Below, one piece after another: positions 1 through 64,000 of a DNA stretch of 64,000 nt. The position numbers were made by a program, and so were the translations under genes. The stretch is from positions 868,001 through 932,000 of the forward strand of contig NZ_CP121471.1 in NCBI RefSeq assembly GCF_033954835.1, written 5' to 3'. The DNA comes from Thiorhodovibrio frisius. Its GTDB lineage: Bacteria; Pseudomonadota; Gammaproteobacteria; Chromatiales; Chromatiaceae. The notes under the pieces are model-generated. The model saw only the letters and a list, made by a program, of their open reading frames with translations. It had not been told where the DNA came from and did no database searches. Each line of letters opens with the position of its first letter. Positions within the stretch are counted from its first letter, which is position 1.

Positions 1-789
1 GGGAAAAGACGTACCCTATGTGTGTCATCTCAGGTTGGTTGCGCGCTTGACTGCCGTTTTTGCGCCACCGCGCGTGAGGGCTTCAGCCGCAACCTGACGC
101 CAGGTGAGATCATCGGTCAGGTGTGGGCCGCGACTCGTCGCACTGGTCTTGCCCCAACCAATGTGGTGCTGATGGGCATGGGCGAGCCGCTGGCTAATTT
201 CGACGCCGTGGTGCAGGCCATGGCGGTGATGCAACATGATCTGGCCTATATGCTGGCCAAGACCCGGGTGACCCTGTCCACCTCCGGGCTGGTGCCCAAT
301 ATCTACCGGCTCAAAGAGGTTGCCGATGTCTCGCTGGCGGTTTCGCTGCATGCGCCGGACAATGCGTTGCGCGATGAACTGGTGCCGATCAATCGCAAAT
401 ATCCGCTCGAGGAACTGATCCCTGCCTGCAAAGCTTACGCCGGTTCCGACAAGCGGCGACGCATCACCTGGGAGTATGTCATGCTCGATGGCGTCAACGA
501 CAGCCTAGCGCATGCCAAAGCGCTGATTCGTCTGCTCGAGGGCGTGCCTTCTAAGGTCAACCTCATCCCGTTCAATCCATTTGCCGGCAGCGGCTTTGCG
601 ACCAGTCCGCCCGAGCGGGTCGATGCCTTTCGCCTGCGCCTGATCGGCGCTGGTCTGGTCACCACCACCCGCAAAACGCGTGGCGACGGCATTGCCGCCG
701 CTTGCGGTCAGCTCGTTGGCCGGGTCGAAAACCGCCGGCGCGGGGCGCCGCAGCGGGTCGAGCTGGACCTCGCGAGGCCAGCAGCATGA
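1..789 (+). CDS. rlmN: 23S rRNA (adenine-2503 C2) methyltransferase RlmN, 5'-truncated by window edge
   Basis: This is a radical-SAM enzyme that methylates C2 of A2503 in 23S rRNA, and in related species also A37 of some tRNAs. The reading frame is open from base 1 ([20 protein letters not shown]), so the true start lies upstream of the window. The CxxxCxxC cluster motif is visible as CALDCRFC, followed by the [11 protein letters not shown] motif and the [17 protein letters not shown]-terminal motif that carries the catalytic cysteine. About 262 of the usual 360-400 residues are present. The stop overlaps the pilW start (ATGA), so the genes are co-translated. The order rlmN-pilW-rodZ is conserved in gammaproteobacteria. 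The identification is secure. Confidence 0.96.
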
Positions 790-1646
790 CCGAACTCGCG
801 CTCATTCACCGGAGAATGGCTTTGACCGGACCGCTGCCGACTGATCAAGCCGGACATCAATTCAGATTCCTGCTGCCCACTGCGCTGGCGGTTGCCCTGT
901 TTGGCTCGGGTTGCACGACCCTGCTGCCGAGCGGTGACAAGGACGACCTCGACGATCACGATCTCCAGGTCGAGCTTGGCACTGCGCCGGAAAGCCCGGC
1001 TGATCTCTACGTCAACATGGCTTCCGCCTATCTGCAACGCGGTCAGATTGATGCCGCCTTGACCCGCGCCAAGCAAGCGGTGCGAGAAGATCGTGGCAGC
1101 GCGCGCGCGCGCTACATGCTGGCGATTGTTTATCAGCGCATTGGCGAGCATGCGGACGCCGAGAAGCAATTCCAAAAAGCCGTCGAGATCGATGCGAAAA
1201 ATCCTGACTATCGCAATGCCTGGGGCGTGATACTGTGCAAGCAAGCGCGTTATCGGGAAGCGGATGAACAGTTTCAGAAGGCGCTCGACAACCCGCTCTA
1301 CGCCAACCCGGAGGTGGCCCTGGCGAATGCCGCAGACTGCGCACGGCGTGCTGGCGATACAGTTAAGGCGGAGCGTTATTGGCGCCAGGCACTGGAGAAG
1401 AATCCAAGATTCGGTCCGGCGCTGCTCAACATGGCCGGCCAGAACCTCGCGAATGGCGATGCCCAGGGCGCGCGCGGCTATATGGCACGTTATGTCGCAG
1501 CCGGAAATGCGGCCACGCCCCAGGCCTTGTTGCTTGCGGTGCGCATCGAGCGCGCGCTGGGCAACACCGCTGCGGCCAAGAAACTTGAAACCTCCCTGCG
1601 TCAGCGCTTCCCGGATGCAACCGAGATCATGGAGCTCGCCCCCTAG
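786..1646 (+). CDS. pilW: Type IV pilus biogenesis/stability protein PilW (PilF), TPR lipoprotein
   Basis: PilF/PilW is an outer-membrane TPR lipoprotein that pilots the PilQ secretin and stabilises pili. The protein has 286 residues. I chose the ATG at 786 because it overlaps the rlmN stop and is followed by a hydrophobic stretch ending in FGSGC, a weak lipobox. A GTG further upstream at 702 would lie inside rlmN. Several TPR motifs follow, for example [20 protein letters not shown] and [20 protein letters not shown]. The N-terminus before the lipobox is about 43 residues, longer than a typical lipoprotein signal, so an internal start is possible. Synteny with rlmN and rodZ supports the name. 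Confidence 0.88.
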
Positions 1647-1649
1647 ACT

Positions 1650-2726
1650 ATGCCATCCAATATCCGCCACCGGCCTGAACCCATGCACAGCATTGACGAA
1701 CCGACGCCCGCGCTTCACACCGATACGGTCGATCCACTTCACGACAGCGTTGGACGGCAGCTCAGAGTGGCACGGGAGACGGCCAATATTACCTTGGCGC
1801 AGATCGCGGCCGAGTTGCATTTGTCTGTCAGCACCATCACCGCGCTGGAGGACGACCACTACGAGGGATTGCCGAGCGAAGTTTTCGTGATCGGCTATCT
1901 GCGCGCCTATGCGCGCACACTCGGGCTGGATCCGGCCCCGCTGCTCGATCAATATCGGCGCGTGCAGCCAGCCGATAGTCATCCCACCATGCCTGTCGCA
2001 CGGGCGCGAGCAGATAACAGCCGTTCCTTTGCCATCCCGCTGGCCCCACTGATCGGTTTGCTGTTGGCGCTGGTGCTCGGTGGCGCGGGATGGTTCGGGT
2101 GGACGCAACTGGGCGGCAGCGACTTCTTTGCCAATCTGCTCTCCGCGCCGGACGCCGATGACACTGGGGTAATTTCTCCGACGCCCAGGGTCGCGCGGCC
2201 CGTTCTGCCGCGTCCGCCGGCCGATGTCGATCCGGAGGCAGCTCTCAACCCAGAAGGCAGACCGCTGGATGAAGCCTCAGCTGACGCGGCTGCCGAAGCG
2301 CTGGATACCGAGCCCGAACTCGAGCCCGAGCCATCTGGAACAGCGCCGGAATCCGACTCCCCTCCCGCAGATGAAGAGCCGGCCGATGCAGACATGGCCG
2401 GCCTGATCGCGTCCATCGGCGCCGACGCGGACGAGAATGATACGGCTACTGAGAGTGATGGTAGCGAGGCTTCCGCCACGGCGGAAGTCATCATGACCTT
2501 CAGCGGACCCTGCTGGGTCGATGTGCGCGACGCCACCGGCGAGTACAAGCTCTTTGGTGAAATGAACAAGGGTGACCGCGAGACCCTTGGCGGCCGGGGG
2601 CCTTACTCGATCATTCTGGGTAATGCGGCGGCGGTTGCGGTCACAGTGGACGGGAAAGAGTTTGACGTGGAGACAGTCGCGCGCGGCAATGTGGCCCGCT
2701 TCGATCTCGACCCCGCTGTCCTTTAA
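1650..2726 (+). CDS. rodZ: Cytoskeletal protein RodZ (HTH + TM + DUF4115)
   Basis: RodZ links MreB to the cell envelope and maintains rod shape. Domain order in the 358 residues: an N-terminal Xre-like helix-turn-helix of the RodZ type (about 30-100, GRQLRVARETANITLAQIAA), one transmembrane helix (about 130-155, PLAPLIGLLLALVLGGAGWF), an acidic Pro/Glu/Asp-rich periplasmic linker (about 165-265), and a C-terminal DUF4115 domain (about 275-355, MTFSGPCWVDVRDATGEYKL). An alternative start is the in-frame ATG at 1683. It begins three bases after pilW and is probably in the same operon. The gene usually next in line, ispG, is missing here. Confidence 0.93.
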   Translation: MPSNIRHRPEPMHSIDEPTPALHTDTVDPLHDSVGRQLRVARETANITLAQIAAELHLSVSTITALEDDHYEGLPSEVFVIGYLRAYARTLGLDPAPLLDQYRRVQPADSHPTMPVARARADNSRSFAIPLAPLIGLLLALVLGGAGWFGWTQLGGSDFFANLLSAPDADDTGVISPTPRVARPVLPRPPADVDPEAALNPEGRPLDEASADAAAEALDTEPELEPEPSGTAPESDSPPADEEPADADMAGLIASIGADADENDTATESDGSEASATAEVIMTFSGPCWVDVRDATGEYKLFGEMNKGDRETLGGRGPYSIILGNAAAVAVTVDGKEFDVETVARGNVARFDLDPAVL

Positions 2727-2768
2727 GTCCACAGCGCTCATCCCCGCCCACAGGCAACAAGTATTCAG

Positions 2769-4049
2769 ATGGCCGAACAGAAACCAGAACAGCTGCGCGC
2801 CGTGCGTGGCATGCACGATATTCTCCCTGCTGACAGCGCCCGCTGGCAGTGGCTGGAGGCGCGCGCGCGCGACCTGCTCGCGCGTTATGGCTATCGCGAA
2901 ATTCGCATGCCCCTGGTCGAGGCAACCGGACTTTTTCAACGCTCCATCGGCGAGGTCACCGACATCGTCGAGAAGGAAATGTACAGCTTCGAAGATCGTG
3001 GTGGGGATCATCTCAGCCTGCGTCCTGAGGGCACCGCGAGTTGCGTGCGCGCGGCCATCGAGCATGGCCTGCTCAGCCAGCCGCAGCGGCTGTGGTATGC
3101 CGGGCCCATGTTTCGGCGCGAGCGGCCGCAGCGCGGTCGCTATCGGCAGTTTCATCAGATCGGCGTGGAGGCCTTTGGGCTGGCTGGTCCCGATGTTGAT
3201 CTCGAACAGATTCTCCTCACCCGCCGACTATGGGACGCGCTGGGGCTGAGCGATCTGCACCTGGAGCTCAACAGCCTGGGCGACCTGGCTGACCGGGTCC
3301 GCTACCGCGAGGATTTGGTCGCCTATCTCGAGCGCCATCGTGACGCGCTCGATGACGATAGCCGGCGTCGCCTTGGCACCAACCCACTGCGGGTGCTCGA
3401 CAGCAAGAATCCGCAATTGCGCGAGCTGATCGCCGCGGCGCCCAGCTTGCTCGATTATCTCGGCAGTGAGGCGCGGACGCACTTTAATGCACTCTGCCGA
3501 GGGCTCGAGCGTGCCGGGCTCGAGGTGCGGATTAACCCGCGCCTGGTGCGCGGTTTGGATTACTACAATCGCACGGTGTTTGAGTGGATTACCCAAGCAC
3601 TCGGCGCCCAGGGGACCATCTGTGCCGGGGGACGCTACGACGGCTTGGTCGAGCAGCTTGGCGGGCGCGCCACGCCGGCCATGGGTTTTGCCATGGGGCT
3701 GGAACGGTTGCTGGAGCTGAGCGCGCCCACAGCTGAAGATCTAAAGGACGCACCAGATCTTTTCCTGGTCGCGGCCGGCGAGCAGGCCGAGGCGCAGGCG
3801 GTGCTGGTGGCCGAGCAGGTGCGCGAGCAGCTGCCCGGCTGGCGTCTGCTGTGCCACTGCGGTGGTGGAAGTTTCAAAAGCCAGTTCAAGAAAGCAGATC
3901 GCAGCGGCGCACGCTTCGCGCTGGTGCTGGGGGACGATGAGCTGGCCGAGGGCCAAATCAGCGTCAAGCCGCTGCGCGGCGATGCGGCACAAGAGCGAGT
4001 CGCGCTTGATGATCTGTCAAAGTATCTGGCCAGGAAAGCTGGCGCCTAA
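2769..4049 (+). CDS. hisS: Histidine--tRNA ligase
   Basis: A class II aminoacyl-tRNA synthetase that charges tRNA-His in the cytosol. It has 426 residues, the normal bacterial length. It begins with the typical [14 protein letters not shown], contains motif 2 ([20 protein letters not shown]), the histidine-binding signature [15 protein letters not shown], motif 3 ([17 protein letters not shown]) and a C-terminal anticodon-binding domain (from about 330). It sits 42 bases after rodZ and 74 before yfgM. The identification is secure. Confidence 0.97.
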
Positions 4050-4123
4050 TCCATTCCCGGATCAAATCCCTGATTATTGTCAGGACTATTTTCAAGAATC
4101 GTTTCACGCATAAGGGTAAAACC

Positions 4124-4837
4124 GTGGTCGAGTTGCAAACCGACGAAGAAAAAGCCGAAGCCATCAAGAAATGGTGGAAAGAAAACGGTCTTGCCGTGGT
4201 CTCCGGGGTGGCCATCGGACTGGCGATCATCTTTGGCTGGCGTGCCTGGATGAGCTATCAGGACCAACTCGGGCAGCAGGCGTCGCTCGCCTTCGAGGAG
4301 CTGATGGTGACTGTGAACCAGGTTTCGCTCATGGCGCCCGCGCCGGCCGATGCCGATCCAGCTTCATCAGACTCCGAATCGGCTAGCGACGAGTTGAGTG
4401 CGCTGCTGACCGTTGCCAGCGAGCAGCAGGCGCGCCTGAATGAAGACTTTGGCTCCACCGCCTACGCGTACTTTGGGCAACTCGCCCTGGCCAAGGCGCA
4501 CAGCGATCAGGGCCAACTCGAGGCGGCGGCCGAGGCGCTGCGCGGGGCGCTTGATCAGGCGCCGACAGCGCTGCTTAAGACCCTGGCTGGGCTGCGTCTG
4601 GCGCGGGTGCTGATTGCGGCTCAAGACTATGCGGCAGCCGGGGCGGTGATCGACCAGCATGAGCAAGACAATAGCTTCGCGGCTGACTTTGCCGCTTTGC
4701 GTGGCGACATTGCTGTGGCCGAGGACCGCATCGAAGATGCCCGCGCGGCTTATCGCCAAGCCTTGGAGGGGGATGTCGCGGCCGCCGGATTGATCGAACT
4801 GAAATTGCAGGATTTGCCCACTTCCACGGGTAGCTGA
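4124..4837 (+). CDS. yfgM: Ancillary SecYEG translocon subunit YfgM
   Basis: YfgM is an inner-membrane protein with a periplasmic TPR domain that associates with SecYEG and PpiD. The 237-residue protein starts with a GTG, preceded by an AGGG-type ribosome site about 9 bases upstream. The N-terminus reads VELQTDEEKAEAIKKWWKEN, the family hallmark, followed by one TM helix (about 24-44, GLAVVSGVAIGLAIIFGWRA). Alanine-rich TPR helices follow. It lies between hisS and bamB, the normal position. Confidence 0.93.
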   Translation: MVELQTDEEKAEAIKKWWKENGLAVVSGVAIGLAIIFGWRAWMSYQDQLGQQASLAFEELMVTVNQVSLMAPAPADADPASSDSESASDELSALLTVASEQQARLNEDFGSTAYAYFGQLALAKAHSDQGQLEAAAEALRGALDQAPTALLKTLAGLRLARVLIAAQDYAAAGAVIDQHEQDNSFAADFAALRGDIAVAEDRIEDARAAYRQALEGDVAAAGLIELKLQDLPTSTGS

Positions 4838-4907
4838 GATGGCCTTCTTGACGGTGCGAGCCGGCCTAAGTGGTATCTGATCAAACAAAGGGCGCGGGAG
4901 ACGAGAG

Positions 4908-6161
4908 ATGACAACGACAAGCAACAGAAGCCTCGGTCCAGGTTACCGTCTGGCCGGCGCGCTGATCCTGCTGGTGCTGGTCTCGGGTCTCAGCGGCTGT
5001 GGTATGGTGCCCTTGATTGGTGGCGAGAAGGACCCGAGACCGCCAACCGAGCTAAATAAGTCCTTTGCCCAGCAGCTTGCGGTCGATACCCTGTGGAAAA
5101 CTCGCATTGGCAAAGGTACCGATGGCCGCGCCCTGAATTTGGTGCCAGTGCCGCGCGATGGTCGCCTATATGTGGCCGATGGTCGCGGACAGGTGGCGGT
5201 GCTGTCGCAGAACGACGGCCGGGTGATCTGGGAGCGGGACACCGACCTGCGCTTGAGCGGCGGGCCCGAGGTGGTGGGCGATTTGCTCGTTCTCGGGACC
5301 AGCGATGGCGAGTTGATTGGCCTGTCCGCGCAAGACGGCCGCGAACGCTGGCGCGCGCAATTGAGCAGCGAAATCCTGTCGACACCCCGCATTGCCGGCG
5401 AGCAGGTGATCGTGCATACCATCGATGACAGCGTCTATGCGCTGTCAGCCAGCGATGGCAAGGAGCTTTGGCGCTACAGCTACCCGGCCCCGGTATTGAC
5501 CCTGCACGGCAGCAGCTCACCGATCATCGTCAATGATAATGCCATCGTCGGCATCGCCGGCGGGCGCCTGGTGAGTCTCGAACTCGAGCACGGCGCGCCC
5601 AATTGGGAGCTGACCGTCACGCCCGCGAGCGGACGCAGCGAACTCGAGCGCATTGCCGATCTCGACGTCGATCCGGTGGTGGTGGGGGATATTGCCTATG
5701 TGGCGACCTATAACGGTGACCTGGCAGCAGTGGATATCGTCACCGGTGCGGTGCTCTGGCGGCGTGAACTCTCAGCCTATGCCGGCTTGGCTGCGGATGA
5801 AGGCAGACTTTTTGTGACCGACTCATCCGACATCCTCTGGGGCGCCACCACCGCTGATGGTTCTGGTCTGTGGAAGCAGGACGCGCTCAAGTATCGGCGA
5901 CTGACGGCACCGGCCATCCTGGGTGACAAACTGGTGGTCGGTGATATTGACGGCTGGGTCCACTGGCTCGCCCTTGATGACGGTCGCCTGCTGGCGCGTG
6001 ACCGGGTGTCCAAGTCTCGCATTGTGCATCGCCCAGCCGTGGCCAATGGACGGGTCTTTGTCTATGCCAACGATGGCACTGTTGCTGCGCTCGCCGCACG
6101 CGGGCAGGCCAGACGGGTGCCGCCGGCGCGCACCGGCACTGCGGTTTCCCCGTCGGATTGA
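4908..6161 (+). CDS. bamB: Outer membrane protein assembly factor BamB
   Basis: A lipoprotein of the BAM complex that inserts beta-barrels into the outer membrane. It has 417 residues. The N-terminal signal ends in a clear lipobox ([10 protein letters not shown]). It is followed by repeated PQQ-like beta-propeller blades with the Gly-Arg/Lys-x-x-Trp pattern, e.g. [40 protein letters not shown] and [20 protein letters not shown]. Synteny yfgM-bamB-der agrees. The start ATG follows an ACGAGAG purine stretch. Confidence 0.95.
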
Positions 6162-6162
6162 C

Positions 6163-7572
6163 ATGCTCCCAGTCATCACCCTGGTTGGGCGCCCCAATGT
6201 CGGCAAGTCAACGCTATTTAATCGTCTGACCCGCAGTCGTCATGCGCTGGTTGCCGACTACCCCGGCCTGACGCGTGATCGCCAATATGGCGTCGGCCAG
6301 CTCGGTCCGCGTCCTTACATTCTGGTCGATACCGGCGGCTTGTCGGGCAGTTCCGATCCGCTTGATATGCTGACCGAACGTCAGGTCCGCCTCGCCATTG
6401 CCGAGGCGGATCATCTGCTGTTTCTAGTCGATGCGCGCGATGGTTGTCTGACAGGCGATTTTGATATCGCCGCCGAACTGCGCCGCACCGGCAAACCCTT
6501 GACCCTAGTGGTCAACAAGGTTGATCGGCTCGATGCCAGTCTGGTGCTGCCGGAGTTTCATACTCTGGGGCTCGGCGACCCGCTGCCAATCGCAGCGAGC
6601 CACGGACGCGGTCTGAACACCCTGCTCGAGCACATCTTTGATGCTTTGCCGCCCGCTGAGACGGATGCCGAGGCAGTAGGGACGGAGGAGGCCGCCAAGG
6701 GCATTCAGATCGCCGTGGTTGGGCGGCCCAATGCCGGCAAATCAACGCTGATCAATCGCCTGCTCGGTGAGGAACGCGTGGTGACCAGCGATACGCCGGG
6801 TACCACCCGCGATAGTTTGTTCATTCCTTTTCAGGCCAACGGCCGGGATTACACGCTCATCGATACCGCCGGCATGCGGCGTCGCGCCAAAGTCACCGAA
6901 CTAATCGAAAAATACAGCGTCATTAAGGCGATGCAGGCCATTGATGCGTGCAATGTGGTCATTCTGGTGGTGGACGCCCAAGTTGGTATTGGTGAGCAGG
7001 ACGCGACTCTGGCCTCCCATGTGATCGACAGTGGGCGCGCGCTGGTGGTCGCCATCAATAAATGGGACGGGCTCAGCGCCGATGAGCGGGCCAAGATCAA
7101 AGACAGCTACGAACGCAAGCTTGCCTTTCTGGATTTTGCCGAGCGCTTTCAGATATCCGCACTGCATGGCTCGAGTGTGGGTTTGCTGCTTGATGCTGTC
7201 GAAGGTGCTTACGCCAGCGCGATTCGCGATCTGCCCACACCTTTGCTCACACGGCTGTTGGCCGATCTAGTCAGCGAGCATCAGCCGCCGCTGGTGCATG
7301 GTCGGCGCATCAAGTTGCGCTACGCCCATCAGGGTGGGCGCAATCCTCCGGTGATTGTGATCCATGGCAATCAGGTGGAGGCAGTGCCCGATGCCTACCG
7401 TCGCTACCTGATTAACCGGTTTCGCAAAGAACTCAGCCTCCACGGGACCCCGTTGCGACTCGAGTTTAAAAGCGGCAGTAATCCCTTTGCTGGCAAGCGC
7501 AACAAACTCACCCCGCGTCAGCAGCGCCAGCGCGATCGCCTAAAGCGCTTTGTGAGTCGGCACGGGCGCTAG
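6163..7572 (+). CDS. der: Ribosome biogenesis GTPase Der (EngA)
   Basis: An essential tandem-domain GTPase for 50S subunit maturation. I chose the ATG at 6163, just after the bamB stop, because the protein then begins directly with the first G domain ([20 protein letters not shown]). Extending the frame upstream would only read through bamB. The second G domain carries [20 protein letters not shown] and [14 protein letters not shown], with NKWDG as the G4 motif. A C-terminal KH-like domain ends in a basic tail. The length of 469 residues is normal. The coding sequence follows bamB by one base and is likely co-transcribed. Confidence 0.96.
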
Positions 7573-7623
7573 CTCGCATCGCTCAGGCGCGGCGCGCCAT
7601 CCTACCGCCATGCCGACGACTGG

Positions 7624-8181
7624 CTATTCGCGCCCGCTGCGGCTGGTGGTGCCGCGCTGATAGTTGTCGGGGCTTTTGTACAGGTCGCTGCCGCTGCCCT
7701 GCTGCCCGCGCTGGGCGTCGAGCAGTTCGCGTTTGGCCTCCTCAACCTTCGTGCGTTGCTCGGGGGTGAGGTTGCGGTCATTCACAAGGAGCTGGTCCCA
7801 TTGCTCGGCAGCGGGTGATGCATCATCCGACCCCGCCGAGGATTTGGATGCGGCATCTGACCCCTGTTGTCCGGCGGCTGCCTCGCGTGCGGCCTGGCGC
7901 TGCTGGGCGTAGGCGTCGGCGGCCTGCTGTATGTCGCGGGCGCGGGCCTCTGCTGCCTGACGGTCGGCCTCGCTTGGTCCGGGCTGCAACTCGATGCTCT
8001 CGACATTGCGCACATTGGCTCCGGACGGTGGCTCGGCGGAAAAGCTGACATTGCCCTGTGCGTCGACACTGCGATAGACCTGCTGTTGGGCCTCGGCGAC
8101 CGTCGAGATGGCGATGGCAAAGGTGCCGGCGAGGATCAGTGCAGGGCTCTGAGCAATAAACAGCACGGGATGATAGGACAT
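7624..8181 (-). CDS. DUF4124 domain-containing secreted protein
   Basis: A 185-residue exported protein of unknown function. A signal peptide is visible (cleavage probable after VAEA, around residue 31), followed by the DUF4124 signature QQVYRSVDAQGNVSFSAEPP typical of small periplasmic proteins in gammaproteobacteria. A long charged Ala/Gln/Arg coiled-coil region follows (about 70-110), and then a second charged region ending near NYQRGTTSRSGRE. It is convergent with der. No enzymatic motif is seen. Confidence 0.8.
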   Translation of the reverse strand: MSYHPVLFIAQSPALILAGTFAIAISTVAEAQQQVYRSVDAQGNVSFSAEPPSGANVRNVESIELQPGPSEADRQAAEARARDIQQAADAYAQQRQAAREAAAGQQGSDAASKSSAGSDDASPAAEQWDQLLVNDRNLTPEQRTKVEEAKRELLDAQRGQQGSGSDLYKSPDNYQRGTTSRSGRE

Positions 8182-8328
8182 GACAGGACTCCACGCGTTT
8201 TGGATGAAGGTTGTCGGAGTCTAGCGCAAAGGTACGTCCGGGTTAAGCCGCCGCTGCGGGTATGCCGACCAGGGGCTTCGCGTCAGGTGCTGTTTGAGGT
8301 TTGCTCCGTTGCAGTGCGGCCTGATCTC

Positions 8329-10074
8329 TTAGCGCCCGCGCGGACCCTGGTGCTTTTTTCCCGGGCGGGGGCGGCTGGGCGGCTCGTCGGAGTCGCGAAT
8401 GCGCAACGCCTGGCCGCAGACATAGACCCGCTGCAAGTGCTGAAAAATCTCCTTCGGCATGCCGGGCGGCAGGTCGACGATGGAAAAATCGTCGCGGATA
8501 TCGATGCGACCAATGCGTCGGCCATCGAGCCCGGCCTCGTTGGCGATGGCACCGACGATCTCCCGCGGGCTGACGCCGTGGGCATGGCCGACTTCAATGC
8601 GGTAGCTAGCGAGTTGTTGGTCCTGCTCGCGGCGTGGCGGGCGTCCGCGCGGTCCGTCGCGATCCGGCCGACCCCCGCGGTCCCGGTCACGCTCCCGTTC
8701 GGCGCGCGGCGGCGGGCTCAGGCGTTTCTCTTCCACCTCCAGCGGGCGTTCGCGTTGCAGCAGGAAGCACAGAGCTGCTGCCATATCGACAGGGTCGAGT
8801 TCCTGCTCTTTGCTCAGGCGCGCGACCAGGCGGTAGAAGAAGTCCAGGTCCTGTTCGCTTAGGGTGCTGCGCAGGTCTTGCGTGAAGCGGTCGATGCGCG
8901 ATGCGCTGAGCGCGGCGGCCGAGGGCGGGTCCATGGCCGGAATGTTGCGGCGGATAGTGCGCTCGATGGCGCGCAGCAGACTGCGCTCGCGCGGCTCGAC
9001 CAACAAAATGGCGCGCCCGGTGCGCCCGGCCCGACCGGTGCGGCCGATGCGATGTACATAGGATGCCGGGTCGGTGGGAATGTCGTAGTTGATCACATGG
9101 CTCAGGCGCTCGACATCCAGCCCGCGCGCGGCAACATCCGTGGCGATCAGAATATCCAGCTGGCCGTCTTTCAATCGGCCAATGGTGCGTTCGCGCAGCT
9201 CTTGGTTCATGTCGCCATTGAGCGCCTCGGCGGCAAAACCGTGGGCTTTGAGCTTGTCGGCCAGCTCGGTGGTGGCATTCTTGGTGCGCACAAAGATCAC
9301 CATGCCGTCGAAGGTTTCCATTTCCAGCAGGCGGGTCAGGGCGTCGAGCTTGTGCCCGCGCGCGACCACGCAATGGTGCTGATCGATGGTATCGACTGTC
9401 TCGGCCGAGGCGCGCACCCGCACTTCGACGGGATTTTTGAGCCGCACGCGCGCAACGCGCTTGATCGCCTCTGGCATGGTCGCGGAAAAGAGCGCCACCT
9501 GCCGCTTTTCGGGGCAGTGCTCAAAGATCCAGTCGATATCCTCGGCAAAGCCCATGTTAAGCATTTCGTCGGCTTCGTCGAGCACCATGGCGCGCAGGCC
9601 GTCGAGCGACAGGTTGCCACGACGCATGTGGTCCATGACGCGCCCGGGTGTGCCGACGATGACCTGCGGCCTGCGCTTGAGCTGGCGGATTTGCAGGCTG
9701 TAGCTTTGCCCACCGTAGATGGGCAAGATGTGGAAATTCTTGAGCTGGGAGGCGTAGTCTTGAAAAGCCTCGGCCACCTGCAAGGCCAGTTCGCGCGTGG
9801 GTGTCAGCACCAGCAACTGCGGTAGCTCTTGCTCGGGCTCCATGCGGCACAGCAATGGCAAGGCAAAGGCTGCCGTCTTGCCGGTGCCGGTCTGGGCTTG
9901 GCCGAGCAAGTCCTCCCCATTGAGCAGATGCGGGATGCATTGCGCCTGTATGGGCGTGGGCGTCTCGTAGCCAAGGGTGGCGACGGCACGAAAGATGGGC
10001 TCGCACAGGCCAAGTTGCGCGAAGGTCAGCGTCGGTTCTTCAACCGAAGCGTCCTGAATAGGGTCATGGTCCAT
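8329..10074 (-). CDS. deaD: DEAD-box ATP-dependent RNA helicase, DeaD/CsdA type
   Basis: An RNA helicase of the CsdA/DeaD group (cold-adapted ribosome assembly and mRNA turnover). Starting at the ATG at 10074 gives 581 residues. Visible motifs: Q motif (TPIQAQCIPHLLNGEDLLGQ), Walker A AQTGTGKT, PTRELALQ, DEAD box VLDEADEML, SAT, and HRIGRTGRAGRTGRA. The C-terminal part has an Arg-rich linker (RERDRDRGGRPDRDGPRGRP) and a DbpA-like RNA-binding domain (YRIEVGHAHGVSPREIVGAI). An in-frame upstream start at 10218 would add 48 residues unlike the family and is not favoured. Confidence 0.94.
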   Translation of the reverse strand: MDHDPIQDASVEEPTLTFAQLGLCEPIFRAVATLGYETPTPIQAQCIPHLLNGEDLLGQAQTGTGKTAAFALPLLCRMEPEQELPQLLVLTPTRELALQVAEAFQDYASQLKNFHILPIYGGQSYSLQIRQLKRRPQVIVGTPGRVMDHMRRGNLSLDGLRAMVLDEADEMLNMGFAEDIDWIFEHCPEKRQVALFSATMPEAIKRVARVRLKNPVEVRVRASAETVDTIDQHHCVVARGHKLDALTRLLEMETFDGMVIFVRTKNATTELADKLKAHGFAAEALNGDMNQELRERTIGRLKDGQLDILIATDVAARGLDVERLSHVINYDIPTDPASYVHRIGRTGRAGRTGRAILLVEPRERSLLRAIERTIRRNIPAMDPPSAAALSASRIDRFTQDLRSTLSEQDLDFFYRLVARLSKEQELDPVDMAAALCFLLQRERPLEVEEKRLSPPPRAERERDRDRGGRPDRDGPRGRPPRREQDQQLASYRIEVGHAHGVSPREIVGAIANEAGLDGRRIGRIDIRDDFSIVDLPPGMPKEIFQHLQRVYVCGQALRIRDSDEPPSRPRPGKKHQGPRGR

Positions 10075-10307
10075 GGGGTATTCGTTCTCGGTCGACCCCG
10101 CAGCGGAAATGCAATCGGGGTTGAGTTTCAAGCATAGTTCAAGGGCGCGAATCGGGCATTGCGAATCGGCGATGTCAGCCGGACCCCCGTCGAAAAAGAG
10201 CCGAGCCCTTGCTTGCACGCCCCAGCTTACATTTTACCGTGAAATAGAAGATTCATCCTCTGGGGAGGCCGGGGCTATGAGCATGACCGCAAGAACTCAG
10301 GTGCTGA

Positions 10308-11585
10308 CTAGGGACGCTTGTCCCCGTCTGTTGTCAATACTCGCGCTACCCCGGGGCCAAGGTCAAACTCAAAGGGCGTGGGCAGATAATCCATCGGCCA
10401 GTCGGGAGAAAGGTCGTGGAGCGGCGGCGGGACGTCGATTAGGGCGTAAAGATCATCAAGGTGCAAATGCTGATTGTTGTGCGGGTCTTTGTTCAGGATC
10501 AGCAGTGCTTGCTCGGAGCCCTTTGCGGCTTTCTTGCGCAGAATCAGAATCGCCTCGTTTGGGTGCGTGAGTTGCTCGATTGGCCCCTCGCTGCTAAAAA
10601 CCGCGCTGCGCTTTTTGATGCCGTTAATCTGGGTGATGAAATCAGTCAGGTCGATATTGGGTTCTTCCCAATCCGTTGGGCGGGTGTTGACCACATGCAG
10701 ACGCTTGCGGAAGCCGTACTCGAAGCCCATGGGCATCATCACATGGCTTGAGAACAGGGCCGCGAACAGGTAGCGCTGGCGCATGGCATCAAGGTTGCCG
10801 TCGGTCTCGCTGAACAGGCGCTCGGTGTCGTGGCTTTCCGGAAAGCTGATGGAGCCCAGCATGGAGCGGGTGAGCGCATACTGGGTCAGCAACCAGGGGC
10901 TGGTGAAATCCCACCATTTGGCGCTGTTGTAAATGGCGTCGAAGCCCGCCGCAGCCGTGCTTTTGGTCTGTTTGGGCGAGCAGCCGAGGGTTTCGGCCAC
11001 AAAGACAATGTCCGGATGCTTGGCGCGGCAACGACCAATCAAGTTCTGCCAAAATTCAGCAGGGAGCTGGTAGGCAGCATCGCAGCGAAAGCCGCGAAAA
11101 CCAAGATCCGTCAGATGCTCGACCACGCTGACAAAGTACGCGAGCATGCCCTCTTTGTCGGCGGACTTGCGGTGATCGAATTGCGCCAGATCGCGCCAAA
11201 TGACCTTGCTGCCGTCGGGCTCGACACAAAAGGGATTGGCTGGCTTGCCGCGCTTCATCACGAACCATTGTGGATGTTGCTTGACCAGCGGGCTGTCGAT
11301 GGCGCAGTGATTGATGACCAGGTCGGTCATCATCTTAAGCCCAAGCTTTTCGGCGCTCGTGCAGGCGGCGCGGAGTTGTTTAGAGCTAGAGAGGCTGCCA
11401 GGGCCAACAAAGACTTGGTTGATGCCGAAATAATCGCTGATGGAGTAAAGACTGCCAGACGCGCCAAGCGCCTGGACCGGATTGACGAAAATCCAGTCAA
11501 AGCCCATGGCGGCGGCACGCTTAAAATGTGGCGTCCAGTCCGGAAAAGGCCCGGCAAGAAGCGGAAAAAGGTTGTAGATGATCAT
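10308..11585 (-). CDS. GH13 alpha-amylase-family glycosyl hydrolase
   Basis: A (beta/alpha)8 enzyme expected to act on alpha-glucans or sucrose-type substrates; the exact specificity cannot be read. Catalytic motifs are present: LVINHCAIDSP (region I), GFRCDAAYQLP with the nucleophile Asp, VFVAETLG with the general acid Glu, and FPESHDTER with the third Asp. The ATG at 11585 gives 425 residues, and MIIYNLFPLLAGPFPDWTPH begins the barrel. A longer frame from a TTG at 11732 would add 49 low-similarity residues, and its Shine-Dalgarno is too close. It is divergent from the methyltransferase gene at 11753. Confidence 0.82.
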   Translation of the reverse strand: MIIYNLFPLLAGPFPDWTPHFKRAAAMGFDWIFVNPVQALGASGSLYSISDYFGINQVFVGPGSLSSSKQLRAACTSAEKLGLKMMTDLVINHCAIDSPLVKQHPQWFVMKRGKPANPFCVEPDGSKVIWRDLAQFDHRKSADKEGMLAYFVSVVEHLTDLGFRGFRCDAAYQLPAEFWQNLIGRCRAKHPDIVFVAETLGCSPKQTKSTAAAGFDAIYNSAKWWDFTSPWLLTQYALTRSMLGSISFPESHDTERLFSETDGNLDAMRQRYLFAALFSSHVMMPMGFEYGFRKRLHVVNTRPTDWEEPNIDLTDFITQINGIKKRSAVFSSEGPIEQLTHPNEAILILRKKAAKGSEQALLILNKDPHNNQHLHLDDLYALIDVPPPLHDLSPDWPMDYLPTPFEFDLGPGVARVLTTDGDKRP

Positions 11586-11752
11586 TGGTGGTTGGTGCTC
11601 GATGAGGGGCGGATTGCTGCGCGCTTGGCCATCAGTGTCACCCTCCGGCGTCGCCGGCGTATTGGACCTCGCTGACTTGGGAATCACGCGCTCTGCACCG
11701 ATGTTCCTAGCAAATCGCAAAGCCTTGTTCAACCCTCAGCGAGCCAGGAGTC

Positions 11753-12889
11753 ATGATGTCCGGTCTTTATAACATGTTAGTCAACAGGGCGGTCCTTTTG
11801 GCCGAACGCGGCTGGTTACCCGACGCGCTGGTGCGTGCCGGGATTCGCGCGCGTCTGCGCGATACGCTGAAGGATTTGCCGGTGACCGACTGTGAAGCCG
11901 CCATTACCTCCGAACGGGACTTTCTCGCCATGATGCGCGCATCGCCCATTGCTGCGGTGCCGGAGCGCGCCAACCAGCAGCACTACGAGGTGCCGGCAGA
12001 GTTTTTTGATCTGGTCCTGGGGCCGCGACGCAAATACAGCTGCTGCCACTGGCCCGATGGCGTTGACTCTCTGGCCCAGGCAGAAGATGCAGCGCTCACA
12101 CTCACCGCCGAGCGAGCCGGCATTGCTGATGGCCAGCGGGTGCTGGAGCTTGGCTGCGGCTGGGGCTCTTTCAGTCTATGGGCCGCAGCGCATTATCCGG
12201 GCAGCGAGTTCGTCGCCGTATCCAACTCCCATTCCCAGAAGGCATTTATCGATGCCGAGGCCGCGCGCGCGAGTTTGACCAATTTGCGCGTGCTCACAGT
12301 CGACATGAATGACTTTCAGGCTCCGGGGCAGTTCGACCGCATCGTCTCGATTGAGATGTTCGAGCATATGCGCAATTGGTTTGCGCTGTTCGAGCGCCTG
12401 CATGGCTGGTTGCTTCCGGGTGGGCGGTTTTTGATGCACATTTTCTGTCATCGCGCGCACCCTTACCCTTACGAGGAGCAGGGCGGCGATGACTGGATGA
12501 CGCGCTTTTTCTTTGCCGGTGGCATCATGCCCCATGATGCGCTGCCGTTGCAGTTTCAGCAGCATTTGCGTCTGCTTGACCACTGGCGTTGGGATGGACG
12601 CCATTACGAGCGCACGCTCAATGCCTGGCTTGCGCGCATGGATGAGAACCGGGGGCAGGTGATGCCCATTCTCGAGCAAACCTATGGCGGCGATCCGGCC
12701 AGCGAAAATCTACCCAGCGAAAATCTACCCAGCAAAAATCCAGCGCCTGCCGCTGCTCTGTGGTGGATGCGCTGGCGATTGTTTCTAATGGCCTGCGCCG
12801 AACTTTTCGGCTTTCGCGCCGGGCAGGAATGGTGGGTCGGGCATTATTTGTTCGAGCGTCCAGCAAGTGAAAGCGCCCCCAAAGGGTAG
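11753..12889 (+). CDS. Cyclopropane-fatty-acyl-phospholipid synthase-like SAM methyltransferase
   Basis: An SAM-dependent methyltransferase of the CFA synthase/mycolic-acid cyclopropane family, probably acting on lipid acyl chains or a related substrate. It has 378 residues. The family signature NQQHYEVPAEFFDLVLGPRR is followed by YSCCHW and the SAM-binding VLELGCGWGSFSLWAA. SIEMFEHMRNW and MHIFCHR are also typical. The start is preceded by AGGAG about 5 bases upstream; a second ATG follows directly. Near residues 316-327 there is a small in-frame tandem repeat (SENLPSENLPSKNPAP). The gene is divergent from the GH13 gene. Confidence 0.88.
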   Translation: MMSGLYNMLVNRAVLLAERGWLPDALVRAGIRARLRDTLKDLPVTDCEAAITSERDFLAMMRASPIAAVPERANQQHYEVPAEFFDLVLGPRRKYSCCHWPDGVDSLAQAEDAALTLTAERAGIADGQRVLELGCGWGSFSLWAAAHYPGSEFVAVSNSHSQKAFIDAEAARASLTNLRVLTVDMNDFQAPGQFDRIVSIEMFEHMRNWFALFERLHGWLLPGGRFLMHIFCHRAHPYPYEEQGGDDWMTRFFFAGGIMPHDALPLQFQQHLRLLDHWRWDGRHYERTLNAWLARMDENRGQVMPILEQTYGGDPASENLPSENLPSKNPAPAAALWWMRWRLFLMACAELFGFRAGQEWWVGHYLFERPASESAPKG

Positions 12890-12900
12890 GCGCGCGGTGA

Positions 12901-13085
12901 TACCGAAACCCTTTGGAATTTCGGCTTGTTCTGGGCCGGGTGGCGGCCACGGGGGGCGCCGTAAATACATCCCCATTTACATCCAGGGAGGCTCCCCGGC
13001 GGCGTCCCTGATCCGATCAAGGGCCGCCGAGACCCCCGCGTCCGTCACCCGGCCCAAAACCAAAAATCAATTTGCGATTGGTATT
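12901..13085. repeat. Long palindromic intergenic repeat, copy 1
   Basis: A GC-rich imperfect palindrome fills the gap upstream of the lipoprotein gene. The left arm at about 12932-12955 (TGGGCCGGGTGGCGGCC...) pairs with the right arm at about 13031-13055, with 21 of 24 positions complementary. The core carries a GGCGGCGTCC stretch. The same organisation and sequence recur at 62319-62473, so this is a dispersed non-coding family (MITE- or REP-like). No protein is encoded. Confidence 0.8.
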
Positions 13086-13128
13086 ATAGTGAGCCAATCA
13101 AATGACTGGATGACACAAGGGATTCGCA

Positions 13129-13656
13129 ATGAAGGCTCTGACGATAATGCTTAGCTTGGCGGTGGTGGCAATGGCCGGTTGCGCACAGTCGCCCCAGACA
13201 ATCGACTACAACCTGGTCACCACCAACATCAAACCCCATGAGTACGGCGAAGTGCTGTGCCACGGCGTGCCCATGGGCATTCGCGCTACCTGTATTACGC
13301 GCGCCATGCAGCACTATCGCGAGCGGGTGCGCATCGATGGGCCGCCTGCAGATGCCACGCAGGGGCCCTTTGCGATGGTGTTTGCCGATGGCGATTTCTA
13401 CGCTGGGCGCTATACCTCAGAACCTTTCGCGTCGGCTTTTACCGCGCGTAACGCAACGGATCAGCAATGTCGTGGCCGTTACAACGCCTTCCACGGGGAT
13501 AAACAGCCGATTTTTAAGATTTACTGCGATGGTGGTGTGACCGGGCAGGGCAACATCATTCTCGACCTTAGCGGGCGTAACGGCCTTGGCGAGTTCAAGC
13601 TTGAAGATGGCCGCCACGGGCGCATTGCTTTTGGCTATGCGGCGGTGGATCTTTAA
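13129..13656 (+). CDS. Predicted lipoprotein of unknown function
   Basis: A 175-residue protein with an N-terminal lipoprotein signal (LSLAVVAMAGC, lipobox MAGC at residues 15-18), so it is expected to be lipid-anchored in the envelope. The mature part contains five further cysteines (CHGVP, RATC, DQQC, IYCDGG), suggesting disulfides. The pattern FAMVFADGDFYAGRY and KIYCDGG recalls small envelope proteins with beta structure, but I do not recognise a named family. It is preceded by the palindromic element, with CAAGGGATTCGC as a possible ribosome site. Confidence 0.72.
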   Translation: MKALTIMLSLAVVAMAGCAQSPQTIDYNLVTTNIKPHEYGEVLCHGVPMGIRATCITRAMQHYRERVRIDGPPADATQGPFAMVFADGDFYAGRYTSEPFASAFTARNATDQQCRGRYNAFHGDKQPIFKIYCDGGVTGQGNIILDLSGRNGLGEFKLEDGRHGRIAFGYAAVDL

Positions 13657-13692
13657 GCGGAGGCTATTGCTGCCCTTTAGCCTTGGGCGCTT

Positions 13693-15015
13693 TCAGCGCA
13701 CGTCATAGTCTGCCGGCTCGCCAATCAGGTCGTGCTCTTTGCTCTCGGTAATGCGCGCCAGGATGAAATCGCCGGGGGTGACATCCCAGGTCCCGGGAAT
13801 AATTACCTCGCCGTCAATCTCTGGCGCGTCGGCATGGCTGCGGGCGAAGCACCGGTCGGGTTCGACCCGATCAATCATCACCAGGAGTTCCTGGCCAATG
13901 CGATCCCTGAGCTTGGCGCGGCTGATTTTGGCCTGATGCTGCATCAATTGTGCGAGTCGCTCCTGCTTGATGCGCTCCGGCACCTGATCGGGGAGCGCAT
14001 TGGCCGCAGCACCGGTCACTGGTGAGTAGGCGAAACAGCCCACGCGGTCGAGTTGCGCCTCGGTCAGAAATTCAAGCAGGTGTTCGAACTCCGCTTCTGT
14101 TTCCCCAGGAAAACCCACGATAAAGGTGCTGCGAATCGCCAGGGTCGGGCACTGTTCGCGCCAGTTTGCGAGTTTCTCGAGCATCCGCTCGGCGGCTGCC
14201 GGGCGGCGCATCGCGCGCAGAATGGCGGGGTGTGCATGCTGTAGCGGCATGTCCAGATAGGGCAGGATCAGTTCCTGCGCCATGAGCGGGATCAGTTGAT
14301 CCACTGATGGATAAGGATAGATATAGTGCAGGCGCACCCAGGGCGCGATTTCCCCAAGCACTTGGGCGAGGGAGGTGATGTCGGTGCGCAGCGGGCGGCC
14401 GCCCCAGAAGTCCAGTTGATGCTTGCTGTCGCGACCGTAAGCACTGGTGTCTTGCGCGATTACCATCAGTTCACGCACGCCGTTATCGACCAGTCGCTGC
14501 GCCTCCTCGAGTACCTCGCCAATGGGCCGGCTGCGCAGCGGGCCGCGCAGGCTTGGGATCACGCAGAAACTGCATAAGTGGTCGCAGCCCTCGGAAATCT
14601 TGATGTAAGCACTGTGTGCCGGCGTGAGCTTGACGCCCTGCGGCGGAGTCAGACGCCCGGAGGGATGCTCCGGTGGTGGCAGGTGCCGGTACAGGGCTTC
14701 CATCAGTTGGTCATCCTGCTCCGGGCCGGTGATGGCCAGCAGGTTCGGATAGGCGTCGCGAATCATGGCCCCGCGCGCGCCTAGGCAGCCGGTCACCATG
14801 ACCTGATCGCAGGCATCAAGGGCCTCGCCGATGGTATCGAGCGATTCGGCGACAGCATCGTCGATAAAGCCGCAGGTGTTGATAATGATCAGATCGGCCG
14901 TCGCATAATCCGGCGCGATCCGGTAGCCATCGGCACGCAGTCGGGTGAGCAGGCGCTCGGAGTCGACCGTGGCTTTGGGGCATCCCAGGCTGATAAATCC
15001 GACACTTGGAATCAT
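13693..15015 (-). CDS. rimO: Ribosomal protein uS12 (Asp88) methylthiotransferase RimO
   Basis: A radical-SAM methylthiotransferase that modifies Asp88 of ribosomal protein S12. It has 440 residues, as expected. The N-terminal MTTase domain shows the three cluster cysteines ([30 protein letters not shown]). The radical-SAM motif is [11 protein letters not shown] (CxxxCxxC). [13 protein letters not shown] is RimO-like rather than MiaB-like. A C-terminal TRAM domain follows. It is divergent from ispH. Confidence 0.95.
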
Positions 15016-15192
15016 GTCTCACACCCGTTGTGGCGATGGAGTAGCTGCGATGGAAAGGATTTGCGGTGAAACTATAGCGTTTCTGTCGGATTTTATCTTG
15101 ATGGGCGATGGATTTCCGGTAGGATTGTCAGTTCGCAGTGGCTGGCCCGAGTCGCTGTCCGCCTCCGGTCAATCCTCTCCAATACAATCGAT

Positions 15193-16182
15193 ATGCCTAG
15201 CGAAAACTCCCCCGGCAGCTCCATGCAAATTCTACTGGCGAACCCGCGCGGCTTCTGTGCCGGTGTTGATCGCGCCATTGAGATTGTCGAACGGGTGCTC
15301 GATCTGCACGGCGCGCCCTTGTATGTGCGCCATGAAGTGGTGCACAACCGCTATGTCGTTGAGTCCCTAAAAGAGCGCGGCGTCATTTTCATCGAGGATG
15401 TCAATACAGTTCCCGCAGGGGCCGTGTGTGTTTTCAGCGCGCATGGCGTCGCGCTTGGCGTGCGCCGTCAGGCCGAGGAGCGCGGACTGCGCTTATACGA
15501 TGCCACCTGTCCGCTGGTGACCAAGGTGCATCTGGAGGTCGCGCGCCATTGCCGTGAGGGTGCTGATGTGGTGCTGATTGGCCATCGCGGGCATCCCGAG
15601 GTGGAAGGCACCATGGGACAATGTCAGGACGGCAATGGGCGGGTGTGGCTGATCGAGTCGGTCGCGGATATCGACGCTCTTGAGGTACGCGACCCGGACA
15701 AGGTCTGCTATGTCACCCAGACCACTTTATCGGTTGATGACAGTGCAGCGATGATCGAGGCGCTGAGAGCCCGGTTTCCAAACATCAAGGGCCCGAAAAA
15801 GAGCGACATCTGCTATGCCACCCAAAATCGCCAGGATGCGGTGCGCAAGTTGGCTGCCGAGGCGGATCTGATGCTGGTGGTGGGCTCGGTGACCAGCTCC
15901 AATTCCAATCGCCTGCGCGAACTGGCCGAGAAGCAGGGCATGCCGGCCTATCTTATCGATGGTGCCGAAGATATCGATCCTGCCTGGCTGCTCGACCGCG
16001 CGCGGGTGTCGGTCACGGCCGGGGCCTCGGCGCCTGAGCTTTTGGTGCGTCAGGTGATCGAGCGCCTGCGACAACTGGGGGCAGGGGAGGTCACTGAGTG
16101 CAGCGGGGTGTCCGAGGAGGTGGTGTTCGCCTTGCCCAAGTCTCTGACCACGGCGGATCATGCGGGCGAGCGTTCCACGTAA
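15193..16182 (+). CDS. ispH: 4-hydroxy-3-methylbut-2-enyl diphosphate reductase IspH
   Basis: The last enzyme of the MEP isoprenoid pathway, an Fe-S enzyme producing IPP and DMAPP. Conserved cluster cysteines are visible in [21 protein letters not shown] and [10 protein letters not shown], as are the substrate motifs [12 protein letters not shown] and [10 protein letters not shown]. The frame from 15193 gives 329 residues; the internal ATG at 15223 ([12 protein letters not shown]) gives 319, closer to the family. Neither has a clear ribosome site, so the start is uncertain. Confidence 0.95.
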
Positions 16183-16218
16183 TAATCGCGATCCAATCAG
16201 CGAGAAGCAGAGCAGACG

Positions 16219-17310
16219 ATGAGTGATTATCTGGTTGTCGGCGGTGGTGTCATTGGCCTGCTCACCGCCCATGAACTGGCCAAGACCGGCGCCTCGGTGA
16301 CCCTGGTCGAGATGAGCAATACCGGGCGCCAGTCCTCCTGGGCTGGCGGCGGCATTCTGCTGCCCCTCTACCCCTGGCATCATCCGAGCGCGGTAAATGC
16401 CCTGGCACTCTGGAGCCAGGCGTTTTATCCCGAGCTAATGCAAGAATTATTCGATCAGACTGGCGTCGATCCAGAATACCGCGCCACCGGTCTGATGATT
16501 CTCGATGCCGAGGAACGCGATCTGGCTCTGGCTTGGGGTGAGCGCCATCAGATGCCGATCGAACTGCTCGATCGTGCCCGGCTGGCGGCAATCGAGCCCA
16601 ACCTGGAACTGCGGCTGGATAACGCGCTCTGGTTGCCGGGCGTGGCGCAGGTGCGCAACCCCAGGCTAATGCGCTCCCTGCGCGCCGCGCTCGACAAGCG
16701 GGTAAAGATTCGCGAGCACGAGGAAGTGATTGACCTGCGCGTGCATGAGGGGCAGGCGCGCGGCGTTCGCACCACTGCCGGACAGCTCCCCGCTCATCGG
16801 GTGGTGGTGTGCGCCGGGGCCTGGACCGCGCAGTTGATTGAGCGTCTTGGCGCGGCGCCAAAAATCCGTCCGGTGCGGGGGCAGATGATGCTGTTTTTTG
16901 CCAAGCCCGATCAAATCCGGCAGCTGACGCTTTATCGCGAGCGTTACATCATCCCGCGCCAGGATGGCCGGGTGCTGATCGGCAGCACGCGCGAAGAGGA
17001 GGCTGGCTTTAGCAAAACGACCACCAGCCAGGCAAAAGAAGAACTCTATCGTTTTGCCGTGGAACTCTACCCTCTGCTCAAACGTGCGCCGATTGAAGAC
17101 CACTGGGCAGGGCTGCGCCCGGGCTCGCCTAAGGGCGTGCCCTATATCGGCGCCTATCCGGGTGTGGAAAATTTGTTTGTCAATGCCGGGCACTTCAGCA
17201 ACGGTCTTGTCACTGGGCCAGCCTCGGCACGCCTGATCTGCGACCTGATGCTCGGCCGCCCGCCCATTGTGCCGCCCGAGCCTTATGCGTTAGACGAGCC
17301 ACGCGGCTGA
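16219..17310 (+). CDS. thiO: Glycine oxidase ThiO (FAD-dependent)
   Basis: A FAD-dependent D-amino-acid-oxidase-fold enzyme that oxidises glycine to iminoglycine for the thiazole ring of thiamine. It has 363 residues. The N-terminal dinucleotide-binding motif is DYLVVGGGVIGLLTAHELAK. The SSWAGGGILLPLYPWHH segment and the C-terminal HFSNGLVTGPASARLICDLM are characteristic. No thiS/thiG neighbours are in the window, so the thiamine role rests on family resemblance. Confidence 0.88.
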   Translation: MSDYLVVGGGVIGLLTAHELAKTGASVTLVEMSNTGRQSSWAGGGILLPLYPWHHPSAVNALALWSQAFYPELMQELFDQTGVDPEYRATGLMILDAEERDLALAWGERHQMPIELLDRARLAAIEPNLELRLDNALWLPGVAQVRNPRLMRSLRAALDKRVKIREHEEVIDLRVHEGQARGVRTTAGQLPAHRVVVCAGAWTAQLIERLGAAPKIRPVRGQMMLFFAKPDQIRQLTLYRERYIIPRQDGRVLIGSTREEEAGFSKTTTSQAKEELYRFAVELYPLLKRAPIEDHWAGLRPGSPKGVPYIGAYPGVENLFVNAGHFSNGLVTGPASARLICDLMLGRPPIVPPEPYALDEPRG

Positions 17311-17337
17311 AGGCGCGGGCCATTCTGTCGCCTTTTT
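17310..17337 (+). terminator. Probable rho-independent terminator after thiO
   Basis: AAGGCG and CGCCTTTTT form a short hairpin with a 14-base loop, directly after the thiO stop and ending in five T's. The stem is short, so this is a moderate call. It may also serve the convergent LOV gene. Confidence 0.5.
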
Positions 17338-17344
17338 GGCGTGC

Positions 17345-17812
17345 TTAGTCAGCCTCCGGTGGGGAGCCGGCGGCGGTGAGTATTGCATTGAGCCGTGCGA
17401 GTTCCTTCTCGGCACGCACCTTTTCGGTCACGTCGTACTGAATCCCTAAGTAGTAGAGCAAATTGCCCTCGTGGTCGAACAACGGGCGGATGGTGAACTG
17501 GTTATAGAACAGACTGCCGTCCTTGCGGTAATTGCGCAGGGTCACGGTGACGGATTCCTGTTTGTCCAGCCCCTCGCGGATGCGCGCAAGCTCGGGCTGC
17601 TCGTCATCCTCGCCCTGTAAAAAGCGGCAGTTGCGCCCAATAATCTCCTCGCGCTCATAGCCGGTAATCAGCTCGAAGGCCTCGTTGGCGTAAACGATGG
17701 GGTTGTCCGGCTGATCGGGGTCAGACAGCGTCACTCCGTTGACAACGGTATCCAGAATTTGGGACAGCACAAAGGGAATCAGTCCCGGGTCTTTGTCGGC
17801 GATGAATTCCAT
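17345..17812 (-). CDS. Short LOV-domain (PAS) blue-light photoreceptor-like protein
   Basis: A 155-residue protein made of one PAS/LOV core plus short helical caps. The flavin-adduct motif GRNCRFLQG is intact, with Cys62 as the expected photoactive cysteine. The flavin-contact residues in FYNQFTIRPLFDHEGN and the conserved Gln in YYLGIQYDVTEK are present. A C-terminal helix (about 130-150) resembles the J-alpha/dimerisation helix. No kinase or DNA-binding output domain is attached, so it is a stand-alone short LOV protein. Three tandem copies of a Shine-Dalgarno-containing 13-mer lie immediately upstream. Confidence 0.85.
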   Translation of the reverse strand: MEFIADKDPGLIPFVLSQILDTVVNGVTLSDPDQPDNPIVYANEAFELITGYEREEIIGRNCRFLQGEDDEQPELARIREGLDKQESVTVTLRNYRKDGSLFYNQFTIRPLFDHEGNLLYYLGIQYDVTEKVRAEKELARLNAILTAAGSPPEAD

Positions 17813-17814
17813 GA

Positions 17815-17853
17815 TTAGCTCCTGGGGTTAGCTCCTAGGGTTAGCTCCTAGGG
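17815..17853 (-). repeat. Triplicated 13-bp repeat carrying Shine-Dalgarno sequences
   Basis: Read on the minus strand, three head-to-tail copies of a CC(C/T)AGGAGCTAA unit abut the LOV start codon. Each contains AGGAG. The proximal copy gives AGGAG with a 6-base spacer to the ATG at 17812, an ideal ribosome site. The copies differ at one position. Confidence 0.75.
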
Positions 17854-17940
17854 GGGCGGCTCTTGGTCAATGGGGCAGTGGCTTGCGCCAGGGTCTTACC
17901 CTGGTGTCTTATTGTGGCTGGTTAAGGGCGGCAACGGGTT

Positions 17941-18408
17941 TCAGTTCCCTGGCTCGGTCGAGCCGGTTGCGAGTTCGCGCTCGGCCAGGGTCTTGATGTT
18001 GCGCACCACGCGCTCGGCCCCTTCCTGAATGGCGAGGCGAATCAGTTTCTCGAACGGACGCATGTAAAGCTCAAGGCGTCGCAACTCAAAGCCAAATTCC
18101 AGCCGGGTCTGGTTACCCTCCGGCGCCAGCCAATAGCCAGTGCGAAACAGATCCGTGCTTTCGGCAAACTCCAAACGCGCCGGGCTTTCAAATGCGGTGA
18201 CCGTAAAGCGATTATCGCTCCGCCGCCCTTGATCCACCCGCACCTGGCGCAGAAGACTGCCGACGCCGATGGGGCCAGGCGTCAGTGCTTCAATTTGTCT
18301 AACCTCCGGCGACCAGCGGGCGTAGTTCTCGACGAAGTCATCGGCGACGAAGCCAAACACCTGCTCCGCTCGCCGCTCGATCAGAATGTTGGCTCTGGCT
18401 TTGACCAT
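17941..18408 (-). CDS. SRPBCC (START/Bet v1-like) family protein
   Basis: A 155-residue helix-grip-fold protein of the polyketide cyclase/dehydrase type, which binds hydrophobic ligands. The opening KARANILIERRAEQVFGFVA followed by W-S-P-E-V and LEFAESTDLFRTGYWLAP fits the family. A basic C-terminal helix follows. No ligand can be inferred. It lies 128 bases upstream of the LOV gene on the same strand, so co-transcription is possible but unproven. Confidence 0.78.
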   Translation of the reverse strand: MVKARANILIERRAEQVFGFVADDFVENYARWSPEVRQIEALTPGPIGVGSLLRQVRVDQGRRSDNRFTVTAFESPARLEFAESTDLFRTGYWLAPEGNQTRLEFGFELRRLELYMRPFEKLIRLAIQEGAERVVRNIKTLAERELATGSTEPGN

Positions 18409-18720
18409 GATGCTGTCCTCGCGGTTGTGGCGCTCCCTGAGGCCTGACGTTAACCGATTGGTCTGGAGAGTCTATCCCAAGTTTGACATCTTGCGACAGA
18501 ATTATCTTTAAAGTCAGAAGGATAAGTGTAAACAAGTGTACGTTGTGGCACGACATTTGGATCGAAAATTTCAAGTGACGGATCAGATGAACGATAATTT
18601 TTCCGCGCAAGAAAATTTCAATCACTTACGCCAATTTTCAGTTTGGAAATGCCAAATATGGTCTAAGCTCATTGCATCCGTTCATAGCCACCAAAGCCGG
18701 ATGCCCCGCCATCGGTGAAG

Positions 18721-19775
18721 ATGATGACTGCCAACCTTCACGCCCATGAGACGCCCCGCGCGGAAGAGTCATCCCCCGCGGCGACTGGCGCGCCCATCCA
18801 CCAGCGCCTCGCGTTGCTCGATGCCTCTCAAACCGCGGACGCCCAATCCTGGATCGCGGAGTTCTCTTGTCGGCAGATCAGTGCCGGAAGTTTCACCGGC
18901 CTGATTGAGCGCGCGGACCTCGGCGACATCGAGATCGTTCACGAGCAGCAAAGTCAAGACCTCTACAAAATCGGTGCCACACCCAATGGGCAGTGCACCA
19001 TCTCACTGATCCTGTCACCGGCCGCCAACACGCAGGACAAGAAGCGGTTTACGCAATTCGCTGACGATAGCGCCGAGCAGCTGTTTTTCCTGCCCGAGCA
19101 AACGGAATTCGATGTTCTCGTCCCCGGCGGCATTGCCACCTGCTATGTGCGACTCGACCAGGCCGAGCTCTTGCGCGAGCTTGCCTTGCTAAACGAGCCC
19201 CTGGCCGAGCGCCTGGCGGGCGAGGGGAATCTCACCGGGCTCGGTCACACCGCCAAGGCGCCCCTCGAGCGCAGCCTGCGCGCCCTTCTTGCGTTGGCGC
19301 GCGACCTTGACCGGGACCTGCGTGGTCCCCAACCCGATGGGTTCAGCCAGACCCTGCGCGAATATCTCCTCTTAGCCGTTAGTCACTCCGACCCCGATGG
19401 CGGCGGCGGCCCAACCTCCATGCTCGCCGCCGCTCCCTGCGCATTGTCCGCCGCGCGCAAGCCTGCATGGACGCGCAAGCCAGCCATGGGGACGTGTCCA
19501 GGGTCAGCGACCTCTGCGCCGCCGCGGGCGTATCCGAGCGCACCCTGCAGCATGCCTTTCGCGAGCAACTTGGCCTCGCGCCCGGCGCTTACCTGCGCAT
19601 GCGCAGGTTGAACGGCGCGCGGGCCGAACTGCTCGCGCCCACCGCCTCCACCCGCACCATCACCGAGGTCGCCGCCCGCTGGGGCTTCCTGCACATGGGG
19701 CGCTTCACCCGCGCCTACCGCGACCTGTTCGGTGAACTACCCTCCACCACGCTGGCGCGCTCTCTTTCTAACTGA
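18721..19775 (+). pseudogene. AraC-type transcriptional regulator, frameshifted
   Basis: The N-terminal part (18721 to about 19420) encodes an AraC-family sensing domain (AraC_binding_2-like, RADLGDIEIVHEQQSQDLYK). The C-terminal HTH domain is intact but in the third frame, from about 19430 to 19775: RVSDLCAAAGVSERTLQHAF and ITEVAARWGFLHMGRFTRAY. The break is close to a GGCGGCGGCGGCCC run near 19398-19411, so the gene is either inactivated by slippage or carries a sequencing error. Its last 130 bases and downstream leader are duplicated at 25573. It is the likely regulator of the giant protein genes downstream if functional. Confidence 0.8.
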
Positions 19776-19819
19776 GCCCAAGCCTCTCAGCGCCCGCTAC
19801 CCGCGCTTTTCGCCAGTTT

Positions 19820-19855
19820 GCACCAATTCGGTGCGTAAGTTTTCGCGTTTTGACC
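19820..19855 (+). promoter_or_regulatory. Conserved palindrome plus -35-like TTGACC in giant-protein leader, copy 1
   Basis: GCACCAATTCGGTGC (19820-19834) is a perfect inverted repeat with 5-base arms, 15 bases before TTGACC (19850-19855). The whole block recurs with the same spacing at 25749-25784 while its surroundings have diverged, which suggests a constrained operator/promoter. No convincing -10 box is shared, so the promoter assignment is tentative. Confidence 0.45.
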
Positions 19856-20015
19856 TAGTTGGGTACTCGGGTATCCGCTAGGGTAAAGCGTGAAGGCTTT
19901 TCAATGACATCAGTCAATGACGAGATGGCGCGGCCAGATAGGCCCGGGAATCCGTTACCCCGGAGGCATCGAGCCTCTCGGCGGTCGTCATCCTCAGCGC
20001 AAGGGGGGCAAGTCA

Positions 20016-20078
20016 ATGAACAATCAACGGAATTTTGACAAATTCGCCCAGGATTCGTCGACCAAGTCTGGATTCTAA
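20016..20078 (+). pseudogene. 20-codon remnant of a DUF4347-protein start
   Basis: ATG at 20016, preceded by AAGGGGGG, encodes MNNQRNFDKFAQDSSTKSGF and then TAA. The counterpart at 25953 begins MNKQLDFNKFAQDLPAKAGL and continues into a full DUF4347 protein. Homology therefore covers the leader and the first ~20 codons and then stops. I read it as the amputated 5' end of the copy-1 gene, replaced by the unrelated protein starting at 20253. It could also act as a translated leader peptide. Confidence 0.6.
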
Positions 20079-20252
20079 GCTGCGTTGAAAAATATTGCGC
20101 CAGACTGGATAAAGTTCCTCCTCGGCGCTCATGGGTGAAAGGCGGTTCAGCAGGCTGGGCGGGATTCACCCTGCGAAGCATAACCCTGCCGACGTTTCGA
20201 CGCGCCGAACTTCTCCTCGGCTGCAAGCATTTGATTAGGGAGTCTCTACGGC

Positions 20253-23200
20253 ATGTTAAATTTCTTCGACCCCACGTTTTATCTTCAGAACAATCCAGAC
20301 GTTGCCGCGGCGGTTGCCGCCGGCGTGATGACCGCTGAGGAGCACTTTGAGCAGTTCGGCCAGTACGAGAACCGGAGCCCGCATCCGTTCTTCGACGCAG
20401 ACTACTATCTTCAAGAAAATCCCGACGTCGCCGAGGCGGTGGCCAACGGCATCATGACGGCCTATGAGCACTTTGTTGCTTTCGGTGCCCAGGAACAGCG
20501 CCAACCCTCGCCTTTGTTAGACCCCGAGTTTTATCTGCAACAAAACCCCGACGTGGCGGCGGCCGTGCAGGAAGGCGCCATCGATTTCTTCACACATTTC
20601 ATGTTTTTTGGCAGGACGAATGGCGAGCTTCGCTCGCCCGTGCCGGGCATTGACCTCAAGGCCTATGCCGAGGCGAACCCGGATGTCGGGGAAGCCGCCG
20701 CGCGTGGAGAGCTTAATCTCGTCGATCACTTGTTCTCGCATGGGTTCGAAGAAGGGCGCGATCTCGGCAACGGCATCAACCTCGGCGACTTCGCGAATGA
20801 TCCCGAGTTCCAGGCTGCCCTGGCCAGTGGCAATGCCATGGCGGCGCTTGCGCGTGTGAACGAGGTCGCGCCCTTTATGCCGAGTTTCGTGCCGCCCGCG
20901 GGTTGGACCCCGCCTGCTGATCTGCCGATTCCGATCGACTTCGTGCCGCTCGATGGCATGAGGCTCGTGGTGCCGGAGGGGGTTGAAGTACCTGCTGGAA
21001 CCGTCCTGCCGGATACCTTCGAGCCGCTCGCCACGATGATCGAGGGCGTGGTGGTCGACGGCTACGTCAGCGGCGCCACCGTCTGGGCGGACACCGACGG
21101 CGATGCCATCCAGGATCCCGACGAGCCCTCCACCACCACCGACGAGCTTGGCAACTTCGTGCTCGAGAACGACGACGGCAGCCCAGTCCAGGGCACGCTG
21201 ATGTCCACCGGCGGCACCGACATCGCCACCCGCGGGCCGGCTGACGACTACCAGGCGCCCGCGGGCTCCAAAGTCATTGGCCCCTTGACGACCCTGGTGC
21301 AGGCCGTTGCCGAAGCCGGGGGCATGAGCGCCGCCGCCGCTGAAGCGGCCGTCAAACAAGCCCTCGGCATTCCCGCAGAGATCGACCTCAAAGAGTACGA
21401 CCCCATTGGCGAAGCCAACAAAGAGGGGGCCACGCCAGAGCAAAAACAGGCCGCGCTTGAGATCCAGGCCAAGGCCGCCCAGATCGCCACCACTGTGGGC
21501 CAGGGCAGCGCCCTGCTTCAAGGCGCCGGCGCCGCCACTGACGGTCAGGACGGTCAGGACAAGGTGTTCGCCGCCCTAGCCGCGACAACCAACGCGCTTG
21601 GCGAGGGCGAGAGTCTCGACCTTGGCAACCCAGAGCAGGTCCAGGGGGTTTTCGAGGGCGCCGCTGGCGATGCCGATGCCGCGACCCAGGAGAAAGTCGC
21701 TGGTCTGGCCGCAAGCGCGGCCGGGGTGACCACTCAGCTCACCAACAAGATTCAAGACGCCGTGGGCGCGGATGCTGGCGATGATCCCACCGCGACATTG
21801 AAGGCCATCACCCAGGTTCAGATCGTTGCCGGGGATGTGGAGCAGCTGGTTCAAAGCGGCGCGGCCGCGGGCGACTTGGGCGATGCCGAGGAGGCGACCT
21901 CCGACAGCAACCTCGACGCGGCCATCGAAGAGGCTGGCAGTGAGGTCGGCGATGTGGATGGCGATGGGGATTCGGATGCGGATGTTCCGACGAATACGGG
22001 AGGTGGTGGTGGCACCACCCCGCCGGCGATGCCGACCTTTACGGTCACGGAGGGTACTGGAGACAATGAAGGCGACTGGACCGTCGGCACGCAGAACGGA
22101 AATGTGATGGTTACGATTGATGGGGGCTATTATGTTTTCACCCCAGCGGATGGCGACGGCCCCGTAGAGGTCCTTATTAGCGAAGTCGACAGCCTGATCG
22201 TCAACAGCATCACCCTGACCGGCACGGCCGCCGATCTGACCGGCGAGACCATCACCGGCACGGGCACGGTGGCGGTGACGGCGCTGCATGAAAAACTTTC
22301 GGCAGATCTGGGCCAAATCAACACAGATAATGTCACAGCGACTATTGACTCTACGGGTAATCCAAATTTCAACGGCAACCTTGGTAAGGCAGAAGTCACG
22401 ATAACGGGCACGGGAGTTATGGGTCTTTTAGGCGCCCAGGGAAACCTAGGTACAGCCTCTTTTATAATTGAAGATAATGCATCTCTGAACCCCAATGTCA
22501 TTTTTGATTTTTCTGGGGTTTCCGTATCCGGGGAAGGCACTTTTCATGCGTATATAAATAACGATACAAATGCGAGTCAATTCACCGCTGATAAAATCAA
22601 GATCGAGCCACGATGGGCTATTCCAGTTGATATCAGCGAGAACTCTACTCTGCTCAATAATTTCATATGGTATGGCGGCAATAAGTATCAGAGTTTGACA
22701 CTCTCTGCTGAACAAGCGAGTGGCAAAAACAGTGGGGGTGAAGCCGCAATTACTATAAAAGGGTCGGATGGGAATCAGACGATTAATGTGGCGACCACCG
22801 GTACCAATTCAATCGCCGGCGGCAAGGGCGCCGATCAGATTTATTTGCCGGTTGACGGGCCAAACCTCTTAGGAGTGGATACCATTGTGGTAGATGCTGG
22901 GGAGGCGGTTGCCGCCGCACTCACCTATGAGCACGATGTGACCAGTCTGCTTGACGGCGATAAGATCACCGTCACGTTGCCGGATTCAGCGACGACGCAC
23001 GATTCCGCTGACACCTATAGGTTCACCCAGAGCGGCGCCTATGACGAGGCCAGGCTCCTTGACGCGTTGAATAACAACGACAACTGGACAGGCGTGCTGG
23101 ATGGGGCCTTCTCGGTAGTCAGTAACCAGTTGGTCTTCACCTACACCCAATTTGGCTCTCAGAGTGACCTCTCCCAATCAGCCCTGGCCGTCGATTTGGC

Positions 23201-24713
23201 CGAGACCACCGGTTCGGTAGATGATACCTCGGCTGAGGGTTCCGATGCCTCTGCGGCGGAACTTACCTATGAGCACGATGTGACCAGTCTGGTTGACGGC
23301 GACAAGATTACCGTTACGTTGCCGACTTCAGCGACGACGCACGGTTCTGCTGACACCTATATCTTCACCCAGAGCGGCGCCTATGAAGAGGCCAAGCTCC
23401 TCGGCGAGTTGAACAACAGCGACAACTGGGCGGGCGAACTGTCCGGGGCCTTCTCGGTAGTCAGTAACCAGTTGGTATTCACCTACACCGCAACGGGCGC
23501 GCAGAGTGACCTCAACGAATCAGCCCTGGCCGTCGATCTGGCCGAGACTGCCGATACTACCAAAATAGTTAGTTGGGGTGCTGTTGATATCCGCGCCGAA
23601 ATCAGCTATGAGCACGATGTGACCAGTCTGCTTGACGGCGATAAGATCACCGTCACGTTGCCGGATTCAGCGACGACGCACGATTCCGCTGACACCTATA
23701 GGTTCACCCAGAGCGGCGCCTATGACGAGGCCACGCTCCTCGGCGAGTTGAACAACAACGACAACTGGACAGGCGGGCTGTCCGGGGCCTTCTCGGTAGT
23801 CAGTAACCAGTTGGTCTTCACCTACACCCATTTTGGCTTTCAGAATGACCCCTTCCAATCAGCCCTGGCCGTCGATTTGGCCGAGACCACCGGTTCGGTG
23901 GATGATACCTCGGCTGAGGGTTCCGATGCCTCTGCGGCGGCACTCACCTATGAGCACGATGTGACCAGTCTGGTTGACGGCGACAAGATTACGGTTACGT
24001 TGCCGACGTCAGCGACGACGCACGGTTCTGCTGACACCTATTTCTTCACCCAGAGCGGCGCCTATGAAGAGGCCAAGCTCCTCGGCGCGTTGAACAACAA
24101 CGATAACTGGACAGGCCAACTGTCCGGGGCCTTCTCGGTAGTCAGTAACCAGTTGGTATTCACCTACAACTTTATGGGCGCGCAGAGTGACCTCAACGAA
24201 TCAGCCCTGGCCGTCGATTTGGCCGAGACCACCGGTACGGTGGATACTTCTTCGGCGACGGGTGCCCTAATCCTCCCCGACTCCCCAGCCGGCGACCCGG
24301 ATATGATCACCAACTTTGATCCGAGCGATGACATCCTTGATCTGCCGTCGAATACGATCAAGGGGAATGGCACCGTTACTGAAGGAAGCGCCACTTCTGG
24401 CGTCATCACCATAGAGGCGATGACAGTGACTGATGGTTTCGCAACGTTCTACTCGGATAACGCCGCCACCGCCATCGTTGATATGACCTCTGTGGACGCA
24501 TCAAAGGCTGCTGACATGTACCTTGGCAACGATACGGTTGTTGCTAATGGCGAAACCGTAGCATTTGCCTACGGCACGGTTGCCGCTCCCGGCGTCTTCG
24601 TTTGGCAGGGGGATGCGAATGGTGATATTGGCATTAAGCTCGATGGCGTTGAAGCGAAAGTCAATGCTCTGGTGACGGCAGGTTCCACCGCAACCGATAT
24701 TCTGATTGCCTAG
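20253..24713 (+). CDS. Giant repeat-containing putative secreted surface protein (1)
   Basis: A 1486-residue acidic protein, probably secreted and adhesin-like. Residues 4-174 hold four ~42-residue repeats of the type FDxxxYLxxNPDVAxAVxxG...HFxxFG. Around 260-310 is a Ca/CNA-B-like segment (GYVSGATVWADTDGDAIQDP). An Ala-rich helical region follows (about 345-560), then a poly-Gly hinge near 588. Beta-rich sequence includes a GGKGADQIYLP RTX-like motif near 855. Then come four tandem 113-114-residue repeats (about 888-1330) and a C-terminal region ending in DILIA, reminiscent of type I secretion substrates. There is no Sec signal peptide. The start is preceded by AGGGAG. No secretion genes are nearby. 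Confidence 0.85.
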   Translation: MLNFFDPTFYLQNNPDVAAAVAAGVMTAEEHFEQFGQYENRSPHPFFDADYYLQENPDVAEAVANGIMTAYEHFVAFGAQEQRQPSPLLDPEFYLQQNPDVAAAVQEGAIDFFTHFMFFGRTNGELRSPVPGIDLKAYAEANPDVGEAAARGELNLVDHLFSHGFEEGRDLGNGINLGDFANDPEFQAALASGNAMAALARVNEVAPFMPSFVPPAGWTPPADLPIPIDFVPLDGMRLVVPEGVEVPAGTVLPDTFEPLATMIEGVVVDGYVSGATVWADTDGDAIQDPDEPSTTTDELGNFVLENDDGSPVQGTLMSTGGTDIATRGPADDYQAPAGSKVIGPLTTLVQAVAEAGGMSAAAAEAAVKQALGIPAEIDLKEYDPIGEANKEGATPEQKQAALEIQAKAAQIATTVGQGSALLQGAGAATDGQDGQDKVFAALAATTNALGEGESLDLGNPEQVQGVFEGAAGDADAATQEKVAGLAASAAGVTTQLTNKIQDAVGADAGDDPTATLKAITQVQIVAGDVEQLVQSGAAAGDLGDAEEATSDSNLDAAIEEAGSEVGDVDGDGDSDADVPTNTGGGGGTTPPAMPTFTVTEGTGDNEGDWTVGTQNGNVMVTIDGGYYVFTPADGDGPVEVLISEVDSLIVNSITLTGTAADLTGETITGTGTVAVTALHEKLSADLGQINTDNVTATIDSTGNPNFNGNLGKAEVTITGTGVMGLLGAQGNLGTASFIIEDNASLNPNVIFDFSGVSVSGEGTFHAYINNDTNASQFTADKIKIEPRWAIPVDISENSTLLNNFIWYGGNKYQSLTLSAEQASGKNSGGEAAITIKGSDGNQTINVATTGTNSIAGGKGADQIYLPVDGPNLLGVDTIVVDAGEAVAAALTYEHDVTSLLDGDKITVTLPDSATTHDSADTYRFTQSGAYDEARLLDALNNNDNWTGVLDGAFSVVSNQLVFTYTQFGSQSDLSQSALAVDLAETTGSVDDTSAEGSDASAAELTYEHDVTSLVDGDKITVTLPTSATTHGSADTYIFTQSGAYEEAKLLGELNNSDNWAGELSGAFSVVSNQLVFTYTATGAQSDLNESALAVDLAETADTTKIVSWGAVDIRAEISYEHDVTSLLDGDKITVTLPDSATTHDSADTYRFTQSGAYDEATLLGELNNNDNWTGGLSGAFSVVSNQLVFTYTHFGFQNDPFQSALAVDLAETTGSVDDTSAEGSDASAAALTYEHDVTSLVDGDKITVTLPTSATTHGSADTYFFTQSGAYEEAKLLGALNNNDNWTGQLSGAFSVVSNQLVFTYNFMGAQSDLNESALAVDLAETTGTVDTSSATGALILPDSPAGDPDMITNFDPSDDILDLPSNTIKGNGTVTEGSATSGVITIEAMTVTDGFATFYSDNAATAIVDMTSVDASKAADMYLGNDTVVANGETVAFAYGTVAAPGVFVWQGDANGDIGIKLDGVEAKVNALVTAGSTATDILIA
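22915..24250 (+). repeat. Four tandem ~340-bp in-frame repeats (A-B-A'-B' order)
   Basis: The phrase YEHDVTSL(L/V)DGDKITVTLP recurs with its codons at 22926, 23268, 23607 and 23949, a spacing of 342, 339 and 342 bases. Units 1 and 3 share LLDGDKITVTLPDSATTHDS and units 2 and 4 share LVDGDKITVTLPTSATTHGS, so a two-unit block was duplicated as a pair. DNA identity between paired units is very high, indicating recent expansion. Confidence 0.9.
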
Positions 24714-24738
24714 AAATCTAATCGGGCGAAAGAAAATA

Positions 24739-24811
24739 AACCAAACGGGCCAAACCAAACGGGCCAGGCTCAAACCAAACGGGCCAGGCTCGAATTGATT
24801 TCCAGCCCAAG
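24739..24811. repeat. CCAAACGGGCCA short repeats, cluster 1
   Basis: Three copies of CCAAACGGGCCA lie in a row after the 20253 gene, the last joined to GGCTCGAATTGATTTCC. The same words occur upstream of both AAA/nuclease genes (33781 and 46771). The adjacent AAATTAAAGGGGCC word is also shared. They mark the ends of mobile or recombining segments. Confidence 0.65.
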
Positions 24812-24826
24812 CCCTAAATTAAAGGT

Positions 24827-25345
24827 AAATTAAAGGGGCCGTGTTCGAATTAAATTAAAGTTGCCGTGCTCGAATTAATTTTCGAGCCACCCGGGCAAGG
24901 ACGCCCAGCCCCGTGAGCCATTCCACCTGATCTCAGGTTTCACCTACCAGCCCCCGGGGTTCGCCCCCGGGGGATTTTTCATGTCGGCCTCGGCGCCACG
25001 AGCGGCGGTGCATTGCAGACACCCCTTCGTGCCGCGACAAGGCCAAACTGCCAGCGGTGGTGGAGATGTTGGCCAACAGATCGTGCGCGAGGCCAAGACC
25101 ACCCGGCGCTATGCCGACAAGCTGGTCGGCGTCACTGTTCGACTACGCAGAGCCCGAGCGCTGGGCCGAGCTGGAAGCCAGCGACAATGTCTTTGCCCTG
25201 GTGGTCATGGCGCAGATCCGCGCCAAGGTCACCGACGACGCCGAGACACTGAAACGCTGGAAGCCGAATTCCGCCAAGAACTCTATGCCTACGAGGAGCA
25301 ATACGAAATGCCTTATGTCACGACTGATGAACGAGCGGGGATTGA
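24827..25345 (+). repeat. 519-bp direct repeat, copy 1 (terminator plus nuclease relic)
   Basis: This segment and 32432-32950 are the same length and nearly identical throughout, from AAATTAAAGGGGCCGT to CGAGCGGGGATTGA. Each lies just after a giant-protein gene. It contains a terminator and the degraded Rpn-type coding sequence. Differences are scattered single bases. Confidence 0.9.
24949..24979 (+). terminator. Rho-independent terminator after giant protein 1
   Basis: CCCCCGGGG and CCCCGGGGG pair around a TTCGC loop and are followed by ATTTTTC. It is a strong stem of nine G-C pairs with a T tail, 240 bases after the gene. The copy at 32554 is equivalent. Confidence 0.85.
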
Positions 25346-25532
25346 GAAGGGGAAAACGCTGGGATTGCAGCAGGGCGAAGCCACGATCTTGATGATGCAG
25401 CTGGAAGAAAAATTCGGCTCAGATTTACTTGAAGCGCACCGGGAGCGCGTCGTGGCAGCCGACTCTGAAGAGCTCCTGCAATGGTCCAAACGCATCCTCA
25501 CCGCCGAGACGCCCGAGACGATCTTCCACTGA
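25000..25532 (+). pseudogene. Relic of Rpn-type recombination-promoting nuclease/putative transposase (DUF4351)
   Basis: Coding fragments in two frames together match the end of a PD-(D/E)XK Rpn/DUF4351 protein: FDYAEPERWAELEASDNVFA and VVMAQIRAKVTDDAETLKRW in one frame, then LYAYEEQYEMPYVTTDERAG and the DUF4351 tail (MMQLEEKFGSDLLEAHRERV...LQWSKRIL) to the stop at 25532 in another. The 5' half of the gene is missing and a frameshift separates the pieces, so it is non-functional. Confidence 0.72.
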
Positions 25533-25572
25533 GGCGCAAGCCACGCTGGCAACATCAACCCGCCGCCCGCAA

Positions 25573-25702
25573 CTCCACCCGCACCATCACCGAGGTCGCC
25601 GCCCGCTGGGGCTTCCTGCACATGGGGCGCTTTACCCGCGCCTACCGCGACCTGTTCGGTGAATTACCCTCCACCACGCTGGCGCGCTCTCTTTCTAACT
25701 GA
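25573..25702 (+). pseudogene. Duplicated 3' end of the AraC regulator gene
   Basis: The segment encodes STRTITEVAARWGFLHMGRF...ARSLSN and the stop, nearly identical to the last 130 bases of the regulator at 19646-19775. Only the second HTH helix and tail are present, so it is a passenger of the cassette duplication. It is joined to the nuclease relic at about 25533-25572. Confidence 0.88.
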
Positions 25703-25748
25703 GTCCAAGCCCCTCTCAGCGCCCGCTACCCGCGCTTTCCGCCAGTTT

Positions 25749-25784
25749 GCACCAATTCGGTGCGTAAGTTTTCGCGTTTTGACC
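25749..25784 (+). promoter_or_regulatory. Conserved palindrome plus TTGACC in giant-protein leader, copy 2
   Basis: GCACCAATTCGGTGC (25749-25763) followed by TTGACC (25779-25784), as at 19820-19855. The sequence after TTGACC has diverged between the two copies, while TTTTCAATGACATCAGTCAA further down is kept. A regulatory role is inferred from this selective conservation. Confidence 0.45.
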
Positions 25785-25952
25785 TAGTGCAATAGTCGGG
25801 AATGCGTTAGGTTAAATCACCAAGCCTTTTCAATGACATCAGTCAAGGACGCGAAACCGCGGCCCGATGGCCGAATGCGCCCGCGAGTCGATTTCCCCGC
25901 TTGGGATATTGGCTCTCTCAGCGGCCGTGATCGCCAGCGCAAGGGGACAGAG

Positions 25953-27101
25953 ATGAACAAGCAACTGGATTTCAACAAATTTGCCCAGGATTTGCCGGCA
26001 AAGGCAGGCCTTCCGCCCGAGGTGACAGTTTCCGAGCCGTCTTCCGCGGCGGAAATTCTGTTTATCGATGCCGCCGTTCCGGATGCCGAGCAACTGGCTT
26101 CCGGCGTCAGGGATGGCGTCGAGGTGGTGTGGCTGTCCTCCGATCAACCCGCTCTCGGGCAGATCGCCGCTCACCTCACGGACCGCGCCGGACTCGGCGC
26201 CATCCACATTGTCTCCCATGGCAGCGCCGGCACACTGAATTTTGCCGCCGGCGCTGTCGATGTCGGGAGCCTGCGCGCCGAGGGCGACGCATTGGCGACC
26301 ATCGGCGGCTCGCTGAGTGACGACGGGGATATTCTGCTTTATGGCTGTGATCTGGCTGCGGATGACGCCGGGCTCGCGTTCATCGATGCCTTGGCGGAGG
26401 CGACAGGGGCCGACGTGGCGGCGTCGGACGACCGCACCGGCGCGGCCGATCTGGGCGGCGACTGGGACCTGGAAACCACCACCGGCCCGGTGGAGAGCGC
26501 GGGCGCTGTCACGGCACAGGCGATGGCGGGCTATGGCGGTGTGCTGGCCGGGGGAACGTTTGATTTCACGGGGGCCACGACGCCGACGCAAACCGTGGCC
26601 GGCATCACGGTCTGGGTCACGGCCTGGAATAGCTTTGGGACTGAAACGGGTGGCCTTGGCATAAACAGCGACAAGGTTTACGACACCGGCAACACGGGCG
26701 CCTCGCTCATTTTCGACTTCTCCCATCAGGTTGACGTCTCCAGCTTTCTGGTCGGATTTTATAGCGGGAGCAACGCGCCCGGCCCCTTTCAAATCCGGGG
26801 CATGCGCGGGGGCGAATGGGTCGAAAGCTACAGCCCCCAACCCGGCTACAGCGACCTCTATGGTGCTTGGGATGCGGCGCCGGCCTATACGGTCGATCTT
26901 TCCGGGGGAAATAACTGGGGGTTGGTCGAGAAGATCGAGGTCAGAAACACGACCAGCGGCTCGGCCAGCTTCATGGCCGACACCATTATCTTTACGTCGC
27001 CGGATGCCGACAGCACGGCACCGTCCGTGACCAGCATCGCACCGGCTGCCGGGGCCAGTGCCGGTGATACCACGGTCACGTATCGGGTGGCGTTCAGCTA
27101 G
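25953..27101 (+). CDS. DUF4347 giant surface protein (2), N-terminal part up to an in-frame amber codon
   Basis: ATG at 25953 follows AAGGGGACAG and starts MNKQLDFNKFAQDLPAKAGL; an earlier in-frame ATG at 25833 lacks a good ribosome site. Residues about 35-200 form a DUF4347 domain with IHIVSHGSAGTLNF and ILLYGCDLAADDAG. A beta-rich domain follows (FDFTGATTPTQTVAGITVWV). The frame ends at TAG 27099-27101 within an Ig-like repeat (VTYRVAFS*), and the same frame continues for another 5.2 kb. The full product would be about 2126 residues. It is either a pseudogene, a readthrough product or a base error. Confidence 0.8.
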   Translation: MNKQLDFNKFAQDLPAKAGLPPEVTVSEPSSAAEILFIDAAVPDAEQLASGVRDGVEVVWLSSDQPALGQIAAHLTDRAGLGAIHIVSHGSAGTLNFAAGAVDVGSLRAEGDALATIGGSLSDDGDILLYGCDLAADDAGLAFIDALAEATGADVAASDDRTGAADLGGDWDLETTTGPVESAGAVTAQAMAGYGGVLAGGTFDFTGATTPTQTVAGITVWVTAWNSFGTETGGLGINSDKVYDTGNTGASLIFDFSHQVDVSSFLVGFYSGSNAPGPFQIRGMRGGEWVESYSPQPGYSDLYGAWDAAPAYTVDLSGGNNWGLVEKIEVRNTTSGSASFMADTIIFTSPDADSTAPSVTSIAPAAGASAGDTTVTYRVAFS

Positions 27102-27104
27102 ATC

Positions 27105-30100
27105 GTGACCAACGTTTCGACGGGCGACTTCCAGTTGACGGGCACGGCCTCCGGCACCATCAGCAGCGTTGCGTATGACAGCGCGAGCGGCACCCGGGGG
27201 TCCGTGGCCCTGGTCACCGTCACGAACGTGTCCGGCGATGGGACTCTGCGGCTGGATCTGAAGTCGTCCGGAACGGGTATCCAGGACGCGAGAGGAAATG
27301 CGATCAGCGGCGGCTACACCGGCGGAACCGCCCATACCGTCGATACCGTGGCCCCGCAGGTGCAAAGCATCGTCCGGCAGACCCCCGCCAGTGAACAGAC
27401 CAACGCCGACTCGCTGGTCTTTCGGGTGGCCTTTGACGAGACCGTGCAGGATGTGGCGGCGGCGGACTTCACGGCGACCGGTACCACGGCGACGGTCAGC
27501 GCCGTCAGCACGGTCAATGGGTCCACCTATGATGTCACCGTCAGCGGCGGCGATCTGGCGAACCTGGATGGCGCCGTGGGGCTGAACCTGTCCGGGTCCG
27601 CCGACCTCACCGATACGGCGGGCAACACGATCCAGGCCGGCGAGCCGGGCACGGATCAGACCTATACCCTCGACAACTCACCGCCGGCCGTCCCTTCCGT
27701 GCCCGACCTGGACGCGGCCAGCGACACCGGCGCGGCCGATGACGACGACCATACCAACGACACCACGCCGACCCTGACCGGCACCGCCGAGGCCGGGGTC
27801 ACCGTCACGCTGTACAGCAGCATTTCCGGCAACGTCGGCACGGCGACCGCCAACGGGGGTGGGGCGTGGTCGATCACCGCCAGTGCCCTTGCGGACGGCA
27901 CGCACACCTTCACCACGACGGCCACGGACGCGGTGGGCAACGAGTCGGCGGCCTCGGCCGGTCTGGACGTTGTGGTGGACGGCTCCGGGCCGGTCTTCAC
28001 CTCCAGCGATGCGCCCTCGGTCGTCGAGAACACGACCGACATTCTCACCGTCGGCGCCACCGATGCCACCGGCCCCGTCAACTTTGCCATCACTGGCGGG
28101 GCGAATCAGGAGCTATTTGCGCTGGACGAGACCACGGCGGCCCTGTCCTTCACCGCCGGCCAGACCTATGTGCATGGCGGCGACAATGACCGCGAGGTGG
28201 AGGTCACCGCCACCGACGCCTTCGGCCAGACTACGGCCCAGACCATCACGGTCACCATCACCGACACGCCGAACGAGGCGCCAACCTTCACCGGCCTGGA
28301 CGGCACGCCGACGTTCACCGAAGGCGGGTCCGCCGTCATCCTGGACGGCGACGTCACCATCAGCGACACGGAGCTGGATGCCCGCAACGCCGGCGCCGGC
28401 TACGCGGGCGCCAGCCTGACCATCGCACGCAGCGGCGGCGCCAACACGGACGACGTATTCTCGATCCAGACCGGCGGCAGGCTGACCGTCGCCGGCAATG
28501 ACATCAGCAGCGGCAACGTCTTCGCCACCCTCGACACCACCACGACCGCCGGGCAAGTCACCGTTTCGTTCACGGACGCCAACGGCACCACGCCCACAAC
28601 GGCGCTGGTCAACGAGGTCATGCAGGCGATCCGCTACGAAAACGCCAGCGGCGATCCGCCGGCCAGCGTGGACCTCGCCTGGACCTTTGCCGACGGCAAC
28701 AGCGGCCCCGGCGACCAGGGCGCGGGCGACGCACCGGGCACCGGAAGCGGGGCCGTGACGGTGACCATCTCCTCCGTCAACCAGGCGCCCACCCTGAGCG
28801 CGACCGAGGATAATCCCACCTTTACCGAGGGCGGGGGCGGCGCCAGCCTGTTCAGCAGCGCCAACGCGGATGCGGGGGAGCCCGGGGACAGCTTCGCCGG
28901 ACTGACCCTGACGGTCAGCAACGTCACCGACGGCGCTGCCGAGATCCTGTCCATCGACGGGACCGACGTGGCCCTGACCGACGCCAACAGCGTGGCCGTG
29001 GCCGGCGGCACGGCGGCGGTCAGCCTGTCGGGCACCACGGCGACGGTGACGATCACGGGCATGGGTCTCTCCCCGACCGCGTTCAAGACCCTGGTGAACG
29101 GCCTTGCCTACCGCAACACCAGCGATGACCCGACCACCGCTTCGGATCGCGTCGTGACCATCACCGCCGTTCAGGACAGCGGCGGTACGGCCAATGGCGG
29201 CGCGGATTCAACGACCACCGCCATCGCCTCGACCGTCAGCCTGACACCGGTCAACGACCCGCCGGAGGTGGGCAGCGTGTTCGGTGAGACCGCGACCCTG
29301 GTCGCGGGGGGCGGCGCGCAAAACGTGGCGCTGCTCGACGATGCCACCGTCAGTAACCCGGACTCCGCCGATTACGACGGGGGCAGCCTGACCGTCGTTC
29401 AGAACATCGGCACCGCGAATGGGTCGTGGGGGCTGGACGGCACAACCGCGACATCGGATGGCAATGGCACCGTCGCCGCCGGCGAGACCATCGCAGTCGA
29501 CGGTGTGTCCATTGGCACGGTGCATGCCACCGATGACGGGCAAGGCGGCAATACCCTCCAGGTTTCCTTCACCGCCGGGGCGACGTCCGCGAACATCCAG
29601 ACGCTGCTTCAGGCGCTGACCTACGACGCGCCAGCAACAGGGGGGGCGGGTGACTGGCTGGGGGATCAGGTCTTCAGCCTGACCCTGAATGATGGCGACG
29701 GCACCGCGAACGGCGGCGATCAGGATGCCGCCGGCCCCTTCACGATCACCGTCACCCAGAATCCGCCGGTCATCGACAACCTGAACGGCGATACCACGAC
29801 GGCGGACAAGGGCGCCACCGTTGCGTTCGACCTGAATAGCGATGCCACCGTCACAGACGCCGACAGCTATGATTTCGACGATGGCGCCCTGACCCTCTCC
29901 CGCACGTCCAGCCTGGCGGGCGATTTCTCGCTGGATACGAGCAAGGCGACCTCGGGCGCAGATGGCGTGATTGAAGCCTCTGATTCCATCAAGGTGGAGG
30001 TGAGCGGCGTCTCCGTCGCCATCGGTGTGGTGAACACCGGCGCGGACGGCCAGGGCACCAATGGCCTGACCATTGACCTGAATGGCAATGCCACTCCGGT

Positions 30101-32333
30101 GCATGTGGCGACGCTGTTGCAAGCCCTGCAGTACACCTCTTCCGACGGCGGCGCACACAGATTCGACGTGACCCTGAGTGACGGCGCATTGTTGGGCGGG
30201 GCGACCTCAGCCGTCTCCACGGTTACGATCACTGTCCAGGACGAACCCGTGAACACCGTGCCCGGCGCCCAAATCGCCGTGGACGGCACCGCCAAGGCGA
30301 TCACCGGCGTTTCCGTCGCCGATGCCGACAGCGCCACCCTGACCACCACGGTTTCGGTCAATCCCGGCGACGGCACCCTGACCGCGTCGGGCGGCGGCAC
30401 CATCACCGGGGCCGGCACCGAAAGTCTTCAGATCCAGGGCTCGGTCGCCCAGGTCAACACCGCGCTGGCGACCCTGAGCTACACCCCGGCCGTCAACAGC
30501 ACCGGCGTGAAGATCCTCACGGTCGAGACCACCGACGGTACCTATACCGACACCGATACCATTGACGTGACGGTATCCGACCGGCCGAGCATCGCCAACC
30601 TGAACGGTGACCGTCAGACCCTGACGGCGGTTGCGACGCTGCCGCTCGATCTGGGCGGCGATGCCGCCGTGACCGATGCCGATTCCACCGATTTCGACGG
30701 CGGAACCCTGACCATCGCGCGCGCGGGCACCGCGGCGGCCGGCGCCTTCAGCCTGGACGGCACCACCGCCAAGGCGGGCGGCGACGGGGCACTGGCCAAC
30801 ACCGAGATCGTTTCGGTGGGCGGCACGGACATCGGCACCGTCTCCAGCGCCGGGCAGGGCACCAATGATCTGGTCATCGACCTGACCGCCAGTGCGAAGC
30901 CGGCCCTGGTCGGCACGCTGGTGCAGAATATCCTGTTCACGCCCGACAGCGTGACCACCCACAGCTTCGACGTCACCCTCAGCGACGGCGACGGCACGAC
31001 ATCGGATGCCGCCCGGGTTACCTTCGCGCCGCCCGCGCCCACTGGCGGTGGTGGTGGCGGAGGCACCCCCTCAGGTCGCGATGAAACGCCAGACAAGCCC
31101 GCGGACGAGACCATGGATGAGAGTGGCAGCCGCCTCATCACCCTGGAGCCAGGCGATAGTTCGTCAGAGCACATCCTTACCGGCAGCGACGCCACGCCGG
31201 TTGTTGCGGCCGGGTTGCCGGCCGGGGTCGGGTTGATCTGCTCCAGCTCGCCCGCGCCTCAGGCCCCATCCAGCGCCATCACCGACTTGAGTGCGCGCAT
31301 TGCGAACAGCGGCGCACAGGGACAGGATGACATGGCCAAGACCGGTCAGGCATTTTTGAGCAGCCTGCCCGATGACGCGCGCGTTTGCGTCAGCGCCGTC
31401 ACCCTCGCGCTTGAGGGCGAAACAGCGCCCGGCGCGCCCATCGTGATCTCCGATGCCGTGCCGGGCGACGGCATCACCGAGGCCATGGTTATCGACGTCT
31501 CCGGGCTGCCGCCCGGGACCGAGCTGCGGCTTGACGGCATCGATTTCGCCGTCATCATTGGCAGCGCCACCGTCACGGGCGGCGAGGGGGCCAACATTGT
31601 TGTGGGCGATGGCGGCAGCCAAAGCATCGTGCTCGGGCCGGACGACGACATCCTCGACGGCGGCGCCGGCGACGACCAAGTCGGCTCCGAGGGCGGCGAC
31701 GACATCCTGATCGGTGGCCTGGGCAACGACACCATCACCGGCGGCAGCGGCATCGACACCGCCGAATACGCCGGCGCCAGCACCGACGCGCTCATCCGCC
31801 GCGACGCGAGTGTCACCGTCACCGATGCCGGCGGCACCGACAGCATTGGCGAGGATGTCGAGCTGCTTGCTTTCGTTGAGAACCGCGCCGTCACCCTGGT
31901 GCGCCCCGAAGGCAATGCAATTGCCGCGGGCGTGGGATTCGACCCCGAGTTCTACCTTGCCCAGAACCCCGACGTTGCCGCCGCCGTCGCGATCGGCCAA
32001 TTTGCCAATGGCGCCGAGCACTTCGCGCAATTCGGTCTGCTCGAGGGACGCCCCGGCAATGCTCTGTTTGACAACGACGCCTATCTGGCGATGAACCCCG
32101 ACGTTGCCGCAGCGGTCGCCTCAGGGATGTTTGCCAGCGCCGAGCAGCATTATGCCCTCTATGGCGCGGGCGAAGGGCGCGACCCCTCCGGCTGGTTCGA
32201 CGCCTCGGCCTACCTCGAGGCCAACCCCGACGTTGCCGCCGCCGGCATGCCCGCCCTGGAGCATTTCATCGCCTGGGGCGCGGCCGAGGGACGCATGGGC
32301 TTTGTGCTCGACGACGCGCTGCTGGTGGCCTGA
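27105..32333 (+). CDS. Giant surface protein (2), C-terminal part after the amber codon
   Basis: In frame with the preceding part; the GTG at 27105 has no ribosome site, so independent translation is unlikely. It holds many Ig/cadherin-like repeats (e.g. AFDETVQDVAAADFTATGTT, DTPNEAPTFTGLDGTPTFTE, VNQAPTLSATEDNPTFTEGG), a Gly-rich hinge near residue 1318 of this part, RTX-type nonapeptides (GGAGDDQVGSEGGDD, GGLGNDTITGGSGID; nt about 31650-31760) and, at the C-terminus, three FDxxxYLxxNPDVAAAV repeats. It is likely a type I secreted, calcium-binding adhesin. The last residues are VLDDALLVA. Confidence 0.8.
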   Translation: MTNVSTGDFQLTGTASGTISSVAYDSASGTRGSVALVTVTNVSGDGTLRLDLKSSGTGIQDARGNAISGGYTGGTAHTVDTVAPQVQSIVRQTPASEQTNADSLVFRVAFDETVQDVAAADFTATGTTATVSAVSTVNGSTYDVTVSGGDLANLDGAVGLNLSGSADLTDTAGNTIQAGEPGTDQTYTLDNSPPAVPSVPDLDAASDTGAADDDDHTNDTTPTLTGTAEAGVTVTLYSSISGNVGTATANGGGAWSITASALADGTHTFTTTATDAVGNESAASAGLDVVVDGSGPVFTSSDAPSVVENTTDILTVGATDATGPVNFAITGGANQELFALDETTAALSFTAGQTYVHGGDNDREVEVTATDAFGQTTAQTITVTITDTPNEAPTFTGLDGTPTFTEGGSAVILDGDVTISDTELDARNAGAGYAGASLTIARSGGANTDDVFSIQTGGRLTVAGNDISSGNVFATLDTTTTAGQVTVSFTDANGTTPTTALVNEVMQAIRYENASGDPPASVDLAWTFADGNSGPGDQGAGDAPGTGSGAVTVTISSVNQAPTLSATEDNPTFTEGGGGASLFSSANADAGEPGDSFAGLTLTVSNVTDGAAEILSIDGTDVALTDANSVAVAGGTAAVSLSGTTATVTITGMGLSPTAFKTLVNGLAYRNTSDDPTTASDRVVTITAVQDSGGTANGGADSTTTAIASTVSLTPVNDPPEVGSVFGETATLVAGGGAQNVALLDDATVSNPDSADYDGGSLTVVQNIGTANGSWGLDGTTATSDGNGTVAAGETIAVDGVSIGTVHATDDGQGGNTLQVSFTAGATSANIQTLLQALTYDAPATGGAGDWLGDQVFSLTLNDGDGTANGGDQDAAGPFTITVTQNPPVIDNLNGDTTTADKGATVAFDLNSDATVTDADSYDFDDGALTLSRTSSLAGDFSLDTSKATSGADGVIEASDSIKVEVSGVSVAIGVVNTGADGQGTNGLTIDLNGNATPVHVATLLQALQYTSSDGGAHRFDVTLSDGALLGGATSAVSTVTITVQDEPVNTVPGAQIAVDGTAKAITGVSVADADSATLTTTVSVNPGDGTLTASGGGTITGAGTESLQIQGSVAQVNTALATLSYTPAVNSTGVKILTVETTDGTYTDTDTIDVTVSDRPSIANLNGDRQTLTAVATLPLDLGGDAAVTDADSTDFDGGTLTIARAGTAAAGAFSLDGTTAKAGGDGALANTEIVSVGGTDIGTVSSAGQGTNDLVIDLTASAKPALVGTLVQNILFTPDSVTTHSFDVTLSDGDGTTSDAARVTFAPPAPTGGGGGGGTPSGRDETPDKPADETMDESGSRLITLEPGDSSSEHILTGSDATPVVAAGLPAGVGLICSSSPAPQAPSSAITDLSARIANSGAQGQDDMAKTGQAFLSSLPDDARVCVSAVTLALEGETAPGAPIVISDAVPGDGITEAMVIDVSGLPPGTELRLDGIDFAVIIGSATVTGGEGANIVVGDGGSQSIVLGPDDDILDGGAGDDQVGSEGGDDILIGGLGNDTITGGSGIDTAEYAGASTDALIRRDASVTVTDAGGTDSIGEDVELLAFVENRAVTLVRPEGNAIAAGVGFDPEFYLAQNPDVAAAVAIGQFANGAEHFAQFGLLEGRPGNALFDNDAYLAMNPDVAAAVASGMFASAEQHYALYGAGEGRDPSGWFDASAYLEANPDVAAAGMPALEHFIAWGAAEGRMGFVLDDALLVA

Positions 32334-32431
32334 GCGGTGGCGGCGCGCAAGAACGAAGCAGTGCAGGGCGGCTGAGTCGCACGCAGCGCGGCTGATCGGC
32401 GGGCTCATTGCTTCAAATGAAGCCAGAAGGC

Positions 32432-32950
32432 AAATTAAAGGGGCCGTATTCGAAATAAATTAAAGTTGCCGTGCTCGAATTAATTTTCGAGCCACCCGGG
32501 CAAGGACGCCCAGCCCCGTGAGCCATTCCACCTGATCTCAGGTTTCACCTACCAGCCCCCGGGGTTCGCCCGCGGGGGCTTTTTCACGTCGGCCTCGGCG
32601 CCACGAGCGGCAGTGCATTGCAGACACCCCTTCGTGCCGCGACAAGGCCAAACTGCCAGCGGTAGTGGAGATGTCTGTCAACAGATCGTGCGCGAGGCCA
32701 AGACCAGCCGGCGCTATGCCGACAAGCTCGTCGGCGTCACTGTTCGACTACGCCGAGCCCGAGCGCTGGGCGGAGCTGGAAGCCAGCGACAATGTCTTTG
32801 CCCTGGTGGTCATGGCGCAGATCCGCGCCAAGGTCACCGACGACGCCGAGACAGTGAAACGCTGGAAGCCGAATTCCGCCAAGAACTCTATGCCTACGAG
32901 GAGCAATACGAAATGCCTTATGTCACGACTGATGAACGAGCGGGGATTGA
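32432..32950 (+). repeat. 519-bp direct repeat, copy 2, with Rpn nuclease relic
   Basis: Second copy of 24827-25345. The nuclease relic here stops at YVTTDERAGID (32950), where the sequence switches abruptly to the 3' end of the vapC-like gene. The DUF4351 tail seen in copy 1 is therefore lost. No intact gene lies in 32334-32953. Confidence 0.88.
32554..32585 (+). terminator. Rho-independent terminator after giant protein 2
   Basis: AGCCCCCGGGG, loop TTCG, CCCGCGGGGGCT then TTTTT. The stem contains one mismatch relative to copy 1, but the pairing extends by AG-CT and the T-run is directly attached. Confidence 0.85.
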
Positions 32951-32953
32951 CAC

Positions 32954-33340
32954 CTACCAAATCGTCTCGATGCCAAAAAGCGACAACGCCGGATCGCGCG
33001 TGACGAGCGGCAAACGCTCGATCTCGCTTTGCGCTGCCAACATGCGGTCGAAGGGATCTTTGTGCGCGACGCCATAGCCGCCGCTTCGCAAGGCATGCAG
33101 GTAGGACACAGGCAAATGCCGAAACCCATCGGCCGCCACCAATTCTCCGAAGCGCTCGACCACCCCGGGCGCACCCGACAATTTTCCCAAGCGAACCTTG
33201 GTGGCGATTTCCCAGGCGCTCGCCGCGCTCACGAAGATCGCATTGTCATCGTCTGCAATGATCCTGCGCACCCGCTCGGAAAGTTCTGGGCTATTCGTCA
33301 CCCACCACAGAAAAGCGTGCGTATCCAGCAGCGCGTTCAC
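32954..33340 (-). CDS. PIN-domain toxin of a type II toxin-antitoxin system (VapC-like)
   Basis: A 128-residue PIN-domain ribonuclease. Acidic catalytic residues are visible in NALLDTHAFLWWVT, SAASAWEIATKVRLGK and AHKDPFDRMLAAQ, and in LVTRDPALS. This subtype (LLDTHAFLWW) cleaves RNA and is neutralised by a Phd/YefM or AbrB-type partner. Its start overlaps the antitoxin stop by ATGA, the usual operon arrangement. The 3' end abuts the truncated nuclease relic. Confidence 0.92.
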   Translation of the reverse strand: MNALLDTHAFLWWVTNSPELSERVRRIIADDDNAIFVSAASAWEIATKVRLGKLSGAPGVVERFGELVAADGFRHLPVSYLHALRSGGYGVAHKDPFDRMLAAQSEIERLPLVTRDPALSLFGIETIW

Positions 33341-33576
33341 CCGGTTGGCTCCCAGGCGCGCAGCTCATCATCCGGCAGCGGCTCAAAAAACGCATCATCC
33401 ACGCACCCAGAAAGGCGCCCGGGGCGGCGCCCCGACTCTGCTTGGTCGAGCGGCATCAGGCGCGCATAGGGCTTTCCCGCTTTAGCCAGGACGATCTCCT
33501 GACCGGCATGCGCCTGTTCAAGCAGGCGAGAAAAATGGGTTTTTGCCTCATGGACGTTGACGGTTAAGGCGGACAT
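33337..33576 (-). CDS. Phd/YefM-family antitoxin
   Basis: A 79-residue protein beginning MSALTVNVHEAKTHFSRLLE, the Phd/YefM DNA-binding fold, followed by AHAGQEIVLAKAGKPYARLM and an acidic/Pro-rich C-terminus (PLPDDELRAWEPTG) that would wrap the toxin. I chose the ATG at 33576; the frame extends upstream to 33702 but that part is unlike the family. It is probably autoregulatory, binding the region 33577-33700. Confidence 0.9.
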   Translation of the reverse strand: MSALTVNVHEAKTHFSRLLEQAHAGQEIVLAKAGKPYARLMPLDQAESGRRPGRLSGCVDDAFFEPLPDDELRAWEPTG

Positions 33577-33780
33577 TGCCTGCGCTCCAATGGACTTAGG
33601 GGTTGGGCTAAGCCTATATTGGTCGCAAGGAAAAGGCAAGAAACTGCAATCGGTTACGGGGCTGGGCGCCTTGCCCGGGGGCTCGAAAATGAATTTGGGC
33701 ACGGCTCCTTTTCGACCCCTTATGGTGCGGCGCGGTTAGAACTTAAACAGATCCTTTTCCGGCTCGAACACCAGCTGATC

Positions 33781-33895
33781 AACCAAACGGGCCAAATTAA
33801 AGGCAAATTAAAGGGGCCGGCAAGGGGCGCGCCGAGAAGGACGCTGCGACCGTGCTATGCTTGAACTCCGATCTCGCCCCAGGAGTTGAGCGCCC
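33781..33895 (+). repeat. Shared 5' flank of AAA/nuclease gene 1
   Basis: Contains CCAAACGGGCCAAATTAAAGG, then a block beginning GGGGCGCGCCGAGAAGGACG and running to the start codon at 33896. The same block precedes the second copy at 46916. It includes the ribosome site CCAGGAGTTGAGCGCCC. The gap 33577-33780 contains nothing else I can name. Confidence 0.75.
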
Positions 33896-35695
33896 ATGCA
33901 CTTTCCCTATGGTCTGAGCGATTTTGGCAAAGTGCGCGAGCAAGGATATTGGTATCTTGATCGCACGGATCGAATTCCCGTACTGGAAGCCGCCGGCGAT
34001 CAACTGATTTTCCTGCGCCCGCGCCGCTTCGGCAAAAGCCTGCTGCTGTCGATGCTGGAGCACTATTACGACCTGAACCGCGCCGAGCAGTTCGAGGCAC
34101 TGTTCGGCCCGCTCGCCATCGGGCAGCACCCGACAGCACGGCACAATCAATACTTCGTGCTCAAATGGGATTTCTCGCTGGTCGCCGCGCATGGTGAGAT
34201 CGGCGCTATCGAAGCAGCGCTGCATCAGCATATCAACGACAGAATCTATCAATGCATCGATGACTACCAATCGCACTGGAAAGGTGCGATCTCATTGCAT
34301 CCGCACAATGCGCTCTCGTCGTTCGAGTCTCTGTTAGGCGCGGTGCGGAGAACCCCCCACAAGCTCTACCTGCTGATTGACGAATACGACAACTTCGCCA
34401 ATGAAGTGCTGATGGCCGCGCATCCGGGCGGGCAGGATCGCTACCAGACCCTGCTCCAAGGCGAAGGCTTGATGAAAACCGTGTTCAAGTCAGTCAAGGC
34501 CGCCGCTGGCGGTATGGGGCTGGATCGGGTGTTCATCACCGGCGTCTCGCCGGTGGTCTTGAGCGACATGACCAGCGGCTACAACGTCGGCAAGGATCTG
34601 TTCCTGCTCCCCCAGTTCAACGACCTGTGCGGCTTTACCGAGGGGGAAGTTGCAGCCGTGCTGAACCAGCTCACCCAAGAAGGTGGCGACTGGTCGGCAG
34701 ACAAGGCGCTGGCGACCATGCGAACCTTCTACAACGGTTATCGCTTTAGCGAGGAGGCCGGGGAAAGTCTCTACAACCCCACCCTAAGCCTGTACTTTTT
34801 CGACGCGCTGGCCACCCAGGGCAAATATCCCCGGCAGATGCTCGATGAAAACCTGGCCATGGATCGGAACAAGCTGATCTATATCGCCTCAATGCCCCAT
34901 GGCGAGGACCTGTTGATCGAGGCGCTGAGCGGCGATGACCGAGTGCTGGTGCCGGAACTGGTGCAACGCTTTGGCGTGGCCGATGTGCTGGCGGCGGTGA
35001 AGGATCAGCCGTTCATGGCGTCGCTGCTGTATTTCTTTGGCATCCTGACCCTGGCGGGCGAAGGCGAACTGGCCAAACTGATCCTGCGCATTCCCAACCT
35101 GGTCGCGCGCGGGCTTTATGTGGAACGCTTGCGCGAGCGCTGGCTGCCGGCGACGGATGTGCGTGCCGCTAGCCGCGCAGCGGCCGAGCGGCTGTATCTG
35201 GAAGCCGACCTGACCCCGCTGTGCGCGCTGATCGAACAGAGCTATTTCGCCGTGCTGTCCAACCGCGACTACCGCTGGACCAACGAGCTGATGGTGAAAT
35301 TCGCCTTCCTGACGCTCTTGTTCGACGACCGCCTCTACATGGCCGTCTCCGAGCTGGAGACCGAGCGCGGTTATGCCGATCTGGCCCTGATCGTCCGCCC
35401 GGACATGCGGCGTTTCCAGGCGCTCGACCTGCTGCTGGAATTCAAATATCTCAGCCTGAAGGAACTCGGCCTGAGCGGCGAGCAGGTGCAGCAGGAATCG
35501 CGCGACGCAATGGCCCAACGGCCGGCGGTGGCCGCCAAGCTCGACGAGGCCGAAGCCCAAGCGCGCGACTATGGCGGCACCCTGACCCGGCGCCATGGCC
35601 TGACCGACCTGCGCGCTTTCGCCGTGGTCGCCCTGGGGGTCGAGCGACTGGTCTGGCGGCGGCTGCCCGGCACGGCGGCGAAGATCACCAGCTAG
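33896..35695 (+). CDS. AAA-ATPase-like / PD-(D/E)XK nuclease family protein, copy 1
   Basis: A 599-residue protein of the AAA-ATPase_like (PF09820) plus PDDEXK_9 (PF08011) type, widely duplicated in bacteria and of unknown role. Walker A-like RPRRFGKSLLLSMLEHYYDL (about 41-60) and Walker B LYLLIDEYDNF (about 158-168) are clear. A nuclease-type D...ExK core lies in YADLALIV...DLLLEFKYLS near 490-520. It is nearly identical to the gene at 46916 except in residues about 103-160, where the two differ heavily without any length change. The C-terminal ten residues also differ. Confidence 0.9.
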   Translation: MHFPYGLSDFGKVREQGYWYLDRTDRIPVLEAAGDQLIFLRPRRFGKSLLLSMLEHYYDLNRAEQFEALFGPLAIGQHPTARHNQYFVLKWDFSLVAAHGEIGAIEAALHQHINDRIYQCIDDYQSHWKGAISLHPHNALSSFESLLGAVRRTPHKLYLLIDEYDNFANEVLMAAHPGGQDRYQTLLQGEGLMKTVFKSVKAAAGGMGLDRVFITGVSPVVLSDMTSGYNVGKDLFLLPQFNDLCGFTEGEVAAVLNQLTQEGGDWSADKALATMRTFYNGYRFSEEAGESLYNPTLSLYFFDALATQGKYPRQMLDENLAMDRNKLIYIASMPHGEDLLIEALSGDDRVLVPELVQRFGVADVLAAVKDQPFMASLLYFFGILTLAGEGELAKLILRIPNLVARGLYVERLRERWLPATDVRAASRAAAERLYLEADLTPLCALIEQSYFAVLSNRDYRWTNELMVKFAFLTLLFDDRLYMAVSELETERGYADLALIVRPDMRRFQALDLLLEFKYLSLKELGLSGEQVQQESRDAMAQRPAVAAKLDEAEAQARDYGGTLTRRHGLTDLRAFAVVALGVERLVWRRLPGTAAKITS

Positions 35696-35783
35696 CCGCT
35701 GTCGAGACCCAAACCGGCCAGATAACCGGTGGCTTTTCTGGCCATGTGATGGAGCTGGCCTTGCGTGACCAAAAGACCTTTTG

Positions 35784-36137
35784 ATGCGCTCCCTACTGAC
35801 CGCGCTGCTTGTTCTGACCCTGACCTGTCTGGCGGCTGAGGCACGCCAGCAGACGCAGGACTTGGTGGATGTGCAAGTCATCCGTCTTGACCAAGGCCAA
35901 CTGGCCTATCTGCGCGACCCCTCCCGCATCATGACCCTGGACCAAGCCCGTGACTGGGTCAGTCTGCAACAGGGCCTAAGCCCCGAAGAGCGCGCCCAGC
36001 TGGCCGAGCGCCCGAGCACTCCGGCCCTGCAACTGCACAACGATCCCGGCTTCTGGGGTTGGCTGGCCGAGCAAGACCTCAGCCTCGCCTTCACCACCTA
36101 CCAGAGCAACCGCCTGTTTTTCATCGGTCGCGCCTAG
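35784..36137 (+). CDS. Small exported protein; possible truncated TIGR03032/DUF4915-like gene
   Basis: A 117-residue frame with a signal peptide (MRSLLTALLVLTLTCLAAEA). The C-terminal FWGWLAEQDLSLAFTTYQSN followed by RLFFIGRA resembles the beginning of TIGR03032/DUF4915 proteins, which normally continue for more than 250 residues. Here a stop follows at once. I therefore suspect a truncated or recombined gene, but a genuine small periplasmic protein cannot be excluded. The resemblance is from memory and needs a profile search. Confidence 0.5.
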   Translation: MRSLLTALLVLTLTCLAAEARQQTQDLVDVQVIRLDQGQLAYLRDPSRIMTLDQARDWVSLQQGLSPEERAQLAERPSTPALQLHNDPGFWGWLAEQDLSLAFTTYQSNRLFFIGRA

Positions 36138-36290
36138 GAGGCTGGCGGCCCGGTTCACATCCTCGCGCCCCTCGGTTCAGCACAAAACGCGCTAGGCCTT
36201 GGTACGCCCGCCCCTCATCGTTCGCTAGACTGTCGAGGAAAATGAGGGACACTATCGTTTTTCTCTTTTCCGGGGAAACCTCCTCAATCC

Positions 36291-38162
36291 ATGGACCTTT
36301 ACCGCAGGATTTCATACCACCCGTCCCGCCTCGCGTTGCTGGGGATGATCTGGGTCATTCTGCTCCTGCTCGGCGGTTGCGCCACCAACGCAACCGATAG
36401 CTCCCCGCGTCCAGATCGGGGCGTGCTCGATTTGCGTGGCTGGACTCCGCACAATGGGCCGATCACACTCAGGGGCGAGTGGGCCTTTCACTGGCGGACC
36501 TTCCTGCCCCCTAATGAGGCGCGCCAGTCAGTTCCGGATCGCTATGTCTCGGTTCCCTCCACTTGGAACCATTATCAGATGGCCGGTGAAAACCTGCCTG
36601 GGCACGGCTATGCCAGCTATCGTCTACAGATTCTGACCGATCTACCTGTCGGGACCCTGCTGGCCTTGCAAGTGCACAGTTTCTCGAGTGCCTATCGGCT
36701 GTTTGTTGATGACCTGCTGGTAGCCGCCAATGGCACCCCTGGGACTAGCGTCGAGGAGGAGCAGGGGCAGTATCGTCCCCTGGTGGCCGTCTTCAGTGTG
36801 CCAGACGCCAGGTTCGAGCTGTTGATCCAGGTGTCTAACCATCATTATGCCCGTGGCGGATTCTGGGCTGACATCTTTCTTGGCGATGCCAACACCCTGA
36901 TTGATCAGGTACTCAGCCGCTCTTTGCAGGAAGCCGCCCTGTTCGGCGCTTTGCTGGTGATCGGGTTTTTCTATGCGGCGGTCTACTTTCTGCTCCGCCG
37001 GCATCGCTATCTCCTCACCTTTGCGCTTTTCTGTCTGATCCTGATTGTTATTCTGGACATGGCGCACCTGTTGCTGCTGACTCGCTTGGCTCCGGCAATC
37101 AGTATTGAGCAGATCGCCTTTCTTCATTATTCCAGTACAGCCTGGGGTGGCTTCCTGCTGTTGCTCTATACCCATCAGCTGTTTTCCACCGCACTTTCCG
37201 CTGTGCTTGTGCGGATCTGGCTGGCGATCAATTTGGTCGCCCAAAGTGCTTATCTGTTGCTGCCGATGTCAAGCTATTCCGCCTTTGGTCCGCTGAGCAA
37301 CCTGCTGGACATCAGCGTCCTCGTCTGCACCCTGCTGGTTTGCCTGCTCGCTGTCCGCGCGCGAAAACAGGGGGGGCTGATTCACCTGACCAGCCTGCTG
37401 GTGCTGGTCATCATTAATCTGCATGATGTCCTGTATCTGACCAATGCCATCAGTAGTATTGCCGGCAGTTCCCTGCATCTGGGTGTCTTTGTTTTTCTGC
37501 TGTTGCAGTTAATTCTCCAGGCCCAGCGCATCTCCCTGCTTAACGAACAGAATCAAGCCAACGAAATGGCCTTTTTACGCGCGCAGATTAATCCCCATTT
37601 TCTTTACAACACCTTGAATACCGTCATCTCTTTGTCGCGGCGCGACATGGAAAAAGCCCGCCAGCTGCTGTACCAATTTAGCGAATTTCTGCGCCAGAGT
37701 TTTGATTTCAAGAATCTCAATCAACACACTAGCCTTGACGAAGAATTGGCAATGGTCGAGCTCTTTGTTTCCATCCAGCGGGAACGCTTCGGTGAGCGGG
37801 TTCAGGTCAAGTACCAGCTCCCGGGGATCACAACCTACCAGGTGCCGGCCAACGTCCTGCAGCCGATTGTAGAAAATGCCATCAATCACGGGATTTTGCC
37901 CCGCAGAGAAGGGGGGATTGTCGCTGTCAGCGTCGAAGCAACCCGGCAAGAACTCCATTTTGTTGTCAGTGATGATGGCATCGGCATGGACCCAGTCGCC
38001 ACCCTGGGCCGGCAGGGTGACCAACGCCAGGGGATCGGCCTGAATAATATTAACCGCCGCCTGCTGCATCTCTATGGCCGGGGGTTGGAGATTACCAGCA
38101 CCCCCGACCAGGGCACCCGAGTGCGATGGTCCATCCCTCTGGTCACCGCGGCCGCAGAGTAA
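36291..38162 (+). CDS. LytS-like sensor histidine kinase with 7TMR-DISM N-terminus
   Basis: A 623-residue membrane kinase. The N-terminus has a lipoprotein-like LLLLGGC (lipobox near residue 29). A periplasmic 7TMR-DISM-type jelly-roll domain follows (about 45-205, GRGVLDLRGW-like start and FVDDLLVAANG), then seven predicted TM helices (about 215-405). The His_kinase domain (PF06580) carries INPHFLYNTLNTVISL and the ATPase domain carries VENAINHGI, DDGIGMD and GIGLNNINRRL. It is 250 bases upstream of a response regulator on the same strand, its evident partner. The sensed ligand is unknown. Confidence 0.9.
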   Translation: MDLYRRISYHPSRLALLGMIWVILLLLGGCATNATDSSPRPDRGVLDLRGWTPHNGPITLRGEWAFHWRTFLPPNEARQSVPDRYVSVPSTWNHYQMAGENLPGHGYASYRLQILTDLPVGTLLALQVHSFSSAYRLFVDDLLVAANGTPGTSVEEEQGQYRPLVAVFSVPDARFELLIQVSNHHYARGGFWADIFLGDANTLIDQVLSRSLQEAALFGALLVIGFFYAAVYFLLRRHRYLLTFALFCLILIVILDMAHLLLLTRLAPAISIEQIAFLHYSSTAWGGFLLLLYTHQLFSTALSAVLVRIWLAINLVAQSAYLLLPMSSYSAFGPLSNLLDISVLVCTLLVCLLAVRARKQGGLIHLTSLLVLVIINLHDVLYLTNAISSIAGSSLHLGVFVFLLLQLILQAQRISLLNEQNQANEMAFLRAQINPHFLYNTLNTVISLSRRDMEKARQLLYQFSEFLRQSFDFKNLNQHTSLDEELAMVELFVSIQRERFGERVQVKYQLPGITTYQVPANVLQPIVENAINHGILPRREGGIVAVSVEATRQELHFVVSDDGIGMDPVATLGRQGDQRQGIGLNNINRRLLHLYGRGLEITSTPDQGTRVRWSIPLVTAAAE

Positions 38163-38413
38163 GTCCACCGACAGCTGAAGTCCGCTTGGTCTGTCTGAAC
38201 CTCTGCGCGGATTGGTGTTTTGCAACAGATTGCGCCCGCGGGAACCCAAAGGCTCGCGGCATGGCCGTGAGATTTTCGCGAGATCGGTCTGCTAGCCTAG
38301 GCTTCACACAGCTCGCTGCTCCAGGTGAATCCAGCACTGACGATAAAGCCTGCGTCTCGCAGGCATTCAGCCGCACGCAATGGCTGTGAGACCTCGGAAT
38401 AGAGATCGCACTG

Positions 38414-39514
38414 ATGCCCATGACCGCCGTGTTGATAGACGATGAACAGCCGGCCCTTGATGAACTACAAGAATTGCTGAGGGCGCACGCCGCTGACCTG
38501 CAAGTGGTCGGCTGTTATCGCTACCCCGAGGATCTGCTGGCGCAGGCCGCAAGGCTGCGTCCCGACGTGGCCTTTGTTGATGTCGCCATGCCGGGCATGG
38601 ATGGGCTGACACTGGCTAGGCAGCTGCAACAGCAACTGCCCAAGATTGCCATTGTGTTTGTCACCGCCCATGCCGGTTACGCGGTCAAAGCCTTTGATTG
38701 CGCAGCCGAGGATTATCTGCTCAAGCCGCTGCAACCCCGGCGGCTCGCCACAACCGTGGAACGACTGCGAGCGCGGATCGATCAAGGTCCCCGCCAATCC
38801 CACATCCGCATCACCACCTTCGGCGGCCTGCGGGTCCAGACGCCAAAGGGCCCGCTGACATGGCACTCCAGCAAAACCCGTGAGCTCTTCGCTTGGCTGC
38901 TGCATCACCACGGCAACCCGATCAACCGCGAGCAACTGCTCGACGCCCTCCATCCCGATGTGTCCTTCTCTCGCGCTGAAAGCCGCTTCCACAACGACAG
39001 CTACCACATCCGCAAAAGTCTCGAGAGCGGGGCCGTCGGCGAGAGCATCCGGCTGACGAAACTTGGTCTGGAATTGTCCGCTGATGTCTTCTGGGACAAG
39101 GCGCATTTTGGCCATCTGTTGTCACTGGCGGCCAGACAGCAAGATCCACTCCCCTCTCTGGAGCAAGCGATCGACCTCTACCAAGGTGATTACCTGGCCG
39201 ATGCGCCGTGGCCCTGGGCTGATCCGTTTCGCGAACGCTTGCGGTTGCAGTATCAGGCCGCGCTGCTCAGTGCCGCGACCGAACATCGGCGGCGAGGGCA
39301 ACTCGAGCGGGCCGAAATCCTGCTGCTTACCGCCAGGGAGCAGGATCCGTTCAACGAGCAGACGGTGATCCACTTGGTCGAGCTTTACCTTCAGGACAAT
39401 CGCCTGCCCCATGCCCTGAGCCTCTACCACGGTTATGCGCAGTTGCTGGTGGATGAACTGCAAGCGGAACCAGGCAGTAAGTTGCGCGCGTTAATCGCCG
39501 CCGCAAACCGCTAA
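38414..39514 (+). CDS. Response regulator with winged-helix/BTAD (SARP-like) output
   Basis: A 366-residue transcriptional regulator. An N-terminal receiver domain (1-120) has the acidic pocket DDEQP, phospho-acceptor Asp56 in VAFVDVAMPG, and K in EDYLLKPLQP. A winged-helix DNA-binding domain follows (about 135-215, TFGGLRVQTPKGPLTWHSSK), then a bacterial transcriptional activation (BTAD/TPR) domain (about 225-360, GDYLADAPWPWADPFRERLR). LytS-like kinases usually pair with LytTR regulators, so the SARP-type output is unusual. It may control the giant protein gene downstream, but this is inference from position. Confidence 0.87.
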   Translation: MPMTAVLIDDEQPALDELQELLRAHAADLQVVGCYRYPEDLLAQAARLRPDVAFVDVAMPGMDGLTLARQLQQQLPKIAIVFVTAHAGYAVKAFDCAAEDYLLKPLQPRRLATTVERLRARIDQGPRQSHIRITTFGGLRVQTPKGPLTWHSSKTRELFAWLLHHHGNPINREQLLDALHPDVSFSRAESRFHNDSYHIRKSLESGAVGESIRLTKLGLELSADVFWDKAHFGHLLSLAARQQDPLPSLEQAIDLYQGDYLADAPWPWADPFRERLRLQYQAALLSAATEHRRRGQLERAEILLLTAREQDPFNEQTVIHLVELYLQDNRLPHALSLYHGYAQLLVDELQAEPGSKLRALIAAANR

Positions 39515-39539
39515 GTCCTCCGCCAAAATTGCAAGTCCC

Positions 39540-39704
39540 GTGAACACGCCAACCAACATCGATAGCCCCCCACCCAACCCGGGTGATCTGGCCTTTCAAG
39601 CGGGGCGCGCGGCGCGCAAAGCCGGCCAGCTCGACGCAGCCATCACCCACTTTCGCGAGGCCGTGCGCCTGGTGCCCGACAGCGTGCCGGCGCAACACAA
39701 ATGA
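39540..39704 (+). pseudogene. TPR-protein 5' fragment
   Basis: A GTG-started 54-codon frame contains one TPR-like motif (LAFQAGRAARKAGQLDAAIT, HFREAVRLVPDSVPAQ) and then stops in an A-rich sequence. It resembles the first repeat of longer TPR proteins that often accompany glycosylated giant adhesins. I regard it as a truncated gene; a tiny real protein is possible. A 25-codon frame starting at 39701 overlaps its stop and contains the ribosome site of the next gene. Confidence 0.45.
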
Positions 39705-39780
39705 ATAAATTGCAACAAAGCCTCGGGTTTGCGCTGCAACCAATGACTGCCTCTCAATCTGATAAAAAAGGAGCCTGATC

Positions 39781-42700
39781 ATGGCCTCAGCAACCCACCA
39801 AATCGCCGTTATCGACCGCAGCGTCAGCGACTATCAAGCCCTGGCAACCGTCGCCGAGCAGGCCGGGCTGGAGGTGATTCTGCTCTCTGGTCAGGGAGAT
39901 GGCGTCGCCGAACTCGCCGCCGCGCTGCAAGGGAGCAGTGGTATTGAAGCGCTGCATCTTATCTCCCACGGCAGCGCCGGGCAGATCCAGCTTGGCAGTG
40001 CTCATCTGAATAACGAATCCCTGAGCGAATATTCCGCAACCCTCGCGCAAATTGGCCAGAGCTTGACCGCTGAGGGCGATCTGCTGCTTTACGGCTGCAA
40101 TGTGACCGAAGATGACAGCGGTCGCGCCTTTATCGACGAGTTGGCGCAGATCACCGGGGCGGATGTGGCGGCATCGGATGATGTGACCGGGTCAGCGGCG
40201 ATGGGTGGCGACTGGGTGCTGGAAGCGGCGATTGGCGATATTGAATCGCCGGTGCTCGCTACGGCGGGATTTAACGGCCCATTGGGTGACCCTAACGCTT
40301 CCCCCACCATCGCCATTAATCAGGCGCTGAACTTTAATGGGGCGGATGACAAGATCGATTTGGGTGCGCCCTTGTTGCCAACAAGCGGCAGTTCACACGC
40401 CATGACTCTCATGGCCTGGATGAAACCTGATAATGTTAGTAAGGATGAACAATGGTTCATCAGTCAATATGATGGTGTTTCTGACAAAAGGTTTATATGG
40501 GGAATCTTTGATAATAAACTCTGTTATTTTACGCCAGGTAATACAATCCTTTCTAATACAACTCTTACTAGCGGGGAATGGTGCCATGTTGCTGTTGTTA
40601 AAGAATCAGACGGTACCATCACCCACTATCTGAATGGTGTTGCCGATGGAGGCGGCACAAATACATCGGCTTTCGTCGATGTGCATACCTATATCGGTGG
40701 CAGCGGATATCCTCATCCCTCTATTAGTGCCTTTGGCAACTTTGACGGGGCTCTCGACGAAGTCAGTATCTGGAACACAGCTCTCGATGCCACGGCAATC
40801 CAGGCCACCATGAACACCTCTCTGGCCGGCGATGAAACCGGCTTGGTCGCCTACTACAGCTTTGATCAGGATTTTGGCACTGCGCTCAGCGATGACAGCG
40901 ACAGCAATCCTGCCTACAACGGCACCCTGATAGATTTTGGTACGCCCGTAACCGCGACCGGTCCACTCCAGCAAGTTGTCACGGAAGACGAGGCCGGTAA
41001 CCTGCAGTTCTCGGGAACTCCTTTCGCCGATGCGGATGGCAATACTCTGACGGTGACCCTGAGCGTGGGCGAAGGGAGTATTGCAGCCTCCTCTGCTGGT
41101 GGTGTCACGGTCGATGACACCAACTCCGCAGCGGTCACCTTTACAGGCAGTGTGGATAATCTCAACACCTTTTTTACCACTGCCGGCAATATCACCTACA
41201 CCTCTGCTGCAGAGCCCAGCGCCAACAGTCAAACCCTGACCATCAGCGCGTCCGACGGCAACGGCGGCAGTGATTCCGCCACGCAAGACATCATCATTCG
41301 GCACAATATCAACGAAGCGCCGGTGTTCTCCTCTGAGGCCACATTTACCGTCGATGAAAATACCGCGGAAGTCGGCACGGTATTGGCGGCGGATAACAAG
41401 ACCAATAGCGCACTGAATCTCGCCGCAACGAACGATTTTGCGGCGGTTTCAGGGATTGATTTTAGCTCCGATTCGGTGACCATCGAGGGGTGGTTCTCGT
41501 TTAATGATCTGACAGGTCAGCAAAATTTGCTCCGTTTAGGAAGTGATAGCAATACCTATCTCAGGATTGTTCCGGAAAAATTAGAAGACAACAAAATTGC
41601 GTTTTTTATCAGTGATGGTGCGAATAATAATAATGATGGTGCAGTGGTTTTGGTTAGCGGTGTCAGCGTTGTTGCCAACGAATTCTATCATCTTGCATTC
41701 GTCTACGATAATAACGGTGACTCAGCAACAGCTTCCATCCACGTTAATGGCCAACAGGTAGCGACGCAAGGGTTAACTGAGAAGATTGCTTTCAGTGCAG
41801 ATTCTTACCAAATGATTCTGGCAACTGAAAACAATGACCAATTCAACGCCAACGTGAAAATCAATGATTTTCGTATTTGGAATGCCGCCAGAACCGAAGC
41901 AGAAATTCAAAACAACATGAACACCGAGCTGGTCGGCAATGAAGCTGGCCTGGTCGCCTACTACAAAATGGATGAGACCAGCGGCGCGACGCTTGCGGAC
42001 AGTGCCAATGATTACAATTTAGCGGTTACCTCTGGAACTGAGACCGATCTTGATGCGACTCAAAGCGGCGACATCATGGAGTACAGCATCGTCGAAACAG
42101 GTGCAGATTGGGATAAGTTCACTATCGATAGTAGCAGCGGTGATCTGAGTCTCAAAACCCCCGCTGACGTTGAAACCCAAGACACCTACAGTTTAACCGT
42201 CCGCGCCACCGACAGCGCATCAGGGCTTTCTACCGACCAAAGCGTTACGGTGAATGTGACTGATGTGGAGGAAGCACCGGTAATCAGCGGCACCCCGACC
42301 GATGTCGAAGCGGAAGAGGATGCCATCACCAACCTGTTGTTCAGCGGCACCCCCTTTGCCGATGGAGATAACGATCCGCTGACCGTGACCCTGTCGGTGA
42401 CCGAAGGAACTATTGATGCACCAGGAGATGCCGATGGTGATGGCATAACGGTCGGTGGCACCGCAACAGACAGAACCTTTGCCGGGTCTGTCGCCGACCT
42501 GAACACTTTCTTTACCACCGAGGGCAAGATTACCTACACCTCGGCCGAGAATCCGACAACGGACAGCCAAACCCTGACCATCAGCGCCAACGACGGCAAC
42601 ACCACCACCCAGACGACTGAAACCATCAACATCCAGCGCCATATTAACGAAGCACCGGTATTCAGCTCCAACGGCACCTTCACTATAGATGAAAATACCA

Positions 42701-45700
42701 CCGCCGTCGGCGATGTCTCGGCCGAAGATCTAAAGACCAACAGCGCGCTCAATTTTGACGGTACGGATGATTATGTCGATATCGACGCTAATGTGCACCG
42801 CGGCAACCAAAATGTCATCACCATCGAGGCATGGATCAAAACCGCGGGCAGCACGGGGATCATTCCAAACATCGTCAGCTCATCTACGCTTAACAATGGC
42901 GACGGCACAGCAGATAATTTCCAATTCAGAATACGTGAAAATAAACTTGAAGTCGGTATGGACACCGGGGGGTGGGAGGGTGTTACCGGTGCCACCTTAG
43001 TGAATGACGACGAGTGGCATCACGTCGCCATCGTAAAAAGTGGCTCTGCTGTGACCCTGTATGTTGATGGGGTGGAAGACGGTAGCGGAACAATCAATCA
43101 GACCGCAACGCCGACCCATTTCTACATTGGCGCTTACTACGAAAACAACCAGATCAATGCTGACAGCTACTTCAAAGGCCAGATAAACGATGTCCGTATC
43201 TGGAATACCGCTAGAAATGCGGCTGAACTCAACGACAACAGGAACACCGAACTGGTTGGTGATGAAGCCGGCCTGGTGGGGTACTACAAATTTGATGAAA
43301 CCGGCGGCACGGCTGTTGCCGACAGTTCTACTTCCGGCAATAATGGCACCCTCAACAATACGACCAATGACACAACCGTTCAGAACGGCGATAGGATGGA
43401 GTACAGCATCGTTAGTGGTGACGATGGCGGTAGCTTCACCATTGATGTCAGTACCGGGGCGCTGAGCCTGAACGCCCCCGCAGATTATGAGACCAAAGAC
43501 AACTACAGTTTAACCGTCCGCGCCACCGACCGCGCATCAGGGCTTTCTACCGACCAAAGCGTTACGGTGAATGTCACGGACCAGGAAGGAGCGACCATCA
43601 CCGCCGTCACGTCATCGACTGCCGATGGCAGCTACAAAGCCGGCGATGAGATCAGCATTCAGGTGACCTTCAGCGAAACGGTCACGGTCGATACCAACGG
43701 CGGCACCCCGCAACTCACGCTGGAAACCGGCGCCACCGATCACGCGGCCACCTACGCCAGCGGCTCCGGCACCAACACCCTGACCTTCACCTACACCGTG
43801 CTGGCGGGCGATACCAGCAGCGATCTCGACTACGCCGGCACCACCGCCCTGGTGTCGAACGGCGGCACCATTACCGCCAACAACGAATCCGCCATACTGA
43901 CCCTGCCCGCGCCCGGCGCGGCCAACTCGCTGGGGGCCAACAAGGCGCTGGTGATCGATACCACCGCACCGACCCTCAGCAGCAGCACCCCGGCGGATGA
44001 CGCCACCGAGGTGGCGGTCGGTGCCGACCTGGTGCTGACCTTCAGCGAGGCCGTGAGCGCCGTCACCGGCAAGAACCTGGTCATTCACAAGGCCAGCGGC
44101 GACAGCGTGGTCGCCACCCTCGCGGCGGACGACACCACGCAGATCACGATTGCCGGTGGCGTGGTTACGGTCAACCCGAGCGCCGACCTCGCTCCCGACA
44201 CCGACTACTACGTGCTGATCGACAGCGGTGCCTTTGCGGACGCGGCGAACAACCCCTACGCAGGCCTCGCCGACACGACCGCGCTCAACTTCACCACCGC
44301 TGCGGCGGCGGACACCACAGCCCCGAGCTTCCAGTCGGCGGCCACCAGCAACGACGGCACCAAAGTCATTCTCACCTACGGCGAGGCACTCGATGCCAGC
44401 AATGCGCCCGAGGCCAGCGCCTCCACCGTCACGGTTGCCGGTAGTCCGGCCACCATCGACAGCGTTGCAGTCAACGGCAGCACCGTCGAGTTGACCCTGC
44501 AAACCGCCATCACCCACGGGCAATCGGTCACGGTCGCTTACAGCGATCCCACGGGCGGAGACGACACCCACGCCATTCAAGATAGTGCTGGCAACGATGC
44601 CGCCGATCTGTCGGCCACTGCGGTCACCAATACTGTTGCAGACAGCAACGATGCTCCCGAAATTACCTCTAACGGCGGCGGCGAAACAGCGGCGGTCAAT
44701 GTCGCCGAAAACAGCACCGCCGTGACCACGGTGACCGCCACCGATGCCGACGGCGATACCCTAACCTACAGCCTCAGTGGCGGGGCGGATGAGGATCTGT
44801 TCCAGATCAACGCCAACAGCGGCGCGCTCCGCTTCACCAACGCGCCGAACTTCGAGAGTCCGCAAGACCAGGGCGACACCGCCGGCAACAACACCTACGT
44901 GGTCGAGGTCCAGGCCGACGACGGCAACGGCGGCACCGACACCCAGACCATCACTGTGACCGTTACCGATGTTAATGAGAACACCGGCGGTGGCGGTGGC
45001 GGGACACCCGCGCCGCAGCCAGCACCTGTGCCCGCACCAGAACCGCAACCTGAGCCGGAACCGCAACCTGAGCCGGAACCCGAGCCAGAGCCAGAACCCG
45101 AGCCGGAACCCGAGCCGGAACCCGAGCCGGAACCCGCCCCCACGCTTCCGCCAAAGGAGGCTTGGAGCGACCTGCCCAACGGCGATGGAGATGAGATTCC
45201 CGACCAGATCGAGGCATTTGCGCCGCCCCTGGAAGAAGGAGGCAAGCTGGGCGACGGGAATGGCGATGGTATCCCTGACAATGCACAAGACGATGTGGCT
45301 TCGGTACCCATTCTCGACACCGACGAGGTCTCCAAGAACCCCGGCGCACCGATGATCTTTGCCACCTTGGTCGGTGGCGGCGCGGCTTACGACGGTGAGG
45401 GCGACGGTGGCAGCGAGCCATCGCCACCCGCCGGAGGCGTCGTGATTCAGGCAGTCACCCAGAAAGACGCCCCGCCTGTCGACGATCAAGCCGGCATTAC
45501 CATGCCACTGGGCTTGATCGGCTTTGAAGCCACGGCTGAAATCCCCCAGGGCGAGCAGACTGCCGGCGAAGTATCCTTTAGCCTGCTGATTGAAAAAGAC
45601 CCCGACATTCCGGATGACGAGCAGATCAACGGATTCTGGAAAAAGGACAGCGCCGGCGCCTGGGTCAATCTCGCCAGTGCCGAGTATGGCGGGCAAGTCA

Positions 45701-45999
45701 CGCAGGTTGGCAACAAAATTCGCCTCGACTTCATCATCGAGGACAATGGCCCCTTCGATACCAATCTTACCCCCGGCGCCATCACCGACCCCGGCGCACC
45801 CGGTTATCTTGCGCTCAAAGCCCCGTCCCCAGTTACAGAACCGCCAATTCTCCAGCCGCCGGTCGTGGAACCCCCGGTCGCGGAACCCCCGTCCCCAGGC
45901 TTTCCCACTCCAGCATTCCCGGAACCAGCGCCAGAACTGATCCGCCCGTTTGACCTGACCGGCGCCTCCCACTTCTTCGATTGGATGTTACTGGGATAA
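39781..45999 (+). CDS. Giant DUF4347/LamG/cadherin-like surface protein (3)
   Basis: A 2072-residue acidic protein, start preceded by AAAAAGGAGCC. Domain order: DUF4347 (about 8-165; His63-Gly64 in LISHGSAG and Cys106 in LLYGCN); LamG-like 1 (about 183-400); a cadherin/Ig-like repeat; LamG-like 2 (about 540-755) and LamG-like 3 (about 984-1200), each nested inside a cadherin-like repeat; a Big/SbsA-type Ig repeat ([20 protein letters not shown]); a SwmB-type repeat ([20 protein letters not shown]); a last cadherin-like repeat; a poly(Pro-Glu) linker (about 1750-1786); and a choice-of-anchor-U-like C-terminal domain. There is no Sec signal. It is probably an adhesin or cell-surface carbohydrate binder. 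Confidence 0.87.
45012..45143 (+). repeat. Low-complexity Pro-Glu coding repeat
   Basis: Tandem CC(C/G)GAGCC(G/A)GAA codons encode an extended (PE)n stretch, flanked by Pro/Ala/Gln. Such linkers are stiff, extended spacers before wall- or membrane-proximal domains. The hexamer repeats are prone to slippage, so the length may vary between strains. Confidence 0.85.
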
Positions 46000-46066
46000 A
46001 TCGGTTGCATGGCAAACCGTGGCGACTCGAGTAAACGATTGGCAAATGACGAAAAGGAACAAAACG

Positions 46067-46765
46067 ATGGTCAAAAAACGACGGATCAACTGGGTGAGCT
46101 GTGTTTTGCCGCTGGGACTACTGGCATGCGCCTTCAACGCACCCGCGCAAACCTATCTTACCGTGGAGGGAGGAAAGGCCTTCGCCGACCTCAATCTCGG
46201 CGACTTCAAGGCATTCAATGCAAGCATCGCCGCCGGCGGTGGGCAAGCGCGCCTCAAGCACAGCGATCCCGACACCGCGTTTGTGCTTGGTATTGGCTAT
46301 CAGTTTCATCCCAACTGGGGCATGGAGCTGCTCTATTTGGACATGGGCAAGGCATCCGCGCGCTCGATCAGCTCGGATCGCGTGGGCACCTTCACGCGCA
46401 ATCGGACCATTACCGAGAGCATCGAGCAAGACGCCCTCGCGGCGAACCTAGTCGGGAGTGTGCGGATAAAAGACAGCCTTGTTCTCAAGGCCAGTCTCGG
46501 AGTAGGGCATGTGTGGCAGAAATCGCACGGCCAAGCGACAGGGCAAACCTTCAACAGCTTGGGCCAAACCGTGGTGAGCGAGGCCGAAAGCCGATCACGC
46601 TCCAGCACCCAATGGGCGCCGGTGATGGGTTTGGGCGCTGGATATCAAATCAACGAAGATTGGCAGATCAACCTGAACTGGCGGCGTTTCGCCGATCTAA
46701 AACCGGATATGCTGGGGCGGATGGATATCGATCTGTTCACAGTCGGCGTGCAATATCATTTTTGA
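46067..46765 (+). CDS. Outer-membrane beta-barrel protein (OmpW/OmpA-like)
   Basis: A 232-residue protein with a signal peptide ending APAQ and C-terminal Phe (TVGVQYHF), the signature recognised by BAM. Alternating hydrophobic strands such as YLTVEGGKAFADLNL, TAFVLGIGYQFHPNWGMELL and GLGAGYQINEDWQINLNWRR indicate an 8-stranded barrel. The ATG at 46067 is preceded by AAGGAA with a 7-base spacer; in-frame ATGs at 46019 and 46046 are less likely. It lies 67 bases after the giant protein gene and could be its accessory. Confidence 0.85.
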   Translation: MVKKRRINWVSCVLPLGLLACAFNAPAQTYLTVEGGKAFADLNLGDFKAFNASIAAGGGQARLKHSDPDTAFVLGIGYQFHPNWGMELLYLDMGKASARSISSDRVGTFTRNRTITESIEQDALAANLVGSVRIKDSLVLKASLGVGHVWQKSHGQATGQTFNSLGQTVVSEAESRSRSSTQWAPVMGLGAGYQINEDWQINLNWRRFADLKPDMLGRMDIDLFTVGVQYHF

Positions 46766-46915
46766 AAACCAAACGGGCCAGGCTCGAATTGATTTCCAGC
46801 CCAAGCCTTCAAACCAAACGGGGCAAATTAAAGGGGCCGACAAGGGGCGCGCCGAGAAGGACGCTGCGACCGTGCTATGCTTGAACTCCGGTCTCGCCCC
46901 AGGAGTTGAGCGCCC
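46766..46915 (+). repeat. CCAAACGGGCCA repeats and shared 5' flank of AAA/nuclease gene 2
   Basis: Begins right after the barrel-protein stop with CCAAACGGGCCAGGCTCGAATTG, the motif also found at 24769-24800, then CCAAACGGGGCAAATTAAAGG and the same GGGGCGCGCCGAGAAGGACG flank seen at 33830. The junction suggests insertion of the nuclease gene as a unit. Confidence 0.75.
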
Positions 46916-48718
46916 ATGCACTTTCCCTATGGTCTGAGCGATTTTGGCAAATTGCGCGAGCAAGGATATTGGTATCTTGATCGCACGGATCGAATTCCCG
47001 TACTGGAAGCCGCCGGCGATCAACTGATTTTCCTGCGCCCGCGCCGCTTCGGCAAAAGCCTGCTGCTGTCGATGCTGGAGCACTATTACGACCTGAACCG
47101 CGCCGAGCAGTTCGAGGCACTGTTCGGCCCGCTCGCCATCGGGCAGCACCCGACAGCACGGCACAATCAATACTTCGTGCTCAAATGGGATTTCTCGCTG
47201 GTCGCCGCGCATGGTGAGATCGGCGATATTGAAGCGGCGCTGCATCGCCACATCAACGGGCGCATTCGTGCCTTCGCCCGGCGCTATCGCGAGCAACTGC
47301 CGGAAGTGCTTCAGATTCATCCCGAGGACGCGCTCACTTCTTGGGAAACGCTGTTGAGTGTCATTTCCCAGACCCCGCACAAACTCTACCTGCTGATCGA
47401 CGAATACGACAACTTCGCCAACGAGGTACTGATGGCCACGAATCCGAGCGGGCAGGATCGTTACCAAACGCTACTCCAGGGCGAGGGCTTGATGAAAACC
47501 GTGTTCAAGTCGGTCAAGGCCGCCGCTGGCGGTATGGGGCTGGATCGGGTGTTCATCACCGGCGTCTCGCCGGTGGTCTTGAGCGACATGACCAGCGGCT
47601 ACAACGTCGGCGAGGATATCTTCCTGAGGCCCCAGTTCAACGACCTGTGCGGTTTTACCGAGGGCGAAGTGGCCGCCGTGCTGAACCAACTGGCCCAAGA
47701 AGGCGGCGACTGGTCAGCGGACAAGGCGCTGGCGACCATGCGCACTTTCTACAACGGCTATCGTTTCAGCGAGGAGGCCGAGGAAAGTCTCTACAACCCG
47801 ACCTTAAGCCTGTACTTTTTCAAAGCACTGGCTACCCAAGGCCAATACCCCAGGCGCCTGCTCGATGACAACCTGGCTATGGATCGCAACAAGCTGAGTT
47901 ATATCGCCTTACTACCCCATGGCGAGGAGCTGTTGATCGAAGCCCTGCGTGGCGATGACCGGGTGCTGGTGCCAGAGCTGGTGCAGCGCTTTGGCGTCGC
48001 CGATGTGCTGGCGGCGGTGAAGGATCAGCCGTTTATGGCGTCCTTGCTGTATTTCTTTGGCATCCTGACCCTGGCGGGCGAAGGCGAACTGGCCAAACTG
48101 ATCCTGCGCATTCCCAACCTGGTCGCGCGCGGGCTTTATGTGGAACGCTTGCGCGAGCGCTGGCTGCCGGCGACGGATGTGCGTGCCGCTAGCCGCGCAG
48201 CGGCTGAGCGGCTGTATCTCGAAGCCGACCTGACCCCGCTGTGCGCGCTGATCGAACAGAGCTATTTCGCCGTGCTGTCCAACCGCGACTACCGCTGGAC
48301 CAATGAGCTCCTGGTGAAATTCGCCTTCCTGACGCTCTTGTTCGACGACCGCCTCTACATGGCCGTCTCCGAGCTGGAGACCGAGCGCGGCTATGCCGAT
48401 CTGGCCCTGATCGTGCGCCCGGACATGCGGCGCTTCCAGGCACTTGATCTGCTGCTGGAATTCAAATATCTGAGTCTGAAGAAACTGGGCCTGAGCGGCG
48501 AGCAGGTGCGGCAGGAATCCCGCGACGCACTGGCCAAACGGCCGGCGGTGGCCGCCAAGCTCGACGAGGCCGAAGCCCAGGCGCGCGATTATGGCGGCAC
48601 CCTGACCCGGCGCCATGGCCTGACCGACCTGCGCGCCTTTGCCGTGGTCGCCCTAGGGGTGGAGCGCTTGGTCTGGCGCGTGGTTGGCGGGCAAGACGCT
48701 GGCGATGAGAAAAGGTGA
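46916..48718 (+). CDS. AAA-ATPase-like / PD-(D/E)XK nuclease family protein, copy 2
   Basis: A 600-residue paralogue of the gene at 33896 (offset exactly 13020 bases over most of its length). Walker A (RPRRFGKSLLLSML), Walker B (LYLLIDEYDNF) and D...ExK (DLLLEFKYLSL) are conserved. The first ~100 residues differ by one residue (K/V to K/L at position 13). Residues about 103-160 are different (HRHINGRIRAFARRYREQLP instead of HQHINDRIYQCIDDYQSHWK), and mismatches then fade by about residue 370. The end (VVGGQDAGDEKR) differs too. Confidence 0.9.
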   Translation: MHFPYGLSDFGKLREQGYWYLDRTDRIPVLEAAGDQLIFLRPRRFGKSLLLSMLEHYYDLNRAEQFEALFGPLAIGQHPTARHNQYFVLKWDFSLVAAHGEIGDIEAALHRHINGRIRAFARRYREQLPEVLQIHPEDALTSWETLLSVISQTPHKLYLLIDEYDNFANEVLMATNPSGQDRYQTLLQGEGLMKTVFKSVKAAAGGMGLDRVFITGVSPVVLSDMTSGYNVGEDIFLRPQFNDLCGFTEGEVAAVLNQLAQEGGDWSADKALATMRTFYNGYRFSEEAEESLYNPTLSLYFFKALATQGQYPRRLLDDNLAMDRNKLSYIALLPHGEELLIEALRGDDRVLVPELVQRFGVADVLAAVKDQPFMASLLYFFGILTLAGEGELAKLILRIPNLVARGLYVERLRERWLPATDVRAASRAAAERLYLEADLTPLCALIEQSYFAVLSNRDYRWTNELLVKFAFLTLLFDDRLYMAVSELETERGYADLALIVRPDMRRFQALDLLLEFKYLSLKKLGLSGEQVRQESRDALAKRPAVAAKLDEAEAQARDYGGTLTRRHGLTDLRAFAVVALGVERLVWRVVGGQDAGDEKR

Positions 48719-49228
48719 GTCGCAGTCGGCCCCGAAACCTCAGCCGGCACCGTGCCGGCCACTCAGGCTCGATCACCATGGTATCGATTAGCAGGTCTCT
48801 CCTGCCTGAATGCATTTCTTCGACATCGCCGATGGCCGTGCAGTAACTTTTGGCGCGGGAGTCAGCCAAGCATCGGACTGAGCAGGTCCCGTGCGGTACT
48901 GCTGCAACACGCCTGGCGGTAAACTCCTGCTCTCATCGCCATCTCGAGTCCACCCATTCCGTTGCTCCCACAGCAACCGCTCGCGCGCGATGCGCCGAGC
49001 GAGGTGGCAGCGGGACTGACACGGCTGCGCGCCTTTCTCGCCGCTGGTGGCGAGCTGCCGGCGCCATCACCGATCTCGGCGCACCGGGTTATCGCGCCGA
49101 GGTCGAACCCGATCCCGATCCGTCCTGCCCTGTTCGCTGTTGCCGAGGCCGAGGCTGAATTGCTTTCCAGCAAAGAAAACCCTGGCCGGGTCTGCGCGGT
49201 GCCGGGGTTTGTTTTGCTCGATTGACCT
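48719..49228. other. Intergenic region without a recognised gene
   Basis: About 510 bases. It holds a 7-bp-stem hairpin GCCGGCACCGTGCCGGC (48743-48759) without a T-run. Open frames at about 48960-49225 (e.g. LTRLRAFLAAGGELPAPSP) have no ribosome site or family resemblance, so I do not call a gene; they could be a decayed remnant. A terminator-like hairpin lies at the end. Confidence 0.5.
49179..49216. terminator. Probable bidirectional terminator
   Basis: AAACCCTGGC pairs with GCCGGGGTTT around a 14-base loop, followed by GTTTTG on the + strand and by TTTTCTTT on the minus strand. It sits beyond the 3' end of the minus-strand VWA gene and would terminate that transcript. Confidence 0.5.
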
Positions 49229-51730
49229 TTACTCCGCCGTGATCGGTTGGCGTGCGATGATCTCTCTCGAGATGCCGCGCATGATGTAACGTAGCTCGTA
49301 GTCACCCGGTTCGTCCGGCATTTTGAGAATCATCGGGCTGCCTTTGTCGCAGTATTCATAAGTTTCTTCATCGCCTGCGGGCTGCTCGACCCTGGCGACG
49401 GTGATGTAGTCACGGTTTACGTTGGGCCCGGTCCAGTTGACCTCAATGCTGCTGCCGGCGGGTGCGCTGGCGGGGGCGTCGAGGGTGGCCGTTTGTGCCG
49501 TGACGGTGAGCGGCTGGCGGGCGATGATCGCCTTTACATCGCTGCGCAGGATGAAACGCAGCTCATAGTCACCGGGCACTGCCGGCACGCGCAGGGCCAA
49601 AGGGCTGCCTTTTTCGCAGTACTCGTAGGTTTCCTCGGTCTCCGCCGGTGCATCTGGCTTTGCGATCGCGATGTAGTTGCGATCCGCATTGGGGCCGTTC
49701 CAGCCAACCGAGAGGGTACTGCCAGCGGGGGTGCTGGCTGGCGCGTCGAGCGTGGCTTTGGCCTCGGTGATCATGATCTCGCGGTGCGCGATCACCCTGT
49801 CCGGGCGACCAGCGCCGATGTAGCGCAGCTCGTAAGCCCCCGGCTGCGCCGGGGCCTGCAGCCGCGCCGGGCTGCCCTTTTCGGCATAGACAAAGTCGAC
49901 ATAGTCGTCATCAGCCGCGCCGGGCTTGGCGATGGCCAGATAGTCGCCCGCATAGTTCGGCCCGGTCCAACCGACCGGGAGCAGGCTGCCTGCGGTGGCC
50001 TCCTCTGGCGCATCAAGGGTCGCCGCCGCCGGCGTGACGGTGATCTGGCGGCGCACCAGGACCTCTCCGTTCTGCTCCAGCACGTAGCGGAGCTCGTATA
50101 TACCCGGCTTAAGCGGCATGACCAGAGCGGCCGGGTTGCCTTTTTCGGTGCGCACGATGTTCAGCCGGTTACTGTCGCCCGCACGATCCTTGGCCACGGC
50201 GATGAAATCGCTCGCGGCGTCCGGCCCGCTCCATCCGATCTGGATGGTTGAGCCCGCAACGGCCGTCTCGGGCGCGTCAAGCGTGGCTTTGATCTCTTCC
50301 ACGCTGAGCGGTTGGCGGGCAATGACGCGGGTGCCGTTGTCGTTCGCCGCGTAGCGCAGCTCGTATTGGCCAGGCTCCGCGGGCACCTTGAAGCGCGCCG
50401 GGTTGCCGTTGCCGGTATAAGCGCGGGTCTCAAATGCCGTATCGCGCGCGCCAGGCTTGGCGATGGCGATGAAGTCGCGGTCATAGTCCGGGCCCTGCCA
50501 GCCGACTGAAATCTCTTCGCCGATGTTGATCGTCGCCGGTGCGTCGAGCGAGGCGGTGACCTCCGTGAGCGTGATCGGCTGGCGCGCCAGCACCTTGGCG
50601 CCCTCGGTCATCAGGTAGCGGATCTCGAAGGCGCCGGTTTCCATCGGCAGGCGCAGTCGGGCGGGGTTGCCATCGGAGGTGCGGGCTCTTGCGTCCTTTG
50701 CGTCGTCCTTAGCCCCGACCGGGACCAGGGTGATATGGTCATTGGCCATGTTAGGTCCGGTCCAGTCAACGGCGATAGTCGCGCCGAAGGGCGCGGTCGC
50801 AGGGCCAGACACTGTCGCGTCTGGCAGCGCTGCCGGTGGTAGCGCTGGCAGCACCAGGGTGACGGTCATCGCGGTGTCGTCGACCACCGTAAAGGTCGCC
50901 TCGGCCGTTGCCTCGTCCGCTGTGCGCAGCACTTCGGCAAGCCCGGCACTGGGAAAGATATCGAGCAGCTGAGTCGGTTCGTCGCCGTTGACGATGATCG
51001 GCCCGGCGGCCTCGGTACCGATGTTCCACACCAGCCCCTCAGTGATTTCCGGCCCGCCAGCGCCGGCAATGGCGCGGAAGGACACGACGGCGCTGATGAT
51101 TAGGGGCTCGGGCTCGGCGACCACCAGGTCGAGCGCATCGGCGAGTTCTTCGGCATTGGCAGCGGTGCGAAACAGTCCGCCGGTTTCTTGCGCCAGACAT
51201 TGCAGCTGCTCAAGTGCGGCCGGGTCGGCGACGTCAAACCCGATCACGTGAGCGGTAAAGTCCACCCCCGCAGTCTCCAGCTCACGCCCCACCGCGCAAG
51301 GATCGAGGTCGCAGGTTTCGATCCCGTCCGAGACGAGGATCACCGTCGCCATGTCCTCGGTGTAGCGCAGCGCCTCGGCGGCCTGGATCACTGCGGCCGA
51401 GAGCGGTGTTTTCCCCTTCGGGCTGATCGCCTGCACCGCCTGCGCAATCGCATTCCGGTCGATGCTGGGCTCGATGATCAGCTCGATATCCGAGCAATCA
51501 CCCTTGCGCCGGTGGCCGTAGGTCATGAGCCCAAGTTCCTGTTCGGGGGGCAGCGTAGCGAGCAGATCCACTATCACCTTGCGGGCGATCTCGATCTTGT
51601 TCACGCCGTCGATTTGCCCCCACATCGAGCCGGACCCGTCGAGCACTAGGATTGTGCGCGGTGCATCCTGGGCACCCTGGGCGAGCAGGCCTGCGGACAT
51701 GAGAAGCAGAAAGGCGATAAGGCGCGGCAT
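49229..51730 (-). CDS. Secreted von Willebrand factor A protein with six Ig-like repeats
   Basis: An 833-residue protein with a signal peptide (LIAFLLLMSAGLLAQGAQ). The VWA domain (about 22-210) has a complete MIDAS start LVLDGSGSMWGQ, and TPLSAAVIQAA and LVSDGIETCDLDPC follow. After a linker, six ~88-residue repeats run to the end. Each follows the pattern ATLDAP...AGS...V.W.GPN...D.I.IAK...KG.P...P..PG.YELRY...R.I.RQP. Repeat 1 (PDATVSGPATAPFGATIAV) is the most divergent. It is likely a periplasmic or surface metal-dependent binding protein. No partner genes are seen. Confidence 0.88.
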   Translation of the reverse strand: MPRLIAFLLLMSAGLLAQGAQDAPRTILVLDGSGSMWGQIDGVNKIEIARKVIVDLLATLPPEQELGLMTYGHRRKGDCSDIELIIEPSIDRNAIAQAVQAISPKGKTPLSAAVIQAAEALRYTEDMATVILVSDGIETCDLDPCAVGRELETAGVDFTAHVIGFDVADPAALEQLQCLAQETGGLFRTAANAEELADALDLVVAEPEPLIISAVVSFRAIAGAGGPEITEGLVWNIGTEAAGPIIVNGDEPTQLLDIFPSAGLAEVLRTADEATAEATFTVVDDTAMTVTLVLPALPPAALPDATVSGPATAPFGATIAVDWTGPNMANDHITLVPVGAKDDAKDARARTSDGNPARLRLPMETGAFEIRYLMTEGAKVLARQPITLTEVTASLDAPATINIGEEISVGWQGPDYDRDFIAIAKPGARDTAFETRAYTGNGNPARFKVPAEPGQYELRYAANDNGTRVIARQPLSVEEIKATLDAPETAVAGSTIQIGWSGPDAASDFIAVAKDRAGDSNRLNIVRTEKGNPAALVMPLKPGIYELRYVLEQNGEVLVRRQITVTPAAATLDAPEEATAGSLLPVGWTGPNYAGDYLAIAKPGAADDDYVDFVYAEKGSPARLQAPAQPGAYELRYIGAGRPDRVIAHREIMITEAKATLDAPASTPAGSTLSVGWNGPNADRNYIAIAKPDAPAETEETYEYCEKGSPLALRVPAVPGDYELRFILRSDVKAIIARQPLTVTAQTATLDAPASAPAGSSIEVNWTGPNVNRDYITVARVEQPAGDEETYEYCDKGSPMILKMPDEPGDYELRYIMRGISREIIARQPITAE

Positions 51731-52150
51731 GTTGTGATTCCTGAGTCGGAAAAAGGGTGGCCCAAGGCTAGCGAGGCTGCACCTCAGACAGAAGAGTCGT
51801 GGGGGGAGTGGTCCCGCTGAGCGGCCAAAGCGGCTAAGCTTCAGGATAGAGCTGCAGCTCGACGGCGTGTTGCACAGAGGTCAACGGGGCAGAGGGCAAT
51901 GATAGCCTGAATAAATGGGGGTCGAATTCTTTTATTTTTTACAAAAGCAGAAGGACACCCCGAGCAATTGACCTCTAACGGTAATTCGTAATCAGCTAGA
52001 CTGCGGCAATGGAGCCGATCAACAATCCCCAGGATGTCGTTTTCCGCGAGAGCTTCGGCTGCCGCGAGATCATCCAGGACTTTCTGCGTCCTTATCAGAA
52101 ACCGGGGACGGACGTCCTTTGTCCGCGAAGCCACGCAGGAGACCAACGCA
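51731..52150. other. Intergenic region between divergent VWA and corrinoid genes
   Basis: About 420 bases. It contains an A/T-rich patch (TTCTTTTATTTTTTACAAAA, 51929-51948) followed by TTGACC at 51968 and TAGACT at about 51995, a possible promoter for the corrinoid operon, though the spacing is not ideal. I see no cobalamin riboswitch core. A frame from 52009 lacks a ribosome site and is not called. Confidence 0.4.
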
Positions 52151-52819
52151 ATGACCGACCCTGTCAGAGCCTTTGTGGATGCGCTGCTCGCGATTGATCG
52201 CCTGGCGCTCGAGAAAATGGTCTCTGGTGCGGACCCTGCCAATTCGCTCGCGCCCATTGATGAGTTGGTGGTGCCGGCGCTGGAGTCGATTGGCGAGCAG
52301 TGGGAGCGGGGTGATGTCTCGCTGTCGCAGGTTTATATGAGTGGGCGTTTGTGCGAGGAGTTGATCACCGGGGCGCCACGGTTTAAGTCTGTTGAGGCCG
52401 GAGACGTGAGCGAGTGGGGCGCGGATGGTGGGAGCGAGAAGCCGCCGCTGCGGATCGGTATTTCCACTCTGGATGATTATCATTTGCTCGGTAAGCGCAT
52501 GGTGTGTGCCGTGCTGCGCGCAAGCGGTTATCGGGTGCGCGATTATGGCACCGCCGATGCCGCGACCCTGGCCGAGCATGTGGTGCGTGATGACGTGCAG
52601 GTGCTGTTGCTGTCGGTGCTCATGCTGCCCTCGGCCCTGCGGGTGAAAAACCTGCGCGCGGCGCTCGATGCCGCCGGCCAGCGCACTCGCATTCTGGTCG
52701 GTGGCGCGCCCTTTCGGTTTGATCCCAACCTCTATCTGGAGGTGGGTGCCGATGCCTTTGGTGCCACCGCCGCCGATGCGCTGGCCTTGGTGCGCGCAGC
52801 GGAGGAGGCACCCAGATGA
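52151..52819 (+). CDS. Corrinoid (B12-binding) protein of MtaC/MtbC type
   Basis: A 222-residue cobalamin-binding methyl carrier. I chose the ATG at 52151 because it follows AGGAG with a 10-base spacer and gives the family length. An N-terminal helical cap (about 1-85, DELVVPALESIGEQWERGDV) precedes the Rossmann B12 domain. The cobalt-ligating motif DxHxxG is DYHLLG with His111. Downstream are the S/T motif in LLLSVLMLPSALR and GG in RILVGGAPFRFDPN. It overlaps the methyltransferase by ATGA, so the two are co-translated. Confidence 0.9.
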   Translation: MTDPVRAFVDALLAIDRLALEKMVSGADPANSLAPIDELVVPALESIGEQWERGDVSLSQVYMSGRLCEELITGAPRFKSVEAGDVSEWGADGGSEKPPLRIGISTLDDYHLLGKRMVCAVLRASGYRVRDYGTADAATLAEHVVRDDVQVLLLSVLMLPSALRVKNLRAALDAAGQRTRILVGGAPFRFDPNLYLEVGADAFGATAADALALVRAAEEAPR

Positions 52820-53940
52820 GCCAGATCACGAGCCAGATCACGAGTCAGGCCATGACAGGAACCGGGGCCGGAACTGGGGCCGGCACCATGAGCTCCCTGC
52901 AACGGGTGCTGACGACCATCGGCCAGTCCGAGCCGGACCGGGTGCCGCTGTTTTTGCTGCTGACCATGCATGGCGCGCGCGAACTGGGCCTGTCGATTCA
53001 CGACTATTTTGCCGATCCGCGCAACGTGGTAGAAGGTCAGTTGCGCATGCGGGCAAAGTACCGCAACGACTGCTATTACGCCTTTTTCTACGCGGCGATC
53101 GAGACCAAGGCCTGGGGCGCGGAGGTGATTTACGCCGAGGACGGTCCACCCAACTGTGGTGGTCCCTTGGTGCGAGATCTTGAGGACATTCGCCGCCTGC
53201 AGCTGCCGCGCGTGGCCGACTCACTCGACCTGAAGCGGGTGCTTGATGCCATCGCAGGGCTGCGCGCGCGCGATGGCGAGACTCCCATTATCGGCGTGGT
53301 GATGTCGCCCTTCTCGCTGCCAGTGATGCAGCTCGGCTTCGAGCGTTATCTGATGCTGATGCTGGAGCGCCCTGAGCTGTTTGCGCATCTGATGACGCTC
53401 AACGAGGCGTTTTGTGTCGAATGGGCCAATGCGCAGCTCAAGTCCGGAGCCACGGCCATTTGCTATTTCGATCCGGTGTCTTCCCAGACCATCTCGCGGC
53501 CGGAGGATTTCCGCCGTCTGGGCAAGCCGGTGGCGGTGCGCACCATCGCCAAGATTCAAGGGCCGGTGGCGACCCACTTCGCCTCCGGTCGCTGCCTGCG
53601 TATCATTGACGATCTGCCCGCGACCGGAGCGGCGTTGATCGGCGTCAGCGCTGATGAGGATTTGGGCAAACTCAAGCAGGCTGCGGCCGGGCGCCTGACG
53701 CTGTTCGGCAACCTGAACGGCATCGCCATGCGCCGCTGGGACGCGAGCGCCGCCGAGCAAGCGGTCAAGCAGGCCATCGCCGCCGCCGGGCCGGGTGGGG
53801 GCTTTATCCTGTCCGATAACCATGGCGAGATTCCCTTTCAGGTGCCGGAGGAGACCTTGCTCGCCATCGCCGATGCCGTCGAGCGCTGGGGACGTTATCC
53901 GCTCGACTGGGTCACATCGAAAACCTCGGACTCTGGTTAG
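52816..53940 (+). CDS. Uroporphyrinogen decarboxylase-family (MtaA/CmuA-like) methyltransferase
   Basis: A 374-residue TIM-barrel protein of the UroD superfamily that, given the adjacent corrinoid protein, probably transfers methyl groups to or from the corrinoid. An N-terminal low-complexity extension (SQITSQITSQ, GTGAGTGAGT) precedes the core at Met25. The start is preceded by GGAGG. Regions FGNLNGIAM and FILSDNHGEIPFQVPEETLL match the MtaA/MtbA C-terminal half. The usual His-x-Cys zinc motif reads HFA (in ATHFASGRCLRI) and the C-terminal Cys position is His (NHGEIP). The substrate is unknown. Confidence 0.85.
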   Translation: MSQITSQITSQAMTGTGAGTGAGTMSSLQRVLTTIGQSEPDRVPLFLLLTMHGARELGLSIHDYFADPRNVVEGQLRMRAKYRNDCYYAFFYAAIETKAWGAEVIYAEDGPPNCGGPLVRDLEDIRRLQLPRVADSLDLKRVLDAIAGLRARDGETPIIGVVMSPFSLPVMQLGFERYLMLMLERPELFAHLMTLNEAFCVEWANAQLKSGATAICYFDPVSSQTISRPEDFRRLGKPVAVRTIAKIQGPVATHFASGRCLRIIDDLPATGAALIGVSADEDLGKLKQAAAGRLTLFGNLNGIAMRRWDASAAEQAVKQAIAAAGPGGGFILSDNHGEIPFQVPEETLLAIADAVERWGRYPLDWVTSKTSDSG

Positions 53941-54000
53941 CGCGCTGAGTCAGACGCTTGAAGGAACAACGCCTTTACCACAGGCGGCAGGAGTGCTGAT

Positions 54001-56877
54001 GTGACCCCATCGCCCGCCATTCTTTGCATCCACGTCTGCGCCCACTATTTGGCGGACGTCAATGCTGCATTGGCCGAGTTGGATGTCGGGGATGCGCGCC
54101 TGATCCCCGAGCCGGCATCCTGCCTGGAGCCCTCCGGGCGCTGTCGGATCGCGCAGCGGGTATTCGAGGCCGATGGTGATGGCTGCACCGACAGGTTGGT
54201 GCTGGGCGCTTGCGACTGCGCCTCCAGCACCAGTGCCAGCGCGGGCCCAAAAGCAACGGGGTCAATGCCTGAATCGCAACCGGCAAACTCTGGCCTGACG
54301 CCCTTGCGTCACTGCACCGAGATGCTTGCCGGCGCCGATCTGCTCGCGCGCGAGATTAAGGACGGTGGCTGGTTGTTAAGCGGTGGCTGGTTGCTGCACT
54401 GGCGCGAGCACCTGAGCGCATGGGGCTTCGATCAGACCACGGCACGGGCGTTCTTTATGGAATCCGCACGGGTGCTAGTGTGGCTTGAAACAGTGCCCGA
54501 TGAGCGCATTGCCGGGCAGCTCGCGGAGATGGCCGACTATGTGGCGCTGCCCTGGCGGCGCTGCTTTGTTGGCCGCGACTATCTGCGCCTGTTTCTCGAC
54601 AAACAGCTTGGTGACTGGCGCCATGGCCAGACCCAGGCGCGGTTGCGCGAGGAACTCGCCGGGGCCAACCGCAAGGTGGCAGACCACGCCATGGCGCTGG
54701 ACCTGCTGATGCGCCTGACCGACATTTCCGATGAGCCGACCACTATCAGTCGCATCCATGAGCTGTTCCAGATGCTCTTTGGCTGTCGTTCGCTCAGTTT
54801 CATCGAGGTGCATGACGGGCGTATCGCGCAAGTGCATGCCCAGCCGTCGTCCGCAGCCGACACCGACGAGTTCCAGGCGCTGCTCGAACGGCTCGATGCC
54901 CCCGGCCTGGAACTGCCCGAGCAGGACGGCTTCGCGCTGCGCATCGACCACGCTCGGCAGATACTGGCCATGGTCGTGGTGCGGGGCATTACCTTTCCGC
55001 AGTATCGGGCGCGCTATTTCAGCCTCGGCCTGGCCATCGCCAGCCTGTGCGGACTGGCCATCGCCAACGCCCGCACCTATGCCGAACTGCAACGCACCAT
55101 CGCGCAGGTGACGCAACTCGCCGAGCAGGCCGAGAGCGCCAATCGGGCGAAAAGCGAGTTTCTCGCTAATGTTACCCACGAGATCCGCACGCCGCTCAAT
55201 GGCGTCATCGGCATGACTGACCTGCTGCTGGAGTCCGCCTTGGAGCGGGAACAGTGCCAACGGGTTGAGACCATTCGCGATTGCGGTACCGCGCTGCTGG
55301 CGCTGGTGAACGATTTTCTCGACTTCGCCAAGGTCGAGGCCGGCGCCCTGCGCCTGGAAACACTGCCCTTCGCGCTCGATGAGCTGCTGCACAGCGCGCT
55401 AGCGATTCTCGAACCGCGCGCGCGTGCCCAGGGGCTCAAGCTGCATCAGGAAATCGACATCCGCGTGCCCTTGCATCTGCGCGGCGATCCGGGCCGGCTG
55501 CGCCAGGTGCTGATCAATCTGCTCGGCAACGCGATCAAATTCACTGAACAGGGCGAGGTGCGCGTGACCATCGGGCTGGCGGCGGAAGCGCCAGGCTCTG
55601 CGCAACCGGGGCAGCCAGAGCAGGCAGAGCAGACAGAGCGTCCGGAGGAGCCGGGCCAGCCGGTGCGACTGCGGGTGGCGGTGAGCGACACCGGAATCGG
55701 CATCCCCGAGGACAAGCTCGGCACGCTCTTTGCCAAGTTCAGCCAGGTCGACACCTCCACCACGCGCCGCTTTGGCGGCACCGGGCTGGGTCTTGCCATC
55801 GTCAAACAGCTCGCGGAGTTGATGGGCGGCGAGGTCGGCGTCAGCAGTTGCCTCGGCGAGGGCTCCACCTTTTGGTTCACCGCTAAGCTGGAAGTGGCGG
55901 CCGCGCCCTTGGAGCCTCGGGCGAAGTCGGTGGCGCTTGCCCCAATTGCGCTCGCGTCAGCCAGAGACCAGCAACCGGCGCGCGTGCTGCTCGCGGAGGA
56001 CAATCGGGTCAATCAGCAGATTGCCGAGGCCCAGCTCGCGCGGTTGGGGTTTGAGGTGCGCACGGTCGGTGACGGCTTCGAGGCGCTGGCGGCGTTGCGC
56101 GAGCAGTGTTTCGATTTGGTGCTGATGGACGTGCAGATGCCGCGCATGGATGGCTTCGCGGCGACCGCTCGCATCCGCACCGCGCGCGACGGCGTAAGAA
56201 CGCCGACAGTGCCCATCATCGCCATGACAGCACACGCCATGCACGGCTATCGCGAGCGCTGCCTGGCCGCAGGCATGAACGACTATTTGGTCAAGCCTCT
56301 GCAACCGGCGGATCTGGCTGAGGTGCTTGGTCGCTGGCTTGGCATCGGACTGGAACCGGTCGGCGGGCTGATCGGGCATGCCGACGGCAAGCGCGGCAGC
56401 GAGCTGGCGGCAGAAGCTCCAGATGGCGCGAGCACACCACTGGAACAATTTGAGCATGGACAGCAAAGGCGCCAGGCGGCAGGGACATCAGAGCACGCGA
56501 GCAGCTCGGGCGGACAGCCTGAGTATGGCGCCGAGCGGGTGCTCGACTGGGATGGGCTGCTGGGGCGGCTCGGCGACGAGATCGATGATGCGCGGATGGT
56601 GCTTGAGCTTTTCGTTGAGGATCAACCGCCCAAACTCGCGGCGCTGAGCGACGCGCTCGAGTGCGACGAGCCGCAGGAGACGGCGCGACTTGCCCATGCC
56701 ATGTATGGCGCAGCAGCCAATGTGGGGGCCGAACGCCTGGCCGCCGTCTTGGGCAAGATCGAGCAGCAAGGCATCGGGGGGATCACAGATGCGGCGCTAG
56801 CTGGCGCCGTGCAGGCCGAGTTCAACCGCCTGGCGGCAGCGGTTCGCGAGGTGCTGGCAGCCAAGGTGCCAGCCTAA
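54001..56877 (+). CDS. Hybrid sensor histidine kinase (sensor-HisKA-HATPase-REC-HPt) of the corrinoid operon
   Basis: A 958-residue soluble hybrid kinase; GTG start after AGGAG. Residues 1-200 form an input domain with Cys-rich segments ([26 protein letters not shown]) and [13 protein letters not shown] that weakly recall DUF1638, a family linked to corrinoid methyltransferases. A GAF-like region follows (about 235-365). Then HisKA (His393 in [12 protein letters not shown]), HATPase ([28 protein letters not shown]), REC (Asp710 in [13 protein letters not shown]) and HPt (His899 in [13 protein letters not shown]; the usual Lys is Tyr). There are no transmembrane helices. No output regulator follows. 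Confidence 0.88.
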
Positions 56878-56964
56878 CCTGCGGTTGAAGCGCCCGACGA
56901 GGCCAGTGTTTTTACATTGATATACACGACAAATTATTCCAGCATGCTCTCCGCGCCCATGTCT

Positions 56965-58041
56965 CTATTCCATCATGTCATTGATCACATTCGCGAACCA
57001 ACTATGCGCATAGCTCACCTCGCGTTTGCGAATCTCCGGGCTGGCATTGGCCGGTGAGACGCCGCCGGAGCCGGGTATTGGCTCGATGGTGTTAGTGTCG
57101 CTGTCGAGGTTGTAGACGGCAGCCACCGAGATGCCGAAGTCCTCGCCCACGACGCTATAGCAGGTGTTGACGAAGGTGGGATCGCCCGGCTCCTTGTCCT
57201 GGAAGCGGGCGATGATGGCAGCGGCGGCAACCTTGGCCTGGGAGTTTGCCGCATAAGCGGACTTGGGCATTTTTGATGCGCTGGAGGCGTCGCCGAGCAC
57301 ATAGATGTCCTTGTGGCGGCTCGACTCGAAGGTGCGCTTATCGACCGGGCACCAGTCGCCATCGACCAGATCGGCGGCGAAGGCGATGGCCCCGGCTTTC
57401 TGCGGCGGGATGATATTCACCACATCGCCCTGGAAGTCCTCGACCAGGCCGACCAGGGTGCGCGTGTCCGGGTCGAGTTCTTCCACCGCACCGCCTTGGG
57501 CCGCGCTGATCCATTGGATCATGCTGTTGTCGGTGCCGTAGCCGTAGAGCTTGGTCCAGCCCTCAATGTACAGGCCCTGCTTGGAGAAGGCGTCCTTGGC
57601 GTCGAGGATGGTGATTTTGGCCCGGGGTTTGTGGTGCTGGCAGTACATGGCGATCTGCGAGGCACGCTCGTAAGGGCCAGGTGGGCATTTGAAGGGGTTG
57701 GGCGGTGCCACGATGATGACATGCCCGCCCTCGGGCATGGACTCGATCTGGTTGCGCAGCAGTTGCGTCTGCGGGCCGGCGAACCAGGCATGAGGGATGC
57801 TCTCGTTAGCGATCTGTTCGTCGTAGCCCTCGATCGCGCCCCATTTGAAACCGACGCCGGGTGAGACCACGCAGGCGTCGAAATCGAAGCGGTTGCCGCT
57901 GTCGGTGGTGACCTGCCTGGTGTCCGGATTGATGCCGACGACCCGATCCTGGACCACCTCCACCCCATAGCGGCGCAGGCCGTCATAGCCAAAGGTCAGC
58001 GATTGGAGCGTGCGCTCGCCGCTGAGCACCTCGTTGCTCAT
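56965..58041 (-). pseudogene. fccB: Flavocytochrome c sulfide dehydrogenase flavoprotein (FccB), N-terminally truncated
   Basis: FccB oxidises sulfide with FAD and passes electrons to cytochrome FccA in the periplasm. The sequence from MSNEVLSGERTLQSLTFGYD to the C-terminus (YAHSWFANVINDMME) matches the family, including VSPGVGFKWGAIEGYD and YVLGDASSASKMPKSAYAAN. In frame upstream of this ATG stands LIEAKPAYTSCF, containing the expected FAD-linking Cys, but the Tat signal and the GxGxxG FAD-binding segment are absent, as the cytochrome gene is fused there. About 358 of ~430 residues remain. It is probably non-functional, unless a deletion is an assembly artefact. Confidence 0.85.
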
Positions 58042-58073
58042 GAAGCAGGAGGTATAGGCCGGTTTGGCCTCGA

Positions 58074-58676
58074 TCAGTCGGCGCGCTGGATGCTGCCTAG
58101 CTCGCCGATGTTGTGGTCGTCGTGACAGTCGTAGCAGGTGGCATTGGTACGGGATTGATCCAGCTCGCTGGGCTGAGCGTGGATCGAGTGCATAAAATTG
58201 TCGATCTGCTCGTTGACAACCCCAAGGCGCTCATACTTGCCGTCGGGGTCGTCCTGGTGCTCCTCCCAGGTCTCCCGGTGGCACTCGATGCAGCCGACGA
58301 TGACGGATGGTGCCTTGCGATGGGGGACGCGGTCGATGGTGACGTGGCAACTGGTGCATGGCTGCTCGCCATGCACACTAGCCTTGATCTGTTCGCTGTG
58401 GACAAAAATCTTGACCGGGGAGCCGTCGTCGCGAACGTCTGTCTTCTGCTCTTCGTCGCCGTGACAGGTCAGGCAGCGCTCGTTGGGGATGATCCGCTTG
58501 CCGGTCTCAGGATCGAAGTGATCGATCATGAGTTCCGTCGCCGGTTGCTGTGCCGACTCAGGTGCAATCTGGGGGGCGGGCTCCAGGGCAGCAGATTGGG
58601 GGGCAGGCTCCGTCGCTGTGCTATAGGCGACGGGGGAAATGATCAGGCCGAGCAGTACAAGCCATAGGCAGGCCAC
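58074..58676 (-). CDS. Multihaem (four CxxCH) cytochrome c, probably truncated at the 3' end
   Basis: A 200-residue periplasmic cytochrome with four haem motifs (CLTCH, CTSCH, CIECH, CYDCH). A signal-like hydrophobic segment (MACLWLVLLGLIISPVAYS) begins at a GTG at 58676. A better-placed ATG at 58702, after AAGGAG, is out of frame by one base relative to it. In-frame codons before the GTG would read AKTIATKR, a good basic n-region, so a 1-base loss is suspected. The protein ends NIGELGSIQRAD, where related cytochromes continue with further haem motifs, and its stop lies in the fccB junction. Confidence 0.72.
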   Translation of the reverse strand: MACLWLVLLGLIISPVAYSTATEPAPQSAALEPAPQIAPESAQQPATELMIDHFDPETGKRIIPNERCLTCHGDEEQKTDVRDDGSPVKIFVHSEQIKASVHGEQPCTSCHVTIDRVPHRKAPSVIVGCIECHRETWEEHQDDPDGKYERLGVVNEQIDNFMHSIHAQPSELDQSRTNATCYDCHDDHNIGELGSIQRAD

Positions 58677-59087
58677 TCGTTTGGTCGCGATGGTCTTGGC
58701 ATCCTGGCTCCTTCTAATTTCAGATATTTTTCTGGTTGATTTTTATCATTGATCAAATTTGGTGAATCCGACTTTACCATTTCTCACCAGAGATGAGGAG
58801 TGCAAGCGGTTGTCGTCTCGCTTCTGGCGGGCCGTCCGGCAGGCCTGGCATGCCATGGGAAAAGCGGTGGCTCAGCTGCTGGCGCGGGGATGAAGAATCT
58901 CGCGATGGACGCGGATGGCGCGGTCTTTGGGTGCCCCGAATTGCCTCCCGAACGCCCGTCTTAGTGCAAAGAAGGCTAAAATGACCCTTTGATGTGGCTC
59001 GCCCGAGCGAGGGCCAAGCCTGCTTTGTGCATTGAGCCACGTTGCACCATAACAACCAGCGGCGCCTGCCGCACTTGGAGAATTCGG
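58677..59087. other. Intergenic region between divergent cytochrome and DUF302 genes
   Basis: About 410 bases. An A/T-rich stretch (58715-58760, TTTTTCTGGTTGATTTTTATC) probably holds promoters for the cytochrome side. The part at 58790-59050 contains only frames without ribosome sites. I see nothing else I can support. Confidence 0.4.
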
Positions 59088-59666
59088 ATGAAATTTGTTC
59101 GCAACCTCTTTGCCGTCATCGGCCTTTTGTCCGTGCTTGCGCTCGGCTACGGCTATCTCCGCGTTAGCTCGGCTTTGGCCGATTTCGATCCCGAGTTTCC
59201 TCGCGTTTATGCCGAGTTCGCACAGCGCCTGCTCGAAAGCGGCGATCCGGGTGTCGCCTTGATGTGGTCGGTGCCGGTTGAAGAAGGGCTCACCGCCGAG
59301 GACGTGGTTGAGTCGATGAAAAGTCTTGCCGTCGCGCACAACTTTCTGTTCGTCGGGGAGTCGCCTTTTTACAAACAGATTGAGGCCATTACTGGCGAGG
59401 ACTATCGCTACGTTAATTTTCTCTCGTTCTGCGACGCCCGCGTCGGGCGCATGATGCTTGAATATCGCAATGAATACAGCGGCTTTATGCCGTGCCGGAT
59501 TGCCCTGGTTGAAGACGAAAAGGGCAATCTGAAACTCTACAGTCTGAATCTCGATTTAATGATTTACGGCGGGACGGACTTGCCGCCGGATCTGAAAGAA
59601 TCGGCCATCAGAGTGCGCGACACCATTCGCGCCATTATGGAAGGAGGAGCCGCTGGCGAGTTTTGA
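59088..59666 (+). CDS. DUF302 domain-containing membrane-anchored protein
   Basis: A 192-residue protein with an N-terminal signal/anchor (FVRNLFAVIGLLSVLALGYG). The DUF302 core starts at LESGDPGVALMWSVPVEEGL and includes FCDARVGRMMLEYRNEYSGF and PCRIALVEDEKGNLKLYSLN, with the C-terminal MEGGAAGEF typical of the group common in sulfur-oxidising gammaproteobacteria. The ATG at 59088 follows TTGGAGAATTCG. The function of DUF302 proteins is not established; links to sulfur and c-type cytochrome genes are common. Confidence 0.85.
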   Translation: MKFVRNLFAVIGLLSVLALGYGYLRVSSALADFDPEFPRVYAEFAQRLLESGDPGVALMWSVPVEEGLTAEDVVESMKSLAVAHNFLFVGESPFYKQIEAITGEDYRYVNFLSFCDARVGRMMLEYRNEYSGFMPCRIALVEDEKGNLKLYSLNLDLMIYGGTDLPPDLKESAIRVRDTIRAIMEGGAAGEF

Positions 59667-59746
59667 TTCGCGCAGCGGCGAGTCGTTTCTGCGACCTACT
59701 GTGAATCACACGGATTCATTACCCTGGGTGGTTGGGACCATGAACG

Positions 59747-60991
59747 TTAGTATGCCGGGGCGCTGGCGTCGTACTTCAGTCCTTTCTCGGCCGCCTGCTC
59801 GCGCACTGCGCTAAATATCTTGTGATCCAGCGAGTCTTCGGCATCGCCGCTTTCGGCAACTTTTGACTTCAGATACTCAGCGCGCTGGTCGCTCAATGCC
59901 TGGATTTGTGCGCTTAGCTCTTCGCGCTCACGGGCTTTTTGCTCGATCAGGGCGCGCTGTTCGGTCTTGCTGAGACTGACGAGCGGGGCCGGTAATTCCT
60001 CGGCCGGCAAGGCGTCGAGTTCCAGGCGTCCGCTGGTCACTTCGTCGACCAACTCGTGCTCGCCGATCAGGCTGGCCTTGCCGCTTTTGGAGGTGACAAA
60101 GTCCGCGCGTCTGGCCATGGCTGCGGGCGAGGCTGCTGCCTTGGCGGCCTTCTCGACGGCGAGCTTGTCGCTGCGGGCCGCGCGTTCCTCAGTCTTGCCA
60201 TAGTAGAGTCGGGTGTCATCAAGCTTTGCGGATAGCTCGGCCAGCTCGCCGTCGTAGGGTGTGGCGACGGCGACCGCACTGCCGTTCTGCTCAACCTGAA
60301 AATAGCCGCCACCGCCGAGCTGGGCGATCTGCTGCCATTGGCCCGCCGTATCTGCATGGCTGCCGCACTGAATGGCGTTGACATGAATGCCGCCTTTCTT
60401 GGCCAGCGCGAGTGTCTGCGGGTAGGGGGTATCGTTGGCATAATCCATGTGCGCAGGCGCGTCCCCAACCAGGAAAATCACCTGATACGCACTGCCGTCC
60501 TGGCTCCATTGGATGCGGTGCAGTGCATCGTGCAGCGCCTGATTGACGCTTTCCGGCCCATCGCCGCCGCCATTGGCCTGAAACTGCATCAGCTCGGCAT
60601 GAATGGCGTCCAGGTCGGGTGAAAGATTGGTCACCCGGGTGACATAGTCATCGCCGCGATCGCGATAGGTCACCAGCCCGATGCGAATTTCCGGCGCCGG
60701 CTCGGCCGCTGCCATGGTGGAGGCGATAGACCAGATCTTGTCCTTGGCAGCCTGAATCAGCCCGCCCATGCTGCCGGTGGTATCCAGCACGAAGACGGCT
60801 TCAATCACCGGATGCTGTCGGGTATCCGGCAAATTGACCTGGTTCGCGTCGTTGGTCGGAAGTTCAGGGATTGGCGTCGCCGGCGCCGAGAATGCCTCGC
60901 GGATGCCCGGATAGCCAAGAATCGCCAGCAGGGTGAGTCCGCCAAGTCCAGCAGCCATCAGCGGAACCATGGTTTTGGTGTGTTTGCGCAT
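59747..60991 (-). CDS. VWA-domain protein with N-terminal anchor
   Basis: A 414-residue protein with an uncleaved N-terminal TM helix (VPLMAAGLGGLTLLAILGYP). The VWA domain (about 63-260) has EAVFVLDTTGSMGGLIQAAK (MIDAS), VTYRDRGDDYVT and VIFLVGDAPAHMDY. A charged coiled-coil tail follows (about 270-400, EQRALIEQKAREREELSAQI). It is the last gene of a minus-strand set after the PspA-like and membrane genes, 68 bases downstream of the latter. Confidence 0.85.
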   Translation of the reverse strand: MRKHTKTMVPLMAAGLGGLTLLAILGYPGIREAFSAPATPIPELPTNDANQVNLPDTRQHPVIEAVFVLDTTGSMGGLIQAAKDKIWSIASTMAAAEPAPEIRIGLVTYRDRGDDYVTRVTNLSPDLDAIHAELMQFQANGGGDGPESVNQALHDALHRIQWSQDGSAYQVIFLVGDAPAHMDYANDTPYPQTLALAKKGGIHVNAIQCGSHADTAGQWQQIAQLGGGGYFQVEQNGSAVAVATPYDGELAELSAKLDDTRLYYGKTEERAARSDKLAVEKAAKAAASPAAMARRADFVTSKSGKASLIGEHELVDEVTSGRLELDALPAEELPAPLVSLSKTEQRALIEQKAREREELSAQIQALSDQRAEYLKSKVAESGDAEDSLDHKIFSAVREQAAEKGLKYDASAPAY

Positions 60992-61059
60992 GATCGAATC
61001 CTCGATACAGTAAAAAATAACAAGTCATTGATTGGTCGTAGTCGGACTGAGCAGTCCTC

Positions 61060-61617
61060 TCAGCCGCGCGCCGCCAGCCGTTGCAAGGCCCGCTCCGCCG
61101 CCCGTTCGGCCGCCGCGAAACCTTCCTTGCCATCAGCTTCCCGCCTCGTCTTGCCACCTGGTTGCGGAATTAGCACAAAGAGCGCTTGGGTCAGTAGCCA
61201 GGTCCAGACTGCCAGCAACAGGCTGGCGCTGTGCGCCAGCGCCCAGAAGCCCGCAATGGTGCCAAACACAAGCAGGCTCGCATCCAATAGCGCTGCCACT
61301 GGCGTGCGGTGAAAGCACCAGACGCGGGTCAGCCAGATAAACCCGAGCTGCACCAGCAGCAGCGGCCAGAGCGAGGGAAAGAGGGTTGCGCTGAACAAAG
61401 CAGCCAGAACCCAAGCGAGCAGTAGCCCGATGCGCCCCGCCGGCGTTGGGCTGCGTGCGAGCAGATAGAGCCCGTAGCCCAATCCCAGAAGCAGGCACAG
61501 CCAGACCAGGCGCTCCTGTGGCGGGGCCAAGGGGATGAGTGCATAGTGGATCACAGAGGTGCTGAGGGCGCCGAGGAGGGCGACCGCGACCCCTTCGCCA
61601 AAGCTGGGCCTGTTCAT
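61060..61617 (-). CDS. Small inner-membrane protein of unknown function
   Basis: A 185-residue protein with five or so predicted TM helices (e.g. GVAVALLGALSTSVIHYALI, LLAWVLAALFSATLFPSLWP, ASLLLAVWTWLLTQALFVLI) and a basic/acidic cytosolic tail. The start overlaps the pspA-like stop by ATGA. I do not recognise the family. Linkage to PspA and VWA proteins suggests an envelope-related role. Confidence 0.75.
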   Translation of the reverse strand: MNRPSFGEGVAVALLGALSTSVIHYALIPLAPPQERLVWLCLLLGLGYGLYLLARSPTPAGRIGLLLAWVLAALFSATLFPSLWPLLLVQLGFIWLTRVWCFHRTPVAALLDASLLVFGTIAGFWALAHSASLLLAVWTWLLTQALFVLIPQPGGKTRREADGKEGFAAAERAAERALQRLAARG

Positions 61618-62165
61618 GCCGCCGCCTCCTGCTGGCGCTTGGCCTGCAAGAGCGCAATTTCGATATCCGCATCCCGTATTGGTGGGCTGTCAGACGCAGC
61701 CGAGGCGAAATCCACGTCTTCACCACCGATGTTTGACGCATCGGTCTCAAACACCGCCGCGCGGGCGCGCAGGTCGTTTAAGCGGTTGTCCTGTTCGCTC
61801 AGGCGCGCCTGGCATTGTGTGCGTGCGCGGTTGTTCTCATCCGCGCTTTGGTTCAGCCGCGCAAGTGCCCGCTCCGCTTCCAGTTTGCGCCGCAGCACCG
61901 CGCGGGCCAGGTCATCCTGTCCAGCGGCCAGGCAATCCTCTAGTGCGTCCTGATGCTGCGCGAGCCGTTGTTCGATTTCGGCCTGACGCTGTTCGTTTCG
62001 CGCCGCTTCCTGCTCCAGACGCCTGAGCCGGGCTTGTTCCAACGCTTGTGCCTGCTCCATCTCGCGCACCGCCTGCGCCAGCACCAGCTCGGGTGCCTCC
62101 AGGCGATCGAGCATGGCATTGAGATCGGCGCGCAGCAGGCGCGACAATCGGGTGATAATGGCCAT
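61614..62165 (-). CDS. PspA/IM30-family protein (short)
   Basis: A 183-residue coiled-coil protein. The N-terminus MAIITRLSRLLRADLNAMLD is the PspA/IM30 opening (membrane-binding amphipathic helix), followed by EAPELVLAQAVREMEQAQAL and long charged heptads to about residue 140. It is shorter than canonical PspA (222 aa). The family remodels stressed membranes by forming ESCRT-like oligomers. It is first in an operon with the membrane and VWA genes and divergent from the OmpR-type regulator. Confidence 0.84.
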   Translation of the reverse strand: MAIITRLSRLLRADLNAMLDRLEAPELVLAQAVREMEQAQALEQARLRRLEQEAARNEQRQAEIEQRLAQHQDALEDCLAAGQDDLARAVLRRKLEAERALARLNQSADENNRARTQCQARLSEQDNRLNDLRARAAVFETDASNIGGEDVDFASAASDSPPIRDADIEIALLQAKRQQEAAA

Positions 62166-62318
62166 GAAGCTGTCCTCCGTCGTTGCTGTGAATTGACGCT
62201 TTAAAGTCTAGGAGCAGGCGGCGGCCAAGCGTAGACAGGCTTTGGTAAAGATCAGGCGCGAGGATTTACCAGATATTTACCTTCCGGCGGGCAGAGAGCA
62301 TTTACGCTTGTGATATGC

Positions 62319-62473
62319 CAAACCCCTTTGGAATTTTGGCTCGTTTTGGGCCGGGTGACGGCCGCGGGGGACGCCGTGAATACTTCCCTGTAGGCTTCCC
62401 GGCGGCGTCCTGCCGCCGAGACCCCCGTGGCCGTCACCCGACCCAAAACCGACAAACCAATTTGCAATTGGTC
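62319..62473. repeat. Long palindromic intergenic repeat, copy 2
   Basis: Left arm 62344-62370 and right arm 62422-62448 are complementary at 25 of 27 positions (TTTTGGGCCGGGTGACGGCC on the left). The loop carries CTTCCCGGCGGCGTCC, shared with copy 1 at 12901-13085, as is the entry AACCCCTTTGGAATTTTGGC. It lies between pspA and the response regulator and could form a very stable RNA hairpin in the 5' leader of either transcript. Confidence 0.85.
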
Positions 62474-62532
62474 TATGCGATCACCGCAGGATTGACTGGG
62501 GTGAAACTGGACCGGCTCCAGGTTGAGGTTGG

Positions 62533-63240
62533 ATGAATACGCACAACAAATCCCGTCTGCTGGTCATTGAGGACGAAGAGCCGATTCGCGTCGGGCTTGA
62601 GGATCTGTTCGTCTTTCACGGCTATGAGGTGGAGAGCGCCGCCGACGGGCCAGGCGGGCTGGCCAAGGCGCTCAGTGGCAAGTTCGATCTGATTCTGCTC
62701 GACATCATGCTGCCGGGCCTCGATGGCTTTGCCATCTGCGATCAGGTGCGGGCGGTTGATCGCGCCCAACCCATCATCATGCTAACCGCGCGCACTGCCG
62801 ATGAAGACATCATCCAGGGCCTACGCCTGGGGGCCGATGACTATGTCGCCAAGCCCTTTTCTGTCACCGAGCTAGTGCTGCGGGTGGGGGCGGTGCTGCG
62901 TCGCAGCGGCGCGGACGATGCCGCCGCCCGTCCCCTACAGCTTGGTGATCTCAGGCTCGATCTTGGTAACCTGTGCGGGCAGCGCGGCGCGGAAGAGATT
63001 CCCTTCACTCGGCGCGAAGCCGAAATTCTCGGGTATCTGGCGGCTCAGGAGGCGCGCCCGGTTAGCCGCGAGGAACTGCTGCACAGGGTTTGGGGTTATG
63101 CCCGTGATTGTGGCATCGAGACCCGCACTGTCGATATTCATATCGCCAAGCTCAGGCGCAAGATCGAGACCGATCCAGGCCATCCGCAATGGCTGCAAAC
63201 AGTGCGCGGTCTGGGCTACCGACTGCGGCTCGCGCCCTGA
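62533..63240 (+). CDS. OmpR-family two-component response regulator
   Basis: A 235-residue regulator. The receiver domain (1-120) has DEEP, the phospho-acceptor Asp57 in LILLDIMLPG, Thr in IMLTART and Lys in YVAKPFSVTE. The winged-helix DNA-binding domain (about 135-232) contains FTRREAEILGYLAAQEARPV and CGIETRTVDIHIAKLRRKIE. The next gene on the same strand is a kinase, 61 bases on. Divergence from the pspA operon suggests, but does not prove, that it controls that operon. Confidence 0.92.
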   Translation: MNTHNKSRLLVIEDEEPIRVGLEDLFVFHGYEVESAADGPGGLAKALSGKFDLILLDIMLPGLDGFAICDQVRAVDRAQPIIMLTARTADEDIIQGLRLGADDYVAKPFSVTELVLRVGAVLRRSGADDAAARPLQLGDLRLDLGNLCGQRGAEEIPFTRREAEILGYLAAQEARPVSREELLHRVWGYARDCGIETRTVDIHIAKLRRKIETDPGHPQWLQTVRGLGYRLRLAP

Positions 63241-63301
63241 AGTGGGCGCCCTGAAGTGCGCGCCATCAATCGCTCGCGCTCATCCATGACGGCTCAGAAC
63301 G

Positions 63302-64000
63302 ATGTCCGTGCAAGCACTCGATGACCGCCGCGCCCGGCGCCGGCTGAAGCTTGGCATCGGGCTGTTTGTGCTGGCGCTGGTGATTCCCAGCGGCTTGCTG
63401 GTGTTCAAGGCCTACGACCAGATGAAATGGGAGTCTTTCCGCGCCCAGCAACTGGTGGCGGAGGAACTGGCCGCGCGTATCGACGCCCGCCTGGCGGCGC
63501 TGGTGCGCGAGGAGGATGCTCGCCCGATTGGGGACTATGGCTTTTTACGCGAGCCCTCTGCCAGCGCCCCGGGTGTTCGCAACCGCTCCCCGCTCGCCGA
63601 GCTGGATGGCGCGACCGAGATTCCCGGCCTGATCGGCTACTTTGAAGTCGCACCCGATGGCCGCTTCCGCTCGCCGCTGGTGCCGACGGCGGAACTGTCG
63701 GTCGCCCAACTTGGACTCGATCCCGCCGAATTGGTCTTGCGACAGGCCCGGGCGCATGACATTGCGCAGGTGCTGATTGGTAATCGGCTAGTCGAACGCG
63801 CGCAGGAGGATGCGCAGCTACAGCTCGGTGCCGGCAATCGAGCCGACGGGGAGCGGATGCGCGATTCCGTCGCTGACGGAAGCGATTCTGCGCTGGTGGG
63901 ATCGAGGCAGGCCACAATGAACGCGATGGATCAGGAGGCATCGGATGCGTCTCCTGGCTGGATGGAGGAAGCTCCGGCGCCCGTTTCCGCACCAACGGAG
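63302..64000 (+). CDS. Sensor histidine kinase, N-terminal sensor part, cut by window end
   Basis: An ATG at 63302 opens a frame that stays open for 233 codons to the window end. An N-terminal basic segment (RRARRRLKLG) precedes a TM helix (IGLFVLALVIPSGLLVFKAY), then a periplasmic region with EVAPDGRFRSPLVPT. No kinase domain is inside the window, so the identity rests on its place directly after the response regulator and on the sensor layout. The right end is not a true gene end. Confidence 0.7.
   Translation, partial: MSVQALDDRRARRRLKLGIGLFVLALVIPSGLLVFKAYDQMKWESFRAQQLVAEELAARIDARLAALVREEDARPIGDYGFLREPSASAPGVRNRSPLAELDGATEIPGLIGYFEVAPDGRFRSPLVPTAELSVAQLGLDPAELVLRQARAHDIAQVLIGNRLVERAQEDAQLQLGAGNRADGERMRDSVADGSDSALVGSRQATMNAMDQEASDASPGWMEEAPAPVSAPTE

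Follow-up and report, generated by a model that had tools for sequence, protein, structure and literature searches.

The window analysed here, a stretch of 64,000 nucleotides of the Thiorhodovibrio frisius genome, carries at 39781–45999 on the forward strand a gene for a protein of 2072 amino acids, defined by its open reading frame and its Pfam matches, and the reading frame is unbroken throughout. Pfam reports DUF4347 (residues 8–160), three Laminin_G_3 domains (combined E 3.9e-60), three Cadherin stretches, Big_5, an SWM repeat and Big_9. From the N-terminus, the order is DUF4347, a LamG domain (LamG0) within an Ig-like domain, two successive blocks of an Ig-like domain followed by a cadherin that is split by a LamG domain, Big_5, the SWM repeat, an intact cadherin and a Pro/Glu-rich stretch. 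All three LamG domains score over the cut-off of Laminin_G_3 (PF13385) and match it at full length (positions 1–150, 2–151 and 3–151 of 151; E 5e-29, 5e-21 and 2e-20). In the genome itself (5.42 Mb, one contig), neither a LamG_3 domain outside this gene nor a further Pfam cadherin was found. The product is probably a large stalk-like protein that is surface-exposed or secreted. No component of type I secretion was recognised in the scanned proteins of the window, and the C-terminal RTX nonapeptide repeats of RTX adhesins of the LapA/FrhA type were not found, the 2072-aa protein giving no HemolysinCabind match at E≤1.

The two interrupted cadherin domains span residues 510–828 and 955–1267, and each is split by one complete LamG. 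All the features that follow lie on the forward strand. In the first unit, sequence motifs and profile search place the N-half with strands A and B at residues 510–538 (41308–41394); LamG1 occupies residues 539–764 in the B-C loop (41395–42072; PF13385, own-profile match 540–765), and the C-half with strands C to G follows at residues 765–828 (42073–42264; PF00028 positions 32–93). An uninterrupted Ig-like domain, recognised by its alignment with residues 396–509, lies between the units (residues 829–954, 42265–42642). The second unit consists of the N-half (residues 955–983, 42643–42729; Cadherin_4 positions 2–40, with model strands in pLDDT blocks of 92–96), LamG2 in the B-C loop (residues 984–1204, 42730–43392; PF13385 E 5e-29 and a fold match of the model) and the C-half (residues 1205–1267, 43393–43581; PF00028 positions 30–93 and five model strands). 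An earlier note on this DNA had located the feature at 41390–43500; its limits are slightly wider, at 41308–43581. The heptapeptide KTNSALN, which that note had read at both entry points, is present in the protein exactly twice, at residues 540 and 985 (window 41398 and 42733), and the cadherin resumes with MEYSIV at residues 766 and 1206 (42076 and 43396). Both units open with INEAPVFSS (510 and 955) and close with QSVTVNVTD. The ALN end of KTNSALN is an ordinary LamG start (LxFDG), and the recurrence of the heptapeptide is not due to chance, because it sits within a pair of 313–319 aa that is 48% identical.

In each cadherin the B-C loop opens with an Asp, and the cut falls directly behind this residue. 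The distance from the strand-B Asp to strand C is 226 and 221 residues in split cadherins 1 and 2, while 34 of 39 intact cadherins from other loci have 4 or 5 residues there, as in ATD-VDGD-TLSYSL from the same-genus genome G001. The C-halves alone match Cadherin (PF00028) from position 30–32 to 93 of 93 (E 3e-12 and 4e-14). Their scores of 47.0 and 53.3 bits, already above the cut-off of 28.8, rise by 2–3 bits in both units, to 49.1 and 55.9, when the N-half is spliced on. Spliced unit 2 also matches Big_9 end to end, with 28.4 bits as against 19.5 for its C-half alone. As queries of 46 aa, the N-halves gave no match or just the start of Cadherin_4; the 29-residue N-half nevertheless carries the A-B strand signature VDENT..VG.V.A.D, and is 72% identical at the amino acid level between the units. 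As the N-terminal part sits upstream of the LamG, the best Pfam Cadherin stretch enters the profile only at position 17. In classical cadherins the B-C loop (DxDGD-type) carries calcium ligands. The DxD motif is not found in this loop here: D538 and D983 are retained, and the rest is replaced by NKTNS or LKTNS and the LamG. The discontinuous cadherin would therefore have a changed calcium site, and the stiffness of the junction may differ. No direct repeats of at least 8 nt, a possible trace of mobile origin, were found at the insertion junctions.

Structure prediction, one of the checks proposed in the earlier note, was run for unit 2. The AlphaFold2 model (residues 945–1275, 49 alignment rows) has a mean pLDDT of 86.8 and a pTM of 0.75. 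Its cadherin strands lie at 22–26 and 31–34, then, beyond the LamG, at 262–268, 275–277, 283–286, 297–306 and 312–322. It can be seen that confident LamG strands stand between two confident cadherin part-sets, 2–3 strands before and 5 after, and that the strand count is that expected of a cadherin. In this model the seven-strand sandwich is not continuous in sequence, the LamG being placed between strands B and C. In a fold search, LamG2 (model residues ~42–255) reached Z 20–24 against a Bacteroides LamG-like protein (4dqa), PAPP-A and pentraxins; cadherin chains are not among the matches listed for unit 2 because LamG fills the list, which is not evidence against a cadherin fold. The alignment given to AlphaFold2 held ten intact cadherins already gapped across the LamG, so that the nesting hypothesis is to some degree built into the model. 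MAFFT did not align mixed cadherin and LamG rows stably: rows were misplaced in several of the mixes, and a correct alignment was reached only where cadherin rows were few. The predicted pairing of N-half with C-half strands is drawn from model confidence and strand order. The two flanking halves were not seen as separate complete domains, the N-half having just 29 residues. Taken together, the profile coverage of the halves, the short loop of intact relatives and the confident model bear out the proposal that a LamG is nested within a cadherin-like unit twice: the nesting is real, with good direct support for unit 2 and support through homology for unit 1.

A third LamG, absent from the earlier note, looks to be nested as well, after strand A of an Ig-like domain. 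The putative strand-A remnant SPTIAI (residues 174–179, 40300–40317, forward strand) was assigned from alignment with strand-A insertions elsewhere and from a two-residue bridge in a model; LamG0 follows at residues 180–395 (40318–40965, forward strand; PF13385 and model), and then the rest of the Ig-like domain, of Big_9/tandem-95 type (residues 396–509, 40966–41307, forward strand), which is 54–56% identical in amino acids to the uninterrupted copy at residues 828–955. In the model of residues 165–515 (mean pLDDT 85.7, pTM 0.79), LamG0 matches solved LamG-like folds with Z up to 23.8. Since the strand-A remnant shows just that two-residue bridge, the proposed nesting of LamG0 rests mainly on the sequence pattern. 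The layout NDAPxxx-[LamG]-EED...LTDVD recurs at many loci in other genomes, as well as in the homologue from the same genus (L072/L111); a LamG after strand A of an Ig-like domain was assigned in L043, L044, L048, L054, L078, L079, L085, L088, L089, L091, L101, same-genus L072 and LamG0 itself. By a crude pattern count, 20 of 101 LamG domains were flagged, some of them falsely. These insertions resemble the split cadherins in their LamG guest, Ig-like host fold and large surface-type proteins, and differ from them in the entry after strand A and in the Big_9/tandem-95-like host. At least two entry points are thus suggested, after strand A and in the B-C loop, and the strand-A pattern would offer a simple means of spotting probable binding heads in large surface proteins of bacteria. 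In L051, L011 and L069 a LamG is followed immediately by a final Ig strand (DTDTVAITVNSVNDNP), which suggests that LamGs may also enter Ig-like domains at a third point, between strands F and G.

The two repeated blocks were compared codon by codon. The Ig-like domains are 56% identical in amino acids and 65% in nucleotides, the N-edges of the LamGs 56% in amino acids, and the LamG cores 23% in amino acids and 41% in nucleotides. Identity is 70–71% (76% in nucleotides) over the 42-aa C-edge of the LamGs, 33% in the LamG tail, 64% in the first part of the C-half, and 90% (93% in nucleotides) over the last 30 residues. Where the residue is the same in both copies, the fraction of identical codons is 0.31 in the LamG core, 0.89 in the last 30 codons and 0.5–0.67 elsewhere; codon use predicts 0.41. 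These last 30 codons look recently homogenised, to judge by the alignment: the 3' end of unit 1 (42186–42257, forward strand) pairs with 43503–43574, with exact runs of 28 and 43 nt. The earlier note had the composite duplicated as a block. This is supported for the unit together with its preceding Ig-like domain, and for the flanks and LamG ends, which are related; it is not supported for the LamG cores, in which the codons of shared residues are no more alike than by chance.

Instead of entering once and then being duplicated, the two LamGs may have been inserted independently into the same loop of cadherins already duplicated. The first core half of LamG1 is indeed nearer to LamGs of other genomes than to LamG2 (which ranks 47 of 82), and in a tree of 83 LamG domains the three from this gene do not cluster together in any bootstrap tree (0%). 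This tree is poorly resolved, however, and the identical KTNSALN entry and the C-edges of LamG1 and LamG2, each the other's best match in the pool, argue against separate insertions, which we regard as unlikely. The simplest reading is a mosaic, in which an old duplication of the Ig-like domain with its split cadherin would have been followed by recent conversion of the 3' end and by faster divergence or replacement of the LamG cores. A more speculative version of this, which we consider rather doubtful, is that the composite serves as a diversification cassette. Duplication and local conversion would keep the cadherin frame and both ends of the LamG (the KTNSALN entry and the C-edge) the same, whereas the ligand-facing LamG core would be exchanged for sequence from elsewhere. 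If so, the protein could switch binding partners without disturbing the stalk.

In RTX adhesins, a split Ig domain serves to keep the ligand-binding domain clear of the stalk axis, its site facing outward (PMC10865825, PMC12077191). There, as here, an Ig-like stalk domain is interrupted by a whole binding domain with adjacent ends; the guests are sugar-binding/PA14/CBM-type, RTX-roll or vWFA domains rather than LamG, and in FrhA and the AhLap RTX unit they enter after the host's first strand (12 residues in FrhA), as against the B-C loop of a cadherin here (PMC10865825, PMC12077191). LamG and cadherin are mentioned in neither paper (PMC10865825, PMC12077191). The side-mounted binding head is already known in bacterial adhesins; the combination of cadherin host, LamG guest and B-C loop was met nowhere else among the ~800 genomes sampled. 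The two ends of the LamG jelly-roll adjoin. Both marks of a split domain are found here, since profiles and model indicate an Ig-like domain that is discontinuous in sequence, and the known LamG fold a guest with adjacent termini.

We put at roughly 0.78 the probability that the two cadherin-type extender domains are split domains, each hosting a whole LamG in place of its short B-C loop, with the LamG as a probable sideways ligand-binding head. Such split-domain display of a ligand-binding head is the mechanism we infer as the most likely here. Each cadherin would give up its short B-C loop to house a LamG; because the LamG ends adjoin, the cadherin could close around the insert and the stalk continue, with the LamG projecting sideways. 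The composite and its preceding Ig-like domain would then have been duplicated, after which the LamG cores would have changed by divergence or replacement, with the stalk sequence, above all its 3' end, staying alike. The split-domain idea would thereby extend from RTX adhesins to cadherin-type stalks with LamG heads. The "sugar-binding face" of the earlier note is an assumption, the fold being that of LamG and the binding putative. The start motif FDGxxDYV is kept in LamG2 and lost in LamG1, so that LamG1 may bind a different ligand from LamG2, or none at all. Accordingly, one may ask if the inserts are merely structural spacers or decayed remnants without a ligand, tolerated by the nested fold. 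The lost motif and the low identity of the LamG1 core to that of LamG2 would fit this, while the motif and full domain retained by LamG2, the intact frame and the good scores of LamG1 and LamG2 as LamG do not, and we give it only a small chance.

The composite was also searched elsewhere, the other check proposed in the earlier note, in 55 relatives, 369 genomes of the class and 398 of the phylum (partly overlapping, ~800 in total). The search was limited, often 5–6 candidates being scored per genome and other phyla barely sampled; within it no second B-C-loop composite was found, and whole-length matches were in the gene itself only. A scan of genome contigs for the composite returned tandem intact cadherins only, no match was obtained in viral sequences, and among plasmids there was no record at 80% coverage. 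Candidates in which most of the model was covered (L044, L049, L057, L058, L076, L077, L103 and others) were rejected as composites, being a LamG followed by a separate Ig-like or cadherin domain, or tandem LamGs. An automatic test for cadherin half-profiles flanking every retrieved LamG found none but those of this gene. No description of a LamG inside a cadherin was found in the open-access literature, which may still contain one. With caution, the B-C-loop composite may be called rare. Annotation easily misses inserts of this kind: in a profile search the C-half simply shows up as a normal cadherin that is a little short. It is quite improbable that the LamGs are beads on a string, with the preceding cadherin truncated or a short linker and the C-half folding alone or as a minimal Ig-like domain: although other genomes often have a LamG followed in tandem by a complete Ig domain (L058, L071, L077) and the C-half alone exceeds the Cadherin cut-off, that half begins at profile position 30–32 and so lacks two strands, and the N-half has its A-B signature, its identity between units and its high-pLDDT strands.

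A homologue of 1923 aa occurs in the same-genus genome G001 (L111:1017-6788), with 37% identity to the host protein over residues 6–518 and 57% over 1612–1900. It shares DUF4347, LamG0 in the strand-A position (a DUF4347-LamG0-Ig head), the cadherin stalk and the C-terminal region, and differs in that its cadherins are uninterrupted and it has one LamG only. Since these cadherins are intact, the B-C-loop insertion of the split-domain composite probably arose in the T. frisius lineage, or was lost in the other.

Next to the host gene, 67 bp downstream, lies a gene for an OmpA-like outer-membrane beta-barrel of 232 aa (46067–46765, forward strand; OMP_b-brl E 2.9e-18), with an apparent signal peptide and a C-terminal Phe; an open reading frame in another frame that overlaps it (46009–46884) is probably spurious. 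Just upstream of the host gene, 36291–39514 (forward strand) encodes a 7TMR-DISM histidine kinase and a response regulator with a BTAD domain. Two AAA-ATPase_like (PF09820) genes of 599 and 600 aa (33896–35695 and 46916–48718, forward strand) flank this stretch of kinase, regulator and adhesin. A second DUF4347 gene (25833–32333, forward strand) is broken by an in-frame TAG at 27099–27101, with DUF4347 ahead of the stop and, still in frame, Big_13 and RTX-like repeats beyond it. Two more DUF4347 genes of the same genome (L112, G000:C1:3134000-3147000) have RCC1-type repeats and no LamG or cadherin, so that DUF4347 heads several unrelated repeat architectures in this genome.
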